This document shows positions 1-64,000 of a stretch of 64,000 bases of DNA, piece by piece. Made by a program: the position numbers and the translations under genes. Source of the stretch: Chloranthus sessilifolius (Eukaryota > Streptophyta > Magnoliopsida > Chloranthales > Chloranthaceae). The notes under the pieces are model-generated. The model made no database searches. It saw only the letters and a list, made by a program, of their open reading frames with translations, and had not been told where the DNA came from. Each line of letters begins with the position of its first letter. Within the stretch, counting starts at the first letter, position 1. The DNA is taken from positions 144,167,317 to 144,231,316 of the forward strand of contig CM037584.1 in the NCBI GenBank assembly GCA_021018995.1, in the 5' to 3' direction.

Positions 1-53
1 TTTTTCATTTCAATCTTTATCTTCTTTTGCAACCCGATACAATTGTTCCAACA
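1..53 (+). mobile_element. Tail of a Ty1/copia-type LTR
   Basis: The first 53 bases resemble the far end of the minus-strand copia LTR found at 3490-3540 (shared run TTTCAATCTTTATCTT, then a related AT-rich tail) and end in TTCCAACA, the inverse of a TGTTGGAA-type LTR start. No primer-binding site follows, so this would be the end of a 3' or solo LTR. The match is short and only partly conserved. Confidence 0.4.
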
Positions 54-137
54 AGCTGTGTTCGTTTCTTGATAAGGTGTCACGTGATTGCGAGTTACAC
101 TACATCCTGTAAGGGTTCTTGTTGAAGTTTAGTCCAC

Positions 138-515
138 ATTTGGTAAATTATAGCCTTGTCAGTCCCCTCATAATATCCTGGGCCCTTCCACTCATAGCCA
201 ATTGGTTTTCAGATAGATACACAGATTTATCATTGGATAGATTATAGTCTTGTCTTGCCCCTTATAATATCCTGGCCCCTACACTCATTGCCAATTGATT
301 TTGAGTTGGATATACAAATTTATCATAGTAACAAAGCAGGTCCATCTCCACTCCATATCACCGAGTTCAATCCTCCACGTGATTTGGCTCAGACCTGCCA
401 ACACGTGCGGGGGCACATTGAAGTTTAACCCCTCACTAAATAAATTATAGCTTTGTCTCACCCCTTATAATATCTTGGCCCCTCATTACCAATTGATTTT
501 AAGTTGGATGCCTAG
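138..515. repeat. Three diverged copies of a ~75-bp repeat
   Basis: Copies at about 138-219, 235-314 and 437-511 share the order AAATTATAG, CTTGTC, CCCCTTATAATATC, CTCATTGCCAATTG and TTGGAT. The first two are nearly adjacent; the third follows about 120 bp of unrelated sequence. The composition recalls LTR or leader fragments of plant copia-like elements, but I see no ends or coding sequence. The rest of 54-1180 holds no gene I can support. Confidence 0.45.
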
Positions 516-1364
516 ATTTATCAGTTCACCTCATCCCAGACGGTTAAAGAAAAACGTTCCAAATCACTGATCCCAAATATGGGCCATTGAAATTTTCCTT
601 TTGGGGGAATCAACAACCTCAGCGCTCCTCTTTGGCAACAAATGCTCAATCCTTTCGTCATATAGTAAGAAGGCGGATGCTACTATACCTCATTCTACTG
701 AAACAAGAAAAGGGGGCTTAAGGTTATCTTCCTCAAGGATTAAAAGTAGTCGATTGAAAATATAAAAAATTGAACGAGACGATTCGGCTCCGATGCCAAT
801 TGTTAGATTTAAAGATTACTAACGCTCAATCAAGGCTGCAAGTTTAAGATAAAAACATCAACTGGTCTTCACGAATAAACTTCAACGATATATGTAAAAC
901 CACTGCCTTCAATTAAAAAAGGAAGTGAAGCTTTGCATCGATACTTGACATCAATGATCACTTATTAATGACCATGCTAGCTCTTCTCTTCTCAAGATGG
1001 GGTGTTCGACTAAGTTAAAAGGAGCGACTGAAAATCCGCTTCTACATGGTAAGACTTGCCATTGACGAGGTGGGAAGAGAGAGGTATCACTTATTAATTA
1101 TAATCTATACAGATATGTGAGGTCAACATTATTAAACCTATGCCAAGGCGAGTCATTAGGAGGACTCTATAACTATTAAGGTCGTCAATGGGCCGTGGCC
1201 AGCCCGGGCTTTAGCAGTGCCCTGGCTCTAGCCCTAGCCAGGACTTAGTATGGTTGGACCTAGCCTTAGCCTTGACAGGCTTTAACATGGTTAGCCCTAG
1301 CCCTAGCGGGCTAGGGCAGGGCTTTGGGCTTACGAAGATTACCATTTTTTTTAGTTCTTATGCT

Positions 1365-1440
1365 ATAAAAATATATATATATATATATAATATATATAAT
1401 ACTAATTATTACATAATTTTTTATATAATTATAATATAAA
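1365..1440. repeat. AT microsatellite / AT-rich tract
   Basis: Runs of (TA)n with short interruptions, continuing into AT-only sequence. Similar tracts lie at 8071-8092 and 13155-13180. Confidence 0.8.
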
Positions 1441-1592
1441 ATATGAAAGAAGGATAGCCCTATTTTGAAAATTATCAAACTAAATTTTTATCTCCAAATT
1501 AAGATTGATCTTGTGTTTAGAAAGAAGGATATATTTGATAAAACAAAGATATAGAATATTAGTTAATTATATATATATGGGAGTTGGTTTGG

Positions 1593-1912
1593 TCCTCCAT
1601 TGAGAGGACACTCGAGCGTCCTCCAACATGTTGCGGAGCTCCACGTGCCACACAAAACATTATTTGGGTGCCACACGGAGCGAGGGGGATGAGTTAGATC
1701 AATTTTGGAAAAAAATAGTTTCAAAATTTTTATTTTAAGGCTCCATTGAAAGTTTGACTGATATAAATGGTTCAGATTTCAAGACTCAAAAAATACATGG
1801 TGGAGATGAATTTTCATTTTTATTTTTCAAATAAGATCTAAGCAATGCACCTATACTCTGTGTGTCATCAATTAGGCGTTCCGCTGACGCTTTAGCGTTC
1901 TCCAATGGAGGA
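1593..1912. mobile_element. Small terminal-inverted-repeat element (MITE-like)
   Basis: The left end TCCTCCATTG and the right end CAATGGAGGA are exact reverse complements, about 320 bp apart, and partial complementarity continues inward (AGCGTC on each side). There is no open reading frame inside. No clear target duplication is visible, so the superfamily is open. Confidence 0.5.
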
Positions 1913-2165
1913 AGGGCCAGGCCTTGTCCTATCTTAGCCAGCCCTAAATTTCAGGGCTTTCATTTTAAAGGCCCAAGCCCTATCATAGGGCCCTAAAAGT
2001 ATGGCCTTAGCCCTAAGATTTAGGCCCAGCCAAAATTCCTACACTAAAGGCTGGTCCTCCTAGACTCCGAAGCCTGGCTTGATGTGACAATGTTCACAGC
2101 AAAATGGTATGAAGCGAATTTTTACTTAAAATATAAAAAATCAACTCTACTTAATTAAACTTTTA

Positions 2166-2235
2166 ATGCAATTGACCAAAATTCTTTCGCTCATGCCCCC
2201 CTCTCCACACGTGGCATGCAATTGACCAAAATTCA
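2166..2235. repeat. 19-bp direct repeat in the subtilase intron
   Basis: ATGCAATTGACCAAAATTC occurs at 2166-2184 and again at 2217-2235, just before the exon acceptor. It may be a short tandem duplication or the footprint of an excised element. Confidence 0.8.
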
Positions 2236-2279
2236 CTTTGTGGTCTTTGATCATTTTCTAACATTGCTCTTTGCTGCAG

Positions 2280-2875
2280 CTTACACAGGAGACACATCAC
2301 AAGACAACATTTTGGCTGGAGGATCAATGAAGCTAGCTGATCCTTTCGACATAGGCGCTGGCCACATAAATCCGCTAAAGGCGCTCGACCCAGGGCTCAT
2401 TTACGACATGGATACCCAAGATTACATCCTCTTCCTTTGTAGCATAGGCTACACTAAAGATCATATAATCAGAATGGTTATACCATCTCCTGGGGTCGAC
2501 TTTAGCTGCCCAAAAGAAAGTCCGAGTGATATGAACCTCAATTACCCGGCGATCACCGTATCTAACCTCCATTCTACTGTGACCATCAAGAGAACACTAC
2601 GAAATGTTGGCCATACTGGGGCCATTTACTCTGCCAGTGTTGTGAATCCTCAAGGAGTGGGGGTTGTGGTTTGGCCAACGGTCCTAGTTTTCTCCCGGAA
2701 CTCCCAAAAGATTACTTATTATGTCACCCTAACACCTCTAAAGAGTTCTCAAGAGAGGTTTGACTTTGGAGAAATTGTGTGGTTTGATGGCCATCATCAT
2801 GTTAGGAGTCCTATTATTGTTTGTGTGAATAACAGTGGGAATGTGGATGATACTACACCTCATTCTAGCGCTTAG
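2280..2875 (+). CDS. Subtilisin-like serine protease, last exon only
   Basis: This exon encodes about 198 residues of the C-terminal part of a plant subtilase (S8 family, most like the SBT3 group), an extracellular or vacuolar serine protease. It starts at a good 3' splice site (TTGCTGCAG, ending at 2279) rather than at the upstream ATG at 2216. Recognisable parts are DPFDIGAGHINPLKALDPGL, the end of the peptidase domain, and then the fibronectin-III-like domain with NYPAITV, TVTIKRTLRNVG and PTVLVFS. The frame is intact to a TAG stop. The catalytic Ser block (GTSMSCPH) and the Asp and His blocks are not in positions 1-2279, so earlier exons are either beyond the window across a repeat-filled intron or lost. 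It could therefore be a gene end or a fragment. Confidence 0.85.
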
Positions 2876-3017
2876 ATTTCCCACCTAAATGGAGTTGTAG
2901 CTTTAACTATGCAGACTAAGAAACTTACAAGGGTTAGGAGACTACATCTTCCTCTTTTACTATAAATGATCTGCTCTTTCTTTCTGTATCTTTTCGGGAG
3001 TATGATTAACCATTAAG

Positions 3018-3082
3018 GGCCTGTTTGGATAAAAACATGGGAAATGTAGGAAAGTAAAATAATATTCCTACATTTTCCCATG
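3018..3082. mobile_element. End of a Tourist/PIF-like MITE with hairpin
   Basis: TAA followed by GGGCCTGTTTGG resembles the start of Tourist/PIF-type MITEs with their TAA target site. Immediately inside, CATGGGAAATGTAGGAA (about 3036-3052) pairs with TTCCTACATTTTCCCATG (about 3065-3082). The opposite terminus with CCAAACAGGCCC was not found, so it is probably truncated. The rest of 2876-3489 shows no gene. Confidence 0.35.
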
Positions 3083-3489
3083 AATACCGAGTTATAGAAA
3101 ACCATGGCATTCTTTTGTTTTCCTTTGTTTTTCACTGTTTGGATAAACACATTGCTAGCTAAGAAAACGCACGATTAAGAAATCTTGTGTTTGGTTACAA
3201 ATGCAGAAAATTCTAGGAAAATAACATATCCTAACAACAAAAGCTGTAATACTACAAAAGATCATCAAAATTGAAAACAACTGTAATATCGTAAAAGTGA
3301 TCATCCACAAGAATAATCCACAAAAATGACCATCTACATAAATGACTAATCATGGGCGTGGACCTGTTGTCAGACGATCAAATTTTGATTCCGTGTGGAG
3401 ATCATGGGCATACCAGGAGAAGGGTTCTGGGGTCACTTTTAGGATGTGTTCCACTTGAAATTAATATCTGGCCGTCTGATAGGCGAGCT

Positions 3490-4020
3490 TGTTTGAAATA
3501 TTGATACAAATTTCCAAAAAGATAAAGATTGAAATAAAGAAATATGCAGATATGGTTCGAGGCACGTTGAATATCGTTGTCTTTAAATCGATATTTGCCC
3601 CTACCACTATAATCAAGTGGTCACCAACATGTTACCGGAAAATCTGTTCCAGGATACAATGAACTGACAGCATATTCTTGTGATAGATTTGGTGAATTTG
3701 ATCAAGCAAACAGAACACCAGACAGTGCAGAGGACGAACTTTGAAATCAAAACTTAAAAATGGGAAACAACATAGAAAATGCAGTGTTTGAAATGAGGGC
3801 CTCGGGTCCCTTTTATACAAATCAACAGGTGTAACTGAACGGACATATCCTTTAAAAGTAACTAAACGGAGATATCCATTTAAAGTAACTGAACGGATAT
3901 ATCCGTTTACAAAAGAGCGATTTAAAATTCAAACGATAATAAACAAAACTATAAAAATGCGGTTATGCTTTTGTTCAAAAAATTAACTAAATGCATTAAT
4001 GCTTTGTGCTCATCCCATCC
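3490..4020 (-). mobile_element. Ty1/copia 3' LTR, distal half
   Basis: Read on the minus strand this continues the copia LTR that begins at 60694 and was split by LTR A. It holds repeated GGATATATCCGTT-type motifs (3840-3910), a TATA box, and a terminal CAAACA at 3490, inverse to the TGTTGG start. No primer-binding site follows, which fits a 3' LTR. With 60453-60694 the LTR would be about 770 bp, an ordinary copia length. Confidence 0.65.
3808..3817 (-). promoter_or_regulatory. TATA box of the copia LTR
   Basis: On the minus strand the sequence reads TATAAAAGGG, followed by a GA-rich start region. Three GGATAT-CCGTT-type motifs lie just upstream. Confidence 0.6.
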
Positions 4021-5044
4021 CGCCCTGATGTACCGGTATTCCCTACACACATTATTTTTTCTTTACACGGATCTCTGGGAAAATCGAATCGCCAGATCGT
4101 AGATCACAATCTGAATACAAAATACTTGGTACATTCACACACATGTGAAAATCAAAGTAGATAATACTATGACATAATTAACATCTCCAATTCTAATATC
4201 TAACATGAATAATAAACTAAAACAAACCACCGGTGATTGTCAACCATTACCTAACAGTGGTGTACAATAGGTATATAATAGCACGAATGTACCAAGCCCA
4301 AACTTACTAAAATCCACAATGTAATCTACGATCCCCGAACTAAGGGTACAAATCCTCAAACGAAAATCTTCTTTCGGCACGCAAAATTGGACTCTCCTCA
4401 AGTCCGGTGTCCTCATCAAGTGCTACACCTGTGACGTATAGTCGAGGTGAGCTAACAGTCTAAGCTCAGTAGAGAAAACTGATACCAATATACATCTCAT
4501 CAGTTATGCATAGATTCAAAGACAAAGATCATGACATATTCATATTAAAATTGATGATATTTTCATATTCAAAATAGAAACTGAATTCAAAGACATTTTC
4601 TTATCAAAATCGAAACCGATTTCAAAGATATTTTCTTATCAAAACTGAAACTGATTTCAAAGACATTTTCTTATCAAATGCATTTTCTTATCAAAATTGA
4701 ATTTTCAAGACATTTAATATCAAATAAAATTTCTAATCATTTTCGTATCAAGGGCAATTTCATATCAAAACAGAATACTTTTTCATACCGAAGCGGAAAA
4801 ACCCTTTTTTATAACAAAATCGAAGCTAAGATCAAAGTCTTTTCGTACTAAAAAAAACTTCACATCAAAACAGGGTGTCTTGTTCATATCAAAACGGAAA
4901 GCAATTTACTGAATTCGATTCACTTACATGTCTTATCTTTGATTTACTGAGTTCACTTACATTCACTTACATGTCTTATCTTTGATTTACTGAGTTCACT
5001 TATATTTACTTACATGTCTTACATATTCTTACATAGCTTACATA

Positions 5045-5330
5045 GTCGATTCACAAATATCTCGTTGTGCCGGTTCGATTCACGGATATCCCGCTATGTC
5101 AATTCGATTCACGGATTTACTGTCGTACCGATTGGATGCACGGTTATTCTGCCGTGTTGGTTCAATTCACGGATATCTCGCCGTGTCGGTTCGATTCACG
5201 AGTTTAATCACCATGTCAATTCGATTCACGGATATCTCATTGTGCTGGTTCGATTCACTGATATCCTGCCGTGCTGGTTCAATTCATGGGTTTAACCGTC
5301 ATGCCAGTTCGATTCCACCCTAGCGGCCCA
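5045..5330. repeat. Degenerate ~40-bp tandem repeat in LTR A
   Basis: Repeated units of the form 'ttcgattcacggatatc-cgccgtg-cggttcgattcac'. A shorter version is in LTR B (8800-8850, 'ggatatcccaccgtgccggtc') and in LTR C (58480-58540). The flanking 4550-4900 is full of related 'tttcttatcaaaa' repeats. Confidence 0.7.
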
Positions 5331-6174
5331 CGACGTACTTATAATCCACCCATGGCGGTCTACGGTATGCTTATAATCTGCCCATAGTGGTCCACGGAAT
5401 ACTTATAATCCGCCCATAGTGGTCCACTTAAATGACCAGACTTATTAGTCGATTTACTTATTTGATGTTTGCTATTTCATTCCAGATTCGATCTTCCTAA
5501 AACTTCGAGCAAAATGATTTCGATCCTCCAAATGATTTCAAAGTAAAACACACTTTTCAACAGATTTCAAGCAGATGCATCTTTGATATTTCAAAATAGT
5601 AGAAAACGACATACATTTCGATATCTCAAAAGTTCTAAGGCAAATACACAAATACATTTGTCGATATTTCAAAAGATTTCAAAGCAAACATGCATTTGAT
5701 ATTTCAACAAGTCTAAATATAATTCAAATATGATCAATTTATCACATTCCGAATGATCATATCAAAGCATCTATGAAAAATCAAATTGAAATGCAATTGT
5801 GTGTGAAGTTTTTCCCACCTTTGTTCACGAGACATGCAAGATGATGCAACTTTCCCGTACAAGCATTCTCGATTCTTAACGTACATCGCATTCATGATGA
5901 TGCATTAAGTATTATTCTTAATTTCTAACAACTCCAACGCATCTAAGTGTTTTATCAAAATTGAGGCAGAAATAGGCAAATTCGTGCTAACTTAGAATTT
6001 AACCCAACTTCATCCTAAATTTTGACCTTTAAATCTTTAGATTCACGAAATTGTTAATTTCATAAAAATTGTAGATCTTGTTGTCCTCTTTCCAACGCCA
6101 TAAAAATCGTGTCAACCGAAGTTTGGAGCAGAAATTTATGAATAAAATACCGAGGCAGTGTCGGCAAGCACATT

Positions 6175-6295
6175 CAAAATCGAACGATCGATTTCCAAAA
6201 CCGATCAATTGATTTCCAAAACCGATCGATCAATTTCTCTTGAATTTTGGCACTTTTCTGTTTTATCAAATTCGATCGATCGATCGGTTTTGATG
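6175..6295. repeat. Palindromic CGATCGAT cluster in LTR A
   Basis: Several copies of 'cgatcgatttccaaaaccgatc' type motifs, the LTR A counterpart of the larger arrays in LTR B and LTR C. Confidence 0.75.
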
Positions 6296-7350
6296 GACAC
6301 AAAACTCATTCGGGCTTCTTTTTCTTCAATCCAAAACATCCAAAATTCATTATATATACTCCAAATCATACACCCATCTAAATCTAACTAATTTTACACC
6401 AAGCAAATCTAATCTTACCTTTCGATTTCGACCATGCAAGTTCTACGGTGATCGAATATGATGGAAATCGACGTCAAACCTCTTGCTCCTCTTATAGTTC
6501 AATCCTTTCTCTTCTATCACAATGACATCGAAGATCGAAGTTCCGTGTGGTCGGAACAAGCACGAATCTTCTTGAAAAGACGAAGAAGATCCGAGAGGAA
6601 GATCAATGTGGTTAGGGTCTTTCAAAAGGAGTTTTGGAGGGAAATAGAGTTCTCTCACGTTCTTAGCTCGCAACCGCACTGAGATCAATGTTCTCTTGGG
6701 GTCAATTGAAGAAGAAGACGATTTTGAGAGGGAGATCGATGACGATCCGCTCTCGGAAGGGCAACCTGATGGCGCTTCTTCTCTTGCACTCGGTTCTCCT
6801 CTCTCACTCTCTCTCTAAGCTTTTCTTTCTCTTCTTTCTTCTCTCAATTTGCAAGCAAATGAGCAACCCCATGTGAGGGCTTGCTTATAACTTGGGGTTG
6901 TTTCAGTGTGAAGCGTACACACCGAAACGACATTTTAGCTTTATATCCAAGGATCTTAAATTAAATTCTTATGACCAACATCTACACCTAGTCGAGCGTA
7001 TGGGTGTCAGAAAAGTCGAGATGTTACTTATCTAAATGTCCAAATTAAGGCCCAAAGTTGGTCCAAATAGTTGGCCCAACTAGTCGGCTCAAATAGTCAC
7101 ACACACTTATCACACAAAATACATTCTTATAATTTAATTATTTCGAAAGTTCCAAAATGGTCTTGCGTGCCTTGCCGAATATGTACATTTGATGGGTGCC
7201 ACGTGACGGCTTGGGTTATTGGGTTCGGGTTGGGACTTAATGTACTTGGAGCATACCCCCAATTATAACAAGTGGGGTTTGAGGGCACGATACCTAGGTC
7301 AAATATTTGACTTGGGTCAAATCAGTTAAAAGGTCGCAAATTCGTCAAGG

Positions 7351-7355
7351 TCAAC
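7351..7355. repeat. Left target-site duplication of element II (tcaac)
   Basis: TCAAC directly precedes the outer LTR end TATGCAACCGCGG. The identical TCAAC lies at 60414-60418, directly outside the other LTR end. The agreement defines element II as one insertion spanning 7356-60413. Confidence 0.8.
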
Positions 7356-7890
7356 TATGCAACCGCGGATTTTTGAGGATCCCGTTACGACGATGCGCAC
7401 TCGCGAAAAATTTAGAATCGCCACCTGGAGCTTTTGGTGTCCCGGGAAACCTAAATCAATTTTATAAGCCCCGAAGTGCCAAAAATGTGAATGATTCACC
7501 AGTCTAGTTATTGATCAGGAAGGTGTTAGGCACCCGATCAATCCGCTCAAAAGCGGTCTCTACTTTTGAAAAAAATAAAAAAGAAATAAAAAGAAAAGAG
7601 TACTTCCTCTTGCCCGAAGGCACTTGGATCCTATTTGTGCCCCTCCGCAATTACCGAGATTTCGGAGGCATAACGACACAAATTCAAGGATAAAGGAAAA
7701 GCTGAGAAGGTAGAGGAGTAGAGGAGAGAGTCGGAGCTCTCGGGCCCTTGTAGCACAATTGTGGACCTTCGCGTAGGTACACTTGACGAGCTTCCGGTAG
7801 CTTGAGTGGTTGAAGAACGGGTTCTAACCTTTAAGGCTTGATAGTTAAGGGGTAGAGGAAGAAGGCTAAAGGGGTAGTTCTCTCCTAAGC

Positions 7891-10570
7891 TGTGACAGCC
7901 TAAATTTCTGCACCCAAAAACCCGTGCCATTAGGATCATAACTCTGGATGATCCTTGGAACAAACAAAGAGTGTCTGCTTGTCTGGCGGAAATAAAAGTA
8001 GATACTGTCCAACATGGCAAATCAAGTCATCATATAACGCTCTAAAAGAAAAGAAAAGAAACAAGACTATATATATATATATATATATAATCAAAAGAAT
8101 ATACATCCTCAAAAAGAAACCAAGAAGAACCACTGGTGATGGACATCCATCACTCAAAACAATGGTTCCTACAGAATGTATAGAGCTATAAATAAACATC
8201 TACAGTAAATAAATATAGAAAGGTGGCCACCAGGCACACGGATAATCCAAAATACAAATACAGGACCCAAAACAAGACTAATTCCCAAGCTGCTAATAAA
8301 ACTCGTCAGCAAGGGTGTCAGTGTCCTCCTCCTCAGCCTCTGGCTCTGGCTGATAATCGAGATCACTCTCTATACCGGGAGCCTTAGCCTCATAATCTAT
8401 TATATAGAAATAGGGTGAGCTATCCATCTAAGCTCAATAGAAGAAACTCAAGTAATTTGCATCTAAAATATAAAACATGGTTTACAGAACATAACTCAGA
8501 ACAGATGATTAAATCAGATAATACGCATGGTAATGTAATAGATATAGATGATGAAGGATGAATGCAATGTACGTAATTGTCAGAAGTAGACTGTCCTCAG
8601 AGTTTTCAGATGCATGCATATAGTATTTATTGACTTAATTTCTATACTTAAATAACTCCTGTGAATATAGCACGTGGTAGCCAGATGTGTGCCAATGGGT
8701 AACCCTAACCATCATCGTTCAATGAATAATTATAGATAATTGCATCAAGCCTCTTCAAAGGAGAGCAACTTGTGTTAAAGGGTTTACAAGTCAGATACAT
8801 GGATATCCCACCGTGCCGGTCATGAGTATCCTGCTACGTCAGGGGGATTCGTCACATGAACTTTAAATCAATACACATAGAGACTTCAGAATCAGATGGC
8901 AGAATCAGATAACAAAGCTTTTATTATATGTCAGGCATGCTTTTAAAACAGACGAAAATAGATACAGATGTTAGGAAACCATGCAGTCAAAATCGAATAC
9001 AAGTTAAGTTGAATTTCCCCTACCTCAGATCAGGTCTTTCTAAGCAAATCCAATGCTTTTAAAAGAATCATGGTCTTGACCTAGACCATACGTATAGTGT
9101 ACTAAGTGTCAGAAGTGTCAGAATAGAAAATGGTACACTGCCTAATAGTGTTTTTCCCAAAAAAAAACTAAAATAGGCAAAACAGGGGCTTCGATCGATC
9201 AATCTCCATGTTTGATCGATCGGATTCAATCTGATCGATCAACTCATTGTTTCATCGATCGGATGTCTTACTTCTATACAGACAGAATAGAGAAAATATG
9301 ATCGATCAACTCCATGATTGATCGATCGGGTTCATAGTTTGATCGATCAATTCTCATGTTTGATCGATCGAAAACCAACTTTTTGCACCTACAGAATAGA
9401 GGCAATCTGATCGATCAATTCCCTAGTTGATCGATCGAATTCTCAATTTGATCTATCAATCGTCATGTTTGATCGACCGCATTTCCAAGTTAAAAGTTTC
9501 AGAAAAACATGCTTCCTATTCTATACTTTATTATACAATTCGATCGATCAAATCCCCTATTTGATCGATCAATATCATAGTTCGATCGATCAATTATCAA
9601 TTGATCGATCAGTTCATACTTGATCGATCACTTCTAAATTTGATCGATCAGTTCCAAATTTGATCGATCAAATCACCAATTTGATCGATCAAGCATATCG
9701 AGCCTGCACTTCTAAGAAAGAACACCCTTCTGTTCCATAGAGGGCTTTATACAATTCGATCGATCAAATCACCAATTTGATTTATCAGATTATAACTTGA
9801 TCGATCAAATATCCAATTTGACAATCGAAAATGACAGTAAATGTCATTAATACAGTTCGTTGATTTTCAACCCATTTCAGCCCTAAACTTTATGATTCTT
9901 CATGAATCATTCAATCACACGAAAAACACGTATATATGACATCAAACCCACATAAAACCCATAATAACTCACCTCTTTTAATGGCTGTTTCTTGGTTTAC
10001 AGCATCCTTGGTGCAAGTGGGTTTCAAATCCGGGATTCAAGAGCTTGCTAACTCGAGTTCCCCGATGGACCAGAAGTGTATCACCGCTTTAATACATAGA
10101 TGTGTATTGCCTTCCCAATAGATTTGACGTACACCCGTCAATTCTTTCACATTCGAAATCAGAGGATCTGTAACCTAGGGTTTCTCGAGCCTTGGCTTTC
10201 TCACAGTTCTCTCACACAGGTAATAGCTTGAAGATAGAAGTTTTCAGATCAAAGAAGAGAAGTAGGTGGTATTCCCTACCTTCCTTCCTTAATAAGCTAA
10301 TAAAATGGAAATATCTTTGATATTTCTCCATTTCTAATCCTTAGCTCTGGTATTGAGCGCATACGTTACACTCACGTGTATGACATTCCACAAAGGTTCA
10401 ATCGGATATCGGATTTGTGTTGTAAGTGACAAATCATTTCACACGCTCACGAATTAAAAGCCTTGGTATTAATAATCTTATTTTTTTAAAATTTTAAATT
10501 AGTCTCGATTTTCGTGTTAGACACGGATACCAAAGCAGTCAGATGTTCTTAGAATTTTAGGGTCGTCACA
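7891..10570 (-). mobile_element. Solo LTR B, Tekay/Del type, 2,680 bp
   Basis: It starts TGTGACAGCC (7891), ends GGTCGTCACA (10570), and is flanked by TAAGC on both sides (7886-7890 and 10571-10575). The uninterrupted target is visible in the other LTR of element II near 56920. The minus strand begins TGTGACGACCC, which is typical of Tekay/Del chromovirus LTRs (established knowledge). No gag, pol, primer-binding site or second LTR is present, so it is a solo LTR from LTR-LTR recombination. It contains the ggatatccc satellite (8800-8850), a large ATCGATCA palindrome array, and an acidic reading frame at 8293-8391. Confidence 0.85.
9190..9835. repeat. TGATCGATCA palindrome array in LTR B
   Basis: More than twenty copies of GATCGATCA or TGATCGATC, often paired head to head around a short AT spacer. 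Spacing is irregular and there is no conserved direct repeat with unique spacers, so this is not CRISPR. Confidence 0.9.
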
Positions 10571-10730
10571 TAAGCTCAAGGGTTTTTAATGGAGGATAGG
10601 GTTTCTAAGGTGGTTTAGAATTCTGAAATTTGTATGGGTATTTGGTGCACCAAAGGGGGGGAGGGATTGCTTAATCTCTTTCTCTCTCTTGGAAAAACTT
10701 CAAGCCATTTGCAAGGGGGGGTGCCTCTCT

Positions 10731-10737
10731 ATTTATA
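10731..10737 (-). promoter_or_regulatory. TATA box, element II 3' LTR
   Basis: On the minus strand TATAAATAGAGAGG, matching TATAAATAGAGACC in the LTRs of element I (19353 and 33977) and the copy at 57074-57080 in the 5' LTR. Confidence 0.65.
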
Positions 10738-11016
10738 GAAAGAGAGGGTTAGGGGGGTGCTTAAAGGCTAATTAGGATTAGCAATTAGGTTATCCTAACA
10801 TCTAAGGTTTCCTAGGATTTTAGGGTCATGGATATGTGTGAGGATAGGATCAATGGTAGATGATCAGGTGAGGTTTCAAATGACTAGAGGGTTGCAAATA
10901 GGGTAAACAGGGATACAACAGTCCTAATAAAACCCACCCTAAACATTGAGGTGACCAACAAATCAAACCCTAAAAGTGAAATTCGAGCAAAAACCAGAGG
11001 TTACTGTAGCTAAGTT

Positions 11017-11160
11017 TGGCGTGTGTAAAAGACACGCCAAGCATAGCTACAATGTCTTGGAAGTTAGAGCCCGCAGGGGGCCCACCTATACTTGGCGTGT
11101 GTAATAGACACGCCAAGCCATTTTTTGAAAAAAATGGCTTGGCGTGTAATATACACGACA
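11017..11160. repeat. Three GGCGTGTGT palindromes in element II 3' LTR
   Basis: Units begin at 11017, 11093 and 11140. Each has a TGGCGTGTGT-type arm, an AAT- or AAA-type loop and the complementary arm. Between units two and three, ccattttttgaaaaaaatgg makes a further hairpin. The same trio is in the 5' LTR (57360-57510). Confidence 0.9.
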
Positions 11161-11529
11161 TGCATGCCTATGCTAGGTGCATTCTTGGTCACTTTTCGGA
11201 TCGCCGTAACTTTTGAAGTACATCTCGGATTGAGGTGATTTTTAACTTGTTGGAAAGCTGGGAACCTCTACGTTTCAATAATATAAGATTTAGTCTCAGT
11301 AGAGGTCCTTTCCAGCCCTGGTACATCTCACTCTAACCATGGCCCGAGAGGGTTAACTAAAGGTTTGGAGAGGTTTCTAAGGGTTGGGGGTAATTCCTAA
11401 GGGTTTGGGTAAGCTTTTAAGGGTTTGGGAAGACTCCTAAGGATACGGGAGGTGCTATCGGAAGCTCAGGGGTGCGCCTCTCTCGAAGTATGTATCGATT
11501 GGGCCTTGGGCTAAATTTGTTTGTCTACA

Positions 11530-11545
11530 GATGCCCCTCTTTGTT
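11530..11545 (-). other. Polypurine tract of element II
   Basis: On the minus strand AACAAAGAGGGGCATC lies immediately upstream of the 3' LTR start TGTAGACA. Element I has the near-identical ACCAAAGAGGGGCATC at 33171-33186. Confidence 0.8.
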
Positions 11546-12115
11546 ATCCAATCACTAATGATCGAATGTCAAAGACAAGACATACGAAGAGGCCCAAGGC
11601 ATCACTCACGGGTCTGCGGTATTCAGAACGAATCTCAAACATCAGGTGGGTAACATGGTGAGTAAACGAAAGCCCTGTATGTCGAGAAAAATGTCTGTTC
11701 CTCAAGGTTATCGGTCCCTAAGCGCTTAGCGACATTACCGGACATAACCGAGATGGAGCGAGTTGTGAAAGCCTAATATGCTAGAAAAAATATCCGCTTC
11801 TCGAGATGATTAAAAATGTTTAATGTTCAAGTTTCATTCTGAATAAAATAGCTCTATAAGTGAGAGGGTGATCGACCCATACTCAAAGATAGGCGCAAAA
11901 AAATACGCGAAGATCTACAGCTTATGTCCAATCACACGAAGCATTGGTTTCCCCATTTGACTGGTCACGAGTGCCCCTGCGCAAAGCAGGGTTCGAGGTC
12001 TTTGGGCGAACCCATTGATCTTGAAATTAATTTAGCATGGCTACCTAAGCGGAGCGAACTGATGTCACAACATTTTTGGGGAGTACGTGCCGATTTTCTG
12101 AAGGACTCATGCATA
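11546..12115 (-). other. Element II terminal 3' untranslated region
   Basis: No gene. The reverse complement aligns by eye with element I 32570-33170 (shared CCCAAAGACCTCGAACCCTG, 'aatgggttc', TTAGTGAT-GGATA). This fixes the orientation and shows both elements share this tail. Confidence 0.75.
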
Positions 12116-12119
12116 TATG

Positions 12120-12245
12120 CATTTATTTTATGTGGATTTTTTGTTATTTTATGTGGGATTTTTTTGTTATTTTATGTGGGTTTTTTTTTGTTATTTTATG
12201 TGGGTTTTTTTGTTATTTTATGTCATTTTATGTGGGATGTATGTT
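12120..12245 (+). repeat. ~27-bp tandem repeat, ttattttatgtggg
   Basis: Four to five copies of 'tttttgttattttatgtggg'. Reading frames across it are low-complexity (Phe/Leu/Tyr) and not credible as genes. Confidence 0.85.
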
Positions 12246-12375
12246 CGGGATTCTGAGTGATGCTCATCTATCCTAAACCATTTATTCTAGCACAACCTCC
12301 CAAGCAGATCAAATGGAGATTGACGTGTTGTTCCAGGGGCATGTGCACCATTTCGGGTCCCAGGGGGATCAAACT

Positions 12376-12541
12376 CGGTGTGTACAATACACACTGTAAA
12401 GCCAAAATTGGCCATGAAAAGCTTGGCGTGTGTATTATACGCGCCAAGCTAAATCGGGCCAGGTTTGGCTTATCATGTGTATTACACACGCCAGGCCACA
12501 TTAAGTTCAAAACTTGCCTGGCGTTTTTTATACACGCCAAG
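12376..12541. repeat. Palindrome tetrad 1 (antisense PMD gene side)
   Basis: Four stem-loop units begin at 12376, 12424, 12472 and 12519, a 47-48 bp period. The best is CTTGGCGTGTGTATTATACG followed by CGCCAAG. The array sits just upstream of the presumed start region of the antisense plant-mobile-domain gene. Confidence 0.85.
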
Positions 12542-12599
12542 CCAAAATGGGGAAGGTTTTAAAGCTATCGAGCCCGAGCCAAAAGGGGCTATTTTCAAA

Positions 12600-13156
12600 A
12601 TCAGTTCCAGCCCCCCTCTCCAAACCAAAAAGGAACCTCCTCCTATTCATTCGAGATGTTTTGATCCTCGCTTTATTGCCAGAATTTGCTCCTGTCGTTC
12701 AAATACACGCTTTACGTCGGATCAAGGGTCCATTTTTCTTGAAGGTAATCAAAGTTTCCTCATTCTTTCTTTGATTTTTCTTGAATAATTTGCGATGTGG
12801 TTAGGATTTTTGCGTTTTTGGATGATGAATGGGTGATTTTTCTTGCAAGTATGATTATTTATGACTCATTTAATTTTTTTCATGTGCATTGGCCTTAATT
12901 TTGGGCAAAAATATGATTAGGGGCCTCTCCTTTTTCTTCTTTTTTTCTTTCTTGTGTGGATCTAGATGGCTCTCTTTCTTTGTGTAATGCAAGATGATTT
13001 GTTATTATTTGTTTTTCTTTTGCATGTTTATTGTGTATGCCTTGATTTTTGTTTGTTTGGAAAAGAAAGACTCTCTTTTTGTGTATGTTTATACATGTTT
13101 TTTTTTTCATCTTCCCTTTTTTCTTGATTTTTTTGTATGTTTATTGTGTATGCATG

Positions 13157-13187
<31 letters not shown>

Positions 13188-13683
13188 TAAAAATTTTTTT
13201 TTTTTTTGATTTGTTTGTTGGAAAAAGGAAAGACTTTTTTTTTTGGATTTTTATTACATAAATGTATACACATTCTTTTTTTTTTTTGTTTTCTTCTTTG
13301 GATTTTTTTTGGGCTACATAAATGTTCACACACATTTTTTTGTTTGTTTTCTTCTTTGAATTTTTGGGTTACATAAATGTACACACATTTTTTTTGTTTG
13401 TGTTCTTTTTTTGGAATTTTTTTTGGGTTACATAAATGTACACACACATTTTTTTTGGTTGTTTTTATCATTGTTATATATATATTTTTTTGCTTTCTCT
13501 TTTTGAAATGTGGGGGGTTTTGGGCCTCACCCTCCCTCTTTTTTAATGTATTTATTTAGTAATGGCGATGGTTTGAGGTTGATGGGAGAAATGAGAGGGG
13601 CATACTTACCTTCTTTTTGGCTTGCGACACTCAGTTTCTTGCTACTGACATGTTTTGATATTGTTGCTTGTTTCCATCTCAGG
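12600..13683 (+). other. 5' leader and intron 1 of antisense PMD gene
   Basis: A C-rich leader (12605-12743) ends at a plausible donor TTGAAG|GTAATC. The first coding exon begins after TTTCCATCTCAG (ending 13682). The ~940-bp intron is T-rich and contains tandem repeats. The transcription start itself is not visible. Confidence 0.4.
13252..13455 (+). repeat. ~58-bp T-rich tandem repeat
   Basis: Three to four units of 'cataaatgtacacacatttttttt-gtttgtttt-cttctttgaatttttttgggtta'. The surrounding 13080-13260 is a simple T-rich tract with a TA run. The Lys- or Phe-rich frames through here are artefacts of the repeat. Confidence 0.85.
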
Positions 13684-16078
13684 ATGTCAAGTGAGGAAGA
13701 GCACGGGCCAGAGGAAGGGCAAGAGGAGGGACCAGAGGTGGTCTACTATCCACGGGGGGAGCAACTTTTGGGGGTACAACGCTTTTCCTAGCCTTGGTAC
13801 GAAATGCAGGGGGAGGCAGCCCATGCTGGTCTGCTCAATCAACAGTACGTCCATATCTCAAATTTTGGGATTGCTAACAAGGTAATGAAATAAGTTCTAT
13901 TTTGCCGTGCTGTCATTTGTTTGTGCAAGCTTGCTTTACTTGCAGGATCTGACACTTCTTCATCTTGATGCAGGACTTGGCACCCATTATGTTTTGGGGA
14001 GGTTGGCTAGACCTCCAGTGCCTTTACCATTATCTCCCTCCAGTGGTGAAGTTTCTCCTTCCCCAGGCTGGCTTCAGAGATTTCCTTTCATCCCCTACCA
14101 TGAGGGGCGACTTGGCCCATGTGAAAGACCTGATTGAACGTTTCCAGCCTGAGACCATGACCTTCACATGGTGATGGCTGAGATGGCTATTGCCCCCGTC
14201 GATTGGTCGATGATTATGGGGATAAGGATTGGGGGCACGCCGGTGACCATCCTTCGTGTACCGGGCCGGGATGAGGTGGTGTAATTAATTGGGGATTACC
14301 CCTCTGCCCAGAACAAGCATGGCTCTAAGCTCAAACTATCTTGGCTAGCTGAGTTGTTTGGTGAGCACGAGTTGGTGGATTTAGGCCAGCCAGAGGCAGA
14401 TATCTTCCTTGAGCCAAAGCGTGCCCTGATGATGGCTCGCATCTCGCTCCTCTTCATTTTAGGCAAGACCCTTTTTGCAAATGCTAGCGGAGGTCGAGTT
14501 TCATTGTCTTTGCTCAGCCTTATGGGAAATTAGGACGACGTGCATCAGTACGATTGGGATGGGACCCGATATGCCGTGCTGATGTCTAGCTTGACCCGCA
14601 CCTCAGTTGGGAGTATGGCTTCTGTCGTCAGTTTCTGGCATGTGATTGAGGTAACCCCTGACCCTCCTACTTTCCTTAGTTCATTGGCTAGTCATTTATT
14701 CTGCATCTGACACATCTTCTACCTTGAATGCTGCTTTAGTTTTCAGATCTGGGGGTACTTGTAGTTCCAGCCTGGCCACCCAGTCCTTTTCTCAGATGTC
14801 TACACATATCCGCTCATGAGTAATTGGCACAAGAACCGCTACCGGGACGTCGAGATGAAGCATTTGGAGATGGGCCTGAGGTTCCAATTTGACTTGCTGA
14901 TCCCGAAGCAGGTATGGATATTTCTCTCCTTTCTTTCTCAACATTTCTTTTTATGTTACAGGTTTGGCTGATGGGACATTTTTCTATCTGGGCAGGTCAT
15001 CTATGACCCTTACGTTGGTTCTCCCTTTTGGGATCGAGCCGTCGTGGGTCCATTCCACTTCTTTGTTGATCGTCGCGTCGTCTTCTTCTATGGGGCCTGA
15101 GCCAGGGTGTATTACCTAGGAGAGAGAGTGGTAGATCAGTACCGAGACCACTTTGTCATGCTACAGGTTCCTCCGGCGGACATCATGGCTCCTGTGGGTA
15201 CTATTGAGGAGCTTTCTGCCAGGTTTCTCCATCATGGGGTCCCTATTGATGATCTTCTCATGCCCGAGGGATACCAGCTGTGGTATGAGTCCCTGCCCTA
15301 TCGGTCCATTCTGCCACGCTTTATGCCCGGTGTGCCAATTTCCTGGCCTTTGGTAGTACATGAGCTCAGGTAGTTCTTCTTTTTAGGTACTTGCCAATGG
15401 TTCTGATTCAGTTTTTATTTCTACTAACTGAGACCCTGCTTCTTTTCACAGTTTGATCGAGAAGACGATTCTGATGATGATGATGCAGCAGTGGCACGCC
15501 CTGGTGAGGCTACAGGTGCTAGCCCTCTGGCGCGAGTGCTTCAAGCAGTTCTACAACTAAGGTTCATGGGACATTTGGATGCCTCGACTATGCCTTTCTG
15601 TCAAGCCTGTGTGCCGATGTAGACGAGTAGGCCTGCCTATCTGCCGAAGCGGTCTAGGTCCCCCCTCCTAAGTTGGTTCCTGGGGTAAGTTTTTCCCTTT
15701 TTATGCTTTTTCTTTCTAGAGAAATGCCTATGTTTGCGACTATGGCCCTTGTAACTGATATCTCCCTTTTCTTTTTTATGCAGAACTATGAATCGGCTGT
15801 GAATCAGGCCGAGTACTATCGCAATATTGTCGGCCTCCGGGATGTAGAGATGGTGAGTGTCATACTGACTTATTTCGATCATTGCCCTGTTATTATTATT
15901 TTTTTTCCTTTCAACTGATCATGATGGCTTTAGATATGACTTGCAGCGTGCTCTTGAAAAGGAATCGCACTCCTTGCTTAGCCGGCTCTCTCAGGCGTGG
16001 TCCCGGGTGGGGGAGGTTCGAACATACCATAGTACCTCGTGCCGTCACAAGAAATCGAAGGGTGCTGCAAAGGATTAA
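13684..16078 (+). pseudogene. Plant mobile domain (PMD) gene, antisense in element II
   Basis: An aminotransferase-like plant mobile domain protein with introns. Read exons: 13684-13881 (MSSEEEHGPEEG...), 13974-14650, 14747-14911, 14996-15369, 15452 to about 15686, then short exons around 15784 and 15950, ending KKSKGAAKD and TAA at 16078. Splice sites are good and phases agree. PMD hallmarks are LPQAGFRDFL, LIERFQPETMTFT, MAIAPVDWSMIMGIRIGGTP, ARISLLFILGKTLF, YDWDGTRYA and YYLGERVVDQY. A frameshift near 14172 and stops at 13789, 14284, 14532, about 14762, 15098 and 15557 break it; most look like CAG/CAA/TGG changed to stop. PMD proteins are known both as host genes and as passengers in plant transposons and Tat elements. 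Here the gene is antisense to element II, so its introns would not be removed from the genomic RNA. Confidence 0.75.
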
Positions 16079-16536
16079 GCTCTTGCGCTGATTTGATTTA
16101 GGCACATTTAAACTGTTGGAATCTTTCTATTTTTATTTTGGGATGATGTTATTGGAGAACATATTTTTAGACAGTTTTTATTATTTTGAATGAATGCCAT
16201 TGTTTTTCCTCTTTGTTGTCTTTTGAATGAATGCCATTGTTTTTCCCCTCTCTTTTAGTGGTATGCTGGCTCTCTTCTGCAGGATGGACCCAATTTAAAA
16301 GGAATGGCCTTGGGGCCATGCACTTGGTTAATATTTGGCAGCTATTTTCATGCCTGTGCAAACTTTTCTTGCATAGAAAATTATGTGTAAGGTGGATGTG
16401 ACCCAAGAAAATGTTATATCTCTGCGTGTGGGATAGTGTTTTTTAAATGATAGGAAATGCAAGTGGGCTGCCTAGGGGATCAGCCAAATGACCTCCCCTA
16501 TACTAACTTTTCATCCTTTGGATGACAACAATGGTA

Positions 16537-16703
16537 TGGCGTGTGTAATACACATGCCAGAGCAAATCTGGGAAGAAAGTGGCTTGGCGTGTGTAATACA
16601 CATGCCAAAGCAAATCTGGGAAAAAGGTGGCTTGGCGTGTGTAATACACACGCCAAAGCAATTCTGAGAAAATTTGCTCTGGCGTGTTTATTACACACGC
16701 CAG
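16537..16703. repeat. Palindrome tetrad 2 (between the antisense genes)
   Basis: Units begin at 16537, 16585, 16633 and 16680. The third is a perfect 10-AAT-10 palindrome with arm TGGCGTGTGT. Spacers share 'agcaaatctgggaa'. The array lies about 275 bp upstream of the DUF7745-like frame. The interval 16080-16530 otherwise shows no gene. Confidence 0.9.
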
Positions 16704-16977
16704 GTGCCATCAGGGGAAAGTGGGGCCTTTTTAGCCCGAGAATACATTCTTTTCTCCTTCTTTTGATTTTGACTTGATATTTTTTTGCTCCCATTTTTTC
16801 TTTTTTTGTCCCAAGGTGGGTCCATCGTTCGACATTGAATTGTGTCTTGGGAACATCTTTGTATGACCATGGACCCGCTTTCCGGCCCTGCCTCTCGTGA
16901 AGGGTCAGGGACCACGATGCTTCCCTCTTTGGGCGTGGGCCCAGTTTTCTAAGGAAGTGGCTTGAGAGCATGAATGA

Positions 16978-18382
16978 GTGCGAGCTCGCGGGTATCGGTT
17001 CGGCTTGGCCCGTCTCTCGTCTTTCCTTGAAGTTCCTTTGCTTTGGGATTTCATTTATGTCGCGGCTTCATCTTGGAAAGTTAACACACATGTCTTCCGT
17101 TTTGGGAATCGTGAGTTAACTCCTACTCTCAAGGAGCTCTCTAATCTATCGGTTATGAAGTTGCATAGAGACCTTTCCAGAGTACTGTCGAAATCGGGTT
17201 ATGCCAGTGCCACCCAGATCACCTTGGGCTTGAAGAAAAATGATTATGAGAAAAGTCTCATCGGCGGGCCCACCAGGTGTTCGGTGAAATTCCTGAGAGA
17301 ACTTTTTGGAGAGGAAAGCCTATGAAAATTATCGATAAAAAATCCTCATAATGTGAAGGCCTTTGCCCTTTGCCTTATTTCTGAGGTTCTTTTCTATACT
17401 GGGGGAGAGAGCTTCTCGCTTGCGCTCTATGACGTCTTGGCGGAAATAGAGGGAGGCCGCTCTGCAATGCATATAGTGCTAGCGGAGCTTTATTGTTGCC
17501 TTACTGCCTTCGCTTTGGGCAAGGTGGAGGGCCTCCGGGGATGTCCCATCCTGCTCCAAATTTGACTTGGGGAACATCTTGCTATCTTAGGACCCGCGCC
17601 CTGCTTCTTTGTTGCTCGTAGTGAGGTGGCCCAGTGCTTTTTACGTAGATGCCCCATGCTTCCGTGAGGGGATATACAAGGGTTGAAGCTTTGGCTAGCT
17701 GAAGCTGAGTTGGTGTGGAGGCTTCCTTGGCTAGACAGGACTTTCCCAGTGGTTCACTCTAGAGATCATGAGGGCATCACCCTCCTTAGTTTGACTAGCA
17801 GCACTTACTATTTCCCATTTCAGGTGCTGCGCCAGTTTGGTTTCCTCAGTAGGTGCCCTGTGTGACAAAGCCGCCCCTGTGTGACTTAATTTTCTCTAAG
17901 GGGTCCTCTGGGGATATGGATAGGATAGCTGCCTTCTGAGAAATGCGTCAGTCGATCCTCATGTGTGATCTAGAGCAGGGGAATGTGGTCTTGTCCTCCC
18001 CATAGTATGAGGCTTGGCTACGGTCCGAGATGTCTTCTGCTTGTCACCTAGAGTAGACAGAGAGCAGTGATGTAGGGGGGCTTGGCCGAGGAAGGAGTCG
18101 ATGCTTCAGAACCGTATTGAGCTATTGATGGACGAGAAGGGAATCCTGCACGAGCATTTAGATAAACAAATGGTTAGAGCGGAGGTGGCAGAAGCCAGGG
18201 CCGATGTAGCTGAGTGTGAGGTCCTTCATCTGGAAAGATCATTGAGGTTCGCTCTTGGTGCTACTGATGCTTCCCGAAAGCAATAGAGGAGTCTTCATGG
18301 CCGTTGGATGACGGAGCGGGATGTACGGGAGGATGCTTTACGTGCAGAGATCCGTGCCCTAAAGCAAGAGTTGGGTCATTGA
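16978..18382 (+). pseudogene. DUF7745-like + coiled-coil protein, antisense in element II
   Basis: One frame (16978 to about 17865) reads GYRFGLARLSSFLEVPLLWD, then THVFRFGNRELTPTLKEL, LCLISEVLF, IEGGRSAMHIVLAEL, GCPILLQI and RVVHSR-like VVHSRDHEGI with TYYFPFQVLRQFG. These match the plant DUF7745 domain seen in extra reading frames of Ty3 elements (recognised from memory, not searched). The C-terminal part (18101-18382, another frame) is a long charged helix (MLQNRIELLMDEKGILHEHL...) ending RALKQELGH, probably a coiled coil. Stops interrupt at 17323, 17563, about 17665 and 18284. The true start is unclear: an ATG at 16970 is out of frame. Function unknown. Confidence 0.65.
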
Positions 18383-18465
18383 TTCCCTCCTGCACACACT
18401 TTTTTCATAGATCAAATTACCACATGAAGGGGCATATGAACCCCTGCCAGATTTTTTTTGGGTAT

Positions 18466-18470
18466 ATATA
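18466..18470. repeat. Left target-site duplication of element I (atata)
   Basis: ATATA precedes the 5' LTR start. ATATA also follows the 3' LTR at 34708-34712. The motif is simple, but its exact position at both LTR ends supports it. Confidence 0.65.
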
Positions 18471-18895
18471 TGTAGACACCCAAATTTGGCCCAAGGCTCG
18501 ATCGAAACACCTTTCGAGAGAGGTGCAATTCTGAGTTTTTGATGACATGCATGGAACCTTTAGGAACCTCCCTAGAACCCTTAGGAACCTTTCCAAACCC
18601 TTAGGAATCATCCTAGATCCCTTAAGAACCTGACCCGAACCTTTAGAAATCAATCTTGACCCTTAGAACCCGTTCTAAACCTAAACCTAACCTTATCAAG
18701 CAAATGGTTGAGGAGGGGTGCACTGAAACTAGCTACGGCCCTCTACTATGATCAAATTTTATACTATTGAAAAGTAGAGGTCGTCATCTTTCCAACGGTC
18801 CAAGAATCGCCCCAATTGGAGGTATACATCAAAAGATATGGCAAATCGAGCCCAGAGGGCATAAGAGTAAAATCAAGTGGGCCCCCCTAGGGATT

Positions 18896-19053
18896 TGGCG
18901 CTACTAATAGTTGCGCCAGTGATAATTTTGCCTTGCGCAACTAATAGTTGTGCCAATATTAATTGTGGACCCCACCCTCGCGAGCTAACTTCCAGGTACT
19001 GTTTAAACACTATTTTACTGTACATTTGCCTGGCGCAACTATTAGTTGCGTCA
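18896..19053. repeat. Palindromes of element I LTR (TGGCGCAACT arms)
   Basis: Units at 18896-18918, 18933-18955 and 19031-19053, each with a 10-nt arm, a 3-nt loop and the complementary arm. The 3' LTR retains one perfect unit (33588-33610) and a collapsed remnant TGGTGCCA at 33686. Confidence 0.9.
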
Positions 19054-19352
19054 GACATATGAACGGTAACCTCTGGATTTTACCCCAAAAATTATGATTG
19101 GGGTTGACTTGTTGACCACCTTGACCTTTGGGGTGTGTTTTGCTAGTGGGTGTGTTTTGCTAGTTCTGTTGCACCCATTCCCTACCTATTTGCAACTCTT
19201 CAAGTGGCTTAAAGCCTCACCCCATCATCCACCATTGGAGGACTTTCTCACACATTTCAAGGCTCCAAGAACCCTAGAAAACCTTAGATTTGAGATTACG
19301 TAATTACTAAACCCAATTAGCTTCTAAGTGATCTCCTAATCCACCCATTTCC

Positions 19353-19360
19353 TATAAATA
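19353..19360 (+). promoter_or_regulatory. TATA box, element I 5' LTR
   Basis: TATAAATAGAGACCCC. The same motif is in the 3' LTR at 33977-33984. Transcription would start a few dozen bases downstream. Confidence 0.7.
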
Positions 19361-20080
19361 GAGACCCCTACCCCTTGGTTTAGGGGTTGAGAAATTTGCT
19401 TAAGAGAGAAAGAGCTCAAAGTGAGAAGTTCTTCCTCCCTTTTGTGCACCATTTTCACCCAAATTCCAGAATCTCCCAACCTTATTTCAAGCTTGTTCTT
19501 GCATCCAAAACCCTTAGCCTAGGTGTGTGTGATTCCCTAGCCTCCCTTCCCTACCTCTTAGCTTCAAGCCTTAGGAGTTAGAACCCCATTTTTCACCATG
19601 CAAGGCCTTCAAAAGCTCATCAAAGCAAGCCACGCAAGGCTCTGCTACGGTGCTACAACGGCTCGAGGGCTCCAGCTCTCCCCTTTCTTCTCCTATATTT
19701 TTCTAGCTCCCTCCATCCTCCCATTTGTGCCGTTACGGCACCGACTTTTCGGTAGGAACGGAGGGGCACAAATAGGATTCTAACCCCTTTTGGGCAAGAG
19801 GAAGCTATTTTCCCTTCTTTTACTTCATTTTATTTTTGGCCATAAGTAGAGACCACGTTAAGCGGGTTGATCGGGTGCCTAACACCTTCCCGATCAATAA
19901 CCGAAGCCCCTACCCAAGAGCCGGTGTAGATCGGATTAAGAGTCATATTTTTAGCACTTCGGTGATCATAAAAATGAACTAAGTTTCCCGGGATACCGAA
20001 AGCTCCGGGTGGCGACTCTATAGTTTTTGCTAGTGAGCGCATCGCCGCGACAGGATCGTCAAGAATCTTACGGTTGCATA

Positions 20081-20105
20081 GATGACAACTTTTCTGGGGA
20101 TAGCT
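20081..20105 (+). other. Primer-binding-site region, element I (degenerate)
   Basis: GATGACAACTTTTCTGGGGA sits where element II has GATGGCGACCCTGCTGGGGA. The Ogre-type site (TGGCGACTCTGCTGGGGA class, tRNA-Arg in described Ogre elements) is recognisable but mutated here. Confidence 0.6.
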
Positions 20106-21554
20106 TGTAGAGCTTCTCCTTAAAATTTGACCCTTTATTTTTTATTTTTCACTAACTATTTTTGCTATTTTTTTTCACTGTTTTTTTATTTTTCTCACCC
20201 CTAATTTTCCATCATTTACAAGCCTTAGCGGATTGGCGGGCCTACATGCGCATTGTCCTTTAAATTTCTTTACTTTTCCGTCATTTTAAGTGCCTTAGCC
20301 GATCGGCGGGCCTACTTGAGCATTGTCTTTTAATTTCCTTACTTTCCCGTCATGTAAAGTTCCTTAGCCGATTGACAGGCCTACTTATGCAAGCATATTC
20401 CAATAATGGACGCCGGCCCGTAGTAGCGGCACGGGATCATCACCCCCGGTCTTTGAACTAAATAAAACTTTCAAAAAAAAAGAAGAAAAGCTTTGAAAAA
20501 AAATAAAATTGAACCAAGTTAGGGAGCTTAATCAATTTGTTTTTACGGGGTAGATTTTAAAAGGGTGAGGATTAGGCAAACACACAAACACTCGGGTCTT
20601 AGTATGGCGACAACTCCTAGTGGTGATGATCCAGAAAAGTCTCAACCCACCTAGTATCTGAGAAGGCGCTTGCGCCGAAGGTATATCGGGTGGGTTTCCA
20701 TTCCGAAGCTTAAAACCCTTGGGGAGCGCACTAGCGAGTTATATCGGACTCAAACCCTTTAGGTGCGGTGAGGAGAGAATCGATCACCAAAAAATAGCTC
20801 AGTTCCTGGAAGCCTAGCTTCCATAAAAACCAAAAAAAGAGACTCATTTTGGGCTGCTGTCTCTGCTGTTATACATTCTGGAACACCATTTTTTGTTTGG
20901 TGCAAGTATTAGTTGCGCCAGTACAAAATAAATGGAATTTATAACTGGCGCAACTAATAGCTGCGTCAGCTTTAAAATCCAAAGTTTTACCTTGGTGTAA
21001 CTAATAGTTTTGCCAGTGTAAAAAAGGTGTCCTACAAACTGGATGCATGTATTGGTTGCGCCAGGTCTGTTTAATACCACGCAAGCCCGAATCTGTGGCC
21101 TTTTTCACCTCCTGAGTCCCTCGATCAATGTACTTAGTGCCTTGTTTGGGCCCCGCCATCTCCGACACCCAATATGCCCCCGTCGGTCAAAAGAGGGCAA
21201 CTTCTTTTTGGCCCATTCCGGGGGATTGGGTTGTTTGTGCCTTCAATAGATCGAAGGTTCTCCTTCAATTCTTTCGAAGCGCGTTAGAATCGTAGTCGCG
21301 GGACTTGAATTAGGGTGCGAGTGCCACCCGAGAAGGGAATTCTAAGGCCTCGGAACCTTTGTTTTTCAAAAAAATTTTCCAAAAAAAATAAAATAAAATA
21401 ATAATAATAATAATAAGCAAATCAAAAACCAAAAAAATATAGTTTGTGGTGCTGGCACAACGACATCATCTTGCCCTCCGTCGTCCCGTAGGGAAAGAAG
21501 GAGGAGGATTTTGGGCCTTATCCGAGGAACCCATACCCAACCCGATACCGAGAC
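20106..21554 (+). other. Element I leader
   Basis: No gene. It contains repeated 'ccttagc-gat-ggcgggcctac' segments at 20220-20400 (three copies), A-rich stretches at 20465-20510 and 21365-21440, and a palindrome tetrad at 20898-21062. The counterpart in element II is 54976-56336. Confidence 0.7.
20898..21063. repeat. Palindrome tetrad of element I leader
   Basis: Four units begin at 20898, 20946, 20993 and 21040 (48, 47, 47 bp apart) with arms related to TGGCGCAACT around AAT or TAAT. Position, number and spacing match the element II leader tetrad (55395-55560), but the inner arm sequence differs. Confidence 0.9.
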
Positions 21555-24500
21555 ATGTCGTGGGAAGGGGACCCAACTTACGCCGATCCCGACTCATCCC
21601 CGCCACATTCTCCAACCCACTCCCATTCGGGAGAAGTTTTTTCCACCATCCCCCTCATCCAATCACCCTTTGCCGTTACCGGCCCGTTTGGCGCCCCCAT
21701 TTTCCCAACCACTACCTCCCAAAATATTCAAAGTCCAACCCCCCATTCTCCATCTTTTGCCCAAACCATACCCATGCCAAATCCAACCCATTTCCCATCC
21801 ACATCCATACAAAACCCAAACCCATCCTCCCAATCCACATCCATGCCCCATTTCCCATCTTCCCCCTATAGGCTTGATCCACCCACATTCACATACACCA
21901 CTTCCTCCCTATCCAACCCCCCACAAATTCCCCCATCTACTTGGGTCATGCCCATTTTTATCGGGGCCATGCCCGATTTTTTCCAAGCATCCACCCCTAG
22001 CATCCCTAATCCTTCCACATCCTTTGCCTCACTTCAACTCTCCAATCCAACCCCATACCCTACCTCTTACCATGGCCATGCCCAATCATACCAGGGCCAT
22101 GCCTAATTTTCCCTCCATCCCATCTCCACCACCCACATCCAATCCTCCCTCCATGACCATGATGGAGGAGATGTTCCAAGCCTACTCCATGTGGAAGGCT
22201 TCTCAAAACACCCCCCGTCCTCCACACCCCATATCCCTAAACCCATCTCACACCCTAGACAATCTCCATGCCTCACTCCCCAATGACCCATCAACCCCCC
22301 ATAATCCACACCATCCAAACCCCCATTACCCACATACCCCAAGGCCCCATGGCCCAGTGTCTCACTACCCATGCACCCCAAGGCCAAATGGCTCAATCTC
22401 CAACCTCTCGCATACCCCAAGGCCCATTGGCCCATACCCCTCAATCTAGTGGGCCAGGCCCACATACCCCAAGGGCCCATTGCCCAAACCCTTACCCAAG
22501 GGCCCATGGCCCAAACCCATCTAGGGCCAATGGCCCAAACCCATTTGGGCCAAGCCCAAACCCTCCAAGGGCCCATGGCCCATACCCACCAATGGCCCAT
22601 GGCCCATACCCCTCAAAACCTAGTAGGCCAGGCCCACATACCCCAAGGGCCCATAGCCCAGACCCATTTGGCCCAGGCCCATACCCACCAATGGCCCATG
22701 GCCCAAGCCCTCCAAAGCCCAATGGGCCATACCCATCAAGGCCTAATAGGCCAAGATCTCCCAAATCCCATGCCCTTTACCCAAACCCAACCTGATCAAG
22801 GCCTTGTGGCCCAAACCTACCTCGGGCCCATAGCCCAAGTCCCATACTTATACCCTCCACAATACCCCCAAAATTTCACCCACCCCCATCCTTCACAACT
22901 GGGTCAAACCCATGTCATACCTCAAACCCAATTTTCTAATGGCCCCATACCCAAAGACCATTCACAAACCTTCTCTCATGTCCAATGGCCTCATCAGGCC
23001 CCACCCCTAAACTAAACTACCACTCACCCCATCACCCCACAACACTTCCCTTACACCCAAGGGGCTCACCCAACCCACATCCAATCCAATCCCATCCAGT
23101 CCATACATCAACATGAAAATCTCGTCCTCACTGCACCCTATGTAGACCAGCAGTGTGAGGAGGACGAGATCAGAAACAGTGGGACCTATGCTGGGGCAGT
23201 GACCAATGTCAATCCTCCACCTGTAATTATCCCACCCCTGGCAGCCCAAAGTGAGTCCAGGCTAATAATTGAGAAGACGGCCCCCATGTCCAAGGAGTCG
23301 GAACAACTGAAAGAACAGTTGGATAAAATCCAGAAGCAATTACAGAAGATGGGTGGTGCTGAAATCCATGCCACAGACTTCACGGATTTATGCCTGTTCG
23401 CCGAGGTCCCCCTGCCCCCCAAATTTAAAATACTAGTATTCGACAAGTACAATGGCATGAGCAACCTGATTGCACACCTCAAGTCTTATTGTGGGGACAT
23501 GTGCCAGTACGGGGGGGACGAGAGACTGCTAATAAAAGTCTTTCAGAAGAGTTTGACCGATCCAACCCTGAGGTGGTTCACATCTCTTGAACCATCCATG
23601 ATGAAGACATGAAAGGATTTGACGCATTTATTCCAGGAACAGTATGTCTACAATACTGATATTGAACTGCACAAGTCTGATTTGGCCCGTTTGAAACAGA
23701 ATCCTAATGAGACCTTCGGCGACTATTTAGGGCATTTGAGAGCACTGGCAGCTCAAGTCAAAAATAGAATACCAGACGATGAGCAGATGGAGATGATTTT
23801 AAAGAATACTCTGCCAGTGATTTCTGATTTTCTTGTATACCAGCAGCAGTCTAGTTTTATTGACTTGGTAAAGAACGCCAACCACTGTGAGGACGCCATC
23901 AGAGAAGGGTGACTCAATAAGAATGCATCCGGGGGGCCCAACGGGATTAGGAGGTTCTCCGAGCAGAAAAATGATAGAAGAACAGGGGCAAAGGTACAGA
24001 ATGTTGCAAACACTTGGCCCAACAATAACAATGTAGCCCCCTTCCAGTTTAAAGCAGTGCAACCAGCTCCCGTCAGGACAAGGCCAGTACAAAGAGCAGG
24101 GAATGGGCAGGGGACACAAATGACCCCAGAGAGGAGAGCCCATTATGATCGAGTCTTTATGCCCTTGGGACAATCCTTGAGTGTACTTTTACCTTTATTA
24201 ATTGAAAAGGGATTAGTAACTGCGCTCCAACCACGACCTCCTCCCAATCCGATTCCATATAATTTTGACCCTAATACACATTGCAATTTCCATCAGGGTC
24301 CGGGTCACCCAACTGATCGCTGCTTCCCATTGAAGCACGTGATCTAAGACTTAATCGATGCTGGGAAGATCATTCCCCCTGCACCCACCCAAGCAAACTA
24401 GTATGCGAATATCCATCAGGTGCCTTTACCACCACATCCTACCAGAATAGTAGGTCCCAGACCCACCATAGGGATGGTAGAGGAAATTGAAGAAGAGTAT

Positions 24501-25200
24501 GAATTTGACCCCTCTGATTATATCAATAACAAAGAAAATTTTATGATCCCAAGGCAGCAAGACCGAGAAGAAAGAATCGTTGGGGCGATTGAACCCCAAA
24601 ATCTGGCGGATTACTTTCCGACTCCTACACCACAAGCCGAACCCCTAGATCTTAGGGCCTATTTTCCACTATCCACTCCCATAAATTATGTACAAATAAA
24701 TGCGTATCAACCATACTCCACCAACCCCTTGAATTACCCAATAAGCCATCCGACTCCTAATTCTCCACCTGCACCCATCAATTACCAGTGGCCTACAACC
24801 CGTTATCCCCATTTCAACCACCCACAAAATCTACCACCCCTGTCAATTCCCTAGTGGCCCATCAAACCCCCAATCCTCCGCCCGCACCCATCAACTGCCA
24901 GTGGCCTACGCCCACCCCACTACCCTCGGTGCAACAATCGTTAAACTTCACCACCCCTACCTGGTCCAATTTTGCCACCCACCCATCCATCACTAAGGTA
25001 AGCCAGGTCTTACCTATCCTCCCAGAGCCACCAGTACATACACTTCAGGTGCCAGCAACCATACCATTCTAGCTCTCAGGACCAACCTATGATCCACATC
25101 AGGTCCCGCTGAGCTATGAGCAAACTAATGCTAACGCCGGCAGTAGCAGCAGGGAGGGGCCAGTAGACTTCGTTACCAGATCGGAAAGAATCTCGAAACA
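21555..25200 (+). pseudogene. gag: Element I gag
   Basis: Structural Gag protein that would package the retrotransposon RNA. The frame starts at ATG 21555 (MSWEGDPTYADPDSSPPHS...). It has a long Pro/His/Gln-rich N-terminal half with GPMAQTHQ-type repeats (22380-22780). A short coiled-coil-like segment follows (SEQLKEQLDKIQKQLQKMGG), then the Ty3 gag core (IAHLKSYCGDMCQYGGDERL, TLRWFTSLEPS, LTHLFQEQYVYNTD, LKQNPNETFGDYLGHLRALA). Later come a basic stretch and HCNFHQGPGHPTDRCFPLKH, a zinc-knuckle-like C-x3-H-x5-H-x3-C cluster. Stops at 23610, 23910, 24345 and 24402 and a frameshift near 24790 break it. Element II's copy keeps Trp at the 23610 position. Confidence 0.85.
22330..22790 (+). repeat. 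In-frame 24-bp minisatellite in gag (GPMAQTHQ repeats)
   Basis: Repeated 'ggcccatggcccataccca' units keep the codon frame and encode about fifteen 8-residue repeats such as GPMAQTHL. Element II has the same type of repeat at 53860-54090. Confidence 0.85.
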
Positions 25201-25297
25201 ACCAGAGGCAACAACAACAGCAATTGCAACAGCAACAACACCAGCACCAACACGGCCAGAGGGGAAGAAGGACAGTGCAGTCCACCCGTTTGAGAAG

Positions 25298-26068
25298 ATG
25301 AGTCGGGAGCACATTCTCGAGACTCAATTAAGAAGAATGCCAGCTCATATCACTGTCTGGGATCTTTTTATGACGTCCCCACTCCATTTTCAAGCTCTAA
25401 CGGGGGCGTTAAAGAATGCCCATGTGTCCCAACAGGTGAGCCCAGACGAGGTTGGGCAAATAATCGTACAGGTGATGGCACCCAATGCCATTTCATTTTC
25501 GAATGCGGATCTATCGGAGGAGGGAAACAGTCATGCTAAATCCCTCAACATTACTGTCGAATTTGGGAACATGATAATTCCCTTAGTTCAAATTGATAAT
25601 GGGTCGGCTCTGAATGTGTGCCCGTTGAGGACTGCCACCAAGATCGGCGTGGACCCCTGTATGCTAAGGCCAACAAGGACTAGCGCTCGGGGATTTGATA
25701 ATACAAGAAGAGAAATAATTGGAGAGGTCAATCTGGAATTAGTAATTGGGCCCATGACCTTCTCTATACCTTTTCAAGTGATGGATATCAAATCTTCTTT
25801 TAATTTATTGATAGGACGCCCGTGGTTACATTAGGTCGGAGCGATACCTTCTACCCTCCATCAAAAGCTAAAATTCATATCCGGGCAGAAGGTGATCACC
25901 ATCATTGGTGAAGGGCACGATGAGAAAGACAAGGCCACTCACAACATTGAAAATCCTAAAGTAATGGATGTGCCACATACTGAGGAAGATAGCGACCTCC
26001 ACAGTTTCGAGTACGAGGTATCAGCAGTAGGCCCAGAACCCGTGAGAAACATTACTTCTACAACCGGC
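25298..26068 (+). pseudogene. Element I aspartic protease
   Basis: Retropepsin-like protease that would cut the Gag-Pol polyprotein. The N-terminal lead-in is MSREHILETQLRRM and LMTSPLHFQALTGALKNAHV-like sequence (FMTSPLHFQALTGAL). The active-site region is VQIDNGSALNVCPLRTATKI, where D-N-G-S takes the place of the usual D-T/S-G and the Asp is kept. The flap and second-strand motif is SFNLLIGRPWLH. A stop follows at 25832 (TAG) just after the domain, and the frame then continues to about 26070. Element II's copy at 50830-51624 has Glu in place of the Asp. Confidence 0.8.
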
Positions 26069-26845
26069 GGCTGAATGGAAGCAGTAGTGGTCATGCCCTA
26101 GAAATGGGGCTATCATAAAGGCAAAGGGCTTGGGCCTAGATTACAGGGCAGAAGGGAGTCAGTTATTGCCAAGGGACAGAAAATAAGATTTGGGCTAGGT
26201 TACAAGCCCACAGAGAAAGAGGTTTGAGAGGCTAAAGAGAAAGAGGTATGAAAGACTAAAGAGAAAGCCAGGGTCGCTGCAGCCGTAAGAGCTCGAGGAA
26301 TCAACATAGAAGAGAAACCTCGCCCTAGGCCGCACATCAGGGAATCCTTTGTCAGCACTGTGGTCGTAAAGATCGATCGACATGGGATAACCCATTTGAC
26401 CCCACACAAACCCACAGCCCCAATGCATCCCTCCAATCCCCAGATCTCCCTTCCCAGCCTAGAAATAGATTTGGCTGCGTTGTCCCTCTTCGAGGAATGA
26501 CGACCAGTACCTAAACAAACACCCCCTGTGGTAAATCACCACAAAATGGTATTGACGTTTGAGGACATCACCTTAGACGAATTGGGGATCAATATGATGG
26601 AGGCTGACTCCAATAAGCCATATCAGTCAGCACCCTCCATCTCAACAGGTAAAGGAGCGGCCCCTCAGGTACGCAATTGGGCATCTTTGTCCCAAACCCT
26701 GGAAGCAGGGAGTGGCCTAAAGTTTGGCACCTATTTTATAAAAAAAACAACCATAAAATGTGAGATAAGCCCTTGGCAGGTAATACCTTGTATATATAGT
26801 AACCCGCCTTGCCAAGGGTCCGTCTCCGAAGGAAACAAAAATTGA
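26069..26845 (+). pseudogene. Element I linker with G-patch-like motif
   Basis: The same frame, with several stops, reads KWGYHKGKGLGPRLQGRR then RFGLGYKPTEKEV. This resembles a G-patch (GYxxGxGLG), a nucleic-acid-binding motif found after protease in some retroviral and LTR elements. A charged region follows (KEKARVAAAVRARGINIEEK) and then MVLTFEDITLDELG. Element II keeps the motif (KWGYQKGKGLGPQLQERR, minus strand, near 50760-50830), which argues that it is a real part of the polyprotein. Confidence 0.6.
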
Positions 26846-26935
26846 AAAAACATGGAAAAAATATAAAATCCTAAAAACATTGAAAAAATTGAAAGTTTTA
26901 AAAAATCGTCATTTAAAATTTCAGAAAAAGTCCCA
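26846..26935 (+). other. A-rich non-coding spacer between protease and RT
   Basis: An A-rich spacer with stops in the polyprotein frame separates the G-patch region from the RT. Ogre elements are known to carry an intron at this point. I see AG|GTAATA at 26776 and TTTCAG at 26924, but the phases do not agree, so I do not define a splice pair. Element III inserted into the corresponding place of element II. Confidence 0.4.
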
Positions 26936-28435
26936 CAAAATGATGCCTTAACCGAAATACCCGTCCTACGTAAAATCGACCCCTTTCCTGTAGAAATACA
27001 AGAGGTAGGAGTTACGAGTCTGGATGAGGATAGTCCTTCAGAGGAGCTCCCCAATGAGCTCCTTGACCGGTTTGCCGACTTTGAGCATGGCCCTACCCCC
27101 GTTGTCAAAGAGACAGAGGATATCAATCTAGGGACTGAGGAGATTCCCAGAATAATCAAGATTGAAACGTCACAGTCTCTCGAAGAAAGAAAAAGCAAGA
27201 TTGAATTCCTTCGGTCATACCAAGACATTTTTGCCTGGTCTTACGAGGACATGCCTGGTCTGGACACTATTTTGGTTGAGCATGAGTTGCCTCTCTACCC
27301 TGATATGAAGTCGGTTAAGCAAAAGCTGAGACGTCTCTGACCCGAGTGGATGTTGAAAGTCAAAGATGAGGTTATCAAGCAGTATGATGCAGGGTTTCTC
27401 ATGGTATCCAAATACCCACAGTGGCTAGCCAATATCGTGCCTGTACCGAAGAAAGATGGAAAGGTCCGCATGTGTATCGATTTTCAAAATTTGAACAAGG
27501 CGAGCCCGAAGGACGATTTCCCACTGCCACACATCGACATCTTGGTCGATAACACTCCTAAGCACAGGATGCTTTCCTTCATGGATGGATTCTTAGGATA
27601 CAATCAGATAAAGATGGCAGAGGCCAATCGGGAGAAGACAATGTTCTTTACCCCCTGGGGAACCTTTTGCTATCGAGTCATGCCATTTGGGCTAAAGAAT
27701 GTTGGTGCAACATACCAAAGAGCTATGACTGCACTGTTTCACGACATGATGCATCGAGAAATTGAAGTATATGTCGATGATATGATAGCCAAGTCACCGG
27801 AGGGAAGCGATCACTTGGTAAACCTTCAGAAGCTGTTTGAGAGGTTGAGAAAGTACAGGTTATGTTTGAATCCACAAAAGTGCACTTTTGGTGCTATGTC
27901 CAAAAAATTGTTAAGATTCATCGTAAGCAGGAGAGGAATCGAGGTCGACCCAGTCAAGGTTAAAGCCATCACAGAAATGCTACCACCGTCTATTGAGAAG
28001 GAAGTTAGAGGGTTCTTGGGCAGAATGCAATATATCAGTCAGTTCATTGCACAGCTAACTCCAATCTGCACACCGATCTTCAAACTACTAAGGAAGAACT
28101 CGTCCGTTGAATGGAACGACGACTGTCAGGTAGCATTCGATAAAATTAAAGGCTACCTCCTTAACCCACCTGTGTTGGTAGCACCCGAACCAAGGAGACC
28201 ACTCTTGATGTATCTTTCCACGACAGAGGTTTCGATGGGATGTGACTTAGGTCAGCATGATGAGACAAGAAGAAAAGAGCAGGCCATCTACTATCTGAGC
28301 GAGAAATTTATTGATTATGAGACACGCTATTCTCATATGGAGAAAGCATGCCTAGCTCTTGTATGGGCTCTAAGAGGCTCTGCCATTACTTGTTATCCCA
28401 AGCCATTCTACTCTTGGCCCGCATGGATCCGTTGA
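26936..28435 (+). pseudogene. Element I reverse transcriptase and gypsy-type RNase H
   Basis: The lead-in is SYQDIFAWSYEDMPGLD. The RT follows with WLANIVPVPKKDGKVRMCID, the FPLPHID block, MPFGLKNVGATYQRAM and the catalytic EVYVDDMIAKS at about 27765. The thumb is followed by the Ty3-type RNase H with LLMYLSTTEVSMGCDLGQHD, EQAIYYLSEKF and RYSHMEKACLALVWAL. It copies RNA into DNA and removes the template RNA. Defects seen are a TGA at 27338 (probable CGA) and a frameshift near 28370 that cuts off the RNase H end. The YVDD core is intact, unlike element II (HVDD). Confidence 0.9.
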
Positions 28436-29151
28436 AATACCTGTTCGAGAAACCAGCTCTCATTGGACAAACCGCATGCTAACATCTCTTATTCTCTGAG
28501 TTCGACATCACGTACATCACTCAGAAGTCAATTAAGGGGCAGGCACTCACCGATCATCTTGCTGACAATCCTTTGCTAGATTATGAGCCTTTGGGAACCA
28601 AGTTCCCTGATGAGGACATTTTGTTCATGACGGAAGATGATACTGAGGAAGCAGAGGAATCATGGGTAATGCACTTTGACGGGGCCGCAAATGCTGAAGG
28701 TCAGGGAGTTGGTGCCATTCTGATTTCGCCAAAAGGATCCCATGTACCGGTCTCTATTAAGCTCAATTTCCCTTGCACAAACATAGCTGAGTACGATGCT
28801 TGTGCCGCTGGTCTGTAGGAGGCTCTTGATCTAAATATAACTCACCTCCGAGTGTTTGGCGATTTACGATTAATCATATGCCAGACAAACGGTGACTGGA
28901 AGACGAAAGATGAGAAATTGATCCCTTACCATGAGCACCTCGAGGACCTGATAGCTTGCTTCCAAGATGTGACATTCTCATATGTCCCCCGGATAAGGAA
29001 TCGCTTTGCTAATGCACTAGCAACTTTGGCGTCAATGATAGAAATCCCATACGGTGCTGAGATAAAGCCGATCATGATCGAACAGAGGAATGAGCCGGCC
29101 TTCTACCTCCAGATTGAGGAACCTATGAAGCCTAATGATGAGCAACCTTAG
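28436..29151 (+). pseudogene. Element I second RNase H (archaeal type)
   Basis: After a connector (KGQALTDHLADNPLLDYEPL) comes WVMHFDGAANAEGQGVGAIL, with the first catalytic Asp in FDGA. Then come NIAEYDACAAGL, LRVFGDLRLIICQ and HEHLEDLIACFQDV, and then FANALATLASM. A second, archaeal-type RNase H behind the normal one is a hallmark of Tat-lineage plant Ty3 elements. A TAG at 28816 stands where element II has Gln (GLQAAL), a C-to-T stop. Confidence 0.85.
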
Positions 29152-30400
29152 TTCTCAGATATCAAGAATTTCCTCGAGACCCTAACTTTCCCTGAGGGTA
29201 CATCCAAGACGGACCGACGAACCATTCAATGTCTAGCGGCAGACTATGTCATTTGCGGGGAATGTCTTTACAAGCGGTCCTACAATAACATCTTACTCAG
29301 GTGCCTTACTGAAAGTGAAGCGATCAATATTATGAAGGAGATCCACGAGGGAGTATGCAGGGCCCACATCAGCGGTCACATGGTTGCTAAGAAAATTCTG
29401 TGGTAGGGATACTTTTAGACTACTATGGAATCGGATTACTGCAAACATGTTCTGAAATGCTACAAGTATCAGGAACACTCCAGCTTGATACACGCTCCTG
29501 CCATCGATCTTCACTGCATGACCACTCCCTGGGCAAATCCATACTTGGGTCATTGATGTCGTTGGAATGATTAGCCCAAAAGCATCAAACGGGCATCAGT
29601 TCATCCTTGTCGCTATTGAATAATTTACCAAGTGGGTAGAAGTAGCATCATACGCCAACATCACGACCAGTTACATTGAGAAATTCCTCAAGAATAAAAT
29701 TGTGTGCCAATTTGGAGTACCCAAGGACATCATCACAGACAACGACACAAACTTTGTGAATAAGTGCATCTGTGCCTTCTGCGAGCAATACAAAATCAAG
29801 CACTGTTGCTCGTCACCTTATCGGCCTCAAACTAATGGAGCCATAGAAGCTGTAAACAATACAGTCGTTTTCATCCTAGAGAAAATGGTCGTCACCTACC
29901 GAGATTGGAGCGAGATGCTATCATTTACTTTGTGGGCCTACAGAACGTCGATCCGTACCGCTACAGGGGCAATACCATTCTCCCTTGGGTATGGAACTGA
30001 GGCCGTCCTACTAGTACAGGTTGAAGTACCCTCACTTCAAACCTCATAGAATCAGGCTTACCAGAAGTGGAGAGAGAAAGATCATGCTTTGAACAGTTGA
30101 ACTTATTGGACAAGAAGAGACTCCTAGCCTTGTGTTATACTCAAGTTTACCTGGGGCGAATCGCACGCGCTTATAATAAACATGTCCGCGGTCGAGATCT
30201 AAAGGTAGGAGACACTGTGTTGAAGATCTTCCCATCCCTCCATGCCGATCCGAGAGGCAAGTTCAAGCCAAACTGGGAAGGACCTTATGTCATTTGAGAA
30301 GTAATTCTAGGATACGCCATCCGCCTCGCCACCATGGACGAAGATCATCTTCCTGAGCCCATCAATGGTGGATACGTCTGACGGTTTTACTCTTAGTCTA
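29152..30400 (+). pseudogene. Element I integrase with GPY/F tail
   Basis: The integrase would insert the element DNA into the genome. It has an N-terminal region (RRTIQCLAADYVICGECLYK, LLRCLTESEA, HEGVCRAHISGHMVAKKILW), a zinc-binding part with CKHVLKCYKYQEHSS, and a core with GVPKDIITDNDTNF (second Asp). Core sequence continues with YRPQTNGAIEAVNNT (catalytic Glu) and LWAYRTSIRTATGAIPFSL. The C-terminal domain carries VGDTVLKIFPSLHADPRGKF followed by NWEGPYVI, the GPY/F motif. Frameshifts near 29525 and 30050 and stops at 29406, 29418 and 30296 break it. Confidence 0.88.
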
Positions 30401-33170
30401 CCGCGATACGGTAAATATTAGTGAAACAAATACGTGATTGCCTAAGAACCACCCAAAAGAGGCCATCATCCCAAACATAGTAGCCAAAAAACATCCCTAA
30501 AAATGATGATATCCTTTGCTACCCCATTTGAGCCTGGGCCTTTCTTTCAATAACCCCCTTCCCAAAAAAAAAAATGTGTGTGTACATATACAAAAAAGGG
30601 AAGTAAAGTTACTATCAAAATCTTAAAAAAATTGAAAAAGCAGAACCTCAAAAAAAAGATTGCCTGAAATGGAACAAAAAGAAGAAAAAAATGTAGAAAA
30701 ATCATGGGGCATGTACAGTGAAAACCTCCAAGGAAGAAAGTAAATTGAGAAAATTGAAGCCACATCAAGGAAACCCTTTTTACCGAGCATACCTTCAAAT
30801 CCTAACCTAACCCATGGCCAAGCTACACCCTGAAAAAAGCCCTCTTTTAGGTTTACAAGCAGTCATAATATCTGTTAAGTCAACACAAGCCAAGTTGTGG
30901 ATGACACCAGAACCCCATCTGGTCGGTTATGACGAAATCGACGTCTATATCGCGGCTTTAAAAAAAAAAGGAAAGAAATGAAAGAAAAAAAAAAAAATAC
31001 AAGCTCAAAGTAAGATGGACGTGGTGAAAACCCAAAAGGGCATTATGGGTAAAAATAGCAAGCTTGTGCGGGCCAGGTGAAAACACAAAAGGGCGCTTGG
31101 GGTAAGAGAACTAAACCCATGGACGTGGTGAAAACTCGAAAGTGCGCCACAGGTAAAAAAAAGTAGATAAATAAAAATAAAAAAAAAAGAAAAGAGAAAA
31201 GATTGAAAAAGAAAAATTTGGACTAATTGAGAAGATTGATGTTTGAGGAACCCTTTTATTACTCTTCCTGCACTCTCTTATCCGACTGGGCCGCTCATGC
31301 TAGTTCGAATCGGGTCCTGACCAGAATTGTCTTTGTAAAACCGCACTGTCAAACGCATAACCCGAGGCAAGGAGAAAGGTTTAACTCAATCCAAAGGGAT
31401 CAGCGTTTCGGCCTTGGTAAAATCCGGAAACTCACTCAGGTCCGACTGCATGAAAGAGTTCGACTATGCTCAAAATGGGACCCGTTACTCCATCTCACTG
31501 TCAAGGCATCAAAAAAAAAAAGAGAGAAAGCCAAAAACAAAAAATCAAGAAAAATACAAATACCAAAAAATATGCATATATTTTTACTCATATTTCTAGC
31601 AACATATTTCAATCTCAAAAATGAAGAAAAATAATAAAAAATCTCCGAAAACAAAAATCCAAAAAAATATATTGAAAATGAAAAAATATAGGTAGAAATC
31701 TACTTTTCCTTCTGTTGTTTAGGATGCATTTTCTTTATATGTATAAACAAAAAAGGGCTGACCTTTTCTCGAGAATATGCAGGAACATCACACGGTCCAA
31801 AGCCTCGAAGCGGGCAACTTCTCAGCGATGGACAAATCAGATGAAGCATCTCACCACTAACATCAGGTCTATTCAAAAAAAGAGAGAGAAAATCATTTTG
31901 AAAAAGAAAGAATAAATTTGTGCTTCCCCACAGAGCTACGCACATGCGAGTTCTGATGCGGTAAAATATCGATATTTTATCAGCAACACCACTGTGCTAT
32001 AGTAACATCTTAAGTCTAAGGCACGCCTTGGATTCTGGATCCTACTTCAAGGAAGGAGCAACGGTGTTAGTCCCGGTCAAACAGTCAATGTTTCGATCAA
32101 GTTGACTCCACTGCTAAATTTTTGTAATGAGTGCTCTGATTTGGATTCATATGAACTTAAGTGTCTTAAGCTTCAGATTCTCCATTGGAAAAGATCAATC
32201 GTTGGTTGAGACCAACCTGTCGAGAATAAGATTACATATCAATTAAACTATGTGCAACCATACATTCCGAAGGGTTCATTTCCCTTTTATTTTCTACAGG
32301 CTTAAAACCTGTATGGGCAGCAGTATCCCTATAAAGTATACGCCATGCGTATGGGTATCCGTATGATGGTCGTTTGTCCCCGTAAATTATACTCGGGAGG
32401 GTCCGAGTCGAGGCTTCCATCGCCTTTATTGTTGCTTATTGCCCCTGATGAGTGTATGATTATACATAGTTAATTGATATTTATGATCATTGTCAACAGA
32501 GACCAGGATTGGATGTCCCTTCATGGAGATACCCTAATATTTGATTGGATCTGTTCAAGGTAGTCAAAGTTGGATGCTCTAGGCCATGTTAATCTAAGGC
32601 ATGCTTTCAAAAATGGCACGCACTCCCAAAAAGCGTTGACATCTATTCACTTCGCTCGAATAGTCATGCTAAATAAACTTCGGGGTCAATGGGTTCACCC
32701 AAAGACCTCGAACCCTGCTTTTAGCAGGGGCACCCGCGAACAGTCAGATGGGGCCATCAAATGCCTCATAGGATTGAACGCAAACTATAGAGCCTTGTGT
32801 AGGCTTACTTCACGCCTATCTTGGAATGTGAGTCGATCCCTCCCCTTTTACTCACGAAGCTGTTGCATTCAGAATAAATTTTAAACATCAGCTACCTTCA
32901 AAATCATCCCGAGAAGCGAATATCTTTTCTGACTATAAGGAGTTCGCAACTCATTCCACCTCGGTTATGCCCAGTAATGTTGCTAAGCGTTTGGGAACCG
33001 ATTACCTCGAGAAACGAATGTTTAGCCTGACGTCTCAGGGCTTTTGTTTTCTCACCGTGTTACTCATTTGATGTTTGAAGTTCGTTCGGAATGCAGTGGA
33101 CCCATCAGTAAGGCCTTGGGCCTCTTCGGATGTCTCTTTTTCTTTGGCATTCGATTATTAGTGATCGGAT
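30401..33170 (+). other. Element I 3' non-coding region
   Basis: No gene supported; frames are short and low-complexity. It contains A-rich tracts (30560-30680, 30955-31000, 31510-31690), a ~55-bp tandem repeat at 31015-31165, and a tail shared with element II (32570-33170). Element II has the antisense genes between the parts corresponding to about 31490 and 32570 here; element I lacks them. Confidence 0.7.
31015..31165 (+). repeat. ~55-bp tandem repeat in element I 3' region
   Basis: Three units of the form 'gacgtggtgaaaac-c-aaaagggcgc-ggggtaaa'. The reverse complement occurs four times in element II at 35600-35800, so the repeat is an old shared part of this family. Confidence 0.85.
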
Positions 33171-33186
33171 ACCAAAGAGGGGCATC
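33171..33186 (+). other. Polypurine tract of element I
   Basis: ACCAAAGAGGGGCATC directly abuts the 3' LTR start TGTAGACACC. It would prime plus-strand DNA synthesis. Confidence 0.85.
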
Positions 33187-34707
33187 TGTAGACACCCAAA
33201 TTTGGCCCAAGGCCCGATCAAAACACCTTTCGAGAGAGGTGCAATTATGAGCTTTTGATGACATGTATGGAACCTTTAGGAACTCCCTTAGAACCCTTAG
33301 GAACCTTTTCAAACCCATAGGAATCACCCTAGATCCCTTAGGAACCTGACCCGAACCTTTAGAAATCAATCCCCTACCTGAACCTTATCAAGCAAATGGT
33401 TGAGGAGGGGTGCACCAAAACTAGCTATTGCCCTTTACTATGATCAAGTCTCATATCATTGAAAAGTAGAGATCGTCAGCTTTCCAACGGTCTAAGAATC
33501 GCCTCAATCGGAGGAATACATCAAAAGATACGACAAATCGAGCCCGAAGGGCATAAGAGTAAAATCAAGTGGGCCCCCCTAGGAATTTGGCGCAACTAAT
33601 AGTTGCGCCAATATTAATTGTGGACCCCACCCTCGCGAGCTAACTTCCAGGCACTGTTTAAACACTGTTTTACTGTATATTTGTCTGGTGCCAAATATAT
33701 GAATAGTAACCTCTGGATTTTATTCCAAAAATCATGATTGGGGTTTGACTTGTTGACCACCTTGACCTTTGGAGTGTGTTTTGCTAGTTCTGTTGCACCC
33801 ATTCCCTACTTATTTGTAAACCTTCAAGTGGCTTAAAGCCTCACCCCATCGTCCACCATTGGAGGACTTTCTCATATATTTCAAGGCTCTAAGAACCCTC
33901 GAAAACCTTAGATTTGAGATTACCTAATTGCTAAACCCAATTAGCTCCTAAGTGATCTCCTAATCCACCCTTTTCCTATAAATAGAGACCCCCACCCCTT
34001 GGTTTAGGGGTTGAGAAATTTGCTTAAGAGAAAAAGAGCTCAAAGTGAGAAGTTCTTCCTTCCTTTTGTGCACTATTTTCACCCAAATTTTAGAATCTTC
34101 CAACCTTATTTCAAGCTTGTTCTTACATCCAAAACCCTTAGCCTAGGTGTGTGTGATCCCCTAACCTCCCTTCCCTACCTCTTAGCTTTAAGCCTTAGGA
34201 GTTAGAACCCCATTTCCCACCATACAAGGCTTTCAAAAGCTCATCAAAGCAAGCCACACAAGGCTCTCCTACAGTGCTACGAGGGCCCGAGGGATCCGGC
34301 TCTCCCCTTTCTTCTCCTATCTCTTTCTAGCTCCCTCTATCCTCCCATTTGTGCCATTACGCCGCCGACTTTTTGGTAGGAACGGAGGGGCACAAATAGG
34401 ATTCTAACCCCTTTTGGGCAAGAGAAAGCTATTTTCCTTTCTTTTGCTTCATTTTATATTTGGTCATAAGTAGAGACCGCGTTAAGCGGGTTGATCGAGT
34501 GCCTAACACCTTCCCGATCGATAACCGAAGCCCCTACCCAAGAGCCTTTGGTGTAGACCGGATTCAAAGTCATATTTTTTGCACTTTGGTGCTCATAGAA
34601 ATGAACTAGGTTTCTCGGGACACTGAAAGCTTTGTGTGGCGACTCTATATTTTTTGCTAGCGAGCGCATTGCCACGACGGGATCGTCATGAATCCCACGG
34701 TTGCACA
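33187..34707 (+). repeat. Element I 3' LTR
   Basis: TGTAGACACCCAAATTTGGC to CGGTTGCACA, 1,521 bp, colinear with the 5' LTR. It keeps one perfect palindrome (33588-33610), a TATA box at 33977-33984 and the terminal GTTGCACA. It lacks two palindromes and one copy of a 17-bp duplication found in the 5' LTR. Confidence 0.9.
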
Positions 34708-34765
34708 ATATACTTTCTTTATGTTGTTTTTTTTTGCTTGTTGTAAAAAAGCAAAGGGAGCGAGA

Positions 34766-35280
34766 CATCACACCGATTATTTTTTGGGAGATGTGGTGTA
34801 AGCAAAGTACTGACTTATAAATGAAAAAGGGAAACCTATTATCTTACAAAAATCTTATCTTTTCTCTATTATTTTTTTTTTTTTTTGTAAAATGGGGGAA
34901 TTATGTCGATTATCCCCTTGGAGATGTGTCACACACAGTGTTGTCCTGAAATGGAAAAGGAAAATATATTATCTTTTGCAAAGGTGGTCTTTTAGGTCAT
35001 CAAACCAGTCATCCCGGAGTGGTAGGTGCACCGTGCTGGCCTGGAAATGCAAAGGAAAAATTTATTAGCTTTTGCAAATCTGGTCTTTCCGGTCATCAAA
35101 CCAATCATCCCGGAGTGGGGGGTGCACAGTGCTAGCCTGAAAATGGGAAAAGAAAATTTATTATCTTTTGCAAATGACCCTTTTTGGTCATCAAACCAAT
35201 CATATTAGAGTGGGGGGTGTACAGTGCTGGCCTGAAATTGGGAAAGAAAAATTTATTATCTTTTAGAAATGACTCTTTTT
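34766..35280. repeat. ~94-bp tandem repeat array in element II 3' region
   Basis: At least three clear units (starting about 35011, 35106 and 35200) share 'tcatcccggagtggggggtgcacagtgctggcctg' segments and 'tttattatcttttgcaaatg'. More diverged copies lie at 34780-35010. Tandem repeats after integrase are known in Tat/Ogre elements and can seed satellite DNA. Confidence 0.85.
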
Positions 35281-35599
35281 TTTTGTTTTGTTTTTATTTT
35301 GTGTGTTTTTTTTGTTTTTTTATGCCTTAGGCGCAAGGGGAAGTACCGGGTCTAAATTTGAGCATAGTCGAACCCGTTCACGGTCGGACCTAGGTGTGGT
35401 CTAAAACGCCCATCTCCTTGGATTGAATCAACCTTTTATCTTTGCCTCAGGTCATGCGTTTGATGGTTCGATCATGATGATATGCTTGGCCCAGACTCAT
35501 TTTGAGTAAACATGAGTGGCCCAGGGGGATTGGATGGATCATGGTTTTAACTAGGGGAGTAACTGAATGATTTTCTCCTTCTTCCTTTTTATACAATAT

Positions 35600-35800
35600 T
35601 TTTACTCACAACACCCAAGATGGGTTCTCGCCATGCCCGTTGTTTCCCTCTTTTTTACCCATAGCGCCCCTTTGGGTTCCCACTACGTCTGTGGGTATGC
35701 ATTTTTACTCAAGGTGCCCTTTCGAGTTTTCACATGGTCCGCACAAGCTCCTTGTTTTTACCCATAGTGCCCGTTCAGGTTTTCACTACGTCCATTTTTC
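35600..35800 (-). repeat. ~55-bp tandem repeat, element II counterpart
   Basis: Four units whose minus strand reads 'gacgtagtg-aaaac-caaa-gggcgctatgggtaaaa', homologous to element I 31015-31165. The rest of 35281-36430 is T-rich non-coding sequence with short homologies to element I 30540-31490. Confidence 0.85.
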
Positions 35801-36430
35801 TTTGAGCTTGTATTAGTATTATTTATATATATTTTTTCTTTGTTCAAAGGCCACGACATGGATGCCAGTTCCGTTATAGCCAGCTGGGTGGAGTTCTTTT
35901 GTCGTCTCTCAGCTTGGCTTGCGCTGACTTAATGGATACTATGACTGCTTATAGACCTTAAAGATGGCTTTTTCTTGGAGTGTATCGTGGCCATAGGATA
36001 GGTTAGGAATTTTGAAGGTATTCTAGGTTTCAAAAAGGTTTTCTTGATTGGATTCCAGCTGCCATAATACACTTCTTCCTTGGGGAGTTTTTACTGTATA
36101 TTCCCCATGACTTTTCTGTGTCTTTTCTTTTCTATTTTTTTCTTCTTGCTTATCCCTCTTTGGGATTTTTGCTTTTCTTATTTTTTTATGATTTTGATGG
36201 TAATTTTATTTTATTTTATTTTATTGGTATATATACTTCCTCTTTTTCTGTGGAGGGGGTAATGAAAGAAATGGCTATTGGCTCAAGATGGGGTAGCAAA
36301 GGGTATAAGTGTTCAGGGATATTTTTTTGTTGATATGATGGCCTCTTTTTAATGTATCCTTAAGCAGTTATGCATCCATTTTTATCAGTACTTGCCTTGT
36401 TGCGAGAGACTTAGGAATAAAATTGTCAGA

Positions 36431-37640
36431 CATACCCAACGTTGATTGGCTCAAGAAAATGATCTCTGTCCATGGTGGCGAGGCTGAGCGCATACCTTGG
36501 GAGCACTTCTTGGATTATGTAAGGTCCTTCCCAGTTGGGCTTGAATTTCCCTCTTAGACTGGCATGGAGGGAAGGAAAGATTTTCTTGAGTACATTATTA
36601 CCCACCTTTAGATCTCGAACGTGAGCACGTTTGTTGTAGGCGCGTGCGATTCACCTTTGGTAAACCTGGGCATGACATAAGGCCAGGAGCCTTTTCTCGT
36701 CCAGTAAGTTCACCTGCTCAAAGCGAGACCTCTCCTTTTCTACTTCGGGTAGATTAGATTCCATGAGAATGCAGAGCGAAGGTACTTCAACTTCAATTGG
36801 CAACATGGCCTTAGTTCCATATACAATGGAAAATGGCGTTGCCCCAGTAGTGGTACAGATCGATGTTCGATAGGCCCAAAGTGCGAAGGGGAGCATTTCG
36901 CTTCAATCTCGATAGGTGACAACCATTTTCCCAAGGATGCGGATGACTGTCTTGTTAGCAGCTTCGACGGATCCGTTGGTTTACGGCCTATATGGTGAGG
37001 AGCGATGATGTTTGGTTTTGTAGTGCTTGCAGAAGGCTCTGCTTGTTTGCAAAGTTAGCGCCATTATCTGTGATGATGCCCTTGGGTACACCGAATCGAA
37101 AAATGATGTTATTCTTGATGAACTTCTTGACATGACTGGCCATGATATTTGTAGAGGATGCCGCCTCTATCCACTTGGTGAAGTACTAAATAGCGACTAG
37201 GATAAACTGATGCCCATTCGAAGCTTTCAGATTTACTTTTTTGACGACATCGAGGCTCCATGTAGTGAATGGCCAAGGAGTGGTCATGTTGTGTAGATCT
37301 ATGGCTAGAGTATGTATCAAACTGGAGTGTTCTTGGCATTTGTAGCACTTTTGCACGTGCTTGCAACAATCATATTCCATGGTAGTCCAAAATATCCTTG
37401 TCGTAGGATCTTTTTAGAGAGCATATGACCGTTGACGTGGGCCCCGCATACTCCCTCATAGATCTCTTTCATAATGATGGCTGCCTCGCCCTCAGTTAGG
37501 CATCGGAGAAGGATATTATTATATAACCGCCTATAGAGGCATTCACCGCAAATGACGTAATTGGCCGCTAAACGTTTGATGGTCTGCCTGTCCGTCTTGG
37601 ACGTACCCTCAGGGAAGGCTCAAGTTTTATGAAAATTATT
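36431..37640 (-). pseudogene. Element II integrase
   Basis: Minus-strand homologue of element I 29152-30400. Surviving pieces: KRLAANYVICGECLYRR, EGVCGAHVNGHMLSKKIL, the core Glu block NGSVEAANKT, LPFALWAYRTSICTTTGATP, EVEKERSRFEQVNLLDEKRL, and a GPY tail (KPNWEGPY) near 36520. It is more decayed than element I, with frameshifts at about 37370, 37100 and 36600 and several stops. It lies downstream of the archaeal-type RNase H in normal order. Confidence 0.8.
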
Positions 37641-38280
37641 GATATCTGAGAAGCATGGAGGCTCATCATCTAACTTTGTGGATTCCTCAATCTGGAGGCA
37701 GAATGTCGGCTCATTCCTTAGCTCAATCATGAATGACTTCATCTCGACACCATATGGAATTTCGACCATCGATGCCAACATTGTTAGTGCATCGGCAAAG
37801 CGATTCCTCACTCATAGGACATAAGAGAAAGCAATATCATCGAAACATCCTATCCGATCCTTGAGGTGCTCATGGTACGGGATCAACTTCTCATCCTTCA
37901 TCTGTCAATCTCCATTTGTCTAACATATGATCAATTGTGAGTCGCCAAACACCCTGAGATGAGTTACTTTCAGGTTAAGTGCTGCTTGTAGGCCTGCTAC
38001 GCAGGCTTCATATTTGGCCATATTTTTCGTGCATGGGAAGTTGAGCTTGATGGATAATGGTATGTGAGATCCTTTCGGTGAAATCAGAATAGTGCCGACT
38101 CCTTGACCCTTGGCATTCACTGCCCCGTCAAAGTGCATTACCTAGGATTCCTCTATCTCCACCATATCATCCTCTATCAAGAACAAGATGTCCTCATCTG
38201 GGAATTCAGTTCTCAGAGGCTCATAATCAGATAAAGGGTTCTCGACAAGATGATCAGTGAGTGCCTTCCCCTTGATCGAC
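37641..38280 (-). pseudogene. Element II archaeal-type RNase H
   Basis: Minus-strand pieces MHFDGAVNAKGQGVGTILIS, MAKYEACVAGLQAALNLKV, THLRVFGDSQLIIC and RNRFADALTMLASMVEIPYG. The FDGA Asp is kept. A stop follows LIIC where element I has Gln, again consistent with CAG/CAA to TAG/TAA. Confidence 0.8.
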
Positions 38281-38399
38281 TTCTGTGTGACGTATGTGAT
38301 GTCAAATTTAGATAGGAGAAATTATCAGCGTGCAGTTCGTCCAAGGAGAGCCGGCTTCTCGAATAGGTATTTCAATGGATTCATTCACGCTAGGAGTAG

Positions 38400-39960
38400 A
38401 ACAACTTAAGATAGCAAGTAGTGGTAGAGCCTCTGGGTAGCCCATACGAGAGCCAGGCATGCTTTCTCTAGATGAGAATATTGTGTCTCGTAATTGGTGA
38501 ATTTGTTACTCTGGTAGTAGATGGCCTTCTCTCTTCTTCTTGTGTCATCATGCTGCCCCAGGACGCATCCCATCAAAACTTCCGTTGTAGAGAGGTACAT
38601 TAAGAGTGGTCTCCCTGATTCGGTTGGTACCAAAACTGGTAGGTTAAGGAGGTAACTTTTAATTTTATCAAATACTGCCTGGCAGTCATCATTCCATTCA
38701 ATGGGCAAATCTTTCCTTAGTAGCGTGAAGATCAGCGTGCAAATAGGAGTTGGCAGTGCAATGAATCGATTGATGTAGTGTATTCTGCATAAGAAGCCTC
38801 TGACTTCTTTCTTGGTAGATGGTGGTGGCATTTTGATAATGGATTTTACTTTGATTGGGTCAACCTCGTTGCCTCTTCTGCTGACAATGAAACCCAGTAG
38901 TTTTCCTGACATGGCACCGAATGTGCATTTCTGAGGGTTCAGTCGTAGCCTGTATTTTCTCAACCTCTCAAACAGCTTTTGGAGATTTACCAAATGGTCA
39001 CTTCATTTTGGTGACTTGGTGATCATGTCATCGACGTGCACCTCAATTTCTCGATGCATCATGTCGTGGAATAGTGTTGTCATCGCTCTCTGATATGTTG
39101 CCCTGACATTTTTCAACCCGAATGTCATGACTCATTTACAGAAGGTTCCCCATGGAGTGATGAACACTGTTTTCTCGCAGTCCACTTTTTCCATCTTGAT
39201 CTTATTGTACCCAGAGAATCCATCCATAAATGAGAGCATCCCATGCCTAGCAGTGTTATCCATTAAGATATCATGTGTGGCAACGGAAAGTCATCTTTCG
39301 GGCTTACTTTGTTCAGGTTCGATGCACATGCGAACCTTTCCATCTTTCTTTGATACAGGGACGATATTGTCTAGCCATTGTGGGTACTTAGAGACCATGA
39401 GAAACCCCACATCATACTGCTTGATGACCTCATCTTTTACTTTCAATATCCAAGATGGCCTGAGGCTTCTCGACTTCTGCTAGACTGGCTTAACAGTTAG
39501 ATATAATGACATCTCATGCTCGACCAAATCGGTATCCAACCCAAGCATATCCTCGTACGACCATGCAAAGACGTCTTGGTATGACCGAAGGAAATCAATC
39601 ATGCTTCTTCTTTCCTCGGGAGATAGCAATGTTCCGATCTTGGTGATTCTAGGAACCTCCTTTGTACCCAGGTTGACATCCTCTGTTTCTTCAACGATCG
39701 GGGTGGGACCATGCTCAAAGCTAGCAACTGCTCGAGGAGTTCATTGGGAAGCTCCTAAGCAGAGATTTCCTCGTACAGACTTGTGACTCCTACCTCTTCT
39801 TGTAGTTCGACAGGAAAGGGGTCGATCTCACGTGAGACGGATTTTTCAATTAAGGCATCATTTTCTTTGATTTTCTCAAGAATTTTAAAAGACAATATTT
39901 TTGAATTATTTTATGGTTTTTTCATGTTTTATTTTTGTCTATTTTTTCAATTTTTTCTTT
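38400..39960 (-). pseudogene. Element II reverse transcriptase and gypsy-type RNase H
   Basis: Minus-strand pieces: LKVKDEVIKQYDVGFLMVSK, SKKDGKVRMCI (then a small deletion removing the ...DFQNLNKA... residues), and an EVHVDDM active-site region at about 39035 in place of EVYVDDM. A stop follows shortly after. Next are LQKLFERLRKYRLRLNPQKC, GFIVSRRGNEVDP and the RNase H LLMYLSTTEVLMGCVLGQHD and YSHLEKACLALVWA. It cannot be functional. Upstream coding sequence is separated by element III (40020-50180). Confidence 0.85.
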
Positions 39961-40019
39961 TTCTTCGGGGATTGTCCCAAGGCAGGGCGGGTCTCTATAC
40001 ATACATGGCGTTACGTGCC

Positions 40020-42166
40020 TGTTAAGTGATGAAAAATGCCACTTTTCATCCTATAACCTGACCATTGATAGACCTGTGAGCACACTAATAAGCTCTTGTC
40101 AAGTGCATTTTGTAAACAGTAATAAAAGAAGGTACTAATGCAGAAAATCACTCAAGACTACACAAAAAGGAGCTATCTCTCAGCACAGGACAAACCTAAC
40201 AACAACACACCAGAGGGTAGCACATCACTGGACCCTTGGAGTGCGTGGCTATAGCAGGGCAAGGAGAAGGAAGTGAAAATAGGCTGAGAACGTCCTATCT
40301 ATTGGTCACCTGAAGGCGTCGATAGAAGCTGAAAGCAAAGAAAAGAAGAATTCATGCAGTTGAAGAGGTCTTCGATAGGATCTGAAGGCAGAAGAAGGAT
40401 GAATTCGTGTGGATTAAGGAGTTTGATAGGATCTCAGAACCTATCGAGCAGCTGAAAAGGTAGAAGAAACCATCCTATCGAAAACCTGCCTGAAGAGTCA
40501 AAGGAATCTATTGAATGGTTTCTTGAACCTATCGAGATGAGAATGCTGGAACAGAACCTATCGAAGGGTGATTGAGCCTTTCGATAAGACTGAAAGAAAA
40601 CCTATCGAAATGGCAGAATGAAGAGCAGAACTTGTCGAAATAGTTTTCCAACCTGTCGAAGAGCTTTTTCAACCTGTCGAAATACTCCAAACCAAGGACT
40701 GAGAAGGCTGGAAGTCCAAGCGAAGATTCATCCTATCGAAACCTATTGAACAGATCTGAGAACCTAGCAAAAGGACCAAAATACTTGATTTCAACCTGTC
40801 GAAAGCTTCCTGAACCTGTCAAAATCGTGTGCAGAACTTATCAGAAATTCAGCTGAGCACACGTTATACTTCAGTGACTCGTTGCACGTAATTCGAGGCA
40901 CTTGGTGATCGACACGATGGTTTTAGAAGATGCCCTAGAAAGCCCTAACCTTCTCACGTTCTTTAATAGAATTCTAAAAAATTCTTACGACCTTCTAGAA
41001 GGGATTTTTGGCGGGAAAAATAGAGGAGAAAGCTATATATAGAGATCCCCAATTGCCATTGTGGGGAGATCGAGATCTGAGCCAAAATTCTAGAGATTAG
41101 CGCCTGCAGAGCAATTCCATTTCCCTCCTTTAGCCCAACCATGGTTGGCTAAATCCCTTAGAGTAGCGAGGAGCGAAGTTAGATCTGTAATTAGGTGAGG
41201 TTAAGAGTGCTAGTGTAGGTTCCTAGCTGCACAGACTACAGATCTGAGAGTATTTTCATTGTAAAGTGACCTTATTTGCAATGATAATACTGTTTTTAAT
41301 GCTTTAATTAGATTTAAATTTCCTTTGATTCCATTTGGTGATCGATCGGATTTGTGTAGAGGAGTTGTAGATCAGCTCACCCACTTAACTGGTAGACCTC
41401 TTGGATATCATCTGATCTCCCTGGATCTGATGCTCCTGTGATTCCTTGAGTCTGTGACCTGGGAATTGCAGTATCTGTAGTGGTTTTAATTGTTCTAATT
41501 GAGGCTCTGGCTTTATAGGAGATCTCTAAGATGGTCTGTGACCATTAAAGTGGACAGATCATAACCTTAAGGTAAATCTAAGCTCATGCCTCAATTGGAT
41601 TCATCTGCTGCAATCCATGGATTCGATAAAGTCTATAGGATGGTCTGTGACCATTAAAGTGGATAGATCATAGCCTTAAGACCAGGTGGATCCTGTGATT
41701 TGGAGTGGAATTTATACCCTGCAGTTGTGCTTATAGCCAACGAGGGAATTGTGTGCTCTGAACCTTTGTAGCATGATTAATTGAACCTGATTTCAGTGAA
41801 AACCAACCTCGAAGCTACTCTTCTCTATTTTCTGCATTTTTACTCTCTTCCCCTGCAAGATCTAAGCTCCCAAACTCGATCCAAGATAGCTTATGTTTAA
41901 ATTGTAGCTTAGTTTAAGTGACAACTCATTCCAAACCTCTCCCCTGTCTTTTAACTGAATTAGTAATAGCTAGGGTGCCAGATCTGACACAGATATGGAG
42001 ATTGGTCGTATTTCTAAACAACCTCCCTGTGGAAATTCCCTTGCTCACCATTCTTTTAAAGCTTGCTGCAACAGATCCTGAATACTTGCAGGTCTGTATG
42101 AGTGTGTCTGTCTAGTTTTATTGCTGATTTTAGACCCTCATTTGAGGGAAGGCAAACACGCCAACA
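40020..42166 (+). repeat. Element III 5' LTR
   Basis: TGTTAAGTGATG to CACGCCAACA, 2,147 bp, closely matching 48050-50180. A TATA-like AGCTATATATAGAGATC lies at 41031. Many CCTATCGAA / CCTGTCGAA motifs crowd 40290-40860. The LTR repeats a 'gatggtctgtgaccattaaagtgga-agatcat' segment at 41529 and 41639. Confidence 0.9.
40290..40860. repeat. CCTATCGAA / TTCGATAGG motif cluster (5' LTR)
   Basis: About twenty dispersed copies of (C/T)CTATCGA or CCTGTCGA. They recur in the 3' LTR (48320-48870) and in the internal region (45360-45700). Confidence 0.85.
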
Positions 42167-42171
42167 AGTTT

Positions 42172-42190
42172 TTGGCGCTGCTACCGGGGA
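42172..42190 (+). other. Primer-binding site of element III
   Basis: TTGGCGCTGCTACCGGGGA, six bases after the LTR end, resembles the Athila tRNA-Asp site (TGGCGCCGTTGCCGGGGA class, established knowledge). Confidence 0.85.
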
Positions 42191-42601
42191 GGCAGTTTAG
42201 AAATTGATAGATCTAAGTTTTGATTATAGATTTGTAGTTTTTATTTGATTTTACTAACTGCATTTGTAAGTTGTGTTATCTTTTTAGTAGTTTGTGTGCA
42301 GTTCATCATATCTAAGGCTACTAGTGAGAGGAGAATCGTGCTGGAGATTGCTCTGTAGTTTGCATCCCTCTACTCCCCTGTTATTTTTCAGATCTATCGA
42401 TAATTTTTGTTAGAATAGTTAGAAAATTTGGTTGATTCTGTTTGTTGTGTGTTTGGATCTGTTCTGCATTCACAATCTGAGTGTTGTATGTTTGGTAGGA
42501 GAACTCTGCAACCTTAGATTGTCCCACTAAATCCAGAGGTTGAAAGACTTCTCAGATCCAGATCAACTATACCCACTTCTGTTGCATTTGATTCTGTAGA
42601 A

Positions 42602-43357
42602 ATGGGTGAGCAATAGCAGCCGAGAACCCTTAAGGAGTTTAATGCACCAGGGATTTACAATTCCCCCTTCTGCATTCAATTCCCAGCTGGTTAAGGAAAC
42701 TATGAGATAAAATCATCCATCATTCAAATGCTCCCCTCATTTCATGGCCTGACCAAAGAAGACCTATATAAACACATTGATGAATTCTTAGGACTGTGTA
42801 CTACATTTAATATCACAGGTTTGGGGGAGGAGGCCACCAAGATGAGACACTTTCCTTTTTCATTAAAGGATAAAGCCAGGACCTGGTTGTCCCTGCTTCC
42901 ACCTAACAGTATTTAGTCCTGGAGTGATCTCCAATGTCAGTTTCTGGCCAAATTCTTTCCTATGTCAAAGACTAGCCAGTTGAGAAAGGGTATCATCTCT
43001 TTTACCCAAGATCCAACTGAAGACTTTCATCAATCCTGGGAGAGATTCAAGGAACTCCTCAAGAAATGTCCCCACCATCAAATCCCTGAATGGCAATTGA
43101 TTCAAAGCTTTTATCAGGGAATTGATGCTAAAAATAGAGATATGATAGAAGCCTCCTGTGGTGGCACCTATCTCCATAAAACTGCTGAGGAAGCATGGGA
43201 GCTCTTTGACATCATCAGTGAGAACTCTATGCAAAGGGAAACCTTAGCAAGAGATCTAGAGCCTCCTAAATTGATGAAAGAGAACATCTCAAGGGGAAAG
43301 ATATATGAAGTGAGTGTGCTAAGTGAGTTGGAAAGGATAGTGAAACCTGAAATTTGA
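42602..43357 (+). pseudogene. gag: Element III gag, N-terminal and core
   Basis: The frame starts at ATG 42602 (MGEQ...RTLKEFNAPGIYN). The Ty3/Athila gag core follows: IIQMLPSFHGLTKEDLYKHI, EEATKMRHFPFSLKDKARTW, LRKGIISFTQDPTEDFHQSW, ERFKELLKKCPHHQIPEW and SFYQGIDAKNRDMIEASCGG. Gag forms the particle that packages the RNA. Stops at 42614, 42692 and 42915 (the last followed by SWSDLQCQF) and a frameshift near 43357 interrupt it. Confidence 0.85.
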
Positions 43358-43364
43358 TAGGTCG

Positions 43365-44060
43365 ATGAGCAATGCAACACTGTGGGTTGTTAGAGTGGAG
43401 GAGGCATGTGTCATATGCCAGTCCCCTGCTCATCCTGTGGAAGAATGCCCATCTGCTGACCAATTTCCTGATTTTATAATAGAGCATGTGGCTGCAGCTC
43501 AGTCTTATGGGCAGCAGCCTGCTGCTGGGTATCAATGGAGGAACCACCCCAATCTGAGGTGGAGACAAGATGGATACCCCAGCCAGCAGCAGCAGCCCCA
43601 GCAGCCCATGCCCTACAGAAATGCTCAGCCCTATCGAGAAGGTTATGCCCCAAGGCCTCAGTATCAGCAACCCATGGCCCAACATGTAGCTCCTCCTGTG
43701 CAGCAAGCTGCACCCCCTCCAGCTGTGAGAACACCATCCTTTGAGGAACAAGTTCTATCTTCATTACAGAGCTTGAACACCTTGACCCAAACTGTGCACT
43801 CTCACAACCAGAGTATCAAAAAGATAGAGCACCAACTTGGTCAACTGTCTGATGCTCTGACTAGGATAGAGGGAGGAAGGTTGCCTAGCCATCCACAAGA
43901 CAATCCACGAAGGTAGTTTGTAGTGGGTGAAGTTTCCTCCACTTATGAGGAAGCTAAATCTGCTACTACTTTGAGAAGTGGTAAGTTAGTGGACAACCAA
44001 GTGGGCTGTGAGCCTGTGAGGAACTTGAAGGCAGAAAATAAGGTAATTTCTACCAGCACA
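43365..44060 (+). pseudogene. gag: Element III gag, zinc knuckle and Gln-rich tail
   Basis: Continues gag in another frame. CVICQSPAHPVEECPSA is a zinc-knuckle-like CCHC cluster for RNA binding. A Gln/Pro-rich stretch follows (YPSQQQQPQQPMPYRNAQ) and then a helical segment (VLSSLQSLNTLTQTVHSHNQ, IKKIEHQLGQLSDALTRIEG) that is probably a coiled coil, as is usual in Athila gag. A TAG at 43914 and a TGA at 44061 interrupt the path into protease. Confidence 0.8.
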
Positions 44061-44102
44061 TGACAAAGACCACCAATGGTGGACTTGCAGGAATAATTAG
44101 CT

Positions 44103-45077
44103 GTGAATAAAGAGGATAATGAGTATCCTCAAGAAAATAAAAAACTCAAAAAGAAAGAGATCCCTTTGGCTAAGGCTGCAAGTGAGGGAGCAACCCCACA
44201 CTTGCCATTTCCTAAGGCAATACAGGCACCTTCCCCTTTTGATAAAGGGCAACGAAAAATTGAGGAAATGATGGAGACTTTCAAGCAAGTAAAGATCAAT
44301 CTGCTTTTACTTGATGCCATTAAACAAGTCCCAGCCTATGTCAAGTTTTTAAAAGAACTATGCACCCATAAAAGACAATCCAGGATACACATATCCAAGA
44401 AAGTCTTTTTAGCAGAGAAAGTGAAACAAATTTTATCGATTACAACCCCAACCAAATTCCAAGACCTTGGCACCCCCACAATCCCCTGCATAATTGGGAA
44501 TCAAATCATTGATAGAGCCTTATTAGATCTAGGAGCTAGCGTAAATTTGCTTCCATATTCCCTATATGAGAAGCTGGGCTTGGGAGAATTAAAGCCCACC
44601 CATGTGGTCCTACAGCTGGCTGACAGATCTAAAAGGAAACCTGTGGGGATAATTGAGGATGTTTTGGTTAGAGTAGACAAATTCTTCTATCCTGCTGACT
44701 TTTTGGTATTAGACATGGAACCAAGCAAATGTGCTTCTTCCATACCTGTGATTCTAGGCAGGCCCTTTTTGGCCACAGCTAATGCCCACATACAATGCAG
44801 GTATGGGATCATGAAAGTGTCATTTGGAAACATGAAGGTTAAGCTAAACATGTATAACACTGACTCTCAACCCTCTCCTGATGAGGCTTGTTTTTCCATT
44901 AATGCCCAAAAGAAGGTGATGCATAACAATCCACATTTGTTGGTGCAGGAAAATGCTTGGTTCACAGATGGAAAACTGCACCCAGGGAATGGACACTGGC
45001 TGAGGAAAAGATCCATGAAAAAGGCCATGTTTGATGAGCCTAAGGAAACCATGGACCTTCCAGACCCTCCAGATTAA
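44103..45077 (+). CDS. Element III aspartic protease (open 324 codons)
   Basis: An uninterrupted frame. The lead-in KKEIPLAKAASEGATPHLPF and QRKIEEMMETFKQVKINLLL is followed by FLKELCTHKRQ, as in Athila polyproteins. The protease core is IIDRALLDLGASVNLLPYSL with active-site D in LDLGAS, then LKPTHVVLQLADRSKRKPVG, IIEDVLVRVDKFFYPADFLV and VILGRPFLATANA. A normal Athila polyprotein would run on into RT; this one ends DLPDPPD and TAA at 45075-45077 with no RT downstream. Confidence 0.85.
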   Translation: MNKEDNEYPQENKKLKKKEIPLAKAASEGATPHLPFPKAIQAPSPFDKGQRKIEEMMETFKQVKINLLLLDAIKQVPAYVKFLKELCTHKRQSRIHISKKVFLAEKVKQILSITTPTKFQDLGTPTIPCIIGNQIIDRALLDLGASVNLLPYSLYEKLGLGELKPTHVVLQLADRSKRKPVGIIEDVLVRVDKFFYPADFLVLDMEPSKCASSIPVILGRPFLATANAHIQCRYGIMKVSFGNMKVKLNMYNTDSQPSPDEACFSINAQKKVMHNNPHLLVQENAWFTDGKLHPGNGHWLRKRSMKKAMFDEPKETMDLPDPPD

Positions 45078-45640
45078 CCCCCACAGTCAGTATGTATCAT
45101 ATGTACAATACTCTATTTTTTTTGTAGGTGTTCACTTAGTTGTTTGATTCTTTTTATCACTTTGCAATAATTAAAAGAAAACAACAAATCTGCCATGCTC
45201 AATACTAGACCATCATTCTCAGCTGTCCTGAGGTAATAGGAGCTATTCATAAGTGAATCTAATCATGGGGCACCACATCAACAGAGCCTGCTGAGAACGG
45301 AGACTGCGAATGCCCAGAAATATAGCTTTATTTGATTTTTAGAAGTCTTCAATATGCCAAAGCTCACCTTTCGATAGGTCACTTAGGGATTTCGGCAGGA
45401 TGTTAGATGGTTTCGATAGGTACTGAACCTCTCAATAGGTAAAACTAACTTTTCGATAGGAAAAATGAAGATTTCGATAGGTTTTAGATACTAATAAGGA
45501 ACCTATCGAAATGAAGATTCAGCTGCCATTTAAACTGATTGAAAGGATGGTTCCACCTATCGAGATCCTATCAAATCATCCCCTTTCAAAGTTTGGTCTG
45601 CTATGTTTTCGACAGGACGCATGAACCTATCAAAACCATC
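45078..45640 (+). other. Element III spacer with CCTATCGA motifs
   Basis: No gene. 45360-45690 is dense in TTCGATAGG / CCTATCGA motifs like those of the LTR. Confidence 0.7.
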
Positions 45641-45699
45641 CAGTTCATCCTATCAAAATCGTATTTCACCTTTTTTATACCCGTCGATAGGTCATTTGT

Positions 45700-46283
45700 T
45701 CCTCATTCTACACCTTCTGCGAACCCTAGCTCTTATTCCTCTCGCAGTCGCCTCTCTCTTCCTTCACTAATCCCTCATAGAACCTACAGAACCCACCCCT
45801 CTTGCCACTACCCCTCCTCCAGCACCTCCTGCCTCGCAACCCTGCCCCCCCTTCAACTCAACGTCCTCGCACCCCCCTGTGGATGTGCACCCTCTTCCAG
45901 CCCAGGAACCCCCCACTTATACTGCCCCTTAAAAACCTAAAAGGGCTCCCCCCAAGAAGAAAGTCACTTCAAACGACACGCCCCTCTGCCTCGCCACGAA
46001 GGAAGAGGCCGCCCGATCTAAAACAACCTCTTCCACCCAGCCCCCTACCCAACCTGCTGCCCCTTACATCTTAATGACAAAGGAAGAACGAAGGAAGACT
46101 GCTGCAACTCTTGGTTTGGACCCCACTGCCCTTTTTCCTTCCGATTCTGATTTCGAGTCCGATTCTGCTGTTGCTGTCGACCCCAAAGGAAAACAACCCG
46201 CTGCCCAGTCTAAGGAGGCACCAAAGATACATAAATCGAGGGCTAAATCTAAAGGCAAAGCTCCATTATCTAATTTCATTTGA
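45700..46283 (+). pseudogene. Element III extra reading frame, Ser/Pro- then Lys-rich
   Basis: A C-rich stretch (45720-46060) reads as Ser/Pro/Thr-rich peptide in shifting frames. It is followed by an open frame 46074-46283 (MTKEERRKTAATLGLDPTAL, an acidic serine cluster, then KSKGKAPLSNFI). It lies where Athila elements often carry an extra frame after pol. No domain is recognised, and it could be a remnant of such a frame. Confidence 0.35.
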
Positions 46284-48034
46284 TTGGCCAGATGACACCT
46301 GCAAATAGCTATGGCATCTTGTCGTTTTAGTTTTTTTTCTCCTTTTCTCATTTATATATTTGGCATTATAATACATTTTGTCTTCATGTAGATTTTCTGT
46401 ATCTCTTTTTTCCCCCCGTACCTCCCCCTAATTTCATGCTGCTCACAGTGGGGACACTGTTTAGTTTAGGTTTGGGGGTATAGCATGTATGTATGCCAAT
46501 AAATTAGTTACTTTTAGTACAGCTAGGCTAAAATGAAGTGTTTGGAATTACTTAGAGTAAATTCTCACTGGATTTTTTGTAAAAAGAGGATATTAAGAAA
46601 ACAACTTTTTAAACTGAAATGAGCTGTAGTTTTAACATTTTTCATGAGGCAATTGTGAACAATTTGTGAAAAATAATTTTTGATGTGCAGTAAACCTGAA
46701 ATGAGAGGAAATTGTGAAGATACACCCCTGAAAATGAGATGGAAGGCCATACCCAGTGAGATTTAGCCCTGAAAAAGTTTCCTTGAAGAGTGCCTTGGCA
46801 ATTTTTCTGCTCTGTGGACTGATTGGATCCAATTTTAATCACTAGAAGTTAGGCAAATCCAAATTGAAATAGCTTGACAGCACTCATGACATTGAGGACA
46901 TGAAGTAAGGCCATCCCTTGGACAGTTTGAGCCTAAAATTTTCCCACCTTTGAACTACCCTTGCTGCACACCACTTGAGCCTTGAAAGCCCCAATTTTCT
47001 TTGATGAAAACCAGAAGTTCTAAACCCAAAACATTTTGACCTATTTCAGTTCACCCTCAATCTGAGAAATCAGGAAGAGGAAGGAGGAGTAAGATTAGAG
47101 GAGCAAGGTCTTAAATTTGGTTGAAAGAAAGAAAAACACAGTTGATGGTATTACGTTTAAAAAAAAAAAGTTAAAAGAATGAGAAAGAGAAGTCATTTCA
47201 TTGAAAAACTGAAAGGAAGAGAAGAAGCTGGCCACTTTGGCTCTGAAAATTCAAGAAGTAAATGGAATTGTGCTAAAATGAAGAAGGTTGAGCTGCAAAT
47301 CACCTCCTTACCTTGTTGATTGCTCAATTTTGAACACCATTCTACCCCTTTATTCTCTTACCAATTTCACCCCTAAGCCACATTACAACCAAATAAAAAG
47401 ACCTTACTGATCTGAAATGGATTGAGCTATCTTGTGGAGATAAGAATCTGTCTAATCTATGGTGAAAAGAGTTAGAAAATTTCAGAAATTAGAGCAATGC
47501 CTATGCTCATGCTTACAACCCTATTTGAGGACTGTAACTGCTCTTGAGCTATGTGAAATGATGCACCCTTCTATTTTTATTGTGAGCTACAGCCCTGGTA
47601 AGACTTGGGTCTAAAATCTGATTTGAATGGGGCATTATCAAAATAGAATTCTTAAATAGAAGGTGAACGCTGCATTAATTTTCAAACACAATGCCTTGAC
47701 CTGAACCAATTGATGATGAAGGAATTACTCCAAAAATTCATGTTTTAAGTTGGTGATTTTTCTGCTAAAAACCCTTTAGAACTGAAAAGACATGATGAGA
47801 ATTCATTCTAGTTTACTGAAACTCTATTTAGCAGGATGTACTACTATTAACTAACCTTATTGGGGAAGTTTGTGGGTATCTTCACTGAAAACCCTCAGGA
47901 GACTTCACTCCTCCAGTAGGGATCACCTAGGGGTTTAAAAAGCTTGGTGCATATGCTAAATGCATCCGTGCTCCCTACGAAAGTGGCATTTTATTTTTTC
48001 TTTGAATTCTCCTTTGCTCAGGGACTAGCAAAGC
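46284..48034 (+). other. Element III 3' untranslated region
   Basis: No gene in 1.75 kb. At 46465-46482 it contains TTTAGGTTTGGGGGTA, a copy of the polypurine tract used at 48035. Confidence 0.7.
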
Positions 48035-48049
48035 TTAGGTTTGGGGGTG
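48035..48049 (+). other. Polypurine tract of element III
   Basis: TTAGGTTTGGGGGTG directly before the 3' LTR start TGTTAAG. Confidence 0.8.
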
Positions 48050-50180
48050 TGTTAAGTGGTGAAAAATGCCACTTTTCACCCTATAACCTGACCATTGATA
48101 GACCTGTGAGCACACTAATAAGCTCTTGTCAAGTACATTTTATAAACAGTAATAAAAGAAGGTACTAATGCAGAAAACCACTCAAGACTACCCAAAAAGG
48201 AGCTATCTCTCAGCACAGGACAAACCTAGCAACAGCACACCAGAGGGTAGCACATCATTGGACCATTGGAGCTCATGGCTACAGCAGGGCAAGGAGAAGG
48301 AAGTGAAAATAGGCTGAGAACGTCCTATCGATTGGTCACCTGAAGGCGTCGATTGGAGCTGAAAGTAAAGAAAAGAAGAATTTGTGCAGTTGAAGAGGTC
48401 TTCGATAGGATCTAAAGGCAGAAGAAGGTTGAATTTGTGTGGATTAAGGAGTTAGATAGGATCTCAGAACCTATCGAGCAGCTGAAAAGGAAGAAGAAAC
48501 CATCCTATCGAAAACCTGCCTGAAGAGTCAAAGGAACCTATCGAATGGTTTCTTGAACCTATCGAGATGAGAATGCTGGAACAGAACCTATCGAAGGGTG
48601 ATTAAGCCTTTCAATAAAACTGAAAGCAAACCTATCGAAATGGCAGAATGAAGAGCAGAACCTGTCGAAATGGTTTTCCAACCTGTCGAAGAGCTTTTTC
48701 AACCTGTCGAAATACTCCAAACCAACGACTGAGAAGGCTGGAACTCCAAGCGAAGATTCATCATATCAAAACCTATCGAACGGATCTGAGAACCTAGCGA
48801 AAGGACCAAAATACTTGATTTCAACTTGTCGAAAGCTTCCTGAACCTGTCGAAATCGTGTGCAGAACTTCTCAGAAATTTAGCTGAGCACATGTTGTACT
48901 TCAGTGACTCGCTGCACGCAATCCGAGGCACTTGGTGACTGACACGATGATTCCAGAAGATGCCCTAGAAAGCCCTAACCGACCCACGTGCTTTAACAAT
49001 ATTCTAACAAACTCTAACGACCTTCTAGAAGGGATTTTTGACATGAAAAATAGAGGAGAAAGCTATATATAGAGATCCCCAATTGCCATTGGGGCGAGAT
49101 CGAGATCTGAGCCAAAATTTTGGAGATTAGCGCCTGCAGAGTAATTCCATTTCCCTCCTTTAGCCCAACCATGGTTGGCTAAATCCCTTGGAGTAGTGAG
49201 GAGCGAAGTTAGATCTATAATTAGGTGAGGTTAAGAGTGCTACTGTAGGTTCCTAGCTGCACAGACTACAGATCTGAGAGTATTTCCATTGTAAAGTGAC
49301 CTTGTTTGTAATGATAATGCTGTTTTTAATGCTTTAATTAGATTTAAATTTCCTTTGGTTCCATTTGGTGATCGATCGAATTTGTGTAGAGGAGTTGTAA
49401 ATCAGCTCACCCACTTAACTGGTAGACCTCTTGGATACCATCTGATCTCCCTGGATCTGATGCTCCTGTGACTTCTTGAGTCTGTGACCTTGGAATTACA
49501 GCATCTATAGTGGTTTTAATTATTCTAATTGAGGCTCTAGCTTTGTAGGAGATCTCTAGGATGGTCTGTGACCATTAAAGTGGATAGATCATAACCTTAA
49601 GGTAAATCTAAGATCAGGCCTCAATTAGATTCATCTGCTGCAATCCATGGATTCGATAAAGTCTATAGGATGGTCTGTGACCATTAAAATGGACAGATCA
49701 TAGCCTTAAGGCCAGGTGGATCCCGTGATTTGGAGTGGAATCCCTGTAGCTGTGCTTATAACCAGCGAGAGAATTGTGTGTTCTGAACCTCTGTAGCATG
49801 ATTAATTGAACCTGATTTCAGTGAAAACCAACCTCCAAGCTACTCTTCTCCATTTTATGCATTTTTACTCTCTTCCCCTGCAAGATCTAAGCTCCCAAAC
49901 TCGATCCAAAATAGCTTATGTTTAAATTGTAGCTTAGTTTGAGTGACAACTCATTCCAAACCTCTCCCCTGTCTTTTAATTGAATTAATAATAGCTAGGG
50001 TGCCAGATCTAGAGATTTGTCATATTTCTAAACAAGCTCCCTGTGGACATTCCCTTACTCACCATTCTTTTAAAGCTTACTACAACAAATCCTGAATAAT
50101 TGCAGGTTTGCATGAGTGTGTCTGCCTAGTTTTATTGTTGATTTTAGACCCTTATTTGAGGGAAGGCAAACACGCCAACA
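48050..50180 (+). repeat. Element III 3' LTR
   Basis: TGTTAAGTGGTG to CACGCCAACA, 2,131 bp, colinear with the 5' LTR with scattered, mostly transition, differences. The TATA-like site is at 49061. Confidence 0.9.
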
Positions 50181-50639
50181 GTACCAAGGGCTAATCTCAC
50201 TCTTTATAGGTTTTTTTTGGGAAGTGGGTGCCAAATTTTAGGCCACACGTCACTTCCAGAGTTTGGGATACGGACACCTAATTCCTTACCTATGGTACTG
50301 CCCCTTTACCTGTTTGGATAGAGGAGGTTGGCTGATATGATTCCTCAGAGTCAGGCTCCATCATGTTGATCCTGGGTCCGTTTGAGATTCTGTCCTCAAA
50401 CGTCAACAAAGTCCTGTGGTGGTTTACTACAGGGGGAGATTATAGGTATGGAAAACTCTTCCTCGAAAAGGGATAGAGCGGCTAGGTCTATTTACAGATT
50501 GGGAGGAATAATTTGGAGATGGTGGGGTGGACTGGGGCTCCCGGTTTGTGTGGGGTTAACTGTGTTACCCCATTCTAATCGATCTTCACAATCCCTGCGC
50601 TCACGACGGTATTCCGGATGTGCGGTGTAGGACGGGATT

Positions 50640-51624
50640 TCTCTTCCAGGTTTATTCCCTTAGCTCTTGCTGCGGCAATGGCTCGGTCCTTTTCCTTAGC
50701 CTCCCTCACTTCTTCTGTGGGTTTATAGCCTAACCCAAATCTGATATGCTGCCCACCCTTGGCCTTGATTGGCTCTCTCCTTTCTTGTAATTGGGGTCCT
50801 AATCCCTTTCCTTTTTGATAGCCCCATTTCTAGAGCATGGCTACAACTGCCACCATCCACCCTCCGATTTTCAAGGTGATGCTTTCTGGGGGCTCCGGGA
50901 CTACCGCTGATACCTCATATTCAAAATTGTGGCAGTCTGTATCTTCGGTCGTGTGCGGTATTTTGGAGTTCTCAATGCTGTGAGTGGCTTTTTCTCTTTC
51001 ATCATGCCCTTCACCTATGCTGGTAATGATCTTCTGCCCAGATAAAAAATTACGCTTTTGATGCAATGTCGACGGAATTGCCCCAACTTCATGTAACCAA
51101 GGGTGCCCTAATAATAAGTTGAAGGAGGATTTGATGTCCATTACTTGGAACGGTATGAAAAAGGTCATTGGCCCAATTACGAGCTCGAGGTCAACTTCGC
51201 TCATTATCTCTCTTCTTATATTATCCAAACCTTTGGCGCTGGTTTTCGTCGGTCTCAACATGCATGGATCTACCCCTATTTTGGTAGCGATTCTCAGAGG
51301 GTACACATTTAAAGTAGACCCATTTTCGATTGACACTAATGGGATTATCATATTTCCAATATCTACAGTGATATTGAGGGATTTAAAATGATTATTTCCC
51401 TCCTCTGATAAATCAACATCTGAAAAAGAGATGGCATTGGGAGCCATCACCTGCCCGATTATTTGCCCGACCTCGTCTGGGCTCACTTGGAGAGATACAT
51501 GTGCATTTTTTAACGCCCCCATCAAAGCTTGGAAATGAAGCGGGGATGTCATTAATAGATCGCAGACTGTGATATGGGCTGACATTCTCCTGAGCTGGGT
51601 TTCAAGTATGTGCTCTCGGCTCAT
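50640..51624 (-). pseudogene. Element II aspartic protease and G-patch-like segment
   Basis: Minus strand. An open frame 51624-50830 starts MSREHILETQLRRMSAHITV, runs through the fold and ends near SFNLLLGHPWLH and a further 70 residues. The active-site motif reads VSIENGSTLNVYPLR: the catalytic Asp of element I (IDNGSALNV) is Glu here, so this protease is probably dead although the frame is long. Beyond the stop, KWGYQKGKGLGPQLQERR and RFGLGYKPTEEV repeat the G-patch-like motif. Confidence 0.8.
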
Positions 51625-54600
51625 TTCTCAAATGAGTTTACCGCAGTAGTATTCTTTTTCCCCTCTGGTTGGGCCGACACTGGTATTGGGGCGCCCGGTT
51701 GCTTGGAAATCTTTCCTGACCTGGTGACGAAATTCACTGCCCCCTCCCTGTTGCTGTCGATATTAATGTCTGTTTCATTATAACTAAGTGGGACTTGATG
51801 GGGATCATAAGTCAACCTCGGGATCTTGAAGGTGGGCCAAATAGCATTGGCGAGGATTGCGGATGACTGGATTGGGGGTGATGTGACAGGGGTGGGCCAT
51901 TGATAATTAATGGGTGGTGGAGGGGGATGGGGGATAGAATCAGTTAGTGGGTAGTTGGTGGGGGTGGTTGTGTATGGTTGGTAGGAATTAATTTGGACAT
52001 AATTGACAAGAGCTAGTGATGGGAAATATACCCTAAGATCTAAGGGTTTCGCTTGTGGTGTGGGGTTTGGAAAGTAATCAACCAAATTCAAGGGTTCAAT
52101 TACCCCAATATTTCTATCTTCTCGGCCCCTCTGTCACGGTGCTATGAAATCTTCGGATAAAACACCTCGTCATCCTCCTCTACCATGCTGACACTTGGTC
52201 TCAGACTTGCCCCTCCTGGTGGGGGTAGCAGTACCTGGTGAATGTTGGCTGGCTTGGGGAAGTGCGGGAGGGATGATTTTACCGGCCTCTATCAAGTCTT
52301 GTATTGCATGTTTGAAAGGGAAACAACGATGAGTTGGGTGGCCCGGTCGTTGATGGAAGTTTCAATGGGTGTGAGGGTCATAATTTATTTGGATCGGATT
52401 CGGCAGGGGTCGTGGCTGGAGTGCTGTGACCAAGCCCTTTTCAATTAACAACGGCAAAAGAATATTCAATGACTGCCCCAAGGGTGTGAAGACTCTGTCA
52501 AAACAGGCTTTTCTTTGTTTCGGGGTCATCTGTGCTCCCTGGCCATTTCTTAATCTCTGCATCGGCTCACTTCTGGGTGGGGTTGGCTGAGCTACCCTAA
52601 ATTGGAATGGGGGTGTGCTGATAATGGGTCACATGTTGCCAACTGTCTGCACATCTACCGCGGTTCTCCTTTCATTTCTCTGATTGGCGAACCTCCGGAC
52701 CCTGCTGTTTACTATTTTATTCAAGCGTCGTTCTCTTATCGCATCCTCGCAGTGATTGGCATTCTTAACCATGTCAATAAAACTGGATTGCTGTTGGTAT
52801 ACAAAAAAGTTCGAGATGACCGGCAAGGTGTTCTTTGATATCATTTCAATCTGCTCGCTATCAGGTATTCTATTTCTGACCTGAGAGGCCAGCACCCTCC
52901 ATCGCCCAAGGTAATGACTAACTGCTTCGTCGGGCTTCTGCTTTTATCGGGCTAGATCATACTTATGCGGTTCTATGTCGATGTTATAGACATATTATTC
53001 TTGAAATAAATGGGTCAGTTCTTTCCATGTTTTGATCATGGAAGGCTCAAGTGATGTGAACCACCTTAAAGTTGGACTTATAAGGCTCTTTTGGAACACC
53101 TTTATGAGCAAACGCTCATCTCCCCCGTACTGGCACATGTCCCTATAGTAGGACTTGAGATGTGCAATGGGTTTACTCGTGCCATTATATTTATCAAAGG
53201 TCGGCACTTTGAATTTTGGGGGTAAGGGGACTTCAGAGAATGAGCATTAATCAGAAAAGTCTATGGCGTGGATCTCAGTTCCACCCATTTTTATCAATTG
53301 CTTATGGATCTTGTCCAGTTGTTCTTTTAGCTACTCGGATTCTTTGGATGGGGAGGCTGCCTTTTCAACAGTCGGTCTCTATTCACTTTGTACTGCCAGG
53401 GGGTTGATGCTTGCGGGTGGGGGATTGATGTTGGTGAGTGCCCCTGCATACGCTCTACTGTTCCTGATCTCATCCTCCTCATATTGTAGTCTATATATGG
53501 TAGAGTGGGGGGGAGACTTTCCTGTTGGTGCGGAACAGACTGAATGGGTGCTAGTGGGACCATTGTATGCGAGGGAAGTTCTGTGGGGTGATAGGATGAG
53601 CGAAAGTTGGATTTTGGGTTAAGACCTAATGTGGCCATTGGGTTTGGAGGGATACTTGAGGATGGCTTTGAGGTGCATGAGGATGGGAGAATTGGGGTTG
53701 GTGAAGGTCAAGTGCCTGGTTCCCGCCCAGGGTCGGGTATGGGGGTTGTGAGTGAGTGTGATATTGAGGGAATTGGAGAGGGTATGGGTATGAGGATCCA
53801 AGGCTTGGACCCTTGCAGGGATTGGGTATAGGTAAGGAGCTTGGATGGGTTTGGACCAAAGGATCTAGATGGGTTGGGATCATGGTGCTTTGATGGGTTT
53901 GGCCCATGGGACCTTGATGGGTCCGGCCCATGGGACCTTGTTGGGTTTGGCCCATTGGGCCTTAATGGGTTTGAACCATTGGGCCTTGGTGGGTCTGGCC
54001 CATGGAGCCTTGATGAGTTTGACCCATAGAGCTTTGGTGGGTCTGGCCCATTGGGCCTTGATGGGTATGGCCCATGGGGCCTTGATGCCCATTCCACGGG
54101 TCTCCTGGTATATGGGGGGCTTGAAGAGTATGGATGATGGGGCTCATGGGGGAAAGAGGCATGGAGACTTGCTAATTTATGAGATGGGTTGATGAGGGGT
54201 GGATGAGGGAGGCTATGTTAGGAGGCCTTCCAGTTGGTGTAGGCCTTGACCATCTCCTCCATCATGGCTAATGGATTGGGTGGTGGGATGGATGCAAAGG
54301 GTACATCCGATGGAGGGGGAGCAAGTGGCATGGATGGGTTGGGTATATGGGAAAAGTTGGGCATGACCTGGGTAAAATTGGGCATGACCTGGGTTGATGG
54401 GGGGACGTATGATTGATTGGGATTTGGGGAGGAATGTGGAGTGGATATGGGAGGATTATTCATGGCTTGGGTGTATGTGAAGGAATGTGGTATGTTCGGA
54501 TTAGATGGGGATGATGGGGGTATGTGGGATGTGGTAGGAAGGTGGGGTGAACTTGGGTTTGAGGTGGAGAAAGAGTGTGATGAAACATAGGGTGGATTTT

Positions 54601-54975
54601 GGGTGATGGTGGAGGGGGAAGATTAGGGTTGTTTGGATTTGAGGGGAAATGGGGTGAAAAACGGGGTGGATGTGGATGGATTTTGAGTGGATGTGGGCGG
54701 GGAGGGATAAATTTTGGACGGGTGCGGATGGGAAGATGGGTGCACCGAAGGGTCCGGTGACGGTAAATGGTGGTTGGGTGAGTGGGATGGAGGTAAAAGT
54801 CTACCAAATGGGAGTGAGTTGGGCAATGTGGTGGGGATGAGTTGGGATCGGCATATGCCGGTTCCACTACGCACGACATGGCTTTGTGACGGGTTGAGTA
54901 CGGGTGCCTCGGACGGGGCCCGTAAAATTTCATCCTTCTCCCTTTGCCGGACGACCGGAGGTAAGGCGATGCCAT
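51625..54975 (-). pseudogene. gag: Element II gag
   Basis: Minus strand. The N-terminal part (54900-53600) is Pro/His/Gln-rich with YADPNSSPPHCPTHSHL, matching element I, and GPMGQTHQ repeats encoded at 53860-54090. The core is split: KEQLDKIHKQLIKMGGTEIH (with a TAG where element I has Gln), MPTFDKYNGTSKPIAHLKSY, DMCQYGGDERLLIKVFQKSL, LRWFTSLEPSMIKTWKELTH, then SNFFVYQQQSSFIDMVKNAN. C-terminal pieces lie at 52562-51621. Several frameshifts are present. Confidence 0.8.
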
Positions 54976-56336
54976 TGTGTTGGCATCATAAGGTTTTTTT
55001 TTTCCTTTTTTAGTTTTTGTTTTTTTGGTGGTGACACCTTTTTTAATTTATTATTTTTGAAAATGGCAAGTAAATACCCTTCGATGAAGAATTTCGAGGC
55101 CTTGGAATTCCCATTTCGGGAGGTGTTTGTACCCTAAATGTCCCCTGCGGCGGGATCCTGACATACTTTGGAAGAATCGAAGGGAAACCCTTTGATCTAT
55201 TGAAGGCACGAGAATCAACGCAAACAACCCGATCCCCTAGAGCGAATCAATAAGGAGTTACCCTCTTTTGACCGGCAGGGGTGTGTTGGGTGTTGAAGGG
55301 TGCGGGATTTATCCGGGGTGCTAAACCACTAAGCGGGGAACTTGGGGAGGTGAAGATTGGCCTCAGATTCGGGCTGCCTAACCTAGGACAAACTTGGTGC
55401 GTGCATTACATGCACCAGGCCAAATTCTGGAGAATTTGGCTTGGCATGTGTATTATACACGCCAGGCTAATTCTCTTCAACTTTGGCTTGACGTGTGTAA
55501 TGTACATGCCAGAGCAATTCTGGGTAGAAATGGCTTGGCGTAAATTTTACACACGCCAGGCAAAAACATAATATATACTATAGTGACAGCAGAATAACAA
55601 GCCCGAAATTGGTCTTTTTTTTGTGATTTTCTGGAAGCGATGCTTCATGTGACTGACTTCTCATTATAATGGGTCCCTCCTCCTCGATCCTAGGGATAGA
55701 AGGTTTGATTCGGGGCAACTAAACGCACTCCCCTAGGGTTTTAAGCTTTGTAATCGGCTTGGTCACCCACCCGATATACCTCCAGCGCAAGCGCCTTTTT
55801 AGATATTGGATAGGGTGGTTCTTTTCGGGATCAGCACCACTAGGGGCTGCCACCGTACTAAGAACCGGGACATTTGTATCTTTTCCAAAATTCCCACCCT
55901 TTTGTAAAATCTACCCAACGTAAAAATTCAATTAAGTCCTCCTCTTGGTTCAATTTTAATTTTAATTTTAAGGGAGTTTGCTTAATGTCCAAAATTGGAG
56001 ATGATGGTCCCGTGCCGCCTCTACGGGCTGGCGTCCACTATTAGGATATGATTGCGAAAAGTAAAAGCTCACATAGGCCCACCAAATGGCTAAGGCATGT
56101 AAATGGGTAAGTAGGCCTGCCAATCTGCTAAGGCTTATAAATGACAGGAAAGTAAAGGAAAGTAAAAACGATGCACAAGTAGGCCGGCCAATCGACTAAG
56201 GCATGTACACGATGGAAAAGTGGGGGTGAGTAAAAATAAACAGAATCGTAGGGGTGAGTAAATCCAAGGAAAAAATAGCCAAGTGTTAGTTAAATAAAGG
56301 AAAAGGACAACTTTCAAGGGGAAGCTCTACTACCTG
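54976..56336 (-). other. Element II leader
   Basis: No gene. It mirrors the element I leader: 'gcctgccaatctgctaaggc' repeats (56040-56200), an A/T-rich part (55920-55980), and a palindrome tetrad at 55395-55560. Confidence 0.7.
55395..55560. repeat. Palindrome tetrad of element II leader
   Basis: Four units begin at 55395, 55442, 55489 and 55536, exactly 47 bp apart. Arms are of the TGGCGTGTGT type. The array lies about 420 bp upstream of the gag start region in transcription direction. Confidence 0.9.
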
Positions 56337-56354
56337 TCCCCAGCAGGGTCGCCA
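56337..56354 (-). other. Primer-binding site of element II
   Basis: The minus strand reads TGGCGACCCTGCTGGGGA, two bases after the 5' LTR end GTTGCACA. The first bases TGGCGAC fit tRNA-Arg, as reported for Ogre. Confidence 0.85.
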
Positions 56355-57359
56355 TCTGTGCAACTGCGGATTTTTGAGGATCCTATCGCGACGATGCGCA
56401 CTCGTGAAAAATTTAGAGTTGCCACCCAGAGCTTTTAGTGTCCCAGGAAACCTAAATCAATTTTACAAGCACCAAAGTGTTAAAAATGTGACTCTTATTC
56501 ACCGGTCTACGCCAAAGGCTCTTAGGTAGGGGGTTCGGTTATCGATCGGGAAGGTGTTAGGCACCCGATCAACCCGCTCAAAAGTGGTCTCTACTTATGG
56601 CCAAAATAAAAAAGAAACAAAAATAAAAGAACACTTCCTCTTACCCAAAGGCACTTGGATCCTATTTGCGCTCCTCTGTAATTACCGAGATTTCGACGGC
56701 ATAATGGCACAATTTAAGGATAAAGGAAAAGCCGAGAAGGTAGAAGAGTAGAGGGGAGAGCCGGAGCTCTCGGGCCCTTGTAGCACAGCTGTGGACCTTT
56801 GCGTAGGTGCACTTGACGAGCTTCCGATAGCTTGAGTGGTTGAAGAACAGGTTCTAACCTCTAAGGCTTGATATCTAAGGGGAAGAGGAAGAAAGCTAAA
56901 GGGGTAGTTCTCTCCTAAGCTCAAGGGTTTTGATGGAGGATAAGGTTTCTAAGGTGGTTTAGAATTCTGAAATTTGTATGGGTATTTGGTGCATCAAAGG
57001 GGAGTAGGGGATTGCTTAATCTCTTTCTCTCTCTTGGAAAAACTTCAAGCCATTTGCAAGGGGGTGCCTCTCTATTTATAGAAAAAGAGAGGATTAGGGG
57101 GGTTCTTAAAGGCTAATTAGGATTAGCAATTAGGTAATCCTAACATCTAAGGTTTCCTAGGATTTTAGGGTCATGGATATGTGTGAGGATAGGATCAATG
57201 GTAGATGATAGGGTGAGGTTTCAAATGATTAGAGGGTTACAAATAGGGTAAATAGGGGGTGCAACAGTCCTAATGAAACCCACCCTAAATATTAGGGTGG
57301 TCAACAAGTCAAACCCTAAAAGTAAAATTTGAGTAAAAACCAAAGGTTATGTTGCTAAG

Positions 57360-57510
57360 CTTGGCGTGTGTAATAGACACGCCAAGCATAGCTACAGTGT
57401 CCTGGAAGTCAGAGCCGTAGGGGGGCCCACTTATACTTGGTGTGTGTAATAGACACGCCAAGCCATTTATGGGAAAAAAATGGCTTGGCATGTGTAATAT
57501 ACACGCCATG
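57360..57510. repeat. Three GGCGTGTGT palindromes in element II 5' LTR
   Basis: Units at 57360, 57436 and 57484, matching the trio in the 3' LTR. The third is better preserved here than at 11140. Confidence 0.9.
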
Positions 57511-57575
57511 CATGGCTTTGCTACGTGGTCACTTTTCGGATCGCTGTAAATTTTAAAGTACAACTCGGATTGAGG

Positions 57576-60134
57576 TGTGACAGCCAGGATTTCGGCACCC
57601 CGAAACTCGTGCCATCAGCACGATCCTCCAGACCGTACCACAAAACTATGCACGAAACATTAGTATAATAAGCAATGATAAATAAATAAAGCAATTAATT
57701 GCATAAGGAAAAAAAGTAACATGTCCATCTGGCATAAACAAAAGACAGTTCTACTTTCATGCTACTGCATGAATAGAGAACCGATCCGAACCATCGGTGA
57801 TAAACAGATCACCCCAGATGGTTCGCCAAAAGAATTAAGTCAATTTGATTACATTATTATCAAAATAAAGACTTGACATACCAAGCCGTACAATCTACTC
57901 ACAAAAACTCTCAAGGTACTCAGCGGAGTCTCCTAGAAGAAGTCCTCGGGAGGAGGCTCCAACTCGTCCCCAGGCATGTAATCCGAATCCCCCGGATCTA
58001 CGTCTCCTGAAGCCTCGGCCGCTGCTAACAATAGACTTGCGACGTATAGTCTAAAGGGTGAGCTACATCCTAGCTCAATAGGGAACAACACAATGAACAT
58101 ATAAATCAAAATCTCACATATATTTCATGATATTCTAAGCATGATGTGTCTATACATTTGCTAGAAAAATAGTTTAAAAGATACTGATTTGCATTCAAGT
58201 TTACTGGTAATTTGTATGTCTTACTCTACTGTTGATTTATCATGAATGACACTGAACAGCCCTAAAGCAAAACTTAAATCTTCAACTTAAGTAATTCCCG
58301 AGCAATACGATGGAATACCCACCATCGTCGCCTAAATAGACATTTGTTATATGTATTCCCTAGGAATACTACCCAAGCCCCTTTCTCAATAGGCGGCGGG
58401 GTTAAATCTTAACTCAACATCCCTGGGATGTGCTTACTGTATACGGATAGACCTCCGCACTGGTGTACGGATTGGCCGTCGTACCGGTCACGGATATCCT
58501 GTCGCGTCAATCGTGGGTATCCCGCCACGTCGGTGGGGTATTCTAAACAAACCTCAAATAATAAAAATAACATGCGCTTTACATATAGTTATTCACCGTG
58601 TAAAGTGCTATCTTATATCAGTTAGGCCTCAACAGTAATTATTTAATCACATTTACATCCCTGGGATGTCTAATTTACTCGCATCACATTGATGGCTTAT
58701 TTACTTTCTCATCCCCTAGGGATGTCTCATTCTCATTTGATTACTTGATCTCAGTTACTCGTATCACATAGATGCCTTTATCACAGTCTTGGTGTCACAC
58801 ACACACCCTTTTCACAAAGATTTACATAGTTAAAACATTTTTAATTTAAATTCTATATCACTACATACATGCTCTTGCAATTAAAGTACATGTTCAAGGT
58901 GTTCCCTACCTCAGGTCTCCGAAGGTCCAAGTATTAAGGTTCCATGCAGCTCCTTGTGCTCACTTTCACATGTACCATCTATGGTACATCACAACACATG
59001 TAATACATCACTAAAGATGTAATAAAGAAGGGCCTAGACCCTCCATGAATCTCAAGGTAAAACTAGAAAGTTTAGTAAAACTATCAAAGTCGATTAATCT
59101 ATTCTCAAAATCGATTAATCGAAACCCAAATCGATTAATCGACTCCCAAAATCGATTAATCGAAATTCAAATCGATTAATCGATTCCCAAAATTGATTAA
59201 TCAAGATTCAAATTCGATTAATCGATCCCAAATCGATTAATCGAAATCTCTAACATAGTGAGGTCGATTCTCAAATCGAGTGGTCGAAAATCTGAAATCG
59301 ATTAGTCGATCCCAAATCGACTAATCGAAATCCAAAATCGATTAATCGATTTCCCAACTCGATTAGTCGATTTTCCCAGGTCTTGTTTCTCCAGCCACTG
59401 GAGGTACCCAGTCGATTAGTTGATTCCTAAATCGATTAATCGACCTTCAAATTCAATTAATCGATTTCCAAATCGATTAATCGAAATCAGGTATTCTTGA
59501 CTTTTTAACTTCCAGGCCAAAATCGATTAATCAAATCCCAATTTTGATTAATCGATTTGGCCAGATTCAGCCCCCCCTTCGGGTTGTTCTTCCAAAACTC
59601 ATTCCTTTTCTTTTTTTTCTTTTTCTAAGTCTTTAATCGATCATAATAACTATGCTAGACTGAATTTAACTCATCAATTCTCTAGGTATTGAAATCTAAT
59701 ACAACATACCTCCATAAATCCTTTAAAGGGTTGATGGTTAGGGTTCCATGTTTTCGCTTCAACGGCTCCTCAAGCATTGAATCAGCATTCAATGCTATAA
59801 TCTCCTCTTGATTTGCGTTAACTTCTAGCCTTAATAACTCTTCTTGTTTTCTCCCTCTCTCTCTTCTTAACTCTCTTCAACAACCAAATAAAAGGAATTT
59901 TAGGGTTATTAAACCCTTATATCTTCCTTCCTATTTCGGTGTTAAGCGCATACACCAGAGATAGGTGTATGTAGCTCTAAACCAATACCATTCATTACAC
60001 CTAGGTCAAGTTTGCCTCACATCAATTCATCACTTCATGTATTCAATGTTTGACCATCACTTGGTCAAACCTACGACCAATCGGGCACGGATCCCGAGGT
60101 CAAAGTTCCACGCTCAATTTTTTGGGATATTACA
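57576..60134 (-). mobile_element. Solo LTR C, Tekay/Del type, 2,559 bp
   Basis: TGTGACAGCCAGG (57576) to GGGATATTACA (60134), flanked by TGAGG on both sides (57571-57575 and 60135-60139). The empty target 'cggattgaggtgattttt' is at 11229 in the other LTR. The same plan as LTR B with diverged sequence: gtgagctacatcctagctca (58064), cggatatcc-type repeat (58480-58540), and an ATCGATTAATCGA array (59090-59545). No internal region. Confidence 0.88.
59090..59545. repeat. ATCGATTAATCGA palindrome array in LTR C
   Basis: About twenty-five copies of ATCGATTAATCGA or near variants, separated by AAAT/CCCA-type spacers. Equivalent position to the TGATCGATCA array of LTR B. Confidence 0.9.
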
Positions 60135-60413
60135 TGAGGTGATTTTTTACTTGATAGAAAGCTAGGAACCTCTACTTTTCAATGGTATAAGATTTAGTAT
60201 TAGTAGAGGTCCCTTCCAGCCCTAATATATCTCACTTGAACCATGGCCCGGGAGGGTTAACTAAAGGTTCGGAGAAGTTTCTAAGGGTTGGGGGTAATTC
60301 CTAAGGGTTTGGGAAGACTCCTAAGGATACGAGAGGTGCTATCGGAAGCTCGGGAGTGCGCCTCTCTCAAAGTTTGTCTCGATCGGGCCTTGGGCCAAAT
60401 TTGGCTGTCTATA

Positions 60414-60418
60414 TCAAC
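60414..60418. repeat. Right target-site duplication of element II (tcaac)
   Basis: Matches 7351-7355. Confidence 0.8.
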
Positions 60419-60452
60419 GATTCAACTCTTTCAAAATTTTAGGGTTATTACG
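60419..60452 (-). mobile_element. Terminal piece of LTR A
   Basis: GATTCAACTC and AAATTTTAGGGTTATTAC, like the ends of LTR B (AATTTTAGGGTCGTCACA) and C. It completes LTR A, which was split by element II. Confidence 0.6.
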
Positions 60453-60694
60453 CGTCCTGTCTCGACCCGACCCGGCCCGGCTCAGCTTGGCACGTGCCAC
60501 GCGCATGTGTGTGACTGATGGGATGCATGGTGGTAGAAACTAAAAAATTCGGTGCTCCCTAGGTGAAGGCTACAAGCCTTGAGCCAAAGTTTGAACTTAA
60601 AACTCAAAACTTAAAATTGGGTGTACACGATGTGGGACTATTGTTCCTCAAATAAAAACACAAAAAATAAACTTATATTTTAAAATATCCAACA
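60453..60694 (-). mobile_element. Ty1/copia 3' LTR, proximal half
   Basis: Minus strand starts TGTTGGATATTTT at 60694 and includes a G-box (CACGTG, 60491-60496) in a CpG-rich stretch. It joins 3490-4020 when LTR A and its contents are removed. Confidence 0.65.
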
Positions 60695-60709
60695 ATTCCC
60701 CACAATTTT
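60695..60709 (-). other. Polypurine tract of the copia element
   Basis: On the minus strand AAAATTGTGGGGAAT abuts the LTR start TGTTGG. The stretch from here to about 61285 is the element's 3' untranslated region with no other feature. Confidence 0.65.
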
Positions 60710-61284
60710 AAAATATCCACAAATCCCTCACTATTTTAAAGATTTAAATCATAGTAAAGCCAGAAATATGTGTATAAATGGAAATGTCTTCCAGACTTGA
60801 ATTTGCACTTTAGTGAAAATAATTCAAAGTTTGCCAAGGTCGTTAGTGAAAATAAGTCTTGAACTAACGATCTTATATGAAAAATCGGAACTGTTTCACA
60901 CGCGTATTTCACATAATTGGTTTTCAATAAATAGGTTAACACATTTAAGCTCTATGCTAGAAACTTGGTTTTCGTAAGTGTTTATGAGATAAAGCCATGT
61001 CTCATAGAAAGCGACTCCACCGTCACACTTATATAGGTAGACTTATAAGAGATGCTTCTATAACTTTAACATCTCAACATATAGTGTTATAGAATTATTA
61101 AGAGCAGTGCTCAAACCTCCCCTTATCCATTACATGTGAAACACTACCCTTCCTAGGATGTATATGAGATTTATTTCTCATCAATGTAGTACCTTTTGGC
61201 TACCACGTATTTATGACTTACTTTTCCCTTTAAACCTAAACATTGATTAAATAAATATTAGGTAGGGTTTTCATCATAAGTGGT

Positions 61285-63969
61285 TATTTAGGTTTAATGG
61301 CTTTAAACCCATCTCGATTGATGTTTTGTGAATTCTATCTCTACCAAGACTTTTAGTAAACAGATCAACCAGGTTTTTCATAGACCTGACCCCAATTGCT
61401 GAGATTACTCCATAACTAAGTAATTATTTTACATAACTATGTCTTAGACTAATGTGTCTATTTTTTTCATTATACATTTGACTATAAACCTTTGATAGTA
61501 TTGCTTCACTATCACAATATATGGAGATAGGTGGTAATGATTTAATCATAATTAAAATTTCTATTAGTAAATTTTTTAACCATTCTGCCTCTTTTCTACT
61601 TATCGCTAAGGCAATGAATTCCGATTCCATAGTGGAATGTGTGATGCAAGTTTGCATCTTTGATCCACATGAGATCACAACACCCCCAAAAGTGAATATT
61701 CATCCCCTTGTGGATTTTGATTCTTCTGAACCAGATATCCAACTTGCATCGCTATATCCTTCTAATACTTGAGGATATCTAGAAAAATACAAACCATAAT
61801 TAATAGTACATTTTAAATATTTAAAAACATGAGCAATGTTATTCTAATGAATAGAACTAGGGTTACTTGTAAATCTACTTAACTTACTTACCGTAACTAC
61901 AATGTCTGGCCTTATACAATACATTACATATATAAGGCTACCAATAACCCTTGAATATTCTATCTGTTGCATACTTTTTCCATCATTTTTAGTTAATTTA
62001 ATATTAATATCTAAAGGTATATTGGCAGGTTTCAAATCAAAATAATTGAATCTTTTCAAAATCTTTTCACATAATGGGATTGAGTTAAAGTAACCGTATT
62101 CTCATTTCTTAAAATTTTGATTTCCAAAATTACATCTGCCTTTCCTATGTCTTTTATTCTAAAAGATGAATTTAAGAAGTTTTTTGTTTCTAAAATAACT
62201 TCTAAATTAATTTCAAAAATAAATAAATCATCGACATAAAGACAAATTATCATACTATGATTATTCAAAAATTTATAATACATATATTTGTCGGCTTCAT
62301 TACTTTTGAATCCGAAATTAGTAATGGTATTATCAAATTTTTTATGTCATTGTTTTGGTGCTTGCTTTAACCCATATAAAGATTTAATAAATTTACGTAC
62401 TTTCTCTTCTTGTCCAGGTAGAACAAACCTTTTTGGTTGTTTCATATAGACATCTTATTTTAAATCACCATTTAAGAAAGAGATTTTAACATCCATTTGA
62501 TAAATTTCTAACTTATGTATAGAAGCTAAAGTGATTAAAAGTCTTATAGTGGAAATTCTAGCAACTGGTGCGTATGTGTCAAAATAGTCAACACATTCTT
62601 TTTGCCTATATCCTTTGGTAACTAATCTTGCCTTAAAATTTTTTATAATTTCATCCATTTTATGGTTTATTTTAAATATCCATCTACATCCTATGTGTTT
62701 AGATCAATCTGGTAAGTCTACTAATTTTTACATTTTGTTTCCCATGATGGAGTCCATTTCATCATTGATAGCTTTCTTTCAAAAAGCACTATCCCTAGAT
62801 TTTATGACATCATTAAAAGTTAAAGGATCATCTTCTATATTTAGACCTAAATATTTCTTAGTACTTTTTGTCCTATTCCCTTCAATAAGATAGATATAAT
62901 AATCTTTTGAAAGACTAGTTTTAAATCGTTAGCAGTTAATTCTTCTACGTTCAATGATGACTTCTTCATCACTCGAAGATTCAATAACATCTTTAGATTT
63001 TAAAGATTCTCTATCTTCAGAAGTTTGACGCTTATTATTTCATTCATTAGACAAAGTAGTAAACTTAGACTCATAGAATAAAGCATCTCTAAATTCTATT
63101 ATAATATTTTAATCTGTATGATCATCGTATTCCATAACGGGAAATCTGTAAGCCTTACTATTTTGTGCATAACCAATAAATGCACATTCAATAGTCCGAA
63201 GACCATTCTTAGGTCTCTTAGAATCTACTAATCTAACAAATGCCTTATACCCTCACACTTTTAAAATAAGTTAGCGTAGGTTTTCTATTATTCCAAAGTT
63301 CATAAGGTGAAGTTAAAGTTTTCTTACGTGGAATTATATTCAAAATATGAGTAGCAGTTAACAAAGCTTCACTCCATGAATTTTTATTTAAATTAGCATT
63401 GACCGATATTGCATTAGTCATTTCTACTAATGTCCTATTTTTTCTTTCGACAATTCCATTTTGATGTGGTGTGTAAGGGTCGTTACCTCATGACAAATTC
63501 CATGAACTTCATAGAATTCAAAGAACTCATTTGACATGTATTCTCCACCCCTATCAGATCTAATGACTTGTATTATTTTATTTAATTAATTTTTTACTAA
63601 AGTTTTATAAATCCTAAATTTTTCAAAGCGTCATTTTTAGTATTTAATAAATATATATGTACATATTTCAAAAAATCATTTATAAAAGTAATAAAATATT
63701 TTTTTCCTCCTCTAGTAGGAATATTATTTAAATCATAAATATCACTCTATATTAGATCTAATAAATATTTAGTTCTTATTACACTAGGAAAATGCTTTCT
63801 AGTAATCTTAGACTTAGCAGATACACTACAAGCATTATTATAAAAAAATGCATGTTTAGGAATAAATTCTAAGTTAGCCATGCATTTCATAGATCTACAA
63901 TTAACATGTCCTAATCTATCATGCCATAAATTAGAAAGAGAGACCAAGTAAGAAGAAGGAGAGATTTCA
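61285..63969 (-). pseudogene. Ty1/copia pol: integrase, RT, RNase H
   Basis: Minus strand, in copia order (integrase first). GAG-pre-integrase LWHDRLGHVNCRSMKCMANL (about 63930). Integrase with QNGIVERKNRTLVEM-like sequence (about 63440) and KNSWSEALLTATHILNIIPR. RT with KARLVTKGYRQKECVDYFDT and YAPVARISTIRLLITLASIH, then CLYVDDLFIF at about 62235 (YVDD). RNase H with THSTMESEFIALAISRKEAE and IYCDSEAIL, and a tail reading VDLFTKSLGRDRIHKT (about 61340). Frameshifts and stops occur throughout. Gag and the 5' LTR are not in the window; LTR D interrupts at 63970. Confidence 0.85.
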
Positions 63970-64000
63970 TGTTACAGCCTGGGCTTTCAAACCCCGAAAT
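63970..64000 (-). mobile_element. Edge of another Tekay/Del-type LTR (LTR D)
   Basis: TGTTACAGCCTGGGCTTTCA at the window edge resembles the first bases of LTR B and C (TGTGACAGCC...). It interrupts the copia pol. Only 31 bp are visible. Confidence 0.55.

Follow-up and report, generated by a model that had tools for sequence, protein, structure and literature searches.

Host elements and palindromic arrays of the window

The window is the whole stretch of DNA analysed here, i.e. 64,000 nucleotides of the 2.17-Gb genome of Chloranthus sessilifolius, and this genome is the scope of the genome-wide counts given below. It contains three elements bounded by long terminal repeats (Table 1). Elements I and II are 66-75% identical when aligned across LTR, leader, gag and pol. 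A domain search placed the second RNase H (aRH, RVT_3) of element I between RT/RNase H and the integrase, which is the arrangement of the Tat clade and is described for Ogre and Retand in the available portion of PMC6317226. This Ty3/gypsy Tat-type order of pol suggests that the hosts of the arrays described below belong to the Ogre/Tat lineage.

Table 1. Features of the 64,000-nucleotide window, with positions counted from its first letter
Feature	Position	Strand	Details
Element I	18468-34705	+	LTRs 18468-20078 and 33184-34705; sits inside element II
Element II	7352-60411	-	LTRs 60411-56353 and 11527-7352; both LTRs and the body broken by other insertions
Third element			Between LTRs 40020-42166 and 48050-50180; one weak unit candidate at 41701
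Element I, RVT_1 and RT_RNaseH	27341-28432
Element I, RVT_3	28819-29148
Element I, rve	29624-30046
Element I, 5' LTR units	18896-19053	+	18896, 18933, 19031; upstream of the TATA-like box
Element I, TATA-like box	19353-19362	+	CTATAAATAG, conserved
Element I, leader array	20898-21063	+	Units 20898, 20946, 20993; fourth unit, worn, at 21041
Element I, 3' LTR unit	33588-33610	+	Perfect, CAACT type
Element II, 5' LTR units	57362-57508	-	57362, 57438, 57486
Element II, leader array	55395-55558	-	Units 55395, 55442, 55489, 55536
Element II, clean TGTGT tetrad	16537-16702	-	16537, 16585, 16633, 16680; precedes the antisense ORF closely
Element II, broken antisense ORF	16844-17457	+	Candidate ATG near 16863
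Element II, units near 3' LTR	12424-12493	-	12424, 12471
Element II, 3' LTR units	11017-11115	-	11017, 11093
69-bp tandem repeat	20222-20386		In the leader of element I; holds GCCTTAGCCGATTGGCGGGCCTACTT-like blocks, which are present in the leader of element II too
95-96 bp tandem repeat	34934-35280		3.5 copies, directly downstream of the 3' LTR of element I
snoR71 match	42978-43083	-	C/D-box snoRNA, 40.7 bits (cut-off 40); within the third element
Subtilase piece	2159-2872	+	fn3_6 domain; named relatives SBT3.18; matches include angiosperm proteins, among others; outside the elements

The leaders of elements I and II each carry four 23-bp dyads at a step of 47-48 bp. A first-pass annotation of this DNA had reported these two arrays, and its positions were confirmed for all units of II and the first three of I. 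Its fourth unit of I (21040) is present, but is best placed one nucleotide further and is a poor palindrome; it lies below both the motif/pairing filter and the score threshold of the 142-unit set used below, and is visible in leader comparisons. Further units had gone unreported at that stage: both elements carry some in their LTRs, and element II has two more close to its 3' LTR and a tetrad just upstream of an ORF antisense to it. The unit was thus found in four kinds of place: (i) the LTR, (ii) the leader, (iii) upstream of the antisense ORF and (iv) near the 3' LTR.

The outer motif TGGCG-N13-CGCCA, allowing two mismatches at most, occurs 36 times in the window, versus a mean of 10 and a maximum of 17 in 100 shuffles. 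Combined with a pairing filter, it returned 26 candidates (3-13 in 20 block shuffles), 22 of which were assigned to the unit family by reading. A 189-aa open frame (16498-17067, minus strand) was rejected as a gene: it spans the tetrad, and no Pfam domain was matched. No Rfam model covers the arrays at the gathering score, the sole match in the window being snoR71, and exact palindromes of the TGTGT and CAACT types had no matches in viral contigs.

Unit anatomy and inner types

The anatomy of the unit was read from 142 units in 48 arrays. This set retains three doubtful entries (L069 at 140, L070 at 134 and the first row of L019), and stands without the rows of L051, L066 and L067, the fourth leader unit of element I of the window and 29 genome leaders. 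Pairing and core conservation lean upwards in it, because the score used to find units includes pairing and core letters, and the cells of the counts are not independent, since the copies are related. GGCG, TA-W-TA and CGCC are the letters seen most often. The loop AAT, initially taken as the consensus, is right for 75 units, while 62 have ATT, i.e. the centre is strand-symmetric. The GTATTAC centre of some units, e.g. CATGTATTACATG, resembles the VANC21 motif YAGTATTAY quoted in the accessible text of PMC5735166, possibly by chance.

The inner five letters are of three family types: CAACT-like (comprising CAACT, CAAGT, CATGT and CATCT), TGTGT (element II) and TATAT. The last, GGCG-TATAT-AWT-ATATA-CGCC, was seen in one family (leaders L062, L063, L069 and L070, and LTR stretches L071-L074). 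The inner pairing CAACT/AGTTG originally given for element I holds for leader units 2 and 3, whereas the left halves of unit 1 (CAAGT) and unit 4 (CATGT) both face AGTTG. As for TGTGT/ACACA, this consensus fits the tetrad upstream of the antisense ORF better than the leader array of II from which it was derived; the leader units are worn, with 6-8 Watson-Crick pairs of 10 each, and the fourth, in sense order, does not have TGTGT at all, but reads CATGT/CGTGC. This CATGT unit and one CAACT/TGTGT hybrid in L018 are exceptions at the level of single units.

When the leaders of I and II are compared, 34 of 40 letters agree in the outer core and 13 of 16 in the TA-W-TA centre, versus 8 of 32 inner letters, and the linkers agree at 0.22-0.44. 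The earlier suggestion of selection on the stem-loop instead of the primary sequence is not supported, as core and centre are conserved as sequence.

Occurrence, unit number and spacing in the genome

The exact outer motif TGGCG-N13-CGCCA is present at 20,577 places in the genome, versus 113 for the reversed control, although part of these places are not such palindromes and several of those listed represent a different repeat. All 14 stretches taken around listed units with an A-W-T centre match element I or II and carry units.

The first-pass annotation had stressed that the leader arrays have exactly four units. Four slots are indeed found in 30/30 leaders nearest to that of element I (the best 30 of 40 scored, from 6911 candidates; the window copy plus 29 genome leaders), but other leaders have fewer. 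There are three leader units in L011, L012 and L017. Among 20 leaders drawn with an anchor that contains no unit (picked by hand among some 100 listed places, out of 1257), one unit or more is present in 18, and seven have four; in the other two, L066 and L067, unrelated sequence takes the place of the array. A constant number of four was consequently rejected. As for spacing, steps of 47-48 bp make up 47/55 in leaders, 5/5 at putative antisense promoters and 3/3 near the 3' LTR, whereas LTR steps differ more among themselves, with values of 37-38, 47-48, 76-77 and 97-101 bp besides a few further ones.

LTR placement and the antisense ORF

A TATA-like box was recognized in 16 of 18 LTR segments, with the units 293-487 bp upstream of it. 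Families that are approximately 70% identical have units at corresponding LTR places.

The antisense ORF of element II, in two pieces and with stops, is 43-63% identical to an ORF of L009. Both L009 and L019 have longer open antisense ORFs, with units just upstream of the ORF or at its 5' end, and in II and L019 a distance of about 160 bp separates the end of the array from the candidate antisense ATG downstream of it. Compared with the Pfam profile of the plant mobile domain (cut-off 34.9 bits), the ORF of L009 scored 17.1 bits (profile positions 17-123), the two pieces of L019 14.1 (12-123) and 23.4 bits (129-191), and the piece from the window 12.8 bits, all below the cut-off. The matches fall at consecutive profile positions, and the antisense ORF has a weak, sub-threshold resemblance to this domain, which is reported in 57% of Ogre elements in the part of PMC6317226 at hand. 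The ORF pieces of L009 and L019 have no homologue in the protein collection at E 0.001, and that of L009 matches nothing among solved structures at E 1.

Only about 2 kb separate pol from the 3' LTR in element I (31200-33183). No antisense-ORF match was found at E 0.001 in this element or in the 3' ends of L006 and L016.

Concerted change of inner types

We consider it probable, from the placement and letters of the units, that the arrays are palindromic cis-regulatory DNA dyads for a dimeric protein, whose inner preference would have drifted by family. A protein-binding site was one of several options listed in the first-pass annotation, and is the one that we favour; the RNA options of that list are unsupported. 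Were all arrays of an element read by a single factor, LTR and leader should acquire a new inner type together. With the inner class defined by the first two inner letters and the majority of the array, LTR and leader are of the same class in all 11 elements typed at both places: CA in six (I, L005, L010, L011, L012 and L017), TG in II and TATAT in four. The TATAT elements were known by their leader arrays only; LTR arrays were predicted about 1.8 kb upstream, and each of the four 461-bp stretches taken there holds TATAT-like units. By our own arithmetic, which ignores kinship, random matching of classes in 11 elements would give this result once in 2310. Arrays of putative antisense promoters agree in inner class as well, in 3/3 cases (II, L009, and L019 with L017/L018). 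Conversion, i.e. homogenization among arrays, could alternatively have caused such co-switching. Points against the DNA-dyad reading are the stable RNA folds of the arrays, the equal decay of units and their surroundings in family I (both described below), the sub-threshold Pfam matches of the antisense ORF, and the fact that no clear TATA box was seen for this ORF.

The binding protein might be a plant factor, with the element supplying sites only. LTRs commonly use host factors, and arrays are kept in element I, L006 and L016 even though element I and the 3' ends of the other two have no antisense-ORF match. Three inner types within one genome are hard to explain by one fixed specificity, but paralogous factors or a relaxed recognition of YR steps could give rise to them. 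We regard this version of the DNA-dyad reading as possible, and hold it tentatively.

Linkers and the 47-48 bp monomer

The linkers of II-type arrays (LTR, leader, antisense-promoter and 3' arrays) have best matches of 0.64-0.88, versus 0.33 (95% level 0.48) for shuffled ones, the former being the best of several comparisons and the latter the level of single comparisons. Since their linkers are alike, these arrays descend from one 47-48 bp monomer. The II-type likeness is lost in the leader linkers of I, with best values of 0.50-0.52. Linkers also resemble a second inverted repeat (agccattt...aaatggct), e.g. in the LTRs of L017 and L009 and at 57340-57530 of the window. From this appearance of the linkers, the whole 47-bp monomer may once have been palindromic.

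A shared monomer and a variable number of units are what a neutral tandem repeat would also produce, i.e. a functionless palindromic monomer spread by slippage and template switching and homogenized by conversion. No constraint is seen within family I either, where units (0.93-0.95), linkers (0.94-0.96) and flanks (0.92-0.95) have closely similar identities; such equal decay means that no constraint is visible after insertion, which is expected of dead copies but counts against any functional reading. However, between the leaders of I and II the core and centre persist while the linkers are near-random, the 47-48 bp step is kept in the great majority of leader steps, and the same LTR place is occupied in families as distant as those mentioned above. 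A neutral origin of the arrays is therefore improbable.

Pairing and the question of RNA

The claim that both arms of the unit change together is correct between families, as the three inner types show, but fails within family I, where no compensation is seen. Mutual information reaches 0.25-0.38 for pairs 6-9, versus 95% shuffle levels of 0.04-0.08, and 0.01-0.08 for pairs 2-5, with pairs 2 and 3 barely exceeding the shuffle level. Pair 1 owes its high value (0.42) to the TATAT family, in which these two positions read A..C and do not pair, and pair 10 varies too little for a reading of covariation. Left halves in the 30 leaders of family I are CAAGT in 19/30 for unit 1 and CATGT in 27/30 for unit 4, with AGTTG on the right; the rarer left halves of unit 1, i.e. 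CATGT (2), CATCT (1) and CACGT (1), have no matching change in the right half in these 30 leaders. The first LTR slot has halves that differ by copy: CAACT/CAACT, CAAGT/CAAGT, CAGGT/CAGGT and TATCT/CATCT. Half-sites act as blocks. Homologues with random copy number and spacing, or a lack of covariation beyond that due to gene conversion, had been named at the outset among the grounds for giving up the stem-loop hypothesis; copy number does vary and no compensation is seen in family I, yet covariation between families exists, where homogenization among arrays may have played a part.

The joint change of arms between families would also suit hairpins of the genomic RNA that serve packaging, dimerization or translation control. 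Every place occupied by units is present in the genomic RNA as well, and the arrays fold far more stably than shuffles (z -5.0, -6.1 and -14.4). The best folds, however, join units to each other instead of forming four discrete hairpins. Non-Watson-Crick pairs on the sense strand of the 142 units comprise 63 G-U and 66 A-C, a test weakened by the decay of copies after insertion, so that neither the G-U excess nor the discrete hairpins of a conserved RNA stem-loop are observed. With G-U pairs no commoner than A-C mismatches, mismatched hybrids (units 1 and 4) conserved in family I, AAT and ATT loops interchanged, an outermost A..C in the TATAT family, and LTR units located upstream of the TATA-like box and others upstream of an antisense ORF, the RNA roles put forward in the first-pass annotation are improbable.

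Relation to known systems

The initial impression that no element of such a layout had been described needs correction, for the arrays have a relative in the palindromic repeated motifs of Sireviruses. According to the sections of PMC2829016 to which we had access, the LTRs of these elements contain, upstream of the TATA box, repeated motifs that are palindromic; more of these motifs lie upstream of an ENV-like gene, and no function is known for them. Family-specific palindromes in multiple copies upstream of the TATA box of the LTR, and further copies upstream of an extra gene, are features common to both. In contrast to the Sireviruses, which are Ty1/copia elements, the hosts described here are of the Ty3/gypsy Tat type. 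The Sirevirus motif, as given in the same sections, is mostly 10-20 bp long with a CGG-CCG core, and its extra copies precede a gene in the same sense; here, the unit has 23 bp and the core GGCG-TAWTA-CGCC, the ORF is antisense, and there is also a leader array and the 47-48 bp step.

Another parallel is provided by the targets of VANC proteins in VANDAL transposons. These are tandem non-coding motifs that are bound by an element-encoded protein, vary from one related element to the next and evolve apart in step (PMC5735166, in the text available). The arrays described here likewise differ between related elements and change together. VANDAL, however, is a DNA transposon, its motif YAGTATTAY is not this dyad, and binding was demonstrated there (same source), whereas here it is inferred.

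With regard to the antisense ORF, extra ORFs (plant mobile domain, Transposase_28) lie between pol and the 3' LTR in Ogre and Retand, as they do here (PMC6317226 and PMC11963269, consulted in part). The portion of PMC11963269 seen reports antisense ORFs and proposes a regulatory role in the case of Retand, while that of PMC6317226 calls the function of the Ogre extra ORFs speculative; neither portion describes palindromic arrays upstream of the extra ORF and in the LTR.

The 23-bp unit itself was not found described among the matches listed from the open-licence literature of PubMed Central, searched by words and by motif letters. Reiterated protein-binding sites in the untranslated leader are a feature of the Drosophila elements gypsy (Su(Hw) sites) and copia. 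The leader arrays resemble these reiterated sites, which belong to other lineages and other host proteins.

Palindromic LTR motifs are already known as a kind, in another superfamily (Sireviruses, from the parts of PMC2829016 cited above). Within the literature searched, the new features are the occurrence in the Tat/Ogre lineage, a dyad of 23 bp that forms part of a 47-48 bp monomer, the presence of an array in the leader, the position ahead of an antisense ORF and the joint switching of inner types.

Proposed role of the arrays

According to the DNA-dyad reading, a single monomer of 47-48 bp, built around a 23-bp dyad, would have been copied to the LTR, the leader, the upstream region of the antisense gene and the vicinity of the 3' LTR. 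A putative dimeric DNA-binding protein would recognize half-sites GGCG-YR-W-N-T-A around a central A/T pair, and would control transcription from the LTR promoter and from a predicted antisense promoter. The inner half-site preference would have drifted by family, so that the arrays of one family switched together. Candidates for the binder are a host factor and the element's own antisense protein; an element-encoded binder would best explain the co-switching, and the antisense protein is the boldest candidate.

By analogy with VANC, we further speculate that a plant-mobile-domain-like antisense protein might bind family-specific operators in the LTR promoter, the leader and its own promoter, acting as the retrotransposon counterpart of VANC. 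Protein and operators would co-evolve, each family controlling or de-silencing only itself and its non-autonomous relatives. This extended model is rather unlikely as it stands. If the antisense protein matters, copies similar to element I would depend on their relatives.

No function has been established for the extra ORFs of the largest plant retrotransposons, and a family-specific dyad, placed in the LTR and directly before such an ORF, represents a concrete candidate target, which makes the question of their function testable by a binding assay. With its three inner types, this single genome also offers a case of a presumed regulatory site that has changed jointly at distinct places of an element.
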